From assembly GCA_023374045.1 (NCBI GenBank), contig JAIOTZ010000274.1:1-64000 (forward strand): 64,000 nt of DNA, read 5' to 3'. Of the stretch, positions 1-64,000 are shown piece after piece. Under the pieces are notes generated by a model. It saw nothing but the letters and a program-made list of their open reading frames with translations, did no database searches and was not told the DNA's origin. The stretch comes from Limonium bicolor (lineage: Eukaryota > Streptophyta > Magnoliopsida > Caryophyllales > Plumbaginaceae). Made by a program: the position numbers and the translations under genes. Each line of letters begins with the position of its first letter. The stretch's first letter is position 1.

Positions 1-848
1 TAGAAATGGTGGATTTTCGAATTTCTTGTTTACCTCAAAACAACAAGGAGATGAAGGAGCTTCCAATGGTGGTCTCAAGCTTCAAAAGAGTCATACCCAT
101 GGAGATGGAAGTGGAGCTTTTCAATTTTTGAAAGGAGGAAGATGATCTCCTTGACAAGGGGAATCCAACGGTATACTTTTTATGATTTTTGGGCAAGGTT
201 TGAGTCTTCGAAAATGAGGAGGAAGATGGGAGTTGTGTGGGCTTCCTCAAATCACCATGGGAGCTGCTTGGGAGGAAGATGAATTCAGAAAATGAGGAGG
301 GAGTACGGTGAGAGAGTAGTGTGGGGATGAGAGAGAGTCTCAATTTGTTCTTTTTCTACCTTTGTACTTGTTTACTTTATTTGTTTTGTCATGTAGTGTA
401 TAAGAGAGGAATTAAGAGAGTGAGAGAGGGGGAAATCGGCTCACACAGCACACACACTACAGATTTCAGTTTTTATTTACAATTGGGACATGTTAGTTTA
501 GCTTATTTACACTTACACCCCACAACTTCCCTTTTTACACTATTCACTCCCGGAACCCGTTTTCTGGAATTTTCTCGTTTAATTAATTTTAATGGTCCTA
601 GACCTTCACTAATGTCTAATTATCGACATTTGATTGATTAAAATTATTACGGGTCTATTTAACCTGCTTAAAGTCGTGTTTTCCCGGTTTCCTCGAAAAA
701 CGCGCTTTAAGGTTCGTTTGTGTTCTTAATCCGTTTTAAGGATCTGTTTCTTTGGGAATCGTTCCCTCATGTTTATTTAGGTGTGTAATTAAGCCTCAAA
801 ATCATCATTAGCATAATTAATCACTATTTTTAATTTCGGGGTATTTCA
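1..848 (-). mobile_element. Partial Del/Tekay-like LTR (its other end lies outside the window)
   Basis: The segment ends with the LTR terminus GGGGTATTTCA at 838-848. It is alignable by eye with the end of the LTR at 50551-52312: shared text around CCCATGGAGATGGAAGTGGAG, the GATCTCC...CCAACGGTATA block, and the CCCGGTTTCCTCGAAAAACGC motif near the end. The minus orientation is inferred from the relatives that have a primer binding site. It interrupts the CACTA sequence that resumes at 849, so 849-853 (TCACA) should be one copy of its target duplication. Whether it is a solo LTR or part of a full element cannot be seen. Confidence 0.8.
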
Positions 849-1012
849 TCACAGGTCTTTCAGCCCTGAATGTAATAAATGCTTATATATTATTGAGATT
901 ATATGTGTGTTGTTTGTGAAAATTATTAGGTACAAAACATTTCGCAGGTGATAATTTATGAGATGAAAGATTTCGTAGGTAATAAGATTATTTGAGACGG
1001 AAGTTTCGTTGG
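849..1012. mobile_element. CACTA (En/Spm-type) transposon, left remnant
   Basis: This holds copies of the subterminal motif TTTCGYAGGTRATAA and GAGACGGAAGTTTCGTTGG, which continue at 15446 once element A is removed. It is bounded by a retroelement LTR on each side. No transposase is visible. The outer left end must lie before the window. Confidence 0.7.
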
Positions 1013-1214
1013 TGTAACACCCCAACTCAATCCAAATGTGGTCTCGCAACTTAACAGTATATATATAAACATATCGCAGCGGAATTCTTTACAAATCCAG
1101 GACCTTGCCACGGTCTGACTACAGAATATACCGAACATTAGTGTAACAACCTTAAACATTTACATATCCTTCTTACAACCCCCTCACATCCTATACATCT
1201 TACTAACCCATATT

Positions 1215-1354
1215 GCCATACGAGTGTACATGCACAACTCGTAGGCCACTCTTAACCCTTAACACTTGTATCCTCTTCTTACCCTCGCGACGGCCGCTTC
1301 CTGTTGTACCTGTGTAGTAAAAACAGCCCCCAAAGGGGGTCAGCACGAATGCTG
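1215..1354 (-). other. Structured LTR end (leader hairpins), element A 3' LTR
   Basis: First stem TACGAGT/ACTCGTA is framed by GCC and GGCC (1215-1247). A tandem pair follows at 1326-1354: CCCCC-AAA-GGGGG, then CAGCA-CGAA-TGCTG. A conserved TGTACCTG lies just left of the pair. In the sense direction this is the U5-side part of the LTR. Related LTRs keep the same layout with different stem sequences. Confidence 0.6.
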
Positions 1355-1614
1355 GTACGATCCCCTCATGGCCCCCAAGCTAACGTGGCTACGACGACTA
1401 ATTGTCGATAGCATGGAGGTTGATTAGATGCACAATATAATAGTAAGTGCAGTAAACAACAACTCAGATATGAACAATCAAGTTCACACACAATGAACGA
1501 CTTAAATGCGTTCCCTTAATTAGAGAGTTAGTTATTTAACTCCTTAAGTAATGTTCCCTCTTAATCTTAGTCCATCCTTATCTCACCTCAATCTTAGTCT
1601 TATCTTAATCTTAG

Positions 1615-1975
1615 AAACAACCATCCTTTAATAAGGAGTGGATGTAACTTACCTTAATCTGAATAATGCAAACCATCCTTTAAAAAGGAATGGCTGCAAC
1701 TTATCTTAACCTCACCTTAATCTTAATCTTAACTTAATCTTAATCTTAACGATACAAATCATCCTTTAAAAGGAATGATTGTAACTTAACCCAATCTTAG
1801 TCTTAACGATACAAATCATCCTTTAAAAAGGAATGATTGTAACTTATCTTAATCTTAACTTATCTTAATCTTAATCTTAATAATACAAATCATCCTTTAG
1901 AAAGGAATGATTGTAACTCATCTTAACCTTAACTTATTCTCAGAATACGAACCGTTCCTGGAGGGGAATGGTTGT
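1615..1975. repeat. Tandem hairpin repeats in (CTTAAT)-rich DNA
   Basis: About six imperfect units each hold a small inverted repeat of the type AATCATCCTTT-AAA-AGGAATGATT. They are spaced by CTTAAT/TTAATC simple sequence. Outer units differ (ACCATCC/GGAGTGG, GAACCGTTCC/GGGAATGGTT) but keep a pairing potential. The same block is at 11385-11755 in the other LTR. Confidence 0.75.
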
Positions 1976-2804
1976 AGCCTAAGTCCAAACCTGGGATTTA
2001 GGTGATCCCACCGCACCATCTTAATGCCACCTACCCTGGACGGGAATCCAGCGTAGCTGAGCCGGCAACCGGCCCTAGGCTACAAGTCCGAAGACAAGTC
2101 CTTAAGCGGAGGGCGGATCTGATTCAGATACCGTCCCCCTTTTTCCTTAGCATGCATGACCGGAGATCGGTCCCGGGTTTCCTCACTCAAGTTCCAGTTA
2201 GTAGTAATCTCAAACCCTGTTTGTCGGTTAACCTCTTTCGGTTCATATCGTCCCTTATTAGGGGCGTTCCTTAGTCTCACTCAATTCCTTACTAAACATT
2301 GGTTAGTAAGTTCTCACGGTATGTTGTGTTAGTTTTCAAACATCACACAACAATACAATATATATATATGTTCCGGTTGCATGCTTTATCTTGTTTAGTG
2401 AGCACACAAAACAAATAGCACACAAGCCGAGGGACACCTCGTTAGCAAGCAGGTCACAAGAGAACTGTACCGTTCACCGTTGGTCGTTCGGCTGCTTACT
2501 CTCTTCCGGAGTCCAAACTCCCAAGTCCTAAAACATTCATTCAGTTTTAGGTTGTTAATCACTTAACTTAATATGACTTACTTAACTTGTTTAACTTACT
2601 TAATTCCTTAATGATCCCCACCTAACACCTCTTAGGTCTTACACTTAATCTTACAAACTTAATCTTAAACTTTCAAGTTTATACTTAACTTAACTTAATC
2701 TCTTAAGTTCTTAGGGTCTCAATCATTACTACCCTACCAAAGGCATACCTTATTACCCATTGCCATTCTTAGAATTCAAAATTTCTTTTTTTTTTGTTTT
2801 TAGG

Positions 2805-3133
2805 CTCGACCGGACTTACCGACCGGACTTGCCAAGTCCGGTCCATTCCAGTACCCTTTTACCGTTGGAAAATTCACTCCGACCGGACTTACAAGTCCGG
2901 TCCTATGTCCGGTCGATTCCAGAGACTTATACCGTACAAAATTCATGCCCGACCGGACTTGACAAGTCCGGTCCCATGTCCGGTATTCCAGAAACATTTT
3001 CCCTCTCAAAACACAAGTCCGACCGGACTTGTAAGTCCGGTCCCCAAGTCCGGTCGATTCCAGAAACATTTTCCGGTAGTGTAACAGAGCCCGACCGACC
3101 TTGCAAGTCCGGTCCTAAGGCCGGTCGGCTCTA
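2805..3133. repeat. GC-rich palindrome array in LTR (GACCGGACTT family)
   Basis: Five units of roughly 65-70 bp. Each has a CCGACCGGACTT...AAGTCCGGTC inverted repeat, often a second TGTCCGGTC, and then a spacer of the type GATTCCAGAAACATTTT. The GC content contrasts with the AT-rich surroundings. Counterparts with other core sequences lie at a similar place in the other LTRs. Confidence 0.85.
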
Positions 3134-5350
3134 GAAACTTGTTTCTAAATTCTCTTTCAACTCCAAACTTCTCCTCATATATTCTAATATGTTATAACCT
3201 CATTTGGGCACCTCAAATACACCTTAAGCCCTCCTTAAAATACCTTAAATCATCCACCAAGATCCACCTTAGTCATTATGCATCTTCCTTGTAATAATGC
3301 TAACACTTGTAATGCTTCCTCTAGGTTTCTAGGTGGTGGTTCATACCTAGTGTAACCACTATGCCAAATGTTTCTTCACCACTATAACATCATCTCCCAA
3401 GCATCTTCACTATCAAAACTCTTTTATGCCTTTACTTAAAGTTCCTTCCAAGCTTAACTTCCATCATCACATTGTTTCCTTCCTAGTTGTACCAACATTT
3501 GCCTAAGTCCTAATGCTCAATTACATTCTCTTGATTCTTAAATCCTCCAGTGTAACCTAAGTCATTATAACCTTAACTTCACCCTTTTTCATCAAGACAC
3601 CTCTAAACTTCCTAGTACTTCCTTAGTCATTAATTCCCTTAGAATATTCAAATCACCTTAATCATTACACCTTCTCCTTAACTTATGCAAGTCTTATATT
3701 CCTCATCTCATGATTTTGGTGTGCTCAAAACACTCACCATTCCTCTAACTCCTCCTAGACATCTCTAGGTCATCCTAAACCTCAAGGACTCCTTAGTTAA
3801 CTAATCTCCACTCAAATTCCTATAATGATTCCTAGTAAATCCTAGGTCATATTAGTTCACCACCATCGCCTAAACACTTATTTTCTACTCAAATTTTGCC
3901 ATAGCACCTCTAGCATCATAGCTAAACACATTATTTTCCTCATTTAACCATCTCACACACTCAAGTTCTTTCTCATCATATCTCATCACCCAAACCAACT
4001 CATTCATAACAAACTCAATATATTGCAATAATCTTAAATTGCATAGCACTAAGGCTCTTAAATGACATGGCTCTTAGGCCCTTAAATGACTTAAACTTAA
4101 ACACTGAATTTCCCACATATATAAGCTTTCAACCTGCAAATACACTCATCAATCTCATAGTAGTTATAATGCTCTTAAAATCCACCTTAAACTTATATTA
4201 CTAACTCATTCTCATTAGCTCCTTAATCACAAGTTCATAAGCTTGTTTAAGTTCTTTTTCTTAGGTTATATAACCCAATACACAATGTAAGCTTTAAGCC
4301 ACATTGGTATTTATCTAAAACTCATTCCTTAATCTTAAACCACCATTAGGTAAGCATTTTACCTTGTTTTCTCAAGCTTATCTTAATCTCCTCCTTAGGC
4401 CTTCTTCTTGCATAGATCTCGGCCACCACTTAAATTCCTTTTGCCAATGTTCTAATCAATATTTAAGGACCCATATGAGTACTAAACAATGCACTAACCT
4501 CAAGGAATGAAAACCTAGGTTAGAAATGTGTTCTAAGGCATAAAAGTGGATGATTACCTTTGAAGTCTCAAGGTAGACTTTGGCATTGAATGAAATAGGA
4601 CCTCCACTAGTCCTTGGTGAATAAATCAAGCTAGAACAAGGCATAAAAACATAGCCCCATGAGAAGGAATTTTCGGCCATGTATAAGAAATGATGGAAAC
4701 ATGGTTTTTCTTACATTTTCTTTACCTTAAGAGAATGGAGAAGCTAATGAGCTCTTCAAACTTGATTTTCCTCCATCAATGGAGTTTTCTCATGGCACCA
4801 AAATGGAGCTTTGAAAGATTTGAAAAGATAGAAAGATAGGTCTTGACCTAACTAAGAATAATATGTGTTTAGTTTTTGATTTGGAGCTAAAATGAGTAAG
4901 TTAGGGGCAAGGTGGTGAGCCATGGGGCTGCTCCTACGTGAGTGAAGGGAGGAAGAAGATGGTGGAACCGTGTGAAGAAGAGAAATGAAGAGAGAGAAGA
5001 GAAGGTGGCTAATATAGGTATTTGCTTTAATAAAGCAAATAGTACTCTTTACTTATCTCTTCTTTTCTTCCTTATTTGACTACTTATGGTGACTCATCCA
5101 CCCTTAGAAAACCGGCCCCCTCATTATAACAAGATATTTATGGTCTTGTTGACCAACTTTGACTTAAGTTGATTAAAACTTAAACTAGTCACTATTTGGC
5201 ACTATTCACTAATCAGTGCACATATTTCTGAAATTTTTGATTTCCCTTTGATTTAGACCTCCTAATGTGATACTAATTAGTACACATGTTGATTAAAGAG
5301 TAATGATGGACATTTAGCCACTCAAAACTCAATTCTAAGACAATTTCTCA

Positions 5351-5384
5351 AAAATGTGCTTTAAGACTTCTTAAAGCACATTTT
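5351..5384. repeat. Perfect 16-bp inverted repeat in the LTR outer part
   Basis: AAAATGTGCTTTAAGA, CT, then its exact reverse complement. It lies about 260 bp from the LTR terminus. It is identical at 15144-15177 and 59334-59367 and degenerate at 40794-40826, 50078-50111 and 54793-54825. Confidence 0.85.
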
Positions 5385-5646
5385 GTGTTTTAACTTGTTT
5401 TCAAGTTTGGTTTTCTTTGCTAATTGATTTAAAATGACCATTAGAATATTACTAAGGTCTTATCATGATATTTGGGTACTCACCCAAGTCTCTCCAAGCT
5501 TAGAGCACATTTTTGCCCTAATTGCCCTTAAGGCATTTCCTTGTGTTTTCCTTGGTTTAAATTATCTACCAATTTCTAAGGCATATTTAGCCTTAATACA
5601 TCATGATTTGATGTTTACTTAGCATACTTAGGTTTGGGGTATTTCA

Positions 5647-5662
5647 ATCTACCCCCTTAAAA
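5647..5662 (-). promoter_or_regulatory. Polypurine tract of element A
   Basis: The minus strand reads TTTTAAGGGGGTAGAT directly before the LTR start TGAAATACCCC. This is the expected plus-strand primer position, and it fixes the element's direction together with the primer binding site at the other end. Confidence 0.9.
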
Positions 5663-6800
5663 GAACTTTGTCCCCAAAGTTCCCATGCATCTTTTCTTAT
5701 TAGAATGCATGTCTTACCTCATTCCTTAGATCATATAGATCATACTTATGTATACTTAATCTCATTGGATCATTGGATCCACCATATTCTCATACTTAAA
5801 TATCACACAACATGCTTAAGCATGTGCAGCACTCAAAATTCCTTTTGTTCCTTTTGATGATTAAAACATTCACATAACTTCCAACGTATTCTCCCATGTC
5901 ACCGGTCCGTAGACAATGGCTCATTCGTCCTCGTCACCATGGGCCAGAATACAAAACACGCTGCTCTCCCCATGTCACCGGTCCAAAGACAAAGGCTCGT
6001 GCGTCCTCGACTTCATGGGCGAGACTCAGTAAAAAGGTAATCCTTTTTACGAGGTCATGTGAGGAATAATTCCTCTAATTAAAAATACAAGCAACTCCAA
6101 TTTCATTTTATCCCAAGGTCTCTATCCTTAGTGTGATTTAATTGTGACCACTGGTAGGGAGTTTCAGGAATCATCCAACCCTGATGTGATCAGCATCAGT
6201 GTAGAACTATCCTTCCACCCCAATTTGTGTTCGGTTTCCCTTGATCCCTAGAAAATCAAGTTCCACCTCCCACGTCATTTTCAAACATCCAAATAATTCA
6301 CTCATGTCCAATTTTCTATCTTTTTAGTTCTTCTAATCATAATCAATACATCTCCAAAGTGTGGAACTCATTCCATCAAAGCATTCCCAATTCATCTCTT
6401 AGTAATTACCTCAAGACTTAAATTCCTACTAAATTCTATATCAGTCTCATACCAACTTCCACTGTCTCATACCACATAGCATTACTATATCCTAACCATA
6501 ATCATATCAAATGTATCTCATAATGTTATCTTATTCTTATCTCCACATAGTCTCATATGACTCATACCTCATATATCTTATTTCTTAAGTCTCCTTAATC
6601 CTCTTCCTTAATTCTCTTAACTTGTACTCACACCGGAGTTAACAAGATAGGTACTTAATATGTATGGTATTCACATCTTCTGTGTGCAATAACCATGATT
6701 TATCTCAAATGTTTATGTAAAACATATTCTCAAATTATTTTGTGCTATGCACACCGTAGTTTATGTACTCAGTACACAAACATACGCTAAGCGGTTTTCG

Positions 6801-6836
6801 CTCTACCCCCCTTAAAATGGATTACGCCCACGTAAT
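6801..6836 (-). promoter_or_regulatory. Second, internal polypurine-like tract plus hairpin
   Basis: The minus strand reads CCATTTTAAGGGGGGTAGAG, nearly a copy of the 3' polypurine tract, about 1.16 kb inside it. Next to it on the + strand lies the inverted repeat ATTACG-CCCA-CGTAAT. Element B has the same pair at 42466-42500. It could act as a central polypurine tract; that role is inference. Confidence 0.55.
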
Positions 6837-9823
6837 CAGCGTTACATCATCTTTGAACATAAGTTCAAGATGTCTAATTCTCACCAAGCATTCTAGCTTC
6901 CACGTCATCTATCTTACTTATAATTCGATCAGAAATGACTTAGTCTCTGTATCGAGGATTCTTAACGGTACTTATACCGTATTCTTAACTTAGTTTGGTC
7001 TAATCTCAAAGGTAGTGGTCTGCTCTGATAATCTTAGGCTTAATTGTCTCGGACACGTGTTATCTTTATATATACACGGCCTTAATGAGTTGTAACTCGT
7101 CTATCATTCTCTTGAAGATCTTACGCTCATACTCTTAGTATTTTCTCGAATGTCTAAATTGTTCTCCCCAACTGACCTTTGGTCTGAGGATGATTCTTAG
7201 CCTGAAACTACTGTTTAGTGCATAATGCGCTTTACAGTCTTAATCCCTTACATCTTAAGGCATGTTCAATGTCTGTACTTAACAATCCGTGCTCTTCGCA
7301 CTTCATAGTCCTTAATTATTTGTTCTCTGGTTCCTCTGTGTTGCTGGTTCAACTGAGCTCTTCTCTTCGACTGTTTGTGGTAGTAGCTGCTCTTGTTCGG
7401 TCTTGCGTCGTTGTCGGTGGTACGGAGTCGACTACTTCCCGTGTTCCTTACACCACTCGTTCACATGCATGGGGTACCTTACTGGTACATTACTACTTAC
7501 CCAACTAACTCATAAATGAGCGTGTCAGGCCTGCAAGCCCCTGTGGGGTGCAGTCGTCCCACGTCTCGTTTTAGTAAACTCATAGTGTCCGTCACACGTT
7601 TAGCTATCGCTAATTATGAAGTATTCTGTTGTCGATCTCCTCTTTCATCGTTCCAAAATAACATTTATTGTTCTTCTTGAAGTCAATCAAGGGAAGTCCA
7701 TTTACTGTGTTCTTGGGTATGGTATGCTCTAGCTCCTTCCTGTATTCCGTATTGATTCGGTCACTTAATATCTGAGGTCTCTTTCCGTAGAGCCTCTTAT
7801 CTTGTTTCTCATATTTATGCTACTAGGAATGCACTTCCAGTTCCTTAAGGAATGGATAGTGTGCTTCCTGTGAAATCTTACCTAACCAGGTCCACTACTG
7901 GCATCAATGCTCAGTTCGTCTACCATCTTATTTCTTACTTATCTGGTCTTAACTCATAAATCTAATTGCCTCAGTGTCAATATTTGACGGCTCATCATAA
8001 TGGTCGCCTTACCGCGCACCATGACTTAATCCACTTTCTAACTATTGTACTCACGACCACTACTACCGTGGTAGTTGGCCTTACCATGTTGCCCATTAAT
8101 GGTGCAACCTCTTACTCACTTATTCTAATGTCTTACCTTATACTCAATCCCTTCTTGGTGTAAATACACTGGGAGTTCTCTCATTCCGATATTGGCGGTT
8201 GTCGTACGTGTTGTAAAATAGTTGACTCTTGATATGAAGTGTTATGCTCCAATCTCAGATTCGTAAGTAGGCTAATTTCTTCGCTTTCTTTCATCCTTAG
8301 TGATGTTATCTACCATGTAGTTTAACGTTACTGAAGAAGTCATCCACTGAATCACAAGCTCTTCTGAGCATTGATTAATTGACGTGCCATAATGTGCAGT
8401 CACAATGTTTATCTCTGCCCATACTAATTCTTACATCCTGGGTGTTGGATATGGGGTCTATTGTGCAACCTTCCTTATTACTCAAGTGTATCTGGTATGT
8501 TCTAAGGTAATCTCAAGGTTCATAGTTCCATTTCTAAATAAAGTGTATTTTATCTCTAATATGTGAAAGCCCTTTTGAGGGGTTCATTCCCACTCATGGC
8601 CTCACAACAAGGAGGGTATCCCCACCCTAAAAGGCATGGTTCGTTCTCCGCTCCTGTCCTTAGCATTATCTCAATATTCTCATTGGTACCTTTCTTGGTA
8701 ATATCTTCCCAATCTAAGTTATAGGTTTGGTAACCGTTCATATCTACAAATTGTAGTCCCTTCGTGGCTTAAACAAGCTCTCTTATAACTTACTGCGCCT
8801 CGGGCTCTGATGTGGTTAACATCCTTGGCTCGTAGGCTCTTAATGCTTAATGTCTCAGTCATTATTTGTACTTACTCATCTGCAGGTCATCCCTATAAGA
8901 TTCCTGGTTCTTTGAGCACTATCCACCGTTAGGTTACATACTAAATGTAGTATCGGGTTTCATGATAAGTTGCTGCATCCTACTTCCTGCTAGGGAAGTT
9001 GTTCAGGTGATCTGAGGTTACTTAATGTCTTTGACGATGCTGTCATTTTACTAGACTTATGTCTCTTAATAGTCAAGGTTAGGTTCGTATTAGGCGTTTG
9101 CCTTACGTGTCCAAGTTGGATATCATCCTGTCGTCTTATACTTCCATCTCAACGCTTCGTTCAACTTCCGTTGACTACGCCACCCGTTGATGATCAATCA
9201 TACTTGGGTGTTAATGAGTTAAACAAACAGTGTAACTGTCATTCATCAGTTGTTCGGCTCGACTATGCCCGCTCTGTGGGGGTAGTCCTCTGAGCTTTCT
9301 TTTCCAGGGTTGTACGACTTTAATCCTTAGTAGGTTATAGCTTACGTTTATTTCTTTTATCCTTGTTTCTGGGTTCCAACATCTTCATTGAAGAATGTTG
9401 TTATTGGTATCCTTAATGGTCACTCTGGAAGTCTTATCCCGTTTTCGTTGTAAGTCGATGCTTCAACAGTCTCAATAGTATCTTATAATACATCCCTTGT
9501 ATATCATTGCTTATATAGTGTTTTTGCTCGCATACCGAGTGATCTCTTAGGTTTTCCCCTTGGAGTTCGGGATTGTGTTCTTACCGTACTGTCGGTTGTT
9601 ATTGTAGTGGGTTATACCGTTGCATATATTTATATGGTTTAGTACTTTGTCTGAGTTCGCTCCCTGCTGGCTGGTGTGTCTCCTCATCTCATCATGGTCA
9701 GGCCGTCAGGCCTTCCAAGGTCTATTTTTCTGTTCTTATAGATTTACAATCCGGTACTAATATGTATACGACTGTAGTGTTTTATCTCGCCATGATGGCT
9801 TTTCGTGTAGCTTAACCGTGGTA

Positions 9824-9843
9824 GCACTTGCTATGGCAAGTGC
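9824..9843. repeat. Conserved hairpin GCACTTGC-TATG-GCAAGTGC
   Basis: An 8-bp perfect stem with a 4-nt loop. It is identical in element B at 45085-45104, with shared flanking bases AG before and GCCATGC after. In sense direction it lies roughly 0.8-0.9 kb downstream of the primer binding site in both elements. Confidence 0.7.
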
Positions 9844-10767
9844 GCCATGCAGGATGGATTATTGGTACAAGGTACATCGGTAGTGACACATCCTTCTAAT
9901 TTCCATGTAATTTGTAGTCCTCGGGACTCCTTTGATAATCTGTTATTTTGGATAACCGTCCATCCGGCTGTTTCCTTGTTGTTTGACAGTACTGTCATTT
10001 ACCAGGGCGTTCCTCTTTCTAAGAGAACCCCTTAATATTTGTTATGTCTTAATGCTCGCTCCTGTCTCCACACATTTTGTTGTGGTTACTCGGTAATGAT
10101 TCTCCTTTAGGCACTACACGGTAGTCCTATTTTGGTACACAATTTATATGTGTTTCCACCGTTATCCGTGTTATGTCTAGCAGGTTTGCAACCTTTTTCA
10201 TTGTACGGGGTTTGGAGTTCCCGGTTCTAACTGGACTTTCCAGTAATCTCAATCCTCATGCTTTGTATTATCCCACTGTTATGCTCGCTCGGACCGCTGT
10301 CCGGTACTCATGTCTTTATTTTCCTTATCATTGCACGCGTAGTGCTTTCCTTATCATTGGTATTGCGGTTATTTCGACTGCGTAGCATGTCGACCCATGT
10401 TGCCGGTAATTACGTTCCCTTACTGATAGTATTCCATAGGTAGCGCCTGTTTCACTGTTGCGCTCCATTAAAACCTCCAAGTTCTCCATAACTGTTGTAC
10501 AACAAGTTGTTTCTGTATTGCTTACTGTTAGCTAACTGCCAGATCGGGTTTCCCCGAGTAAGAGAAGGCTTTCTTCTCTCTGGCGTTTGTTCCACATATT
10601 TAGGGTTAGGGATGTGGAGGGCGGGCCTAGGTACTATGGATATCCGGTAAACACCGGGAGTCCTGGCTAACGCACCTCACACTCTATCTCTCAACCCTTA
10701 ACCCATAACTCAATCTCAACCTCATATTCTCCTAAGTTCGGTATTCTTGTCTTCAGAGCGTAACTAC

Positions 10768-10779
10768 GCTCTGATACCA
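10768..10779 (-). promoter_or_regulatory. Primer binding site (initiator tRNA-Met) of element A
   Basis: The minus strand reads TGGTATCAGAGC, complementary to the 3' end of plant initiator tRNA-Met, 5 nt from the LTR. It overlaps a hairpin CAGAGCGTA-AC-TACGCTCTG (10754-10773), so part of the site is paired with the sequence just inside it. Confidence 0.93.
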
Positions 10780-10984
10780 CTTTTTGTAACACCCCAACTC
10801 AATCCAAATGTGGTCTCGCAACTTAACAGTATATATAAACATATCGCAGCGGAATTCTTTACAAATCCAGGACCTTGCCACGGTCTGACTACAGAATATA
10901 CCGAACATTAGTGCAACAACCTTAAACATTTACATATCCTTCTTACAACCCCCTCACATCCTATACATCTTACTAACTCATATT

Positions 10985-11124
10985 GCCATACGAGTGTACA
11001 TGCACAACTCGTAGGCCACTCTTAACCCTTAACACTTGTATCCTCTTCTTACCCTCGCGACGGCCGCTTCCTGTTGTACCTGTGTAGTAAAAACAGCCCC
11101 CAAAGGGGGTCAGCACGAATGCTG
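10985..11124 (-). other. Structured LTR end (leader hairpins), element A 5' LTR
   Basis: Copy of 1215-1354: TACGAGT/ACTCGTA stem at 10985-11017, then CCCCC-AAA-GGGGG and CAGCA-CGAA-TGCTG at 11096-11124. The tRNA-like box CGCAGCGGAA is at 10845-10854. Confidence 0.6.
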
Positions 11125-11384
11125 GTACGATCCCCTCATGGCCCCCAAGCTAACGTGGCTACGACGACTAATTGTCGATAGCATGGAGGTTGATTAGATG
11201 CACAATATAATAGTAAGTGCAGTAAACAACAACTCAGATATGAACAATCAAGTTCACACAATGAACGACTTAAATGCGTTCCCTTAATTAGAGAGTTATT
11301 ATTTAACTCCTTAAGTAATGTTCCCTCTAATCTTAGTCCATCCTTATCTCACCTCAATCTTAGTCTTATCTTAATCTTAGAAAC

Positions 11385-11755
11385 AACCATCCTTTAATAA
11401 GGAGTGGATGTAACTTACCTTAATCTGAATAATACAAACCATCCTTTAAAAAGGAATGGCTGCAACTTATCTTAACCTCACCTTAATCTTAATCTTAACT
11501 TAATCTTAATCTTAACGATACAAATCATCCTTTAAAAGGAATGATTGTAACTTAACCAATCTTAGTCTTAACGATACAAATCATCCTTTAAAAAGGAATG
11601 ATTGTAACTTATCTTAATCTTAACTTATCTTAATCTTAATCTTAATAATACAAATCATCCTTTAGAAAGGAATGATTGTAACTCATCTTAACCTTAACTT
11701 ATTCTCAGAATACGAACCGTTCCTGGAGGGGAATGGTTGTAGCCTAAGTCCAAAC
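11385..11755. repeat. Tandem hairpin repeats in (CTTAAT)-rich DNA, 5' LTR copy
   Basis: LTR counterpart of 1615-1975, with the same units and a few single-base differences. Confidence 0.75.
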
Positions 11756-12570
11756 CTGGGATTTAGGTGATCCCACCGCACCATCTTAATGCCACCTACC
11801 CTGGACGGGAATCCAGCGTAGCTGAGCCGGCAACCGGCCCTAGGCTACAAGTCCGAAGACAAGTCCTTAAGCGGAGGGCGGATCTGATTCAGATACCGTC
11901 CCCCTTTTTCCTTAGCATGCATGACCGGAGATCGGTCCCGGGTTTCCTCACTCAAGTTCCAGTTAGTAGTAATCTCAAACCCTGTTTGTCGGTTAACCTC
12001 TTTCGGTTCATATCGTCCCTTATTAGGGGCGTTCCTTAGTCTCACTCAATTCCTTACTAAACATTGGTTAGTAAGTTCTCACGGTATGTTGTGTTAGTTT
12101 TCAAACATCACACAACAATACAATATATATAATATGTTCCGGTTGCATGCTTTATCTTGTTTAGTGAGCACACAAAACAAATAGCACACAAGCCGAGGGA
12201 CACCTCGTTAGCAAGCAGGTCACAAGAGAACTGTACCGTTCACGTTGGTCGTTCGGCTACTTACTCTCTTCCGGAGTCCAAACCCCCAAGTCCTAAAACA
12301 TTCATTCAGTTTTAGGTTGTTAATCACTTAACTTAATATGACTTACTTAACTTGTTTAACTTACTTAATTCCTTAATGATCCCCACCTAACACCTCTTAG
12401 GTCTTACACTTAATCTTACAAACTTAATCTTAAACTTTCAAGTTTATACTTAACTTAACTTAATCTCTTAAGTTCTTAGGGTCTCAATCATTACTACCCT
12501 ACCAAAGGCATACCTTATTACCCATTGCCATTCTTAGAATTCAAAATTTCTTTTTTTTTTTGTTTTTAGG

Positions 12571-12893
12571 CTCAACCGGACTTACCGACCGGACTTGCAA
12601 AGTACATTCCGGTACTCACCCCCACTACACAAAACATGTCACTCCGACCCACTACTCCTACCGCAATCCGGTCCATTCCAGTACCTTTACCGTACAAAAT
12701 TCATGCCCGACCGGACTTGACAAGTCCGGTCCCATGTCCGGTCTATTCCAGAAACATTTTCCCTCACAAACACAAGTCTGACCGGACTTGTAAGTCCGGT
12801 CCCCAAGTCCGGTCGATTCCAGAAACATTCTCCGGTAGTGTAACAGAGCCCGACCGACCTTGCAGTCCGGTCCTAAGGCCGGTCGGCTCTAGA
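12571..12893. repeat. GC-rich palindrome array in LTR, 5' LTR copy of element A
   Basis: Counterpart of 2805-3133. Units after 12705 agree closely, but the second unit is rearranged or replaced (about 12600-12670). Confidence 0.8.
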
Positions 12894-15445
12894 AACTTGT
12901 TTCTAAATTCTCTTTCAACTCCAAACTTCTCCTCATATATTCTAATATGTTATAACCTCATTTGGGCACCTCAAACACACCTTAAGCCTCCTTAAAATAC
13001 CTTAAATCATCCACCAAGATCCACCTTAGTCATTATGCATTTTCCTTGTAATAATGCTAACACTTGTAACGCTTTCCTCTAGGTTTCTAGGTGGTGTTCA
13101 TACCTAATGTAACCACTATGCCAAATGTTTTCTTCACCACTATAACATCATCTCCCAAGCATCTTTCACCATCGAAAATCCTTTTATGCATTTACTTAAA
13201 GTTCCTTAACAAGTTTAAACTTCCATCATCATCACATTGTTTCCTTCCTAGTTGTGCACCAACATTTGCCTAGGTCCTAAATACTCAAATACATTCTCTT
13301 GATTCTTAAATCTTCCATGGTGATACCTAAGTCATTATAATGCCTTAACTTCACCCTTTTTCATCAAGACAACCTATAGAACATTCCTAGTACTTCCTTA
13401 GTCATTAAACTCCCTTAGAATATACTCAAACCACCTTAATCATTACACCTTCTCCTTAAACTTATGCTCAAGTCTTATATTCCTCATCTCATAATTTTGG
13501 TGTGATCAAAACACTCACCATTCCTCTAATTCCTCCTAGACATCTCTAGGTCATCCTAAACCTCAAGAACTCCTTAGTTAACTAATCTCCACTCAAATTC
13601 CTCATAATGACTCCTAGTAAATCCTAGGTCATATTAATTCACCATCATCACCTAAACACTTATTTTCTAATCAAATTTCGCCATAGCACCTCTAGCATCA
13701 TAGCATGCCCAAACACATTAGTTTTCCTCATTTAACCATCACACACATCAAGTTCTTTCATCATATTATCACCCAAACTAACTCATTCATAACAAACTCA
13801 ATATATTGCAATATCTTAAATTGCATAGCACTAAGGCTCTTAAATGACATGGCTCTTAGGCCCTTAAATGACTTAAACTTAAACACTGAATTTCCAACAT
13901 ATATAAGTTTTCAACCTGCAAATACACTCATCAATCTCATAGTAGTTATAATGCTCTTAAAATCCACCCTTAACCTTATATTACTAACTCATTCTCATTA
14001 GCTCCTTAATCTCAAGTCATAAGCTTGTTTAAGTTCTTTTTCTTAGGTTATATAACCCAATACACAATGTAAGCTTTAAGCCACATTGGTATTATCTAAA
14101 ACTCATTCCTAATCTTAAACCACCATTAGGTAAGCATTTTACCTTGTTTTCTCAAGCTTATCTTAATCTCCTCCTTAGGCCTTCTTCTTGCATAGATCTC
14201 GGCCACCACTTAAATTCCTTTTGCCAATGTTCTAATCAATATTAAGGACCCATATGAGTACTAAACAATGCACTAACCTCAAGGAATGAAAACCTAGGTT
14301 AGAAATGTGTTCTAAGGCATAAAAGTGGATGATTACCTTTGAAGTCTCAAGGTAGACTTTGGCATTGAATGAAATAGGACCTCCACTAGTCCTTGGTGAA
14401 TAAATCAAGCTAGAACAAGGCATAAAAACATAGCCCCATGAGAAGGAATTTTCGGCCATGTATAAGGAATGATGGAAACATGGTTTTTCTTACATTTTCT
14501 TTACCTTAAGAGAATGGAGAAGCTAATGAGCTCTTCAAACTTGATTTTCCTCCATCAATGGAGTTTCCTCATGGCACCAAAATGGAGCTTTGAAAGATTT
14601 GAAAAGATAGAAAGATAGGTCTTGACCTAACTAAGAATAATATGTGTTTAGTTTTTGATTTGGAGCTAAAATGAGTAAGTTATGGGCAACGCAAGGTGGT
14701 GTTGCCATGGGTGCTGCTCCTACGTGAGTGAAGGGAGGAAGAAGATGGTGGAACCGTGTGAAGAAGAGAAATGAAGAGAGAGAAGAAGAAAGGTGGCTAA
14801 TATAAGGTATTTGCTTTAATAAAGCAAATAGTACTCTTTTACTTATCTCTTCTTTTCTTCCTCATTTGACTACTTATGGTGACTCATCCACCCTTAGAAA
14901 ACCGGCCCCCTCATTATAACAAGATATTTATGGTCTTGTTTGACCAACTATTTGACTTAAGTTGATTAAAACTTAAACTAGTCACTATTTGGCACTATTC
15001 ACTAATCAGTGCACATATTTCTGAAATTTTTGATTTCCCTTTGATTTAGACCTCCTAATGTGATACTAATTAGTACACATGTTGATTAAAGAGTAATGAT
15101 GGACATTTAGCCACTCAAAACTCAATTCTAAGACAATTTCTCAAAAATGTGCTTTAAGACTTCTTAAAGCACATTTTGTGTTTTAACTTGTTTTCAAGTT
15201 TGGTTTTCTTTGCTAATTGATTTCAAATGACCATTAGAATATTACTAAGGCTTATCATGATATTTGGGTACTCACCCAAGTCTCTCCAAGCTTAGAGCAC
15301 ATTTTGCCCTAATTGCCCTTAAGGCATTTCCTTGTGTTTTCCTTGGTTTAAATTATCTACCAATCTTTCTAAGGCATATTCTAGCCTTACTACATCATAA
15401 TTTGATGTTTACTTAGCATACTTAGGTTTGGGGTATTTCAGTTGG

Positions 15446-15895
15446 TGATAGTTAATTTTGAGGTGAAATATTTTGTATGTAAAGATATCTTAAGCAGAAA
15501 ATTTCGTAGGTGATAACATTATCGGAGACAGAACATTCCGTTGGTGATAAATTTTACTGAGAGAGAATTTTCCGTAGGTGAATCATTTTCTGAGACGGAA
15601 ATTTCCGTAGGTGATATACATTTTCTGAGACGAAAATTACCGTAGGTGATAAGCATTTTCTGAGACGAAATGTGTCGTCGGTGATTATATTATTACCTAC
15701 GGAGTTTTCCGTCTGTAAAAGTCCATAATATCACCGACGGAATGCGTTTTCATAGACGAAATAGTATTACCGACCCACTTATTACAGACGGAAATTTCCT
15801 TCAGGAATTTTCCGTATGTGATTGTCATTACATACGGAAGGTTAGCTTTTACATACAGAATATTCCGTCTGTAATACTACTGTTTTCTTGTAGTG
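15446..15895. mobile_element. CACTA (En/Spm-type) transposon, right end
   Basis: The end reads CTGTTTTCTTGTAGTG, the reverse complement of the CACTACAAGAAAACAG terminus usual for plant CACTA elements. About ten subterminal repeats of the type TTTCCGTAGGTGAT/GAGACGAAAAT lie inside, first direct and then inverted (ATTACAGACGG, CATACGGAA). The 3-bp target duplication cannot be checked because the left end is missing. No transposase is present. Confidence 0.85.
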
Positions 15896-15982
15896 CACGA
15901 TAAATGTAAAGCTGTCACTTTCATTGGGATGTTCGAGAGATGGTGCAAGCCTTCCGCTCCTAACACTGCGCGGGTAGCTGAG

Positions 15983-17117
15983 TTGATAATCCAGTCAGCA
16001 GTCCATTTAGCTGTTGATTGGATTACTTTTTAATATATTAACTTTAAATTATTGTATCTTTTAAAATATAAGTCCAAAATAAAAAAATTGTGTATCATTA
16101 TTTATCTAAATTCAAGCTCTTCAAAAAAGACCAGACATGAATATGTTTGAGAAGTTTAAAATTTTATGTTAATTACATGTACATATCAACAACACTTATG
16201 ATTCACTACATACAGTTTAAAATACACCATATAACATTTATAATATATCACAAAACAATAATGATTCAGTATTTGTTCCGAAGTTTGTTATCTAATTTAC
16301 CACTTATTAGTTAATGAATCATACTACCAATTTCAGTGAATCATAATATCAAATTTAATGAATCATAACATCATTTTAGTGTATCAACAGTAACATATAA
16401 AATAAAAATTTTAAACAATAATACAACACAAAAAAATATTTAGCATGTAAGAAAAATACATAATTCACCATATGAGGTTTAAAATACATCATATAACAAT
16501 AATAATACACGGCAAAACAATAATGATTTTTATCGGTTCCGAAGTTTGTTATCTATTTCACTACTTATTAGTTAATGAATCATAATATCAATTTTAATGA
16601 ATCATAATATCGAAATTTATGAAGCATATTATGATTTTAGTGTATCATCGTATACATATAAAAAAATTTAAACAATAATACAACATAAAATAATATTTGG
16701 TACATAAAAAAATACATGATTCACCACATAAGGTTTAAAATACACCATACACCAACAATAATACAATACAAAACAATAATAATTTTTTATCGGTTTCCAA
16801 ATTTATAATCTAATTCACCACTTATTAATAAATGAATGATATATCAATTAATCAATTATAATATAAAAATTAATGAATCATATTATCGTTTTAGGGTATC
16901 ATTATACACATGTAAAAATAGATTTTTTAAAGTTATCAAACATATCCATATCTAGTATTGTTTTGAAGAGCTTGAATTTAGGTGAATAGTGATATAATTT
17001 TTTTTATTTTGTACATATATATATATATATAAAAGTTATAATAATATAAAGTTAATATGATAAAAATGCAACCCAATCAGCAAGACAGTCCAGTCAGCAG
17101 CTGACTGGGATTGCCAC
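15983..17117. mobile_element. TIR element 1 (Mutator-like or MITE), about 1.1 kb
   Basis: The two ends form long inverted repeats of roughly 190 bp: left ...AATCCAGTCAGCAGTCC... and CTAAATTCAAGCTCTTCAAAA, right GAAGAGCTTGAATTTAGGTG...AGTCAGCAGCTGACTGGGATT. The interior has about three tandem units of 250-260 bp, each with a GATTCACCAYATRAGGTTTAAAATACACC segment and AATGAATCATAATATC runs. It has no transposase. Long TIRs suggest Mutator-like, but I could not define a 9-bp target duplication; exact ends are approximate. Confidence 0.65.
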
Positions 17118-17221
17118 ATCACTGGAGCGCACTATGTTATGCGCGGACCAACCGTACGCACGAATTTGCGTACGACAGCACGTCGATTGTGCGAACCATC
17201 ACCACTATATTTGGTGCTCTC

Positions 17222-18260
17222 TAGTCCAGTTGTTTGTTCATTCAACAGTTGTAGTCTAGTTGGCAGTCCAGTCAACAACTGACTAGACTGCTTTTTATTA
17301 TATGAATTTTAATTTTTTGTAACTTTTAAAATATAAGTCCAAAATGTAAAAAAATTATATCATTATTCATCTAAATTCAAGCTCTTCAAAACAAGACCAG
17401 TTATGGATATGTTTTGAAAAAATTTAGAATTTATATTAATTACATATATATATCAATGAGACTTATAATTCATAACATCACTTTAGTGTATCATCGTACA
17501 CACATAACATCATTTTAGGGTCATAATATCAGTTTTAATGAATCGTAATATCAAAATTAATGAATCATATCTTCATTTTAGTGTATCATTGCAAACATAT
17601 AACAATAAAAAATTTACACAATAATACAACACAAAATAATATTTGGTATGTATGAAAAATATACGATTCACCATATATGGTTTAAAATACACCATACAAC
17701 AATAATAATACACTACTAAACAATAATGATTTTTATGGATCCGAAGTTTGTCATCTAATTCACCACTTATTAGTTAAGGAATCATAATATCAATTTTAAT
17801 GAATCATATCGTTTTTTTAGTGTATCATCGTAAACACATAAGAATAAAAAAATTTACACAATAACACACCACAAAATAATATTTGGTATATATGAAAAAT
17901 ACACGATTCACCATATAAGGTTTAAAATACGCCATACAACAATAATGTTACCCTAAAAACAATAATGATTTTAATTGGGTCCGAAATTTGTTATCTAATT
18001 CACCACTTATTAGTTAATGAATCATAATAACAATTTAATGGATCATAATATCAAAACTACTGAATCAAAACATCTTTTGAATGTATCATCATAATATGTA
18101 AAATAATTTTTTTAAAGTTGTCAAAACATATTCATGACTGTTCTTATTTTGAAGAGCTTGAATTTAGATGACCAGTGATATGATTTTTTTAAATTTTGGA
18201 CTTGTAGTTTAAAAGTTACAATCATTTAAAGTTTTGTCATTATTTATATGACATATAATC
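17222..18260. mobile_element. TIR element 2, left part (interrupted by a solo LTR)
   Basis: Relative of TIR element 1: AGTCCAGTCAACAACTGACT end, CTAAATTCAAGCTCTTCAAAA, two tandem internal units (from about 17662 and 17909), then GAAGAGCTTGAATTTAGATG. The solo LTR 18261-22478 splits it, and its last bases resume at 22484. Confidence 0.65.
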
Positions 18261-18359
18261 TGTAACACCCCAACCGTTAACCTCGTCATTGCCTCTTAAT
18301 CATTACTAATTACTCATACTCACGCAGCGGAATTCTACAACAACAGAGGGTGATACAAC

Positions 18360-18653
18360 GCCGTTAGCCACCCATGTGGCCAACCAGGCCTAACTCTCAT
18401 ACAGTAACGGTCTGATGGACTGGAACAACCGAATACACATTACAAATACTTTACTTAAATCACTTCTTTACTATACCGAGTCTACAATAAATGGATGCCG
18501 ACAACATATTCGATCTTACACTTCTTTCAATACACAAGTAATTAAATCTAACTACCCATGATAACCACCGACCCCGTCCTACACTCAAACGGTCACGTCT
18601 CTGGTGTACCTGCGAATAAAAAACGATGCCCCTAGGGGCTCAGCTTAAAGCTG
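18360..18653 (-). other. Structured LTR end (leader hairpins)
   Basis: First stem GTTAGCCAC-CCAT-GTGGCCAAC framed by GCC and AGGC (18360-18389), with one A.C pair on the + strand. The second set at 18628-18653 is GCCCC-TA-GGGGC and CAGC-TTAAA-GCTG. The tRNA-like box CGCAGCGGAA is at 18323-18332. Confidence 0.65.
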
Positions 18654-20300
18654 CATATGAAATCCGCATATACCGCGTGCTAACCGCGGTACGCCGACTA
18701 CTTTTGGTCGGATATACATGGAGTTCATTTTAATCAAACGACATGCATCACAATAATACATTATATATGTATATCGCGCAAGGAATCTACATCCAATCAT
18801 GGAACACAATTCCTAACTAACATAACAAGGTTGTTAGTTGTATTATTTTACTTTTAGGCCTTGAGGGTTATACCTCACTTGCCTTAGCTACTCATTCAAT
18901 AACTTGCCCGCTCCCTCGGGTTACTTATTTATACACTCCCATTCTCTTGGGATTTTCATCCTATACTCACCCATTCTCTTGGGATATTATACTCATTATC
19001 TCACCCGCGCTCTCGGGTTATTATACTCATTATCTCACCCACGCTCTCGGGTTATTATACTCAAGCTCTTGTAGATTCTCGAGAGCTACAGGTCTCCTAC
19101 GTCACGCTTGTTACTCTTACAACATACTCAAGCCAAAACTCATGGCTCTCGAGCATAGTCTTACTTCCCCGGTTTTCGACCCCGTTCTGGGTCTAGCATG
19201 GTGGGAAGGTTCAACTAGCTCCCGGAACTCTCTCTTAGTTCCTAACTCTTTTTACATAGGTCCGACTACTCTCGGACTACTCACATTCCCATACACTCCT
19301 CTCTCGGAGTTATAATAATTATGTGTTAGTCTAGAAGCATCTCTCTCGATGTTTCAAATGACTTCGGGAACATTACTCAAGTTCGGATAGTCTTAGGTTT
19401 TAAGAGTTACCAATACATTACAAATACTTACACTTGCGGTTATTTTCTTACACCGGGTAAAACCCTCATATAGGAGGTCGACCATGTCTCAAGGGAATTA
19501 CTAATCCCTTAGGTCTCTTTACCTTCTTTACTAGTTCACACCTTCGAACTATCTTTAATCCTCTTGAAGGAGGTTCACTCATCTTTCCACTCTCATTTGT
19601 TTCGTGGATTGTTTCACATTGGTTTTCTCATTGATATCGGGTGTTTACTCAACCCGCTCACCTCCTCACATTCTAGTGGGTTCATTCGTTGCGTTATCGC
19701 TACACTTGAATCAATAGTTCGTGTGTGTTTGCAAATTACCAATATTTACGAGACTACCTGATCTACGGGTTTCTGGTCAAACAGTACTCACTATGAGTCG
19801 GTCTATGCACTATGTTAGACCACACCGGCATACAAGTATGTTAGCTCATACATCATACATCAAGGCATACATAATCAAACAAGGGATTATTTCCATGCTT
19901 TAATCTTGATGAAGCCGGCACACAAACACACAAATCAGAGTAACTCGGTTAGCATACGGGGCATGAGGAAATCATACCTTTCACCGGGGTTTTTACTTTT
20001 ACCGTGTCATCTCACCATGCTCGGTTCACGCACGACTCACTGATAATGTTCCAAACATCATTGTTAATACTAAGATCATACGGTACATAATAAAATGCTA
20101 CTCCCGTATTTACCCCGTTATCCCAATATCTCGGTTTTACTTTTATTAATTTGAGTTCTTACTTCACACTCAATTCTAACACTTTCTTACACTTCCTAAG
20201 GCCTTTACATGTGACCAAACAAGGCCTTAACATCTTATAACATCATTACCAAACCATTCCCTAGCTTAAGCCCCACTTAAAACACTTATTTCTACATTTC

Positions 20301-20472
20301 TGGTCTGGTCCGGGACCAACCATGGTTCAAACTCTCGGCCTGAAAATCGTATATGGTCCGGGACTTGGGCATGGAGTTAGGTCCCGGACCAAACAAGCAG
20401 AGCACTCTCGGGGGTAATTTTAGGGGTGGTTCGGGACTTGGTCCTGGACCTAAGTCCCTGACCCTGCTACAG
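20301..20472. repeat. GC-rich palindrome array in LTR (GGTCCGGGACC family)
   Basis: Repeated inverted words: GGTCCGGGACC, GGTCCGGGACTTGG, GGTCCCGGACC, GGTTCGGGACTTGGTCCTGGACC. It lies about 2.0 kb from the outer LTR terminus, like the arrays of the other LTRs. Confidence 0.7.
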
Positions 20473-22483
20473 ATTTTGCAGAATTGACATTTTCTAATTC
20501 TGTTACAGGTTATCTCTTAGCCCATTGATTAACCTATCTTCACCAACTAAAATCCACATGTTTTAGCATCTAATTACCCACCTAAACCACCTTAAACCAA
20601 GCACCAAGTACACCCACCAATCTAGTTAATTTTACTTAGATTCTTACACACTTACAAGGCTAGTTATTCTTTGTTATGTTACAAGACTTGTAACAGATTT
20701 CAGTTCCTTTAATACACCATTCAAACCTCACTTTCTAATGCCATAGCTAACACTCAAATGACATTACTTTGCTCCCAGCACACTCCTCTTCTTGTTAAGT
20801 TCTCAAAACATTAACCACTCAACTTAACCTTCTTAAACAACCTAGTTTCTTACCTAAAAACATAACACTCAAACTATCCATCCTAGGTGAATTTTGACAG
20901 CACCTATTTACTTCCCTAAGCATTTTCACCACACTACAAAAGTTCACAACACACATCTCCCACCTGTTTGGTTTAAACACATATAACACATCAAAATCCC
21001 ATTGCTCACATATGTAAACTAACCTAAGTTCTAGGTTTATTTACACACTCACACACATTAAAACATTCTCTTTAAACTATCAATATTGTAGTACCAAGAC
21101 TACACAAGCTCAAAGTTATTTATTCCACACCCACATCAATTTCACAAGGAAATAAAACCAATACAAGGTAAGCTCTTTACCTTGTTTCACTCTTCAGTTT
21201 TCACTCCTCTTCTTCCTCTTTATCTTGTTCCCTCTTTCTCCTCTTGTTTTCCACACCACACAAGGGCTACGGATTGCCAACTACAACCACTGCCCATAAC
21301 ACACATACAACAATCAATTCACTTTTCCTCCACAAAACCTAATATATATTTTTAAGAACTAGTTTTCAAAGTTTAATCTAGATTTTTCCTTAGATAACCC
21401 AAATGGATGTCTTGGCAATCAATTGGAGAAGTTTTCCAACACCCACAAAAACTCACGGTTCCGACTGAAATGAGGGGAATTTCCAACGTGAGGGAAAAAG
21501 TCTCACAAATGGTAGAATAAGCTTGAAATGGTGTAAATACTTACTTATTTATACCTTAAGGCACTAAGGAAGGAGAAGAAGGGTTGGAATCACTCTTCAA
21601 TCTTCAAAAGCTCCAACGTCAACGGAAATGGAAATGGAGGAATCGAAACTTTGTTGGGTGGAGATCGAAGCTCTCATCGAGAGGAGTCCAACGGTACAAA
21701 TCTCGTGTGATTTGGTTGAGAAATGAGCAAGAAGGAGGTTGGACAAGGTGAGGAATGTGCTGCTTGGTCTCGCGATTTACAGAGGAAGAAGAAAAGTTTC
21801 AAACGCTGGGGCAATTCGTGAATGAAGAAGGAGAAGGTGAGTACTTTATTTTACTTTTGCTTTATACTATTTACTTTACTTATTTATTTATTTGTCTTGT
21901 TATTACTTAATAGCTAGCAAGCTATTAATGGTGTACACTTATTAATTAGAACCGGCCCACATTAATTAATAGCCTGGGTCGTTTTTCGTCTTTTCGAATT
22001 AAACGCGTTTCGTCTCCCGGTTTCGTCACTATTCACTTACCGGGTCCGTTTTCCGGAATTTTCTCGTTTAATTAATTTTCATGGTTATTAAGCTTCCATT
22101 AATACTTAATTATAGTTATTTAATCAACTATAATTTTTACGGGTCCGTTTGACCACTTAAAGTCACGTTTCCGGTTTTTCCTCGAAAAACGTGCTTAAAA
22201 CTCCGTTAGCGTTTTAATCCTTTATTTGGATCCGTTTTCTTCGGGAATCATTCCCGTATAATAATTAGGCCTAGCTAAGCCTTAGGAATCCATCTCGGAC
22301 CCTCACGAGATTATATATCTCTTATTTTCATTTAATGCGCATTTTAGCGTTTTTCGCTTCTCAAGCGTTTTCTCTTTTCTTTTGGTTTTATTCTTTTTAC
22401 CCATACTCTCTAGGCACAATTAGGCCCTTAATAATTATTAGAGTAATTAAATCACCATTATTAGGTCGGGGTATTAAATAATC

Positions 22484-22513
22484 AATCCAGTCAACTCTGT
22501 TGGGATTACCACA
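22484..22513. mobile_element. TIR element 2, right terminus
   Basis: AATCCAGTCAACTC...TTGGGATTACCAC completes the element broken at 18260. It matches the right end of TIR element 1 (GGGATTGCCAC). The end position is approximate. Confidence 0.55.
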
Positions 22514-23202
22514 TAATACGCAGCCGCCGCAGCCACTAATTTTTTATTTGATCACTGATGCAATATATAAGATAGAAAACCTTTAACTGAAGTGACTACT
22601 CAACTAACTTAATTATATTATATGAAAGCTTTACTCGTGAATTGCTTCACTTCACATTGAATAAAAATTCAACAACATGTAACACAGTTACAAAATCTTG
22701 TAAAAACCTAGAGCAAGCTCCACAGAAATATATTACGACACTTATAACCTCTCTGAAAGCATGCAGCTATATGTAACTATGTACTTATATTTATCGCATG
22801 CAAAATACAATAGAGCACGGTACGGAGCCTAGTAGTTACATCTTTGCTCTTTCATAGTCGCTAATGTGGCACAATTACAAAACCTCCCAGAAACCTAGAG
22901 CAAGTTCCATACAACCAATAATACAACGCCTATAATCTTCTGAAATACATAAAAAAAATCTAGGGAGCAAGACACCTAGTAATTACATCTTTGCTCTTTC
23001 ATAGTCACTAATCTAGACTCCAATTATCATTAATCAACACAATACTTATCCATATCAAAACTTATAGTTTAACCATATATTAATAAATAATAACTTGACA
23101 AGTGTATTATGGTAAGTTTCAAATGTGTTTCAGTTACAAATATACTTCAATCTTATTGTGAGACATGTCCATTTTTTACAAAGCTTTGAAATCTTCCATT
23201 TA
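22514..23202. other. Unassigned AT-rich spacer with a degenerate duplication
   Basis: I see no gene. A stretch of about 180 bp is present twice in diverged form: CCTAGAGCAAGCTCCA near 22709 and CCTAGAGCAAGTTCCA near 22891, and ACATCTTTGCTCTTTCATAGTC near 22840 and 22987. ATTTA at 23198-23202 is the target duplication of the next LTR. Confidence 0.5.
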
Positions 23203-23290
23203 TGTAACACCCCTACCGCTAATACCGTCCTTACTGTACAAAAACTCACCTTCGCAGCGGATAATACATACTCAACGGCGGGTGTACAAT

Positions 23291-23634
23291 GCCGCTAGTC
23301 ACCCACGTGACTAACAAGGCTAGCTACACTACTACATGCTATCGGTCTGATGAATTGAACATACCGAGTACTCACACAATGCATTACTTTCCCTTGCATA
23401 CTCAACCATATTTCAATTACAACTCCAATACAATACTATACCGAGTATACTACAATCCTTATATTACCGATACAGTTTGGACTTCCAAATTCGCATTACA
23501 ATACAAGTACAAATCCTATAATTCAACTACCCATGCTTACATAGCAATCCCCGTCCTACTCTCTCGAACGGTGGTCAGCTTTGAATACCTGTAAAAAAAA
23601 AAACGTCGCCCCTAGGGGCTCAGCAAAATTGTTG
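23291..23634 (-). other. Structured LTR end (leader hairpins)
   Basis: First stem GCTAGTCAC-CCAC-GTGACTAAC framed by GCC and AAGGC (23291-23320), with one C.A pair on the + strand. The second set is GCCCC-TA-GGGGC and CAGCAA...TTGTTG (23608-23634). The tRNA-like box CGCAGCGGAT is at 23253-23262. Confidence 0.65.
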
Positions 23635-24712
23635 CATATGAAATTCGCATATACCGCGTGCTAACCGCGGTACGCCGACTACTTTGGGTCGAATATACAT
23701 GGAGTTCATTTTACATGCATACATACATACTATTACTACATAGTACAATCAACAATACTTACTTACTTATACAAGGTTCGTTACCTACCAAGGAAGACAC
23801 GTTGTCCGTCAACCGTTCGTTAGTTATTCGTTCGCAAAGTTTCCACCAAGCTTAACCTTACTTACTCGTTGTTTTACTCACGTTGCACTCGCTACCTTAC
23901 TCATTATTTACTCATGTTCTACTCCGTACTCACTACTACTACTACTTACTCTTACTCAGTACTCATCACTTGCTCACGCATACTCAGTACCCATACCCTT
24001 CTCCTTACTCGTACTTACTCATTGCTCGCTACTCATTACATACTCATACTTACTCATTACTCATTACTCATTACTTTACTCATACATACGCAATACTCAA
24101 TACTCATTACTTTTGGTCTCTGGGCGGAGTCATACACAAGACTCGCCACCGGGCCTACAAATTCAAAGGTTATACACTTAGCTCCTCAAATATACAAGTG
24201 TCCATTTGTTATACCCAAAATTTTGACCCCCCTGGTTAAGGTCTACGAGGTTTTGGTGTTGTGAGGGATATTTCAATCAAGTAGTGAGATTCCGGCCCGA
24301 TTGGCGTGTTCCATGGCATGGGGAGCAGCTTCGTCATTGTCAGGGGCGTTTTCGTAATTGTTAAGGCCCCTGAGGCCTCCTATAAGTTTTCTCTCTCCTC
24401 CAAGGGATGTCCAAATCAGCTTGAAATGCTTTGATATTTTAACCCATGATAGAGGATGGCACTTTAAGCATAATGGCGTTGGAATTTTGATTTTTCGAAT
24501 TTCCAATAATTTTTAGCAATTTCTGACTGAATCTGACGGGAAATTCAATTTAAAAATATTCCAACATTTAAAAAATTCGGTTCCACCTCAGAAAATTCAT
24601 AAATCCATCCTTGACATGTGGTTAAAATTTCACAGCAAAATTCCTTTGGGAAGTTTTTAATTAAAATACCAAAAAATCTTATTTTTACTAGATTTCTTTA
24701 TCTTTAAGAAAG

Positions 24713-24725
24713 TCTATATAAGAGG
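24713..24725 (+). promoter_or_regulatory. TATA box of the Ogre-like LTR
   Basis: TCTATATAAGAGG about 500 bp into the LTR, followed 70-90 bp later by a CT run and an A/C-rich leader, as in plant LTR promoters. Confidence 0.6.
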
Positions 24726-25290
24726 ATAGGTTTTTGGATAAAAGGAGGATCTCATAACCTCAAGAACCCTAGACTCTCAAAGAAGGCAGTCGTCTCTCTC
24801 TCTCTCCACGTTTTTAAACTCCAGAGCCACAATCAAACACCGAAATCTCACCAAAATCAACACCAAAACATATTTTCAACTCCCACAACATCAATCATCA
24901 AACATCAATCAAACCACCTCCAAAACGTGAAGAACAGCAAGAACGACCAACAACCAGGAGCTTGGTTCGAAAACCTTTTGGGTCTGCCATCAACGGAGCA
25001 CTCGACGAATCCCGGTGTGAAGAATCGTTGTGAATCCGAAGGTAGAACAGGTAGAAACTCCACTTCCCTAATTTCTATGGTATTATCTGTCTTGCCTCAA
25101 AATTTGGCTCAAACTAACCCTTCTACGCTGTGCTGTTTGTTTAAGCTTCTGTCCAATAACTGTTTACCAAGTTTCGTGCTTAATTCGAATTCAAATTGAA
25201 AACTTTAAATCACTAACGTCTTGTACATCTTTCAGGCTACACACCATAAAATTTGAGCCAAAAAACACTTTCGGGAACAGCTTCAACGCC

Positions 25291-25553
25291 GCCGTCCGAG
25301 GGCGGTCCGCACTCACAGACGTCGTGTCCGGGGTCCCGGACTCCCTGTCCGTAAGCCCGGACGCCCACGGACGGCGGCGGGATTTTTAAAAAAATTCAAA
25401 ATTTAGGTTTTCTAATAATGTCCGGGCCCACGGACAGCCTGTCCGTGGCCCGGACTTTGCAATTTTTTTGTTTTTCCTTTAATTTCGATTCTTCTGTATA
25501 ATTAGGTTAACTGGGGTCCGTGGTCTCGGACATGGGGTCCGTGGCTACGGACG
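25291..25553. repeat. GC-rich inverted-repeat array in the Ogre-like LTR
   Basis: Repeated GTCCG/CGGAC words in inverted pairs: GCCGTCCGAGGGCGGTCCGC, GTCCGGGGTCCCGGAC, GTCCGGGCCCACGGAC...GTCCGTGGCCCGGAC, GGTCCGTGGTCTCGGAC. The words resemble the arrays of the Del/Tekay-like LTRs although this LTR belongs to another lineage. Confidence 0.75.
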
Positions 25554-27030
25554 TAAGCAAAATTCGACCTAATTCTGCCTCTGAAACCCTAGTTTAGGTA
25601 GCTTTTAATTTCACTTTAATTTTCTATCAAAAAATGCTAAAAACACAAAAAAAAAAAAACAGAAGCTCGCGCACTTAGGTTAAAACGACTCGTAATAAGC
25701 CGTAAATAAACCAAGTAGAGGAAAAATGACCTAGGAAGGGTAATGAAAGTAATTGAACCCAAAATAAGTCGAATACCAAGCCCCTGAACCCGAACTCTAC
25801 CTTTCCTGATTTACTCTAGGTTAAAATTAGGTGGCGACTCATAATAGGTTCCGGTGAGCTAGCTTAGGTTTTAATAATTATTGTTATATGGCATAGTTAT
25901 TAATCTTAGGTTTTAAGTGGACCTAAAATCCGATTAGATCCTAATCAACTTAATCCACATAGAATAGGGGTTTAAAATCGAGGCTCACACAATTTTTACC
26001 GGACCACTCAAATTCCCAACACTCCTCTCTTGGAGTATCTTACAATCTCAAGGATTAGCCTAGAAGATATCTCTCACGATAACCTCCACTAGTTAGGGAA
26101 TTACCACCGTAATAGTTCCTAGAATTAAGGGTTTCCCCAACGTATCGAATACTCTTATGTTCGGGACATTACTCACATCAGTCGGGTCCTCTCATAGTGG
26201 GTTGACTAATTTGCTAAGGGGTTTGAAGATCCCTCATCATTCTTTACTACTCTCATGGTTCATGACTTGCACCAACCTTAATTCCTCTAATAGGGTTTAT
26301 TTATATTCTTCCACTACTTATTGATTGAGGATTGTTCATTTCGGTTCTCCTACCGTTATCGGGAGGTTACTAATCCCGTACACTCTCTCACATTCTGGTG
26401 AGTTCATTGGTTTGTGTTATTGTTTCTTGGTTCTTTAGTTCAGTGTGTTTCTACATTTCCATTAATTCACAACACGACTCTTACTATGAGTCACTAACAA
26501 CAGGACTCATCTATGAGTCGGTCTACACTAAGTCAAGCCACACAATCAATCAAGAAGGGTTAGCTCATACACCATACAGCAAGACATACAATGAAAGGCA
26601 ATAAACCGTTTTCATGCTTTAGTCTTGATTAGCCGGCATACAGCACACAAATCAACGTAACTCGGTTAGCATACGGGGCATGAGAAAATCATACCTTTCA
26701 CCGGGGTTAGCTTTACCGTGTGTTCCCTTGTTCCTTGGTTCCCACTTGTTCCACTGGTAATGTTTCCAACATTGCTGTTAATACTTTGCTCATACGATAC
26801 ACAAATAATTACTACTCCCATACTTACCCCGTTATCCCGGTATACGTAATGTTCTTATACTCTCAACTTTCTTAATTACTCTTCATGCTTGTTTTCCTAC
26901 TCATATTCTTACTTTCTTACCATTGGTGTTACATTAATGGCGTATTACTAAAGTCCTTTATGTATGTACATATCTATATATATACATACATATGATTACT
27001 ATGTTATTTTTTTTTTTTTGTAAGTTAGGG

Positions 27031-27238
27031 CTGACCAACCCACCGACCGACCCAACCCCTTGGGTCGGTGCATTCTAGTTTTCCGTCCTCTGAAATTCTC
27101 CCGACCGACCCAGAACTGTTCCGACCGACCCATACACCTCTGGGTCGGTCCATTCCATAAAGTTTACGTTCCATCGTCTATGCTCCGACCGACCCACCGA
27201 CCGACCCAACCTCTAGGTCGGTCCGGTCCAGAATATTC
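27031..27238. repeat. GC-rich palindrome array in LTR (CCGACCGACCCA family)
   Basis: About three units of CCGACCGACCCA...TGGGTCGGT followed by CATTCTAG / CATTCCATAAAG / CCAGAATATTCC. Layout as in the other LTR arrays. Confidence 0.8.
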
Positions 27239-28378
27239 CTACTGATTTTGTTTTTCACTTCTTTCCTTACCCATTTCTTCCCCAATCTTCCTACATGTAA
27301 TCCCACATGTTTTAGTACCATTTAGGCTTCCTAAAATGCCTTAATCCATCCACCAATCCCATTACTAAATTCATCAATCAACTTACACAATTTCTTTACT
27401 TCTTCTTCAACACTTATGCAACAGTTTTTGTTTCCCTTATGCTACAGATTTTTAAACTCAACCCTACCATCCAATACTTCCTCAACCAATGCCATTCCTA
27501 GCATCCTAAATACTTCACCTTACCATTCCAATTCATTTCCAAGCCATTACACTACCTATACCCAAGTCCAACTCTCTTCTTACCAAATCTTGCACACTAA
27601 TTTTTCCTAGTTCTTCAATGCATTTTGATACTTCCTTGCTACAGATTTTTACCTTCCCATTTCCCATATTACAACTACCATTCCATAGCTACTAAACATT
27701 TCTACTAAGTCCAATACTCACCTTGGTTCTCCCATTCACCAAGTCATCCATAAATGTGCATATTCTTACCAAATTTTGCTATAGTTCACCTACAATTCTA
27801 ACTTCTCCACATACATACTTTTTCATCAAATTCATTCCTAATCTAGCCACACCCTTACAATGGTCCTACCAGCAATCAAAGCTACACAATCCATCTCAAT
27901 ACATCAATACTCCATCAAACAACAATACTCATACTCATTCACAATGTACTTGGCTCTAAGGCCTACAATTCACTTACTAGTTCCCAAATACTCAAAACTT
28001 CATAAACCTCAATACTAATAATATAGTTTAGGTTCTTTTATTTGCTCACCCATTCCCATTACTCTAAGGCATTAAAATTAAGCATTAAGAAGGAGCTCTT
28101 ACCTTGAGCTTATAATTTCCTTCTTTCTTTTCCAATTCTTCTCCTCTCTTTCTTGCACAAATCGGTCACATGGGGAATGGAGTTGCCAAACTCCATTCCC
28201 ATCCCCCAAAGCACACAAAACAAGTATAATTAACATACTAACCCTTTAATTAATGCTAGTTCATAGAAATGTTTAAAGCAAGTTTTCTAGGGTTTACCTT
28301 TGGGGTGTTTTAGGAGGGGTCTTAGCCCTTGGTTCAAGAAGGAGAATCCACCACCATTGCAAGGTGAAATTGATGCTC

Positions 28379-28381
<3 letters not shown>

Positions 28382-28460
<79 letters not shown>
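28382..28460. repeat. (GA)n microsatellite
   Basis: About 39 uninterrupted GA units inside the solo LTR. Confidence 0.95.
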
Positions 28461-28462
<2 letters not shown>

Positions 28463-29643
28463 AGGCATTACATAGGGGTAAAAATCGGTTATGAAGAGAG
28501 ATAGAGAAAACATGAAGTTTTCATGGAGATTTTTACCTTAATGGAGAGAGGAGACTCCAAGCTACCCATTGGTGCTATTTTCTCTTTGAATGGGGAAAAC
28601 CCAAGGAGATGAACTTTCTCATTTTTGGATTTTGAAAAGAGAGAAGTGTAGAGGATGATGAGGGGATTACAAATATGTAATTATTTTTGTGATTGGAGCT
28701 CAAATGAAGGTAGAGCATGGAGAGAAAGAAGGGAAGCCATTGTTGGTCTTGGAGCTTCCAAAAATCGCCAGCCCCCATGGAGAAGGAGAGAGAAATCGGT
28801 GGGGGAAGGAGAAAGGAGAAAGAGAAATGAGATAGTGAGATGAGAGAGTGTGGGGGTTACTTTTTACTTTTTTATTTGTCCTTTAGCATATTAGGAAGTA
28901 AAGGGGTGTGTGAGAGAGGGGGCTGCCGACCCACACACACACACACATTCACATTTTTGCTTTTTATTTACAAAAGTGGACACACTAGTTTTATTTTATT
29001 ACACTCTCACCCCACTACTTCCCGGTTGTTACAGTTTTTACTAACCGGGACCCGTTTTCCGGAATTTTCTTGTTTCTTTAATTTTATTGGTTATTAAGCT
29101 TCCATTAATGCTTAATTATTGTTACATAGTGATTTATAATTTTTTTACGGGTTCGTTTGACCACTTAAAGTCACGTTTTCGGGTTTTCTCGAAAAACGTG
29201 TGCTAAAGCTCTATTAGCGTTTTAATACATTATTTGGATCCGTTTTCTTCAGGAGTTGTTCCCATATATTATTTAGGCCTTATTAAGCCTTAAGAATTCA
29301 TATAATACGCTAACCGAGGTCTCATACCTCCTATGGTTATTTAATGCTTATTTAGCAGTTTTCGCTTTTTAAAGCGTTTCTTTATTTCTTTTGGATTTAT
29401 TTTCCTTACCAAAATTACTTAGGCACTATTAGTCCCTTAAATACCATATTAGAATAATTTAATCACCATATTTAGGTTCGGGATATTTCAATTTACAGCT
29501 CGTACACAGCCGTTCACTTGTGGCATTTTGGGGTAACATTTTTGTTTGGCATATTTCCTATTGCCAGTTCGGAATTCAAATAGAGCATATTTACTCTAGG
29601 ACAAACTTATGTCGCATTTATACTGCTCCCTTCTTCCCACACA

Positions 29644-29794
29644 GAGCATGTATCTTTTTGTTCGCCAATTAAGATTGCAAAATTATCGTAAGTGAAGAGA
29701 ATGAATAGAGGTGTAGAGCATATGTGTATCTTGCTCACCAGTTAGGGTTGCAACATTACCGTGAGTGAATAGAATGAAAGAGGAGCGGAGTATG
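29644..29794. repeat. About 72-bp tandem repeat, left half
   Basis: Two units starting GAGCATGTATCTTTTTGTTC (29644) and GAGCATATGTGTATCTTGCTC (29716), with the start of a third at 29788. Each holds CCARTTARGRTTGCAA and GTGAGTGAAKAGAATGAA. The 25-kb insertion 29795-55240 splits the third unit. Between 29496 and 29643 I see nothing recognisable. Confidence 0.8.
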
Positions 29795-29900
29795 TGTAAC
29801 ACCCCACTCGGTAATCACGTCATAATCACTCACGTAGCATAATTAAACACGTCTCGCAGCGGTAATTAAAACATTAATAATCCTCACAAGAGTGTCACAT

Positions 29901-30198
29901 GCCATTACTCGCCCATGCGAGTAAAGAAGCATAAATAAGTAATAATGAACAACACTGACAATATATATACATAACCGCAGTGATAACGAGATACTAACCT
30001 ATACATCCTTCTAAATCCTTAATCAATCTCAATGACAAGTGAGCGTCTAAATTATCCTGATGGTATACAACGTCAATAGCATATTAAACTAACAACCATC
30101 CTAGTTAGGTGAAACTCTACTACCCGGTTCCCGCACTTCGGCTTCTACGGTAATCATCATCTGCACATATGCCATAAAGGCTCAGCGATAAACGCTGA
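29901..30198 (-). other. Structured LTR end (leader hairpins)
   Basis: First stem TTACTCGC-CCAT-GCGAGTAA (29901-29930), all eight pairs complementary but differing from other families at three positions on both sides. The second set is GCC-ATAAA-GGC and CTCAGCG-ATAAA-CGCTGAG (30171-30198). The tRNA-like box CGCAGCGGTA is at 29855-29864. Confidence 0.7.
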
Positions 30199-33100
30199 GT
30201 ATGCTAGGTCTGGACCCTATTGGTCACTTAATAGTCATGGTCGCCATTATTAGGTTCGTTACATGCTTTACCGGTGTACATGTATAATAAGCAGTAAACA
30301 CATGAATGGCGGTAAAATAAACAGTTAAGGCAATCACTACAATTCACACACAACATCACACAACACAATATATCACAACAACAATAAACGGGTAGCCGTT
30401 AGTAACGGTCTGGTTATTCATTTAATCACACGACCCCCCCGGGTCCTCATCACATCACAACACAACGTCAGTGGGTGTCAAGTTAGGACAACCTGTATTT
30501 GTATTTCATTATGCACAGTCGTCCTGGTGGCACCAGCATTAGTGCACTACGGCCAAAGATATAAGATCTCGGGACTTCCTTTTTGCCTAAAAGACGTCAT
30601 TTAGTTTGGGGCCAAAGGCCGAGTACCAATAATGGTACGAACCGACCAACGATCTATGTAGGCTCGTGGCAACACTAGAGTCTAAAACCCGATCCGGGAA
30701 AAACAACTCAAAAGATCTCTCTGCGCATCCAGTAGTCCAAGACTACCTGGACTTATTCTCCTCCACCAATGTTCAATTATGTGTTTTAGTTATTCGAATA
30801 CCGAAGGTATAATTTTGGTTATAACGAGTTCACTTATCACTTAGCCGCCCTAAGGGTCTTACGCATGCCTAGAAGTCATCTAGATCATATACATGTTTGA
30901 GAGCCGTGCTCTAGAGAATGACAATGTTGTGTCCCGTACCTAAGTAATTTACTTAGGCTAGTATATATATACAATCATAATATTAGGTGGGTTATATCAG
31001 TTAACAACAATCACATCACATTAAATGTATATGTGTTTTATATAAGTCGATCTATAGTCGACATAGTATTAGTCCCGAAGGACGTTCGCGCACAATTAAT
31101 GATGCAGGAATTTAAACAGTTAAACTTCACATAACATAATCATAGATACACACACACATACATACATACATTACACACGTTATTCAACACACATATCTGC
31201 GCCCGAGGAAGTCCTCAGGACATCTCAGATCAGACCCCTTTACATACCGTTCACCAAAGACCTAGGTTGCGCAGTAGACCACTAGCTCGTCAAACGCCTT
31301 TGTCGGTGATACGATCTAGATATCAAACACACTACAAGTCAATCCACATGACTTATTTAAGCTCGGTAAGTCCGAACAACACAAGTAATCCCGACCTTTC
31401 ATCCCCGGATTTCAATAGTTATTTGTTAAGGTATCGTTATATGAACTCGTCAGTCATAGTACATATTAACTACCAACGCCCGGGTTTATTTAAATGGGTC
31501 GGTTCTAAAAGCGTCTTAGTTGTAGCATTTTCAAACGTTAGGATTTATTTCTTATATTTACAAGTATACCAATATTTATTCACATTTATACTTATGTATT
31601 GATTTAACCGTTCCAGTTAGGTATACGAACATACGATTATAATATATAATTGCATGTATTCATGCAACATTAATTTGCATCGCAATTTATGCTTATGCAC
31701 TTATGTTTTATGGCATTATTATTTAAGCATTTAATATTGTATCATATATCATACATCTCATTATTCATCTTAATAAACTATACATTAATTTGTAATTGTA
31801 TGACTTATAGTATATAGTTATACTAATGTCATAACACTTGTCATTTATTATTGCATGACATTAAAAGCCATATTGTATTCACTTGGTATATGGTCTCGGT
31901 TTTTTTTTACATATATATATATGCATAAGTTGTTTTCGGTTATATATATATATATATATATTGTTATTATTTGATTTTAATCATATACTATATAGTTGCA
32001 TGTATTCATGCAATATATTATATAGTTTCCAACTATACCATATACTTATTATGTATATGTTTTTAATATAATCTTGCGCAACACATATATACACTTATAC
32101 ATTCATATTTCATAAGTTATATTCTTATAATATATGTCACATTATTATCATCTTATGGAAGATGATTATTCTCATTTGTTGCATTATTTTATGCAATTTT
32201 TATTAAGAACTTTAGCTTAATATTTGGTAACATTTCATGACATACATTTAAAGTTCCTAAGGTTTATTTTGTACTAACCTTAGTTTATAAGTTCCACTTT
32301 CTCATTAATTGTCACATTATTTTATGTGAATGTTATTAGTGATATTTGTTTCATTTAATCACATTAATACTATATAATATCTATAGTATTTACATCATTG
32401 TAAACCATAGTTTAAAATCAATTTCCACACAGCACTTATTTGCGCCAAGGCCCTTAAATCTTATTAATTATGCTTTGACCACACAATCTTATACGATGTT
32501 ACATTAATATCATTATACCATATAATATGATATTTTATATGACATTAAGTATTATAACCTAAGGTTTTAATAAAACCATATGGTGTTGGTGTAAGGCATG
32601 TGTACCAATATGCTGATTTTCATTAACCTCCCAAATATTCCATTATTACAATTTTGCCACATATTTAATTTAATGTTATACATATCATATGTTATAACAT
32701 TTTAACCTTATAATAAACATAACCTATAGTTTTATTATAAACTATATATATTGCCGGTTTGACACGTGTTTTATACTTCATTTTTCTTCATTCTACATAC
32801 TTTTCATTTATTACAATTACACCACACATATTATAGAATGTGGCATATACTTTATATTATATCATTTTAATACCTATAATTTGTATAACCTACGGTTTTT
32901 AATGACCCCTTTTAATTGCGAACAACCCTATGGCTTGTTGCAATTTATTTTTCTCACCCTCCACTTTCTGAAATTGTGCTTTGGCCCAGTTTTTATAACA
33001 TATGTTTTTAATTCCATTAAAACTATATGTTATACACTTTTCTTTATAAAATCATTTATATTACTCCAAAAATTCCCAAACTTTATAATGATGATATAAA

Positions 33101-34374
33101 CTATTATATTAACAATCTTAACCCCACATACTCTTTTATTTACGGTTGCACCACAGTTTTCATAATGTATACTTTTAATGTTACAACAACATATATTATA
33201 CACTTATCTTAGTATATAGCCTTTTATTTTTATTTCAAAAATTACTAAACTTTGCCCAAATGTTATAAAGTGTTATATTTACTGTTTGGACACCATATTT
33301 TTGGTATTTGCAGTTTATACCCCATAAATTTTGTAAATTCAATATTTAGCTTATAATGTTATTATAAGTTCATAAATTAATTATTTATGACATTAAATTT
33401 GGTCAAGGTACCAAACATGGTCAATATTGACCGATTGACCTCTAGTTTGACCACAAGTTTAACTAATTACAATTTTGACCTAAAATTTCTAGAAATTACA
33501 TTTTGACCCCAATTATTGCAAAACTTTATAAAATTCATTTAATAACCTTTTAAAGTATAGTTTTCGGACCTATTTAATATTCAGCCTCTAAGATTTATTT
33601 TAATTACAAATAACCCCAACTTCATTTTGGTAATATTTATTTAATTCTAAAATTGATTTAGATTTAATAAAAACATAAAATTAAATAGCCTAAGGTATAT
33701 GGCCTTATTACAAATCTTAACATATACTATAAATTACACATAAATGTCATAAAAGACATTATTCACCCACGGCTTGGTATATACATTTGTAACAATATTT
33801 ATAAATTATATTTTAACTAATTAATTAAATTCCATGACATGATATGTCACATATACATTAGGTTAATTACCCAAAAATGTTATAAAACATTTTAATGTAT
33901 AGTTTGGTTATATATAGCCATATAAGCACCCGGTTTTTATTATTTCCCCTTAATGTTTTTAATAATTGCATTTTAACCACTTAAATCATTTTCATGGCAT
34001 TATAAGCCATCTTAATATATGGTAAACTAGCCAAAAGTGTTAGTTAACATTTTGGCACTTAATTAAGTCATTTAAACCCAATGTTCATAGAATCGTGATC
34101 CGGGTCGTAGGATCGTACGATCCTACGATCCCACCTCATAAGTACGATTCGGATTGGTGCTAGACTCGGATTTGGTAGGATCGTGGTAGGATCGGGTAGG
34201 ATTGGTGGGATCATTCAGAATCGTGATCCAGCATCGATCCCACCATTTTACATTTTATAACATACAAATATATAAAAGAACATAAAATGAGCTTTATCTT
34301 ACTCACTGATATCACCTCACGTCCTTACCTAATGACTTAACTCGTATTTCCTAAATTATAATCCTAACTTATTC

Positions 34375-34575
34375 AATCTTCCTCTTCATTCAACCACAGT
34401 AGCTTCAATCCTCTTCATTCAACCACCAAAGTGAACATCAACTACAATCCTCTTCATTTTACCAATAAAGCGAAGTAGCACAGCAGCTTCAATCCTCTTC
34501 ATTTTACCAACCAAGCGAAGTAGCACAACAGCTTCAATCCTCTTTGTTCAAATAGCAAAGAGAACAGCCACACAA
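34375..34575. repeat. About 45-bp tandem repeat inside the hAT element
   Basis: Five units starting (CTT)CAATCCTCTTCATTCAACC/TTTACC, each followed by AAAGCGAAGTAGCACARCAG or similar. A single related word, CCTCTTCATTCAACCAG, recurs at about 52331 beyond the nested LTR. Confidence 0.8.
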
Positions 34576-34704
34576 CAACTTTAATCCAAAATCGAACAGC
34601 AGCACATGTAACACCCCTACTATTAATCCTTTACTTACCGTCTAATCATCCTACTTATACGACTACACGCAGTGGAATTTACTACTACTACGGGTGATAC
34701 AACG

Positions 34705-35120
34705 CCGCTAACCGCCCATACAGCTAGCTAGGCTTACACTACTTACAGTCACGGTCTGATGTCTAAATAACACCGAGCTACTACATGACATACCACTTAC
34801 AAAATATCGTATACTTATAATGCTGGATTACCGAGTATCAAAGCATAGTTAATTACATCCCTTTCAAGTCTACCAAAAATAAAGAGTTCCCACATACTAC
34901 TCATCTATACCAATTCCCAAACCTTTCAGTATCCAAAAGGGTGTACCCCATGGTACACCGGCTAAACAAAAAGGCCTATAGCCATGTACAACTTAGTACA
35001 CCATTCACAATTCATTAATTACAATAAAAAAGAAATCATCTTGAGCTCACAAGTCTTTACCCTTCTCGAGCACCTGTAAAATATTAAAAACGGTGCCCCA
35101 AGGGGCTCAGGAAAAAGCTG
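34705..35120 (-). other. Structured LTR end (leader hairpins)
   Basis: First stem GCTAACCGC-CCAT-ACAGCTAGC framed by GCC and TAGGC (34705-34734). Three of nine pairs are A.C on the + strand, so G.U in a minus-strand RNA. The second set near 35095-35120 is GCCCC-AA-GGGGC and CAG...GCTG. The tRNA-like box is CGCAGTGGAA (34668-34677). Confidence 0.6.
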
Positions 35121-36247
35121 CATATAAACTTCGCATATACCGCGTGCTAACTAGGGTACGCCGACTATTTAAGGTCGATTGTACAAGCGGTTCATTATTA
35201 TCATGCATACATGCTTTACATACATCACACAATCATACACAATATAGTACACAAGCCAAAACAACAATACAATACCATACACAATACTTGCCTTCACAAG
35301 GGTTAGCCAATTACACATCCGGGTTAATCGGATGTTTATTACTCTTTTACTCATTACACAATACTTACACAAACATACTCTTACTTACTTTTCCATACTC
35401 ATTTACTCATTCTTACTTACTTACTTTTACTCATGTCAAGTCGGTATGACCTCCGGGCTGGGACTACACTGTCCCACCACCGGGCTTTAGGTGGCTCACT
35501 AATCTAGGATGCTACCCATTTAAGGGGTTTGGGCCGTGGAAAAGATTAAAAGCTAGGAATTGGAGCCAACCTCTTGTGACTCCGTCTCCTCACGCGTGGC
35601 CGAAACTATATCGGACTTCTACACATTCCAATTTACCAATTTATTATGTTAGATTGGTTAGCTTGTTAGGAATTAATTAGAAGTCCAACACAATTGTATT
35701 CGGTCACAACACAATACATCAAGCATACACACATTCATTATCATCCATACATTTCATGAATTATACAAACTATGATTTAAGATAAGCATTCACCAAGGAA
35801 CAATATCATGTAATCACAAGTAAGCATAATAAATCCGATTCGTGCGTTTATCTTATTTAGGTGATCAATTAGCACACAACACAAATCAGAGTAACCAAGG
35901 TAGCATACGGGGCATGAGAAGTTCATACCGTTCACCGTTGTACTTGTAACTGACATTCCTTCGGTGTTCACAATCCAAGTCCTATAACATACATGTGATC
36001 GAGTGGTTAATTACCCTTACTTAACCATACTAATTACTTTCCTAACAGTTCCTGGTTTATACTTACTATTTCTTTGTTATTCAAATACAGGTGCTTAACT
36101 TACTTCCTTAAAATTATATCTAAGCTTGTTTATAGCCTTAATGACCATTAAACATCATTAATCATGTCTTAATTAGCTTGTACTATCATTACCCATCGTT
36201 ACCCTACCTTAGATTAGCTTTAAAATGAATTCTGTGAAGAAATTGAA

Positions 36248-36505
36248 GTGGTCCGGGTTACTGTCCAGGTTTACAAACCCGGACCACTACTTTGTAAAAG
36301 TCTCGGGTGTGATTTATGACTGGTCCGGGTTTGTGTACTACTTTACAAACTCGGACCACAAGGTTGGAGAACTCTCGGGTAAGAAAATGGGGTGGTCCGG
36401 GTTAGTGTCCTGGTTTGTAGACCCAGACCACTCCTTTGTTATAGCAATCTGCCAAGTTTTATAGCTTGTCCGGGTTCCTGTACCAGTTTACAGACCCGGA
36501 CCAGT
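36248..36505. repeat. GC-rich palindrome array in LTR (GGTCCGGGTTAC family)
   Basis: Four units: GTGGTCCGGGTT...AACCCGGACCAC and variants, about 60-65 bp apart, separated by CTTTGTAAAAGTCTCGGG-like spacers. Confidence 0.8.
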
Positions 36506-36733
36506 TGCAGTTTTGTAAATTATGTATGTTTTTGAACTTGTTTCAACTCCAAACTTCTACCAATCTCTTCCCTAATATTCCTACATCTAATCTAGCATAT
36601 TTTGACATTGATTAAGCACCTTAAACTAACCTAATCCAACCTATATGTAACACCCCAACTACATCCATACATTTAACAACACAACGCAGCGGAAACTTAA
36701 CTCCTCCCATTACTTATTCCAATGGTGTTACAC

Positions 36734-37059
36734 GCCGTTAACCACCCACGTGGCTAACAAGGCTAATACATACACATTTGTATCGGTCTGATGGACTAGA
36801 TTCACGAGCAACTACACAATACATTCCTCATTCCATTTTCAACATTTATTATATACATACATTCCCACTGTACCGAGTATTTACAAACTACTGCCGATAA
36901 CAATTTCGGTCTTACTACGCCTAACATACTCACGCCATTTAAATGGCTACCCATGTACAAACATCTGCCCCGTCCTACTCTCGAACGGCTTCCAGCTCCT
37001 TGTACCTGAAATAGAAAAGGAGAGAAAGGGTGGCCCCCAAGGGGCTCAGCACCTTGCTG
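36734..37059 (-). other. Structured LTR end (leader hairpins), element B 3' LTR
   Basis: GTTAACCAC-CCAC-GTGGCTAAC framed by GCC and AAGGC (36734-36763), with one A.C pair on the + strand. Then GCCCC-CAA-GGGGC and CAGCA-CCT-TGCTG (37033-37059). Confidence 0.65.
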
Positions 37060-38605
37060 GTATGGTAATCCCGCAGCCCACATGCTACCGGGCCACGCAC
37101 AACTAATTGTCGTCTTAGCATGCAGTTGATTATATTTAAATCATGCATACAAGCCATAGACATACAACACACAACATTTCGCCTCGATGGGCTCAACCTA
37201 TAACCAACACATCCACACTTAACCAATCATCCAATGATTCCTTAAACCCTAGAATGGCTCTCCTCCAAACGGAGCTACTCCCTTAACGAACGACATGTAC
37301 CCATTAATCGGGTTATCCTTAAATGCCTCTTGTCACAAACTGGGATTCATTTCCATGATCCACACATTCCATATCCTACAACATAATTCATCCTACACAT
37401 AACAAAACATAACAACCCTTTCTTGTTTCGACGTACACATGACAACATTGCATTCATTTAAAACATCCAATATTTATACATATATACCAAAGCATAGCAA
37501 GGTAATTTGCTTAGCACAACTACAATACATATCACCTCGAGAACGGTTCACATTAAGATCCTTCCACCATAGTTAGTACATACCATGAGCATAGAGATTG
37601 TTGCCAAACTCATACCAAGCTCGTTAATTACCTCATCACCATCCTGTTATTTGAACGGTTGACTTAAACCCAAGGTGTGTCGGATATAGTGATCCCAAGC
37701 ACACCAAACAACACAGTATGCCCCTGTGGCCCGACGTGAGTCAGTAAACTAGCTTGGATAAGCTAAGGGAAGGTTGAAACCAAATTGGAATACCACCTAA
37801 ACATACACCAAGAGAGCCGAACCGGATATGATAACGACTCCCATCCATCACACGCGTGGCTGGAACAACCGGACTCCTCACCCCCCATTAGCCCATATAC
37901 TCTTATAATTAAGTAGTTAGAGATCCATTATGGAGCCTACCACATCCACACACCATACGGTACCATAACCGAGTTAAGCACACAAGGGAGGTTCACACAC
38001 TTGCATACAACAACAATATCCAACTAACTCACACATAGCCGTGGTTAGCACATTCCCAATGTTCGGGTCGTTAACCCCGAATACCGATCACTCATGTGTT
38101 CCTAGATTTGGTTAGCTAAGGTTTAACACATATTTGAGGTTAATGGTATCGGAGGCCAAATTCGCCACATAAATGAATTACTATAAACTCATTACATGTT
38201 TTATCTTACAAGGTGGCAAACACTCAAGAAAACATATTGGCATACAAGCCGGTGTAATCCGGTAGGACACAGGTTGCAAGAAAACCATACCTGTCACCGG
38301 AGTCCACTTTACCACGTCCACTTATATTCTTCGAGCGATTCTCGAACAACTGTTAACATCACATGTGTTTTTATTAACATCGGGGTTTGCTTGATTATTT
38401 AGTGTCCAAAGCTTATAATTTCTCCCCGTTAACTTAGTTACATAACTTCACTTTTTAACTTGTTTTACTTTTACATTTTGATACAACTTTTCACCCACTT
38501 AGTTGCCATTTAAACTCACCTAACATGTCCTTAACAACCTTATAACATCATTACCTATCAATCCCCATCACCTCATATCATTTCATAACCTTAAACCACA
38601 TTTTT

Positions 38606-38870
38606 GGTCCGACCGACCCACAGTCCGACCCACAGCTGGGTCGGTCCATTACAGAGCCCTTTTACTTCCTTATAAACATGCCCGTCCGACCCACGTCCGA
38701 CTCACTCGACTGGGTCGGACCATGTGCGAACATTTTTCTTCCTTTGAAACTTGACCGACCGACCCATGTCCGACCCACCCTTTTGGGTCGGACCTTTACC
38801 GAACACTTTCTTAACATCTAACAGAGGCTCGACCGACCCAAAACTGGGTCGGACCCCTGGGTCGGTCGCT
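38606..38870. repeat. GC-rich palindrome array in LTR (GTCCGACCCA family), element B 3' LTR
   Basis: Four units of about 70 bp with CCGACCGACCCA / GTCCGACCCA and the complement TGGGTCGGWC, each followed by a spacer such as CATTACAGAGCCCTTTT or TTTACCGAACACTTTC. Confidence 0.85.
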
Positions 38871-41260
38871 TTCTAAACTTACCCAAACTTTACCAATTCT
38901 TTACCAAACTTCTCCTAAGGCCTCTTAATGTTTCCTAACAACATTTGGCACTTTAACAAACTTAAGATATCCTTAAACACTCACAAAACTCTTTTTTCTA
39001 ATTCCTTAAACCTTTACTTATATCTTCACAAAATTCCTAACACTTACAATGTTTTCTCCTTAAGATTTCTAAGTGGTAATTCACCAACAATGACCACTAT
39101 ACCAAGGTGTTTCCTCTACACCTTAACATCATCTCCCAAGCATCTTCTCTTTCACAACTCCTTAAATTCCTTTCTCAAAACCCTACCTAAACATCATTCT
39201 CTCCTTATTCATCAACATGACCTATACCTTAAACCAACTCCTCCATGGCTTAAATACATTCTTAAAACACACATTGAATTCCTAGAACTTCCAAGACAAC
39301 ACCTAAATCCTTGCATCACTCTAAATCACCATAATACATGTTTTCTTCTCAAGTAAACATTCATTCACCTTTAACCCTTCCTAGTTCACTAAAACTCACT
39401 TACAACACTTAGAACTTCTTACACATTTTCCCAAATTTGGCCATAGCTTCTCTTGTATATACTCACATCCAACCACTTAGGTTTTCACCTTACTTCATTA
39501 AAGAACACCTAAAATCCATCAACACACTTTATACACAAACTTCACACATTAAGCACTACATCACAATATAGTGCATAACTTAAATTGCTTGGCACTTAGG
39601 CCCTTAATTGCATGGCTCTTAAACACTGAATTTCCCACATAATAATGCCTTGACCTGCAAATACACCCAACAATTCATATGCCCTTAATAAACTCCTTGA
39701 GAGCATTTTTACTAGCTCATTCACCATTGGCTCCTTAGATCATTTTAATAAGCAATATAAGCTCATTTCTCCTAAGGCATTAAACCACACTGAGATAGTA
39801 TGTTTACCTCTTTTCCACTCAAACTTCTTTCTTGTTTCCTTATAAACCGGTAAGGCATTTCCTTCCTTGCCAACAACTAAACAATATACCAACATTGAAA
39901 TGAGTATATAAGCTTTAAGCTTTATCTCATTGTAAACCCTAATTACATATATTATCTTAAGGTATTAACATGATTGTTTTACCTTGGAATGGAAAGAGAG
40001 CTTGAATATATATCAAGAGAGGACTCCACCAAGCCCTTGGAAGATTCAAATGAGGCTAAAACAAGCAAGGTAAAAACACCATGGTGAGGTTAATTTTCGG
40101 CCATGTACTAAAAGGAGAGGAAACTTGATTTTTTTTTTTGAGATTCCTTACCTAGAAGCAAAGGAGAACAATAATATGTGAAAAGGTGAGCTCAAGCTCC
40201 ATCAATGGTGAATCTCCTTGGCACCGAATTTAAGTTCTTGAAGATTTGAAAAGGTAGAAGTGTAGAGCTTGTCTCCAACTAGAAGAATGGTGGTCTTGGA
40301 ATTGAATTTGGACCATGGAGCTAGAGTTACAAGCATTCAAGATGGAAACAATGGTGGTGTTGGTGTTGCTGTATCAGCTCGTAAAAGAGAGCAAGAAGGG
40401 AGGCTGGGGTCGTGTGAATGAAGGAGGAAAGGAGAATGAAGATAGAACTTGCTTTAACAATTTTGTATTAAAAGGTAAGTTTCTCCTTTTACCTTCCTAC
40501 CCCTTCCTTTCCTTAATTGCTTTTTACATGGTGGTGACTCACCTTCATAAAAACCGGCCACCATTTAGCTAGAAGGGTGTTTTGGTCTTTGTTGACCAAC
40601 TTAATCACTTACAACATTATATGTTACAAACTAGTTATAAAAATCACTATTCACCAATAACAAGGCACATAGAAGTGAAATTTTTGATTTCCCATTGATA
40701 TAGCCACCCAAATGTGATACTATATAGTACATGTTAATTAAAGAGTAATGATGGACATTTAGCCATTCAAATCATTTACAAGGCAATTTTTTCAAAAACG
40801 TGCTTTAAGACTCCTTAAGCACATTTTGCGTTTTAACTTGTTTCCAAGCTTGGTTTCCTTTGGTAATTGAGTTAATATGTTCATTAACATATAATTAAGG
40901 CATAGGTATGACCATTAGGTCTTATACACCTTTATCCCAAGCTTAGAGCACATTTTGGCCCATATTGACCTTAAGGTATTTATTCGTTTTTTGTTTGGTT
41001 TCATTGTCTACCAAAGTTTCCTAAGGACTTAATTAGCCTTATAAAGTCATAATTAAACATTATCAAGTCTTGGTAGGCTCTTTGGGTCCTAGCCAAGTTC
41101 ACTCCAAGCTTAGAGCATGTTTTTGCTCAAACCGTGTCTTAGTGTTTTATTGTGTTTTACCATGGTTTAAATGATTCATTTATGTTTCTAAGGCACTTTT
41201 TAGCCTTTAAATACCATAGTTTAACATTTACACAACATACCAAGGTTTGGGGTATTTCAA

Positions 41261-41277
41261 TCTACCCCCCTTAAAAG
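41261..41277 (-). promoter_or_regulatory. Polypurine tract of element B
   Basis: The minus strand reads TTTTAAGGGGGGTAGAT directly before the LTR start. Confidence 0.9.
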
Positions 41278-42465
41278 AACTTCGTCCGAAGTTCACATTT
41301 CCTCGCATCATTGGATTAGAATACGGGAATTACTTATAGCCATAAAACTTCTATTACCAACCACCCTTTACATCCAACCTCGGACTTAATGGTCCGGGCA
41401 ACATATCCACATCATTTGGACACATAGGTCCCCATAACATAACAGTCTTTAGACACATAGGTCTATGTAACACCACACATTTAGACTCATAGGCCTTGAT
41501 AGTATACACTTTAGGAAATCCAAGTCAAAACAACATTCATTACACATACCACACAACATGTCAGAGCATGTATAGCAATCAAAAATATCCTTGATATACA
41601 CTATGATCCCGCAGAACCCGGTCGCGATGGACCCTTCCGTCCCCGTGCCTTTGGGAAATTAAAACAATCACTTAAATTTAAATTTCCTTGTGAGGTTAAG
41701 TATAAGAAGATCTTTTATTCAAAATATTAATCGATTGTTTGAAAATACCAATTGAAATTCCTTTTGAAAACACCACACAACTCCAAGTCCGATTTATGCT
41801 CTTTGTATCTTTCTTAATATAGTTATTTATGACCACTTACAGGGAGCTTCAAGAGTCATCCAACCCTGATGTGATCAGCATCAGTGTTGAACTATCTTTC
41901 CACCCCAATTTGTGTTCGGCTTCCCTTGATCTCATGATAATCAAGTTTCACCTCCCACCTCATTTTCAACAACAACTAATTCAAGCATGTACCATTTTCT
42001 ATCTTTGAATCCTTCTAGTCATAATCATTACATCTCAAGGGATAGAACTCCGTCTATCAATCATCACCCAAATCCAACTTAATTCAAGTTACCTAGGGAA
42101 TTTAATTCTCACTAGGTTCTATGTCGGTCTCATAACCCTTCATAAATCACAACATTGTATATATATACATATATCTTTTATCAAAATACAATATATGGTT
42201 TACATATATGCACCATCGGGGTTTTAGTTCCCCGGGAGTTTCTTTACTCCCTTCCACTTGTACTCTCACACACCACTGTTAACAAAATAAACACACTTCC
42301 CACAATGGTATTCGCCTCTTCTGTGCGCAATTACCACAATTTACCCACAAATAAATGCGTATGTTTATATAACACACGCGCCAACCATCATAACAATTCA
42401 TTTTGTGCTATGCACAACCCCATTCACGTACACTTGTACGGTAAAACACACTAAGTGGTTTTGCG

Positions 42466-42500
42466 CTCTACCCCCCTTAAAAGGGATTACGCCCACGTAA
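42466..42500 (-). promoter_or_regulatory. Second, internal polypurine-like tract plus hairpin, element B
   Basis: The minus strand reads CCTTTTAAGGGGGGTAGAG about 1.2 kb inside the true polypurine tract. ATTACGCCCACGTAAT follows at 42485 onward. Same arrangement as 6801-6836. Confidence 0.55.
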
Positions 42501-45084
42501 TCAATCACTGAGCATTAGCTTAATATATTCTGCCGTCGTGAAGTATTTTAACTTCCACGCGGTCTATTACACAATGGATTCTGATTAGAGGATCTTAGCC
42601 ATAATGGCGGTTTAGTCCCTAAACCAAGAATTCGCATTGGAGTTGTAACTCATAACCGGTTTCGGTCCTGGCCTGTGAGGCTTTTAGGCATTGATAACTA
42701 GCCATCCATTTATATTCACAACGTATACCCGGTACCTGACGCATGGGCTCACTGGCCTCTGTTGCGCAACCCTGATAATTATAGAGCTGGTTGCCCCATT
42801 CGTTACTGTTAATGTATTGTACATCTCCAATGTATTACCCTTATCTAGGTAACAATGGTTTCTCAACCGGCGCATGGTATCTCTTACCTTGAGCGAATTC
42901 GGTGAGCTCCACAATTTCCCATCCACTTCTCCAATAGCTTACCGCGTAAACTACTATGTAATTCACAATGATTGACTTAATTCTACCGACTTACTGTCGG
43001 TTGAGATTGAGCTACTACCTAGTGTGTAGTGCTCTCTCAGCTATTTACAACATTTGGGGTATATTTCATACCGACCTTTGGTATTTAGTGTTACTGTAAT
43101 TATTTACTGTTAATCATGTTTCCACATTTGGTTTTGTACATGTATTCTTTCATTCCTGCGGCCTTGCATTACCTATGCATCGGCCATTACAACATTATTC
43201 CTCCACAATTACCATGCTTCTGATTCCTAGCTATCCCACTTGATCATTACTGCGCAAGTGCAATACCAAAACACTCAGTCATACAGAGTGCAGAGGCGTA
43301 AACCCTTGACAGCAACTCTCTCATGCGATTGCGATAGGAATTTTCACTGAAATCCTTATCATCTAACACTTGCCACCGGTTTACTGCTCGGTTCATTTGC
43401 TATCACTTACTGTTGTATCTCCACTGGGGTTAACTCACAACTCTGCTTACTCACCATTTTATCATCTAACCATCCTCATACAACGGTCGCTTATTGCGCA
43501 CCGTGTCCTTACTCATTATACAACATCAACTTATACTGCATCCGCTATTATATTAGCTTCTGCTATCACGCTGGGTTTATCTGGCCACTTATTTGGCTGA
43601 TTTTTGAATATACTACTATTTTTCCCTTGAGCGTTGTTCGCTATACATTTAGCTTCACACACCTATGGTGATTGCTATCAAGTTATCACACTTCCTGCGT
43701 ACACAACTGGTACGAGCACTTCCTTTCGTGTTATTTTATTTAAATCACCCTGGGGTAATGACAACGTGGTCCTTCCTCCACATATCTCTTGTACTTGATT
43801 CACATAACTACCGCTTCTGCGGTCTGACAATATCGAGAGATATCCCCACTCTTAGTGTAGTGGTTCTCTTACCACTTTAACCACATATACAATATAAACT
43901 TCTACAATCAATCGAATTTATGTAACATATCTTGCTTATGGTTTATAAGCCTTATCCGCCTTGAGCTGGGCTCGTTGTAGGCTGTCCACACATATGTACT
44001 TCTTTGTACAACATTACATGTTTAGAGGTTGTAGTGGGCTTCATGACAAGGTCGTTGCATTCCGTTTCCTTTCATGGGATGCCCCTTAGGTTTGTCAGTC
44101 CGTCTCCTGACAACCTATGTCTAAACTGGGTGTTAATTTCAACCCTTGTGTTTCTGTCATGTCATTTTGTGCAACAATTGTTGATGCGAACACCCCTCAA
44201 GGATTGCTCCTGGGTGTTGCTAAGTTATCATTTACATCTAGTTCACACTTATTGGTACATTCCGTTAGGCACGCCTTCTTGCGTTCTTAACTGACTTATT
44301 ATCCTCTTCTGTGAAGATCAACACTTCCCGGTAGTGTAGGTACTCATTCTGGGAGTTTCATCCCGTTCTTTGCACATTAATGTGTCCACATTAGGCATCT
44401 GCCTTGCCCTGCTTTTCAGCTATCATGTTTATCCCTGGGGATCCTTAAGTCACATTAGCTGTCTTTACATTCAGTTAGTGCACTTCGCACCTCCTGACTC
44501 TTAAACATTTCCTTGAAAGGAATTCACTAATTCCTTTAGTCTCGTTAACTTAACTGAGTTCCTTTACTTCAAGCATTCCTTGTATTTTCTAGCTCCTGTT
44601 GATTTATACTGCTGACCGTAGACGGAGTCGACTACTTCCCGTGTTTCGGACTCCACTCGTATACATATATGGGGTATCATACTGATACATTACTACTTAC
44701 CCAACTAACCTATAAGTAGGTCTGTCAGGCCCACATGCTCCTATCGGAGTGCGGTCGTCCCACAACACAGTTGGTACACTTGTAGTGTCCGTCACACGCC
44801 TAGGTGAAGTATTCTGTTGTCAACTCCCTTATATTGTCCCGTGACAATATTCATTCCTTACTTCTCGAACTTAATCAAGGGAAAGTTTGTCCACTGTTGT
44901 ATCTTTATCAACTGCCCTTGGTTTTACTTAGCCGAGTCTAGCTTCTTGCTGACTGGTGTACTTCCAATTACAGAGGTTAGGCTAACAGGCCCTTCCACTG
45001 TTATGATGTTCACATTTAACTTCATGGTACTTTTCCAAGTACTTTGTAGTGGTTATAAATTTCCCGAACAGCCCTGTTATAGCA

Positions 45085-45104
45085 GCACTTGCTATGGCAA
45101 GTGC
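45085..45104. repeat. Conserved hairpin GCACTTGC-TATG-GCAAGTGC, element B
   Basis: Identical to 9824-9843 of element A, including adjacent bases, although much of the surrounding text has diverged. Confidence 0.7.
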
Positions 45105-45920
45105 GCCATGCTAATTGGCTATCGGTTTGACACCTACCGATTGTGGTATTGTTTTGACCCATATTGTCATCAGTGGCCTTGTTGGCCCTCACTGATCTTA
45201 CTGCCTTGATAAATACTCCTCTAGGTGACTTCTCACTGTATTCACATAGTAGTTATCAACTGGGGTGTCTCCCATTCTTGGAGTCCCCTTTACTTAGTAT
45301 CGTATCCTCTTTATAGCCCGTTCCACGCACTTGTCGTGGTTACTGAGACTTATCTCCTGTTTGGGCACTATGTTGTAGTTCCTTGACGGTTGGTATACCG
45401 TTGGTGTTTTATTTATCAACTGTGGTCCCGTAGACACTCGTCTCGGGTTTTATTAATCCATTTCTTGCCTGTTGCACGGTTAGTGCGTTGCAAGCTGGTT
45501 ATACTCGACTGCTCTGCATGTCGACCCAGGTTGCCGGAAATTCTATTCTCTTATACACAAGGTTCTTCACTCTTCGATATTTAATGCGGTTAACATCATT
45601 TAGATGGAGACCGCCTCCGGGATTCCTAATTTTCGGGATCTACCGTATGACAGGTTCTCCGTACCTTAAAGGTATTTAATAGCAGCCAGATCGGGTATTC
45701 CCGAGTAAGAGTGGACTTCCATCTCTCTGGCGTTGTTTCCCAAGTTATAAAAAAAACAGGGATTGTGGAGGGCGGGAAGGATATAGTAGGTTTCCAGTAT
45801 TCACTGGTAGTTCCTTACTAGCGTAACTCTCACGCTATCACTCAACCCTTAACCCAAAGTACTTAAATCCTAACTCGGTACTTCCTAAGCTCGGTAATTC
45901 AGTCATCAGAGCGATACTTC

Positions 45921-45932
45921 GCTCTGATACCA
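45921..45932 (-). promoter_or_regulatory. Primer binding site (initiator tRNA-Met) of element B
   Basis: The minus strand reads TGGTATCAGAGC, 5 nt from the LTR. It overlaps the hairpin ATCAGAGCG-ATACTT-CGCTCTGAT (45905-45928). Confidence 0.93.
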
Positions 45933-46023
45933 CTTTTTGTAACACCCCAACTACATCCATACATTAACAACACAAGCAGCGGAAACTTAACTCCTCCCAT
46001 TACTTATTCCAATGGTGTTACAC

Positions 46024-46346
46024 GCCGTTAACCACCCACGTGGCTAACAAGGCTAATACATACACATTTGTATCGGTCTGATGGACTAGATTCACGAGCA
46101 ACTACACAATACATTCCTCATTCCATTTTCAACATTTATTATATCATACTCCCACTGTACCGAGTATTTACAAACTACTGCCGATAACAATTCGGTCTTA
46201 CTACGCCTAACATACTCACGCCATTTAAATGGCTACCCATGTACAAACATCTGCCCCGTCCTACTCTCGAACGGCTTCCAGCTCCTTGTACCTGAAATAG
46301 AAAAGGAGAGAAAGGGTGGCCCCCAAGGGGCTCAGCACCTTTGCTG
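46024..46346 (-). other. Structured LTR end (leader hairpins), element B 5' LTR
   Basis: Copy of 36734-37059: GTTAACCAC-CCAC-GTGGCTAAC (46024-46053), GCCCC-CAA-GGGGC and CAGCA...TGCTG (46319-46346). Confidence 0.65.
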
Positions 46347-47885
46347 GTATGGTAATCCCGCAGCCCACATGCTACCGGGCCACGCACAACTAATTGTCGT
46401 CTTAGCATGCAGTTGATTATATTTAAATCATGCATACAAGCCATAGACATACAACACACAACATTTCGCCTCGATGGGCTCAACCTATAACCAACACATC
46501 CACACTTAACCAATCATCCAATGATTCCTTAAACCCTAGAATGGCTCTCCTCCAAACGGAGCTACTCCCTTAACGAACGACATGTACCCATTAATCGGGT
46601 TATCCTTAAATGCCTCTTGTCACAAACTGGGATTCATTTCCATGATCCACACATTCCATATCCTACAACATATTCATCCTACACATAACAAAACATAACA
46701 ACCCTTTCTTGTTTCGACGTACACATGACAACATTGCATTCATTTAAAAATCCAATATTTATACATATACCAAAGCATAGCAAGGTAATTTGCTTAGCAC
46801 AACACAATACATATCACCTCGAGAACGGTTCACATTAAGATCCTTCCACCATAGTTAGTACATACCATGAGCATAGAGATTTTGCCAAACTCATACCAAG
46901 CTCGTTAATTACCTCATCACCATCCTGTTATTTGAACGGTTGACTTAAACCCAAGGTGTGTCGGATATAGTGATCCCAAGCACACCAAACAAACAGTATG
47001 CCCCTGTGGCCCGACGTGAGTCAGTAAACTAGCTTTGGATAAGCTAAGGGAAGGTTGAAACCAAATTGGAATACCACCTAAACATACACCAAGAGAGCCG
47101 AACCGGATATGATAACGACTCCCATCCATCACACGCGTGGCCGGAACAACCGGACTCCTCACCCCCCATTAGCCCATATACTCTTATAAATAAGTAGTTA
47201 GAGATCCATTATGGAGCCTACCACATCCACACACCATACGGTACCATAACCGAGTTAAGCACACAAGGGAGGTTCACACACTTGCATACAACAACAATAT
47301 CCAACTAACTCACACATAGCCGTGGTTAGCACATTCCCAATGTTCGGGTCGTTAACCCCGAATACCGATCACTCATGTGTTCCTAGATTTGGTTAGCTAA
47401 GGTTTAACACATATTTGAGGTTAATGGTATCGGAGGCCAAATTCGCCACATAAATGAATTACTATAAACTCATACATGTTTTATCTTACAAGGTGGCAAA
47501 CACTCAAGAAAACATATTGGCATACAAGCCGGTGTAATCCGGTAGGACACAGGTTGCAAGAAAACCATACCTGTCACCGGAGTCCACTTTACCACGTCCA
47601 CTTATATTCTTCGAGCGATTCTCGACTAACTGTTAACATCACATGTGTTTTTATTAACATCGGGGTTTGCTTGATTATTTAGTGTCCAAAGCTTATAATT
47701 TTTCCCCGTTAACTTAGTTACATAACTTCACTTTTTAACTTGTTTTACTTTTACATTTTGATACAACTTTTCACCCACTTAGTTGCCATTTAAACTCACC
47801 TAACATGTCCTTAACAACCTTATAACATCATTACCTATCAATCCCCATCACCTCATATCATTTCATAACCTTAAACCACATTTTT

Positions 47886-48150
47886 GGTCCGACCGACCCA
47901 CAGTCCGACCCACAGCTGGGTCGGTCCATTACAGAGCCCTTTTACTTCCTTATAAACATGCCCGTCCGACCCACGTCCGACTCACTCGACTGGGTCGGAC
48001 CATGTGCGAACATTTTTCTTCCTTTGAAACTTGACCGACCGACCCATGTCCGACCCACCCTTTTGGGTCGGACCTTTACCGAACACTTTCTAACATCTAA
48101 CAGAGGCTCGACCGACCCAAAACTGGGTCGGACCCCTGGGTCGGTCGCTT
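47886..48150. repeat. GC-rich palindrome array in LTR, element B 5' LTR
   Basis: Counterpart of 38606-38870; practically identical. Confidence 0.85.
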
Positions 48151-51100
48151 TCTAAACTTACCCAAACTTTACCAATTCTTTACCAAACTTCTCCTAAGGC
48201 CTCTTAATGTTTCCTAACAACATTTGGCACTTTAACAAACTTAAGATATCCTTAAACACTCACAAAACTCTTTTTTCTAATTCCTTAAACCTTTACTTAT
48301 ATCTTCACAAAATTCCTAACACTTACAATGTTTTCTCCTTAAGATTTCTAAGTGGTAATTCACCAACAATGACCACTATACCAAGGTGTTTCCTCTACAC
48401 CTTAACATCATCTCCCAAGCATCTTCTCTTTCACAACTCCTTAAATTCCTTTCTCAAAACCCTACCTAAACATCATTCTCTCCTTATTCATCAACATGAC
48501 CTATACCTTAAACCAACTCCTCCATGGCTTAAATACATTCTTAAAACACATTGAATTCCTAGAACTTCCAAGACAACACCTAAATCCTTGCATCACTCTA
48601 AATCACCATAATACATGTTTTCTTCTCAAGTAAACATTCATTCACCTTTAACCCTTCCTAGTTCACTAAAACTCACTTACAACACTTAGAACTTCTTACA
48701 CATTTTCCCAAATTTGGCCATAGCTTCTCTTGTATATACTCACATCCAACCACTTAGGTTTTCACCTTACTTCATTAAAGAACACCTAAAATCCATCAAC
48801 ACACTTTATACACAAACTTCACACATTAAGCACTACATCACAATATAGTGCATAACTTAAATTGCTTGGCACTTAGGCCCTTAATTGCATGGCTCTTAAA
48901 CACTGAATTTCCCACATAATAATGCCTTTGACCTGCAAATACACCCAACAATTCATATGCCCTTAATAAACTCCTTGAGAGCATTTTTACTAGCTCATTC
49001 ACCATTGGCTCCTTAGATCATTTTAATAAGCAATATAAGCTCATTTCTCCTAAGGCATTAAACCACACTGAGATAGTATGTTTACCTCTTTTCCACTCAA
49101 ACTTCTTTCTTGTTTCCTTATAAACCGGTAAGGCATTTCCTTCCTTGCCAACAACTAAACAATATACCAACATTGAAATGAGTATATAAGCTTTAAGCTT
49201 TATCTCATTGTAAACCCTAGTTACATATATTATCTTAAGGTATTAACATGATTGTTTTACCTTGGAATGGAAAGAGAGCTTGAATATATATCAAGAGAGG
49301 ACTCCACCAAGCCCTTGGAAGATTCAAATGAGGCTAAAACAAGCAAGGTAAAAACACCATGGTGAGGTTAATTTTCGGCCATGTACTAAAAGGAGAGGAA
49401 ACTTGATTTTTTTTTGAGATTCCTTACCTAGAAGCAAAGGAGAACAATAATATGTGAAAAGGTGAGCTCAAGCTCCATCAATGGTGAATCTCCTTGGCAC
49501 CGAATTTAAGTTCTTGAAGATTTGAAAAGGTAGAAGTGTAGAGCTTGCTCCAACTAGAAGAATGGTGGTCTTGGAATTGAATTTGGACCATGGAGCTAGG
49601 AGTTACAAGCATTCAAAGATGGAAACAATGGTGGTGTTGGTGTTGCTGTATCAGCTCGTAAAAGAGAGCAAGAAGGGAGGCTGGGGTCGTGTGAAATGAA
49701 GGAGGAAAGGAGAATGAAGATAGAACTTGCTTTAACAAGATATTTGTATTAAAAGGTAAGTTTCTCCTTTTTACCTTCCTACCCTTCCTTTCCTTAATTG
49801 CTTTTTACATGGTGGTGACTCACCTTCATAAAAACCGGCCACCATTTAGCTAGAAGGGTGTTTTGGTCTTTGTTGACCAACTTAATCACTTACAACATTA
49901 TATGTTACAAACTAGTTATAAAATCACTATTCACCAATAACAAGGCACATAGAAGTGAAATTTTTGATTTCCCATTGATATAGCCACCCAAATGTGATAC
50001 TATATAGTACACATGTTAATTAAAGAGTAATGATGGACATTTAGCCATTCAAAACTCATTTACAAGGCAATTTTTCAAAAACGTGCTTTAAGACTCCTTA
50101 AAGCACATTTTGCGTTTTAACTTGTTTCCAAGCTTGGTTTCCTTTGGTAATTGATTTAATATGTTCATTAACATATAATTAAGGCATAGGTATGACCATT
50201 AGGTCTTATACACCTTTATCCCAAGCTTAGAGCACATTTTGGCCCATATTGACCTTAAGGTATTTATTCGTTTTTTGTTTGGTTTCATTGTCTACCAAAG
50301 TTTCCTAAGGACTTAATTAGCCTTATAAAGTCATAATTAAACATTATCAAGTCTTGGTAGGCTCTTTGGGTGCCTAGCCAAGTTCACTCCAAGCTTAGAG
50401 CATGTTTTTTGCTCAAACCGTGTCTTAGTGTTTTATTGTGTTTTACCATGGTTTAAATGATTCATTTATGTTTCTAAGGCACTTTTTAGCCTTTAAATAC
50501 CATAGTTTAACATTTACACAACATACCAAGGTTTGGGGTATTTCACTATATCTTTATCTGTCAACTTACAAGTTTTCCACTGATAATTTTCTCATGTTAC
50601 AGTTTTTGTTCTTCTACTAATGCTACAGATCTTCCTATTCTTCTTCCCACTAATTAAATGACTCTCAAACTAGCCTAACTTAGTTAAACACTTCCCATTA
50701 CACCATTTCCAACTCTACTCCACTACATCTCTTCCTCCTGTTACAAACCAAAGTGAAAACCTCATTTTTTCCTTCTCTGCAAACCTCTTTGTTCTTTCTC
50801 TTCTAACAGCACTCAAGTCTCTAAATTCCTAACCAAATTTTGACAGAGTTTCCCTATATTTCTAAGTGTTCTCACCACATAATTTTGCTCACTCAACACA
50901 GTTCACAACCTGTTCAATATATGCATTATTTCCACACAACTTCTAACACTTACTGCACACTCAATACTCATACTTAGCATTTTGTTTATTTGTTTTCAAA
51001 AGCTTCAAACTACAAATATAGTTGACATCAATATACTCATTCCCTTCCTACTGCTACGGTGGTTTTAAACCATTGCTAAAGCAATATACTTATACATACA

Positions 51101-52742
51101 CAAACATCAAAACTGTACAGAGGCTCTTCATTACCTTGGGTTCTTGATTCTTTTTCCTTTCTTTTCTCTCTTTCTCATTTCTTGCTCCTCTTCCCTTCTT
51201 GTTCTTGTTTCTTTGTTTTCTTGATTTTATTTAAGCCAAGCTACACCATGTAACAAGGCATACCCACACACACAAAAGCTAGTAAATTTCTAACGTAGGT
51301 TTTAAACCCTAACTTATGAGAAACCATTCAAAACACTTAGTAAGTCTTACCTTGAGCTTCTAATGAAGTTTTTGGGTAGAAAATGACAAGGCTTCAGCTC
51401 TCAAGATGGAACACCAAACCGGCTGGGTGAGGAAACAATGGTGTTCACGTGAGTTTTGATTTTTGCAAGGAAAAATGGAAAAGAGGAGAGCTTTGGTCCT
51501 TTTCTTACCTTAGAACATGAAGAAGAAGATGGAGCTTCAAATGGTGTTCCTTAGGCTTCAAAAACAGTTTCACCCATGGAAATGAAGTTGGAGGTTTTTT
51601 TAATTTTTGAAGGGTGTAGAACGATCTCCAAAGCAAGACGATTCCAACGGTATATTTTTTGTAGTGTTTGGAGGTGATTTATGCTTTCAAAAATGAGGAG
51701 GAAGTGAGCTGTTGTGTGTGGATTCTTCAAATCGCCATTACTGGAAAACAAAAGAGGAAGAAGAGGGAGTCTGGGAAGAGAATGTGAGAGAGGGCGGGTG
51801 AGAGTAGGAGAGAGAGTTTTACTTTTTACTTTTTGTTGCTTTATTTGTTTGTTTGATAGCACATAAGGAAGAAGTAAAGAAGAGGTGTGGGCTGCTAAAA
51901 ATGTGCCCCCTTATAAAATTAGAGAACCGGCTGCACTATTACAAAGGAGGGGTTAAATTTTTGTTTTATTACACTTACACCCCATAACTTCCCAATTTTT
52001 GCACTATTCATTTCCGGGACCCGTTTTCCGGAATTTTCTCGTTTAATCAATTTTATTGGTTCTAGTCCTTCACTAATATTTATTAATGACTATTTGGTTG
52101 ACCAAAATTATTACGAGTCTATTTGACCCGCTTAAAGTCGTGTTTTCCCGGTTTCCTCGAAAAACGCGCTTTAAGGTTCGTTTATGTTTTTAATTCGTTT
52201 TAAGGATCCGTTTTCTTCGTGATTTGTTCCCTCATGATTATTTTGACATAATTAAGCTTCTAAATTACTTATTAGCATAATTAATCACTATTTTTAATTA
52301 CGGGGTATTTCAGCACATAAGCTTGAATTTTCCTCTTCATTCAACCAGAAAACAGTTGCGAACAACAACACAAAACGAACAATTAGTTTCTTTTTAATAG
52401 TTATTTTTTTATCAAGCTAAATGTTAATCAATATCTAGCATATTACAGTGGCATAATTAACCAAAATTAATTTGGCTACTATCTCATTATAATTTAGTAT
52501 TACTGTTATAGGTTAATGGTTCAGTTTTTTCTTTTCACTATCATGATGCAAAGACACTAGCGTTACAGCAGTGTAAGTCAATCATAGTGGCAAAATACTG
52601 GATTGAAATGCTTAGTTGAAATCTCATCAAGCTAGTGGTTAGATAATAATTACTTAATTTGTTTTTATTATCTTCTAGTATAGAGCATGTTGTGGGACTT
52701 TTAAGTTTTGAAGATGGCAAATAGCAATGTCAAATTTTGGTT

Positions 52743-52973
52743 GGAGCTGGACCTAGAGGTTGTGTTGTAGGTAGAAGGAAAATTGCTCCTAGTAATAGAT
52801 CAGATCCAGGATAAGAACAAGTTATTGAGGTTGATTGTGCTACTGAAAAAGTAAAGTGCATGTACATGTATTGCAACATTGTGTGTAGGGGGTATTTATA
52901 GGCGGAAAGCCGGAAACATCATCTCGTTGGCACCAACATAGATGTTGAATCATGTTTGACAGCCCCAGCTGAT
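52743..52973 (+). pseudogene. hAT transposase N-terminal relic (BED zinc finger)
   Basis: One frame of 77 codons, broken by TAA and TAG, encodes text typical of the start of plant hAT transposases. It has a basic stretch GRRKIAPSNRSDPG, then VIEVD...EKVKCMY..YCN, RKHHLVGTN and VESCLTAPAD. The C..C...H....C residues of a BED-type DNA-binding finger are recognisable, although two extra residues sit between the first cysteines. The finger would normally bind the TIR region of the transposon. No RNase H-like catalytic domain or dimerisation domain follows, so the fragment is dead. It lies within the hAT TIRs and on the + strand, as expected for the original transposase. The assignment rests on motif recognition only. 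Confidence 0.7.
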
Positions 52974-55240
52974 TGATATTTATCAGATCTAACATTTTTT
53001 TAAGAACTTAATTATGGGATTTGTGATTTCAAATGCTAATATTTTGATGTGGTAAGAGTATTATCTTACTTTTCGACTACTTAAGATGATGAAACTATAT
53101 GTTATCTTTGCTCATGGTTTATTTGCTGTAAAATTTTATATGATTTTTAGGTTGGCTCATGCTTTTTCTTATTGAGGTTTTATAATATGCAAGATTACAT
53201 GAACTACGAACTTATATTTATCAAATTTTGTAGGATCGTGCGATCCTACGATTCGATCCCATGATCCGATCCTAGGGGTCCATTACGATCCTACGGTAGG
53301 ATCACGATCCTAAAAACATTGTTTAAACCATCTATCACTCACGGCTTACATTGTAGTGTAACAAAATCACATAAAAACTTTATATTATACATGATCAATA
53401 CACTTACTTGATTTTGAGTAACCAAATCAGCCAAACACTTCCAAAGCTCACAGCTTCATCTACACATATATTTTAAGTTAGGTTTTTGAACCTAAACTCA
53501 CATACACACTTGATTAACACTTCATTAAGATAGGTATTTATCTCACCTTGCTAGGTTTATGCGATTTAATTTCCACCACTTATGCAGAATTTTTTCCAAG
53601 TTACCAGCAACATTCGGCAGTACATATATGCCAAGAAAAGATGAGCATTAGTCTTTAGACATTGATAGCTAATTAAGGTATATCATTAGCTTAAATAAGG
53701 CATGACTTTACCTTGAAATGGGAGGCTGCTTAGGGCAGTTTTACGCCTGAAAATGAGGCCAAATATGGTGTTAAAAACACCATTTAAACAAGGGTATAAA
53801 AACAGAAAGAACAAGGTAGAAGATAGCCTTGGTTTACCATGTTTACATTGCCGAAAGGGCATGTTTGGCTTGGATTCTGCTAGGCCTTAAGGGTATTGAT
53901 ATATGAACTAAAAGGACATTTAAAGAGCAAGAGAATGAGTTGGGAAACTGAAGAAATCTGAACCGTAAATAGAAGAGGAGGTGAATAGCATGTTAAAGCA
54001 CATTTTACCATGAAGAGACTAGTTTGAGCTTCCTCCTTCCTTCTTTATTTTCAACCGTATGGAACCCCATTCTTCAGCAGCAATTACACTCTAAAATGGA
54101 TGGTGAAAGTGCTTGAAAATCAGATCAAAAGGAAGAGGAGAAAGAGATGAAGAAATTAAGCTGTTATACACCATGAATGGTTACCTTAGTCATCTAGTGT
54201 TCTTCCTTGTGCTTGGCTGGTTGAGTACGTTCAAGAAGGAGAAGGGAGGGTTTGAAATATTTGAGGACACCTGGAAGGAGTATGAATGAGAGGAAAATCA
54301 ACTTTTGCCCTTTTAATGTTTGATAAGGTCAAAAAGGGAATAGTGAAGATGAGTCATTAAATTTGTAGATATTTTATGTTTGCTTAATGAAGAGGAAATG
54401 AGGTTAGGCTGATAGCAGCTCTCGGCTGGGATAAGGAAGGGTGGAAAGAATGAATTGTTTAATTTAGTTAAATAATGGCACTTAACTTACACTTTATAAA
54501 AGTAACTTTTGTGAGCTTGTTCATTTACTTGAGGCCGGCTAATATATACAGGGGAGAGCCATTTAATTGACGGTATTGGGTGGTCAAGGTCAAGGGATGA
54601 TCATTGACCATAACTTAGCTTAGGAATTTAAATGTTATTTTGGGTACTATTCACCTAAATCACCCATTTTGATTTTATTTGAAAACTTTGATTTAGACTT
54701 TATAATATGGTACATCATGACACAATAATGTTATTATGAATGTAAAATGGTCTTTAAAATGGCATAAACCAATACTTTTGGAGTTATACACAAAAATGTG
54801 CTTTAAGGTGTTTTAAGACACATTTTGTGTTAAAGCTTGTTTTTGAGCTTGTTTTTCTTTGGTAATTGATTAATTACCTTCATTACATGATTACTAAACT
54901 TGGAAATCCAATTTGGAATCAAACGGAGGTCACAAGACCTTTAAGACTTCTTAGAGCACCTTTTTGCCCTAAGTAACTTTTAAGCATGTTAATGCTTGTT
55001 ATTGATGTTGGAATGTTGTCCAACAGTTTTATTACGTTCATAAATGTGTTAATATGCTTAGGAATAAATTTTAGGTCCTAAGGAATTCTTTTGGGCATAT
55101 ATTTGCCCTAAACGGTCAAAGGGTGCAATATTTGTTTTATGTTGACCATTGTTGTTTTTAAATTGATTTTAAGGCATGTTTAGGCCCTATTTTAATTGAT
55201 TAAATATTTAATCAATATTTAAATACTTAGGGGTATTTCA

Positions 55241-55393
55241 GTATGTATCTTCCTTATTCGCCAATTAGAGCTGCAAAATTATTATGAGTGAAGAGAATAA
55301 AAGAGAAGCAAAGCCTGTATCTTCCTTGTTCACTAGTTAAGGTTGTGAAATTACCGTGAGTGAAGAGAATGAAAAAGACGCAAAGCATGTATG
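55241..55393. repeat. About 72-bp tandem repeat, right half
   Basis: Continues the array of 29644-29794: TGTATCTTCCTTATTCGCC (55244) and TGTATCTTCCTTGTTCACT (55316), each followed by TTGYRAAATTA and GTGAGTGAAGAGAATGAA. Confidence 0.8.
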
Positions 55394-55695
55394 TTAGAAA
55401 TGGTGAAATTCTTTCTAGAGTTTTTCAATTCCTTAATTACCCTTATTTTGTGCTCAAATACTTTACTTTGTCATCAATATAATTTTTGTATTTTAAAATA
55501 AATAATAAGTGATCAAGTCAGACGGACAGAGCAACACAAATCATATTCCACATCAAAAGGAAACGGTCAATTTAGAGTAATAAATGAAAACATATCAATA
55601 TTCATTACATTGAATTTTGATCAACCAATAATTTATATTCTATTAACTTATGTTGTATTGAGTTTGTCAAAATATGGGTATATATGAATCCTAGA
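55394..55695. other. Unassigned AT-rich spacer
   Basis: I see no gene, repeat or element end here. Its last five bases (CTAGA) are the target duplication of the next LTR. Confidence 0.5.
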
Positions 55696-55784
55696 TGTAA
55701 CACCCCTACGACGCCCCTACCAACTACCAAAATCGCAGCGGAAATAACCAACCAAACAATAACTAAACGCTTTGGTGTTACAAC

Positions 55785-56120
55785 GCCGTTAACCACCCAC
55801 GTGGTTAACTAGGCAGCATAAATACAAGTGTATCGGTCTGATGATCAGACTCCCGAGCATAGAACCTAACATCCATATATATACATAACCAACCATACCG
55901 AGTATTTATTTTACATCACAACTTCCAACTGTAACACCCACCACAGTTTAACGAACGGTACCAAAATGTAATGCCTCGGGAGCACAAGCGCTTCCCGGGC
56001 TCAACAACCAAAACAACCAAAAGTACATCATCGACCTAGGATCTAGAGCCACTCCGCTTCTTCGATCCTCATCCTGCAATAAAATATGGAGCCCCCGAGG
56101 GGGGTCAGCAACCTTTGCTG
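55785..56120 (-). other. Structured LTR end (leader hairpins)
   Basis: A perfect 9-bp stem GTTAACCAC-CCAC-GTGGTTAAC framed by GCC and TAGGC (55785-55814). The second set is CCCCC-GA-GGGGG and CAGCAA-CCT-TTGCTG (56091-56120). The tRNA-like box CGCAGCGGAA is at 55734-55743. Confidence 0.7.
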
Positions 56121-57062
56121 GTATGGTTAACGCGCAGCCCATCGGCTACCGGGATACGCGCAACCAATTGTCATGATAACATGGCATTCATTTTAAAACA
56201 TCCAACATATATATATATATACCATAGCATAGCAAGGGAATTTGCATAGCACAACATCAATACGTAACACCATAAAATCGGTTCTCACAAGGAACCTTCC
56301 ACCATAGTTAGTATACATAGTGAGCCTAGAGATTATTGCCAATCCCATGTTAAGCTCGTTACCAACCTCGTTACCGTCCATATAGAACGGTTAACTTATA
56401 CCCAAGGTGTGTCGGATATAGTAATCCCAAGCACACCGAAAACAACATTTGTATGCCCCTGTGGCCCGACGTGAGTCAGTAACTAGCTTTGGATAAGCTA
56501 AGGGAAGGTAGAAACCAAATTGGAATACCACCTATACATACACCAAGAGAGCCGAACCGGATATGATATCGACTCCCGTCCATCACACGCGTGGCCGGAA
56601 CAACCGGACTCCTCACTCCCCCCGATTAGCACTTGTTAGTGATCACCATATTTTGTTAAGTCACATACAAGCAAATATTTAGGTCTTGTTAGACAACCAA
56701 GGGAAAGGAGTCACAACCTTACAACATCTTAATGTAAACAACTGTAAACTCTTTTCATGCCTTAATCTTATAAGGTCGTAACACACAGAAAAGCAACAAA
56801 ACCCAAGCCGGTGTAAACCGGTAGGCAAAGACTGCAAGAAAACCATACCTTGGTCCTTGCCTCGATTGATTTCCACCTTGAGAGAATCCTAAACACATTA
56901 GTAACGTCGGTTAATTATTTATTTAACTTCAAACTTACTAAGTATTTAACATGATTGTATGACATGTTTTAATGTCTATTCTACCCTTGGTTACCTTCAC
57001 TATACACCCTAGGGTTAACTACATAAGTCACATTCTTTTCTGTTTTTTTTTTACAAGTTTAG

Positions 57063-57400
57063 GTCCGACCGACCTTACCGACCGAACTTACCCAAGTTCG
57101 GTCGATTCCAGAACACATTTCCATCAAAATTTTCTACTCCGACCGACCTTGTAAGTTCGGTCGCATGTTCGGTCTATTCCAGAGAGTTTCTTCCCTTTGA
57201 AAATTTAGCCCGACCGAACTTGCCAAGTCCGGTCCTATGTTCGGTCGTTTCCAGTAACTCAATCCGTACACAAAATACAAGGCCGACCGACCTTGCAAGT
57301 CTGGTCCCCAAGGTCGGTCCATTCCAGAAGCCAATTCTCGCAGGGTAAACTGGGCTCGACCGAACTTGCAAGTTCGGTCGCAAGTTCGGTCTGCCCCAGA
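57063..57400. repeat. GC-rich palindrome array in LTR (GACCGAACTT family)
   Basis: Five units of about 65 bp: CCGACCGAMCTT...AAGTTCGGTC, a second TGTTCGGTC, then a spacer of the type CATTCCAGAAGCCAATT. Confidence 0.85.
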
Positions 57401-59636
57401 CCTTTGTTTTCCTTTTCACATTCAACTCCAAACTTCACCCCATATAACCTAGTACTCCCTAACCTCATTTGGGCACTTTAAACACACCTTAAGACATCCT
57501 TAAACACTCATAAAACTCATTTTCTAATTCCTTAAACCTTTACTTATATCTTCACAAAATTTCTAACACTTACAATGTTTTCTCCTAGTTTTTCAAGTGG
57601 TGTTTCATACCTATGATAACTACTATCCCAAAAGCTTTCTCCTTATTTTAACATCATCTCCCAAGCATCATCTCTCACAACTAACTCCTTATATCCTTCT
57701 TGAAAATTCTTTTCCAAGTTTACACTTTCTCCTTATTTACCAAAGTTTGCCTAAGTATTTACCTAAGTCCCAAGGTGACTTTGGTACTTACTAAAACCTC
57801 AAGCTCATGCCTAAGTCCTTGTTACACTCTAGAACACTTAAGACATTATACTTTCACTTGTAAAACACCTAGTCATTTCCTAACACCTCTAACTCACCAA
57901 ACCTTATGTAAACACTTAGAACTTCTTGCTTCTTACCTAAATTTTGACATGGATTCCCCTAGAACATTTCTAAGTCTAAACACTTTGTTTTCTCCATTAA
58001 ACACACAAGAACACCTAGAATCAACAAGAACACTCTCATACACAACTTCACCAAATTCACACTACATTTCAATATAGTGCATAATTTAGATTGCATGGCA
58101 CTTAGGCCCTTAAAATGCATGGCTCTTAGGCCCTTAAAGTGCTTAAATCATAAACACTGAATTTCCACAATATATATGCCTTTAACCTGCGATGACATAC
58201 AACAAGACATATGTTATTTTACTAGTCTCCTTGAGAACATTTACTAGGTCATTCACCATTTGCTCTTTAGGTAGTTTTAACAAGCATTTATAAGCTCATT
58301 TCTCCTAAGGCATTAAACAACATTTGGTTAGTAGATTTACCTCTTTTCCAACAACTCCTTTCTTGTTTCCTTATAAAAACCGGTAGGGTATTTGATTCCT
58401 TGTCAAGTTCTAAACAATATACAAACATTATAATGAGTATTCAAGCTATAAGCTTCATCTCATTGCAAACCCTAATTTTACATTGTTTCAAAAACATTAA
58501 TGTAGTTGTTTTACCTTGATCTTTGAAGAGAGTTTGAATATATAACAAGAGAGGACTCCACCTAGTCCATGAAGAGTTGGAATGAAGCTAAAACAAAGTC
58601 ACACAAAGAGCTACATCAATGTGTATTTTCGGTCAAGGTAAAAACATGGAGGAAACATGATTTTTCTTTGAGATTCCTTACCTAGAAGCAAAGGAGAGTA
58701 ATAATATGTCAAAATACAAGCTCAAGCTCCTTCAATGGTGGAACTCCATGGCACCGAAATGGGGCTCTTGAAGTTTTGAGAAGATAGGAATGAAGAGCTT
58801 GATGAGAGGAAGAGATTGGTGGTGTTTGTTTTTGATTTGGACAAGTGAGCCAGATTTTACAAGTGATCAAAGCTAGGGTTTTAATGGTGGTGGTGGTATT
58901 ACCGTGAGAGAACAGCAAGAAGGGAGGAAGGAGAAGTTAGAACCGTGTGAAATGAAGAAGGGAAATGAGAATGAAGATAGAATTTGCTTTAAGAAGATAT
59001 TTATGCTTATAAAGTAAAAGTAGTTATATTAGTCATCTTTATTTGTTTAACAAAATAACAAGTGAGTGGTGAGTCACCACACTTAAGAAACCGGCCCCCT
59101 TTATTAATATGAGGGTACTTTAGTCTTTGTTTGTCAATTTAATTACTTAATACAACATATGTTATAAACTAGCTTATAAAAAGCACTATTCACCAAAACA
59201 AGGCACTTAGAAGTGAAATTTTTGATTTCCCATTAATATAGCCACCCAAATGTGATACTATATATTACACATATATTTAAGAGTAATGATGGACATTTAG
59301 CCACTCAAAACTCATTTACAAGACAATTTTTCAAAAATGTGCTTTAAGACTTCTTAAAGCACATTTTGTGTTTTAACTTGTTTTCAAGCTTGGTTTTCTT
59401 TGGTAATTGATTTAATATGTTCATTAATAATATATAAGGTCTTGGTAAGTTCATTAGGTCTTACCCAAGCTTATTCCAAGCTTAGAGCACATTTTAGCTC
59501 TTATTGACTTTAAAGCACATTTTGTGTTTTCTTTTGTTTAAATTTGTTTACTAATGTTTCTAAGACTCTTTTTAGTCTTAATAAATCATGTTCTAATGTT
59601 TAACCAACATACCAAGGTTTGGGGTATTTCACTAGA

Positions 59637-59957
59637 TGGTAACAAATTACTTATCTTACAACATTTAGAGTAAATTACTCAGAACCCCCTTGAGGATTTA
59701 GGATATTACAAGTTACCCCCTTGTGTTTATTATAATTATTGTTAACCACCTAAAGTTTAAGGTATCTTTGACTACAAGCACCTAAACTATAAATTTTTTA
59801 TCAGGAATTTAACTACGTGTTGATCTATCAGCTTAATCACATTAATAATGCCAGGTTTGACAACAGGTTGGACAAAAAACACTACTTAATCAGCATTGTT
59901 ATTTTCCAAAAAATGTCAACTCTGCCTTGAAAATGCATCTAAAGTGTGATGAGAAAG
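59637..59957. other. Unassigned spacer, possibly an old MITE fragment
   Basis: No gene. GAGTAAATTACTCAGAACCCCCTTGAGG and ACAAGTTACCCCCTTGTGTTT resemble low-copy, MITE-like text found in many plant genomes, but I can define neither ends nor a target duplication. Confidence 0.35.
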
Positions 59958-62579
59958 TGTAACATCCCAACTCTAAATTCTGTATTTAACTTCTAATGAC
60001 CTCCAACATAATCAACAAACCACAACGGAAATAACTGGAACAGATTTGGTGTTACCGCCGCCAGCCACCCACGTGACTGACAAGGCCTTCCCTCCCAACA
60101 TGTTACGGTCCGAATGACTGGAAATACATTACAATCTCCTTAAATTACATACCGAGTCACTAAGTCTTAATTAATACAACCCACTTCTAAATACATCTTA
60201 ACAAAATCAAAACAAAACCCAAGTCCTCAGTGTACCCCGCCTACTCTCGGTCGGTCTGATCTCCTTCGCGTACCTGTGAATGATTGGCCATGAAATGGCT
60301 CAGCAAAACGAATTGCTGGTATGGGATTGTGTAGCCCACGTGTGACCGGGCTACAATCAACTAATTGGTCAGATGAACATGCAGTTAATTTATTAACAGA
60401 CATGCATATCTAATAAAACACTGTAAACACTCAGCATGCCAATCAATAGTCCACAAACAATCCACAAGTAATCCTACTCAACGGGATCAAATCATCACAA
60501 CAGGGTTAGCCTTCTTTCATCTCAATTAGTACAATGCTCTCATTGGTATTGTTTATGTTCAAATATTTTCCCTTACATTCCACACAATGGGATTGTGCAT
60601 ATACTTTTAAAGTTCTCAAGACAGTCTGACTTTGGAGACTGTTTACAGTTTTAACTTAGGGCAGGTAGCCCGTACCAAGTGAACGCTACGCATCACAACC
60701 CAATAATCTGTGCCGATAGTGGCATATATACATAAATATATATACATATAACTCACCCCTGTCAATGATCATATGCCAAAGACGGGGAGCCAATCGCTTG
60801 GCTCCGGGGCAGCGCAGTCCGTAGACGCACTCCAACGAGGTTGGTCCTATTATAGATACCACCCTCTCAATCCAATAAACACGTGTGCCCGGTCTACCCG
60901 GATCCTCTCGTCCCCCCAATAGTTAGCGTTAGTCAAATTCTCATAATCCCTTCCTGTGTTACTTCGCGACATCACATTGACGTCGTTAACAATTAATAAG
61001 GTAGTTATAAATTTATATCACACTCATACACATCCATCCTCTCAATCTCCTTGAGTTCTCCATTCGTAATACAATTCATTCCCTCGTATATTAGGCTACT
61101 CTACCGCGTAGTTAGCAGCACAACAAATACCAAGACGGGTTAATCACCACACAATTACAAGCAACAATAACAGTCCAGTTTACATGCTTTAATCTTGGGG
61201 GTCATTTTTCACACAACAACTAGAACACAAGCCGAGTATAACTCGGTAGCAAGAAGACTACAAGAAACCATACCTTGGCCTAATAGACGTCTGTCTAATC
61301 TTGTCTAGCGATCCCAACTATCCAATATGTATTCCGCCTATAATTAAGTTAATTGAGAACGTTAATTATTTATTACCCTCATACGAATTAATCTCAGTGC
61401 GAGCGGGATTATTTATTCCACTTTCATCATTTTATGTACATTACGTAATCATTCTCTTAATCGTAATTTACTCTTCATACCTTAATCACGTATATTGTTA
61501 AGACATTATTTCATGTATAATAAATCTTCCTTCATAATCCTCTTTATTCCACCTCAATTTATATTCCCTTCCACATATCTTTTGATTAATTAAATATTAA
61601 TCTCTAGTATTATTCAATACTTCATAAATTGATCTTTATTATATAAATATAATTTTCATTTCTCATTTAATTGTACCAAAGTTTTTCCTCAAATTTTATC
61701 CTTACCTCCAAACAACTCCTTAAGTTTATAAATTCCAAATTTCCCCCCTTAAGTTTCGGTTAGTTACCATTCTCACCTATAAATTTTATGAACTTCACAA
61801 TTTTCCTCCAATTACATTTTATTGTATAGTTTATATCCCACTTTGTAAAATTTCATTTTCCTCCTCAAGTTTTCGGTAATTACAAGGGTGGCCCTAGTAT
61901 TTTCGGTCCTCACCCTAAGTTTACCTTAATTACAATTTCACCTCAAAATGTTATATTATTTGTATTCCATGCTATATTTCATATTTAAGTTAGGTTTTGA
62001 TACTAATTCTAAGTTTGGTCAATACTTTGACTAGTATTGTATTTAATCATTTATTACCCTTATACACCTGCACTTTACATTATTTCAGGTTCCATTCTTT
62101 CAAATTCTACAACTTACAATTTAGTCCCACTTATTCCTTAAACTTTTATTTCTTCATTAATAACCAAGTTAATCCTACAATTTTCGGCCTTATTATTATA
62201 AATGCCCATACTTGTTTTAAATTGCTTTAATGTCACAAAAACTTTACAATATACAAATCTAGCTCATTGTTTATTGTATAAATTTTAACATAAGCTCGTA
62301 GTGATATAAATTACTCCGAAGCCCCCAACATTTTCGGCAATCACCAAAACTCCCCCATAGTTTTACTTAATCATTTTTTTAATGTTATAAAAACCTTATA
62401 ATATCCAAGTTTAATTAACTACATATCGTACAAACCTTAACATAATTCCTTAATGAAATAAAGTACACTTAACTCATTGATATTTTCCGGTTTTTATAAA
62501 AAGTATACTATACTTTTCAGATTTTACATTTTTAACCCCGAAACTTTATAAATTGTCATTTCAAATTCTTAACACTTAT
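59958..62579 (-). mobile_element. Partial Del/Tekay-like LTR, cut by a plus-strand element
   Basis: Starts TGTAACATCCC (a C-to-T change in the terminus). It carries the leader modules but no GGGGTATTTCA end before 62580, where another element begins. The rest presumably lies beyond the window. It is AT-rich, with no frame and no palindrome array that I can see. Confidence 0.7.
60057..60318 (-). other. Structured LTR end (leader hairpins)
   Basis: GCCAGCCAC-CCAC-GTGACTGAC framed by GCC and AAGGC (60057-60086), with two C.A pairs on the + strand. The second set at 60285-60318 is GCCAT-GAA-ATGGC, two pairs swapped relative to GCCCC/GGGGC, and CAGCAA...TTGCTG. The box is CACAACGGAA (60021-60030), two changes from the common form. 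Confidence 0.6.
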
Positions 62580-62773
62580 TGAAATACCCCAAACTTAGAT
62601 ATGGTGTTTAAATGATAAACTAAGATATAAGAAGGCTAAATAATGCCTTAGAAACATTAAGAAACATTTCTAATCAAAGGAAATATAAGGAAACACCATC
62701 AATAAAATAACAGTGTTGTTCATATAAATTGTTACGACTCTTGTTATACCATCAATACTCATGGAGCTTGTGA
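62580..62773 (+). mobile_element. Start of a plus-strand LTR, truncated, joined to pol
   Basis: TGAAATACCCCAAAC... matches, by eye, the reverse complement of the right end of the LTR 55696-59631 (shared CCTTAGAAACATTA and AAAGGAAA-type text). Only about 190 bp are left before protease coding sequence. Most of the LTR, the primer site and gag must have been lost. The flanking CTTAT at 62575-62579 would be one target copy. Confidence 0.65.
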
Positions 62774-64000
62774 ACACAATTAGGTCATGGACTCGGTACG
62801 GAAGGTGCACTAAGCATACTCACAGAGGCACAGGCCGACGCTAGCGGTACTATCCTCACCGGCACCTTTCCGATCAATGAGATTGAGGCATCAGTTCTCT
62901 TCGACTCAAGGGCCACGCATACCTTTGTCTCGGAATCATTTGCGAGCAGGTTGGGGCTAGACGCTGATGAGCTACCCGACTTCACGGTTACGCTCCCGTC
63001 TAAGGAGAAGGTTCGTTGCACTCGTTACTACCGAGGAGCCACCATCAGCATTAAGGGGGAAGACTTCCCAGTCAGTTTCATTGAGTTCAGTAAGCTAGGA
63101 TTTGATGTTATCTTCGGGATGAACTGGTTGGAGCGGCACAAGGGACGTATCCTCTGCGCCGAGCATAGATTGCTGCTCAGGAGTCCGTCTGGGGTAACAA
63201 TATCATACCGCCGGAGGCCCAGAGAGCCTTCGACTAAGATCATCACCGCCATGGCAATGCATAGAGAATTAAGGAGAAAGGAAGAAGTATACCTCTGCTA
63301 TGTACAGGACATAGAGAGAGACCCTGAGTTCGACCCCGACTTACCGGTAGTGTCGGAGTTCCCCGACTTATTTCCACGGGAACTGCCCGGCATGCCACCC
63401 ACTCGGGAGGTAGAGTTCACCATTGAGCTGCTACCTGGTACCGGACCGATAGCCAAAGCACCATACCGCATGGCTCCGGTAGAAATGACTGAATTAAAGG
63501 AACAATTGAAAGATTTGTTAGATAAGGGATTCATTAGACCAAGTGTGTCACCTTGGGGAGCGCCAGTCCTCTTCGTGAAGAAGAAGGATGGTAGTCTCCG
63601 CCTCTGCATCGACTACAGAGAGCTGAATGCAGTGACAGTGAAGAATAAGTACCCACTACCCCGCATTGACGATCTGTTCGATCAGTTGAAGGGAGCATCT
63701 GTGTTTTCCAAGATTGATCTCAGATCGGGGTATCATCAGATAGCCATTAAGGAGGGAGATATTGAGAAGACGGTATTCCGGACACGATACGGCCACTATG
63801 AGTTTACAGTGATGCCATTCGGTTTGTCGAACGCGCCAGCGAAGTTTATGGATCTGATGAACCGCTTGTTCCGGGAGCAGCTGGACAAGTCGGTTGTGGT
63901 TTTTATTGATGATATTTTGATATATTCAAAGTCTAAGGTTGAGCATGAGGAACATTTGAGGAGGGTGTTGGAAATATTAAGGGAGAACCAGCTATATGCT
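62774..64000 (+). CDS. pol: Ty3/Gypsy pol fragment (protease + reverse transcriptase), 5'-truncated and open at the window end
   Basis: An open frame of 409 codons follows TGA at 62771 and has no stop up to 64000. Residues about 12-36 resemble the gag-protease junction of Del/Tekay chromoviruses. Aspartic protease follows: [10 protein letters not shown] at about 42-51, where the usual DSG is DSR, and the partner motif DVIFGMNWL at about 111-119. Reverse transcriptase then begins ([25 protein letters not shown]). Its first catalytic aspartate is in [12 protein letters not shown] (D315), and the FIDD active site is at 377-380. RNase H, integrase and chromodomain would lie beyond the window. The missing 5' part and the DSR change argue that this copy cannot replicate alone. 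No natural start codon is assigned, because the true start was upstream in gag. Confidence 0.92.

Follow-up and report, generated by a model that had tools for sequence, protein, structure and literature searches.

The locus analysed here, a stretch of 64,000 nt from Limonium bicolor (contig JAIOTZ010000274.1 of assembly GCA_023374045.1, a 2.9-Gb genome; hereafter, the window), raises the question of whether a hairpin that recurs near the ends of its long terminal repeats (LTRs) acts at the RNA level and, if so, in which capacity. Plant genomes are largely LTR retrotransposons, and cis-acting leader RNA is, to our knowledge, known mainly from yeast elements and retroviruses. An earlier note on this DNA had proposed that such a hairpin is kept by compensatory changes, is under selection in the sense RNA and falls in the 5′ leader, where packaging, dimerisation or priming signals sit.

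The sense strand of the elements in the window is the minus strand, on which the LTRs run from TGAAATACCCC to GGGGTGTTACA. The TGTAACA end named in the earlier note corresponds, in the sense orientation, to the LTR's 3′ terminus, GGGGTGTTACA. Two elements showed the two LTRs and the target-site duplication expected of an LTR retrotransposon: element A (36646..50545, minus strand), with two 4.6-kb LTRs, a 4.7-kb internal part and the duplication CTATA, and element B (1013..15440, minus strand), with two 4.6-kb LTRs and the duplication GTTGG, which does not carry the long hairpin described below. A solo LTR (55696..59631, minus strand) is flanked by the duplication CTAGA. Three further LTR insertions on the minus strand span 23203-29490 (duplication ATTTA), 29795-55240 (GTATG) and 34607-52312 (GCACA); the last two duplications were read by eye, and ATTTA with the boundary at 29490 was preferred among six candidates produced by the script because of the matching LTR end. 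The insertions 29795-55240 and 34607-52312 and element A are nested. All six insertions lie on the same strand and have LTRs of about 4 kb or longer. Between the LTRs of A and B (about 5 kb in each), no sense-strand frame of at least 110 codons was found from stop to stop, and the longest sense-strand frames in these elements, of 112 codons, are located in the LTRs of A. Judged by stop-to-stop frames, the internal parts of A and B are thus without coding capacity, as in large retrotransposon derivatives (LARDs), which are long, non-coding and non-autonomous. On the plus strand, a 409-aa frame (62774-64000) that runs off the edge of the window matches a retroviral-type protease (PF08284) and a reverse transcriptase (PF00078).

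In both A and B, the 5′ LTR is directly followed by AAAAG-TGGTATCAGAGC. The 12-nt primer binding site TGGTATCAGAGC (45921..45932 in A and 10768..10779 in B, minus strand) is complementary to the 3′ end of tRNA-iMet, the host gene of which ends in GCTCTGATA. Since both complete elements have this primer site immediately behind the LTR, the hairpin is assigned to U5, and it is the U5 position that would place it in the leader RNA. Its placement upstream of the primer site, as given in the earlier note, was borne out; two of the ten ends compared (10785 and 45938) are followed by the AAAAG-linked site. According to prediction, the primer site is itself part of a 9–12-bp hairpin, the 3′ arm of which, CGCTCTGA, copies the 3′ strand of the tRNA. 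In element A, this predicted hairpin (45904..45929, minus strand; 11-bp stem, outer T.G pair, loop AGTA) holds most of the primer site, and in element B (10753..10774, minus strand) the innermost pair is swapped relative to A. The primer-site hairpin was kept in 13 of 13 leaders picked by pattern, a set without L023 (another LTR type) and L014 (damaged site); its innermost pair is A-T in some leaders and T-A in others.

Ten LTR ends of this type were compared in the window, and the best hairpins were sought within 330 nt of each. A 30-nt hairpin was present in eight of the ten LTR 3′ ends, in seven distinct sequences, with its stem ending 87–110 nt short of the LTR terminus; the distance from hairpin to primer site is 91 nt in element A. 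In the sense orientation, the copy at 55785..55814 (minus strand, in LTR 55696-59631) reads GCC-TA-GTTAACCAC-GUGG-GTGGTTAAC-GGC, with a bulge of two bases after the GCC, the loop GUGG between the arms of a 9-bp stem, and GGC at the far side. The other copies, all on the minus strand, are located at 23291..23320 (LTR ending at 23203), 29901..29930 (LTR ending at 29795; loop AUGG and the most divergent stem of the window), 60057..60086 (LTR ending at 59958), 18360..18389 (LTR ending at 18261; loop AUGG), 34704..34733 (LTR ending at 34607; loop AUGG), 36734..36763 (3′ LTR of A) and 46024..46053 (5′ LTR of A; an identical twin of 36734). The hairpin at 55785-55814 had been located exactly, and those at 23291, 29901, 60057, 18360, 36734 and 34704 were recovered as well, along with the twin at 46024. 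The claim that every minus-strand LTR carries the hairpin was wrong, as it holds for eight of the ten ends; the pair of element B (1013 and 10785) had no homologous hairpin within the 330 nt searched per end. The structure at 1215, previously counted as a family member, proved to be a distinct one, with a 7-bp stem and an 11-nt loop, 204–206 nt from the LTR end. The loop described as CCCA(C/T) is in sense the 4-nt RUGG, closed by a C-G or a U.G pair.

A covariance model built from the eight copies was run on the whole window with filters off. It scored those eight at 41–49 bits, and of its six further matches five were opposite-strand reads of these hairpins (at most 15.5 bits), while the sixth was a site at 51235 (11.1 bits, E=1). 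Rfam gave 0 matches at the gathering score in the window. When 150-nt ends were folded in isolation, the hairpin was found in the minimum-energy structure of six of the seven hairpin-bearing ends, the exception being the 34607 end; the folding energy of such ends was unremarkable in six of eight (z above −2) and fell below −2 in the other two.

Across the seven distinct window rows, 98.8% of the cells pair in sense and 88.1% on the other strand, and compensatory changes were apparent, with five of the 12 pairs changed on both sides. The imperfect pairs in sense comprised nine G.U, no A.C and one U.U. The earlier note had counted eight imperfect pairs, all A.C on the plus strand; the direction was right, and the count is nine in the seven distinct rows. 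It had also named absent covariation and equal numbers of A.C and G.T pairs as results that would speak against it, and both points were addressed with a larger set. The additional sample, 200 kb in 20 stretches of 10 kb, came from contig C1 of this genome, within its first 39 Mb. Of the 21 matches that the model found there, 15 were hairpins, five were opposite-strand reads and one had E=2. The resulting alignment (A3) contained 21 copies, seven from the window and 14 from the sample, of which 19 were distinct; one match (L031) was extended from 22 to 30 nt, the copy at 46024 was left out as the same as 36734, and L022:6236-6263, with an unbulged stem, was excluded for that reason. Of the 226 cells in the 19 distinct rows, 96.5% are paired; seven of the 12 pairs are changed on both sides, and both-side changes occupy 20 cells, compared with 4.6 in shuffles. 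The covariation score of these rows, which are related by descent, was 0.389, against 0.228 in shuffles and no more than 0.150 in slid controls, and it exceeded all 500 shuffles and every slid control. This is the covariation above controls that is looked for in a conserved structured RNA, with 14 of the 21 rows having been found with the structure model, which rewards pairing. The imbalance of imperfect pairs persisted, with 18 G.U, three A.C and five others in sense (two-sided binomial p=0.0015 for 18 against 3; when pair positions are counted, 11 against 3 and p=0.057), and this excess of G.U over A.C agrees with the proposed mark of selection on the sense RNA. A model-free sample was formed from 24 exact GGGGTGTTACA ends with 170 nt upstream, taken from the window and the 200 kb. 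An unbroken stem of at least 8 bp (G.U allowed) with RUGG in its loop, 80–114 nt from the end, was detected in 15 of these 24 ends, compared with 1.15% of shuffled ends (0.0115 per sequence). These data indicate that the hairpin is real and behaves as RNA of the sense (minus) strand of the elements.

The loop is strongly conserved. RUGGG was found in 16 of the 19 distinct A3 rows; U16 and G17 are constant in all 19, as are stem columns 1, 21 and 24, and G18 and G19 are each present in 18. The first loop position is G in 11 rows, A in six, T in one and a gap in one. The stems diverge at 29901 and in L031 and L022, with pairing and loop kept. In the whole genome, the exact 30-mer of 55785 occurs 2,720 times, and one exact stem with any loop was found at 20,772 places, the reversed control at none. 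Among the 50 matches listed of these 20,772, with the GG strand taken as sense, 39 had GUGG, seven had AUGG and four had GAGG (positions 695528, 959380, 968703 and 1418483 of C1 in G000). Decayed hairpin copies also exist (for example, L032, L020:7165 and L025), and the same primer site is found without the long hairpin in element B, in its relatives L019, L029 and L032, and in L026. In the family of B, L019, L029 and L032, a 4-bp hairpin (GACC-GUGGCAA-GGUC) is located 86–88 nt from the LTR end, which is about the distance of the long hairpin. The RUGG hairpin of element B was dropped as evidence, such 4-bp hairpins being present in 22.8% of shuffled ends.

Two other features were considered. 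Right after the hairpin, UGUAACACC mirrors the LTR terminus GGUGUUACA in several copies (for example, at 55696-55704). A second U5 helix formed by the two is contiguous over at least 8 bp in nine of 21 copies, and it is not claimed here because it is interrupted in the others, with no compensating changes seen. A CATCAGACCG block that shares ATCAGA with the primer site was too short to claim.

Between the hairpin and the primer site lies TTCCGCTGCG, the exact complement of letters 11–20 (D arm) of tRNA-iMet. On the minus strand, this word was found at 55734..55743 (LTR 55696-59631), at 36685..36694 (3′ LTR of A) and at 10845..10854 (5′ LTR of B; twin at 1075-1084), and the 5′ LTR of A has TTCCGCTGC at 45976..45984. 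Its part CCGCTGCG has eight exact copies in the window, seven at ends with single copies and one at the 10785 twin, and no exact copy outside LTR ends in the window. Near forms are CCACTGCG at the 34607 end, which contains a mismatch, and CCGCTGCT at the 45938 end; the 59958 end has CCGTTGTG, which would still pair by way of two G.U pairs. In several copies and families the word ends in A. The tRNA-iMet sequence used was confirmed in this genome: its stretch from D arm to anticodon has 43 exact matches, and the full gene, read in four cases, agrees with it in every letter. In the 200-kb sample, TCCGCTGC or its G.U variant CCGCTGTG was located upstream of seven of the eight primer sites, the eighth (L023) belonging to another LTR type.

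An exact D-arm complement of at least 8 nt was present in 23 of the 24 model-free LTR ends and in 0.21% of shuffles (0.0021). Because LTR ends are homologous, these 23 matches are not independent, and shuffling the tRNA with the LTRs kept is therefore the fairer control. The shuffled-LTR null is moreover too lenient, because human Lys tRNA, used as a control, also beats it: one 7-nt word of this tRNA occurs in four of eight families, above 300 of 300 shuffled LTR sets. For two human control tRNAs, Lys included, no 8-nt word was found in more than one of the eight families. When the tRNA was shuffled against unchanged LTRs, at least four of the eight families shared a 10-nt complement in 0 of 3000 trials; at least six of the eight shared one of 8 nt, as they do with the real tRNA, in 24 of 3000. 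At the level of sequence, these elements thus have the D-arm complementarity that would be expected of an extended primer contact of the Ty1/Ty3 kind. In the consensus predicted by RNAalifold for 13 leaders, CCGCU forms a shorter pairing, internal to the leader, with the AGUGG that opens the primer site, and this pairing could explain part of the conservation of the D-arm word.

Our preferred reading, in which we have about even confidence, is that in large, mostly non-coding LTR retrotransposons these features form a U5 module that serves primer-tRNA loading, packaging or both. The hairpin would be an RNA element of the leader that acts in cis from within U5, and the leader may grip tRNA-iMet at two or more places, pairing its 12-nt primer site with the acceptor end of the tRNA and TTCCGCTGCG with the D arm. 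This grip on acceptor end and D arm is proposed by analogy with the D-arm contact that Ty1 and Ty3 make with the same primer tRNA. The hairpin, in turn, may help to build or load the initiation complex, through tRNA placement and/or Gag recruitment. Priming and packaging thus remain for the hairpin among the functions suggested previously; dimerisation through a palindrome in the loop was rejected, since the AUGG and GUGG alleles keep no single palindrome. Several observations run counter to the U5 module: the 34607 copy has a mismatch in the D-arm word and lacks the hairpin in its predicted fold, several copies end the word in A, the folding energy is unremarkable in six of eight ends, element B, L019, L029, L032 and L026 share the primer site without the long hairpin, and the further plant-like family described below has only TTCCGC/CTTCCGC and no such hairpin.

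Among the alternatives, the one that survives best is that the hairpin serves packaging by Gag recognition and that the D-arm word is a separate matter, which we consider possible but doubtful. Retroviral nucleocapsids bind exposed G in hairpin loops, and the exposed G of this tetraloop would be bound by the nucleocapsid of an autonomous partner's Gag. Such recognition would explain why non-coding elements with otherwise different LTRs retain the hairpin, and it agrees with a loop that is always R-U/A-G-G among the 50 matches listed of 20,772, GAGG loops suiting Gag recognition equally. Elements A and B, given that their longest frames have only 112 codons, would need packaging in trans. However, element B is complete, with its target duplication, yet has no long hairpin, and the hairpin holds its place relative to the primer site, both of which count against this reading.

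The same loop could instead kiss the anticodon loop of tRNA-iMet, with RUGGG pairing with CCCAU in the manner of the HIV-1 A-rich loop. We regard this as unlikely. Five letters are complementary, either base at the R position (G in 11 rows, A in six) pairs with U, and the tRNA loop CCCATAA was confirmed in this genome; furthermore, stable use of another primer by HIV-1 is reported to have needed changes in both the primer site and the A-loop (PMC13191261). On the other hand, a 5-nt match is weak, the four GAGG loops among the 50 matches listed lose the U-A pair, and the constancy of U16 and G17 is matched by that of the three stem columns, while element B offers only GUGG in a 4-bp hairpin of the kind common in shuffled ends. 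The most elaborate arrangement, a three-point hold in which the primer site takes the acceptor end, the 10-nt U5 word the D arm and the covarying hairpin the anticodon loop, the loop acting as an AUG/GUG codon mimic, is speculative, and we would not expect it to prove correct.

It is less probable again that the hairpin is an inherited structure that serves no present function, or a mere U5 spacer; all copies come from related LTRs and some have decayed, but pairing and loop stay where the stems diverge (29901, L031 and L022). Two readings at other levels are highly improbable. The palindrome as a transcription-factor site in the LTR promoter would accord with CACGTG, the G-box, in nine of the 19 distinct rows, but this sequence is missing from the other ten, the compensated pairs fall outside any such box, and the G.U/A.C imbalance is unexpected of a DNA palindrome. 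Equally hard to credit is a minimal upstream reading frame. Of 20 hairpins whose loop region contains an RTGG word, 17 show a start, two codons and a stop; however, 12 of the 20 begin with GUG instead of AUG, the stop falls within the stem, where pairing accounts for it, and A and B have no long frame downstream.

With tens of thousands of natural copies of the hairpin and D-arm complement in one genome, primer choice is directly testable, as is the mobilisation of non-coding elements by coding ones. The D-arm word, kept ahead of the primer site in almost every LTR end examined, is moreover a candidate target of tRNA-derived small RNAs.

The U5 complement of the tRNA-iMet D arm in plant LTR elements is new here, D-arm contacts being known for Ty1 and Ty3. 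Among the open-access records listed in searches, none described complements of the D arm or covarying hairpins in U5 for plant LTR elements, a silence that is weak evidence of novelty because most subscription papers lay outside the search. A scan of viral contigs gave no usable relative, and a scan of genome contigs gave six (L001–L006) in bacterial assemblies, five actinobacterial and one from Geminicoccus. In these six, which are probably contamination, the LTR end and the tRNA-iMet primer site belong to a single further plant-like LTR family, in which only TTCCGC/CTTCCGC words and no such hairpin were seen.

The elements resemble plant LARDs in having 4.6-kb LTRs around an internal part with no long frames. 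The conservation of their LTR ends is like that in the LTR models of Benachenhou et al. (2013; PMC3601003), a study that describes conserved LTR ends, notes that stem-loops favour conservation in both arms and leaves plant Metaviridae LTRs unmodelled for length variation. In HIV-1, the A-rich loop interacts with the anticodon loop of the primer (PMC13191261); like that loop and the primer activation signal, the U5 features described here would lie in the leader upstream of the primer site, but the tRNA and the sequence are different and the anticodon match is 5 nt and not strict. A further parallel is with Ty1 and Ty3, in which the D arm of tRNA-iMet is reported to contact the element RNA (PMC5371799). 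The primer tRNA is the same, and an added D-arm contact is suggested here from complementarity; in Ty3 the D arm interacts with U3, whereas the complement described here is located in U5 and precedes the primer site.
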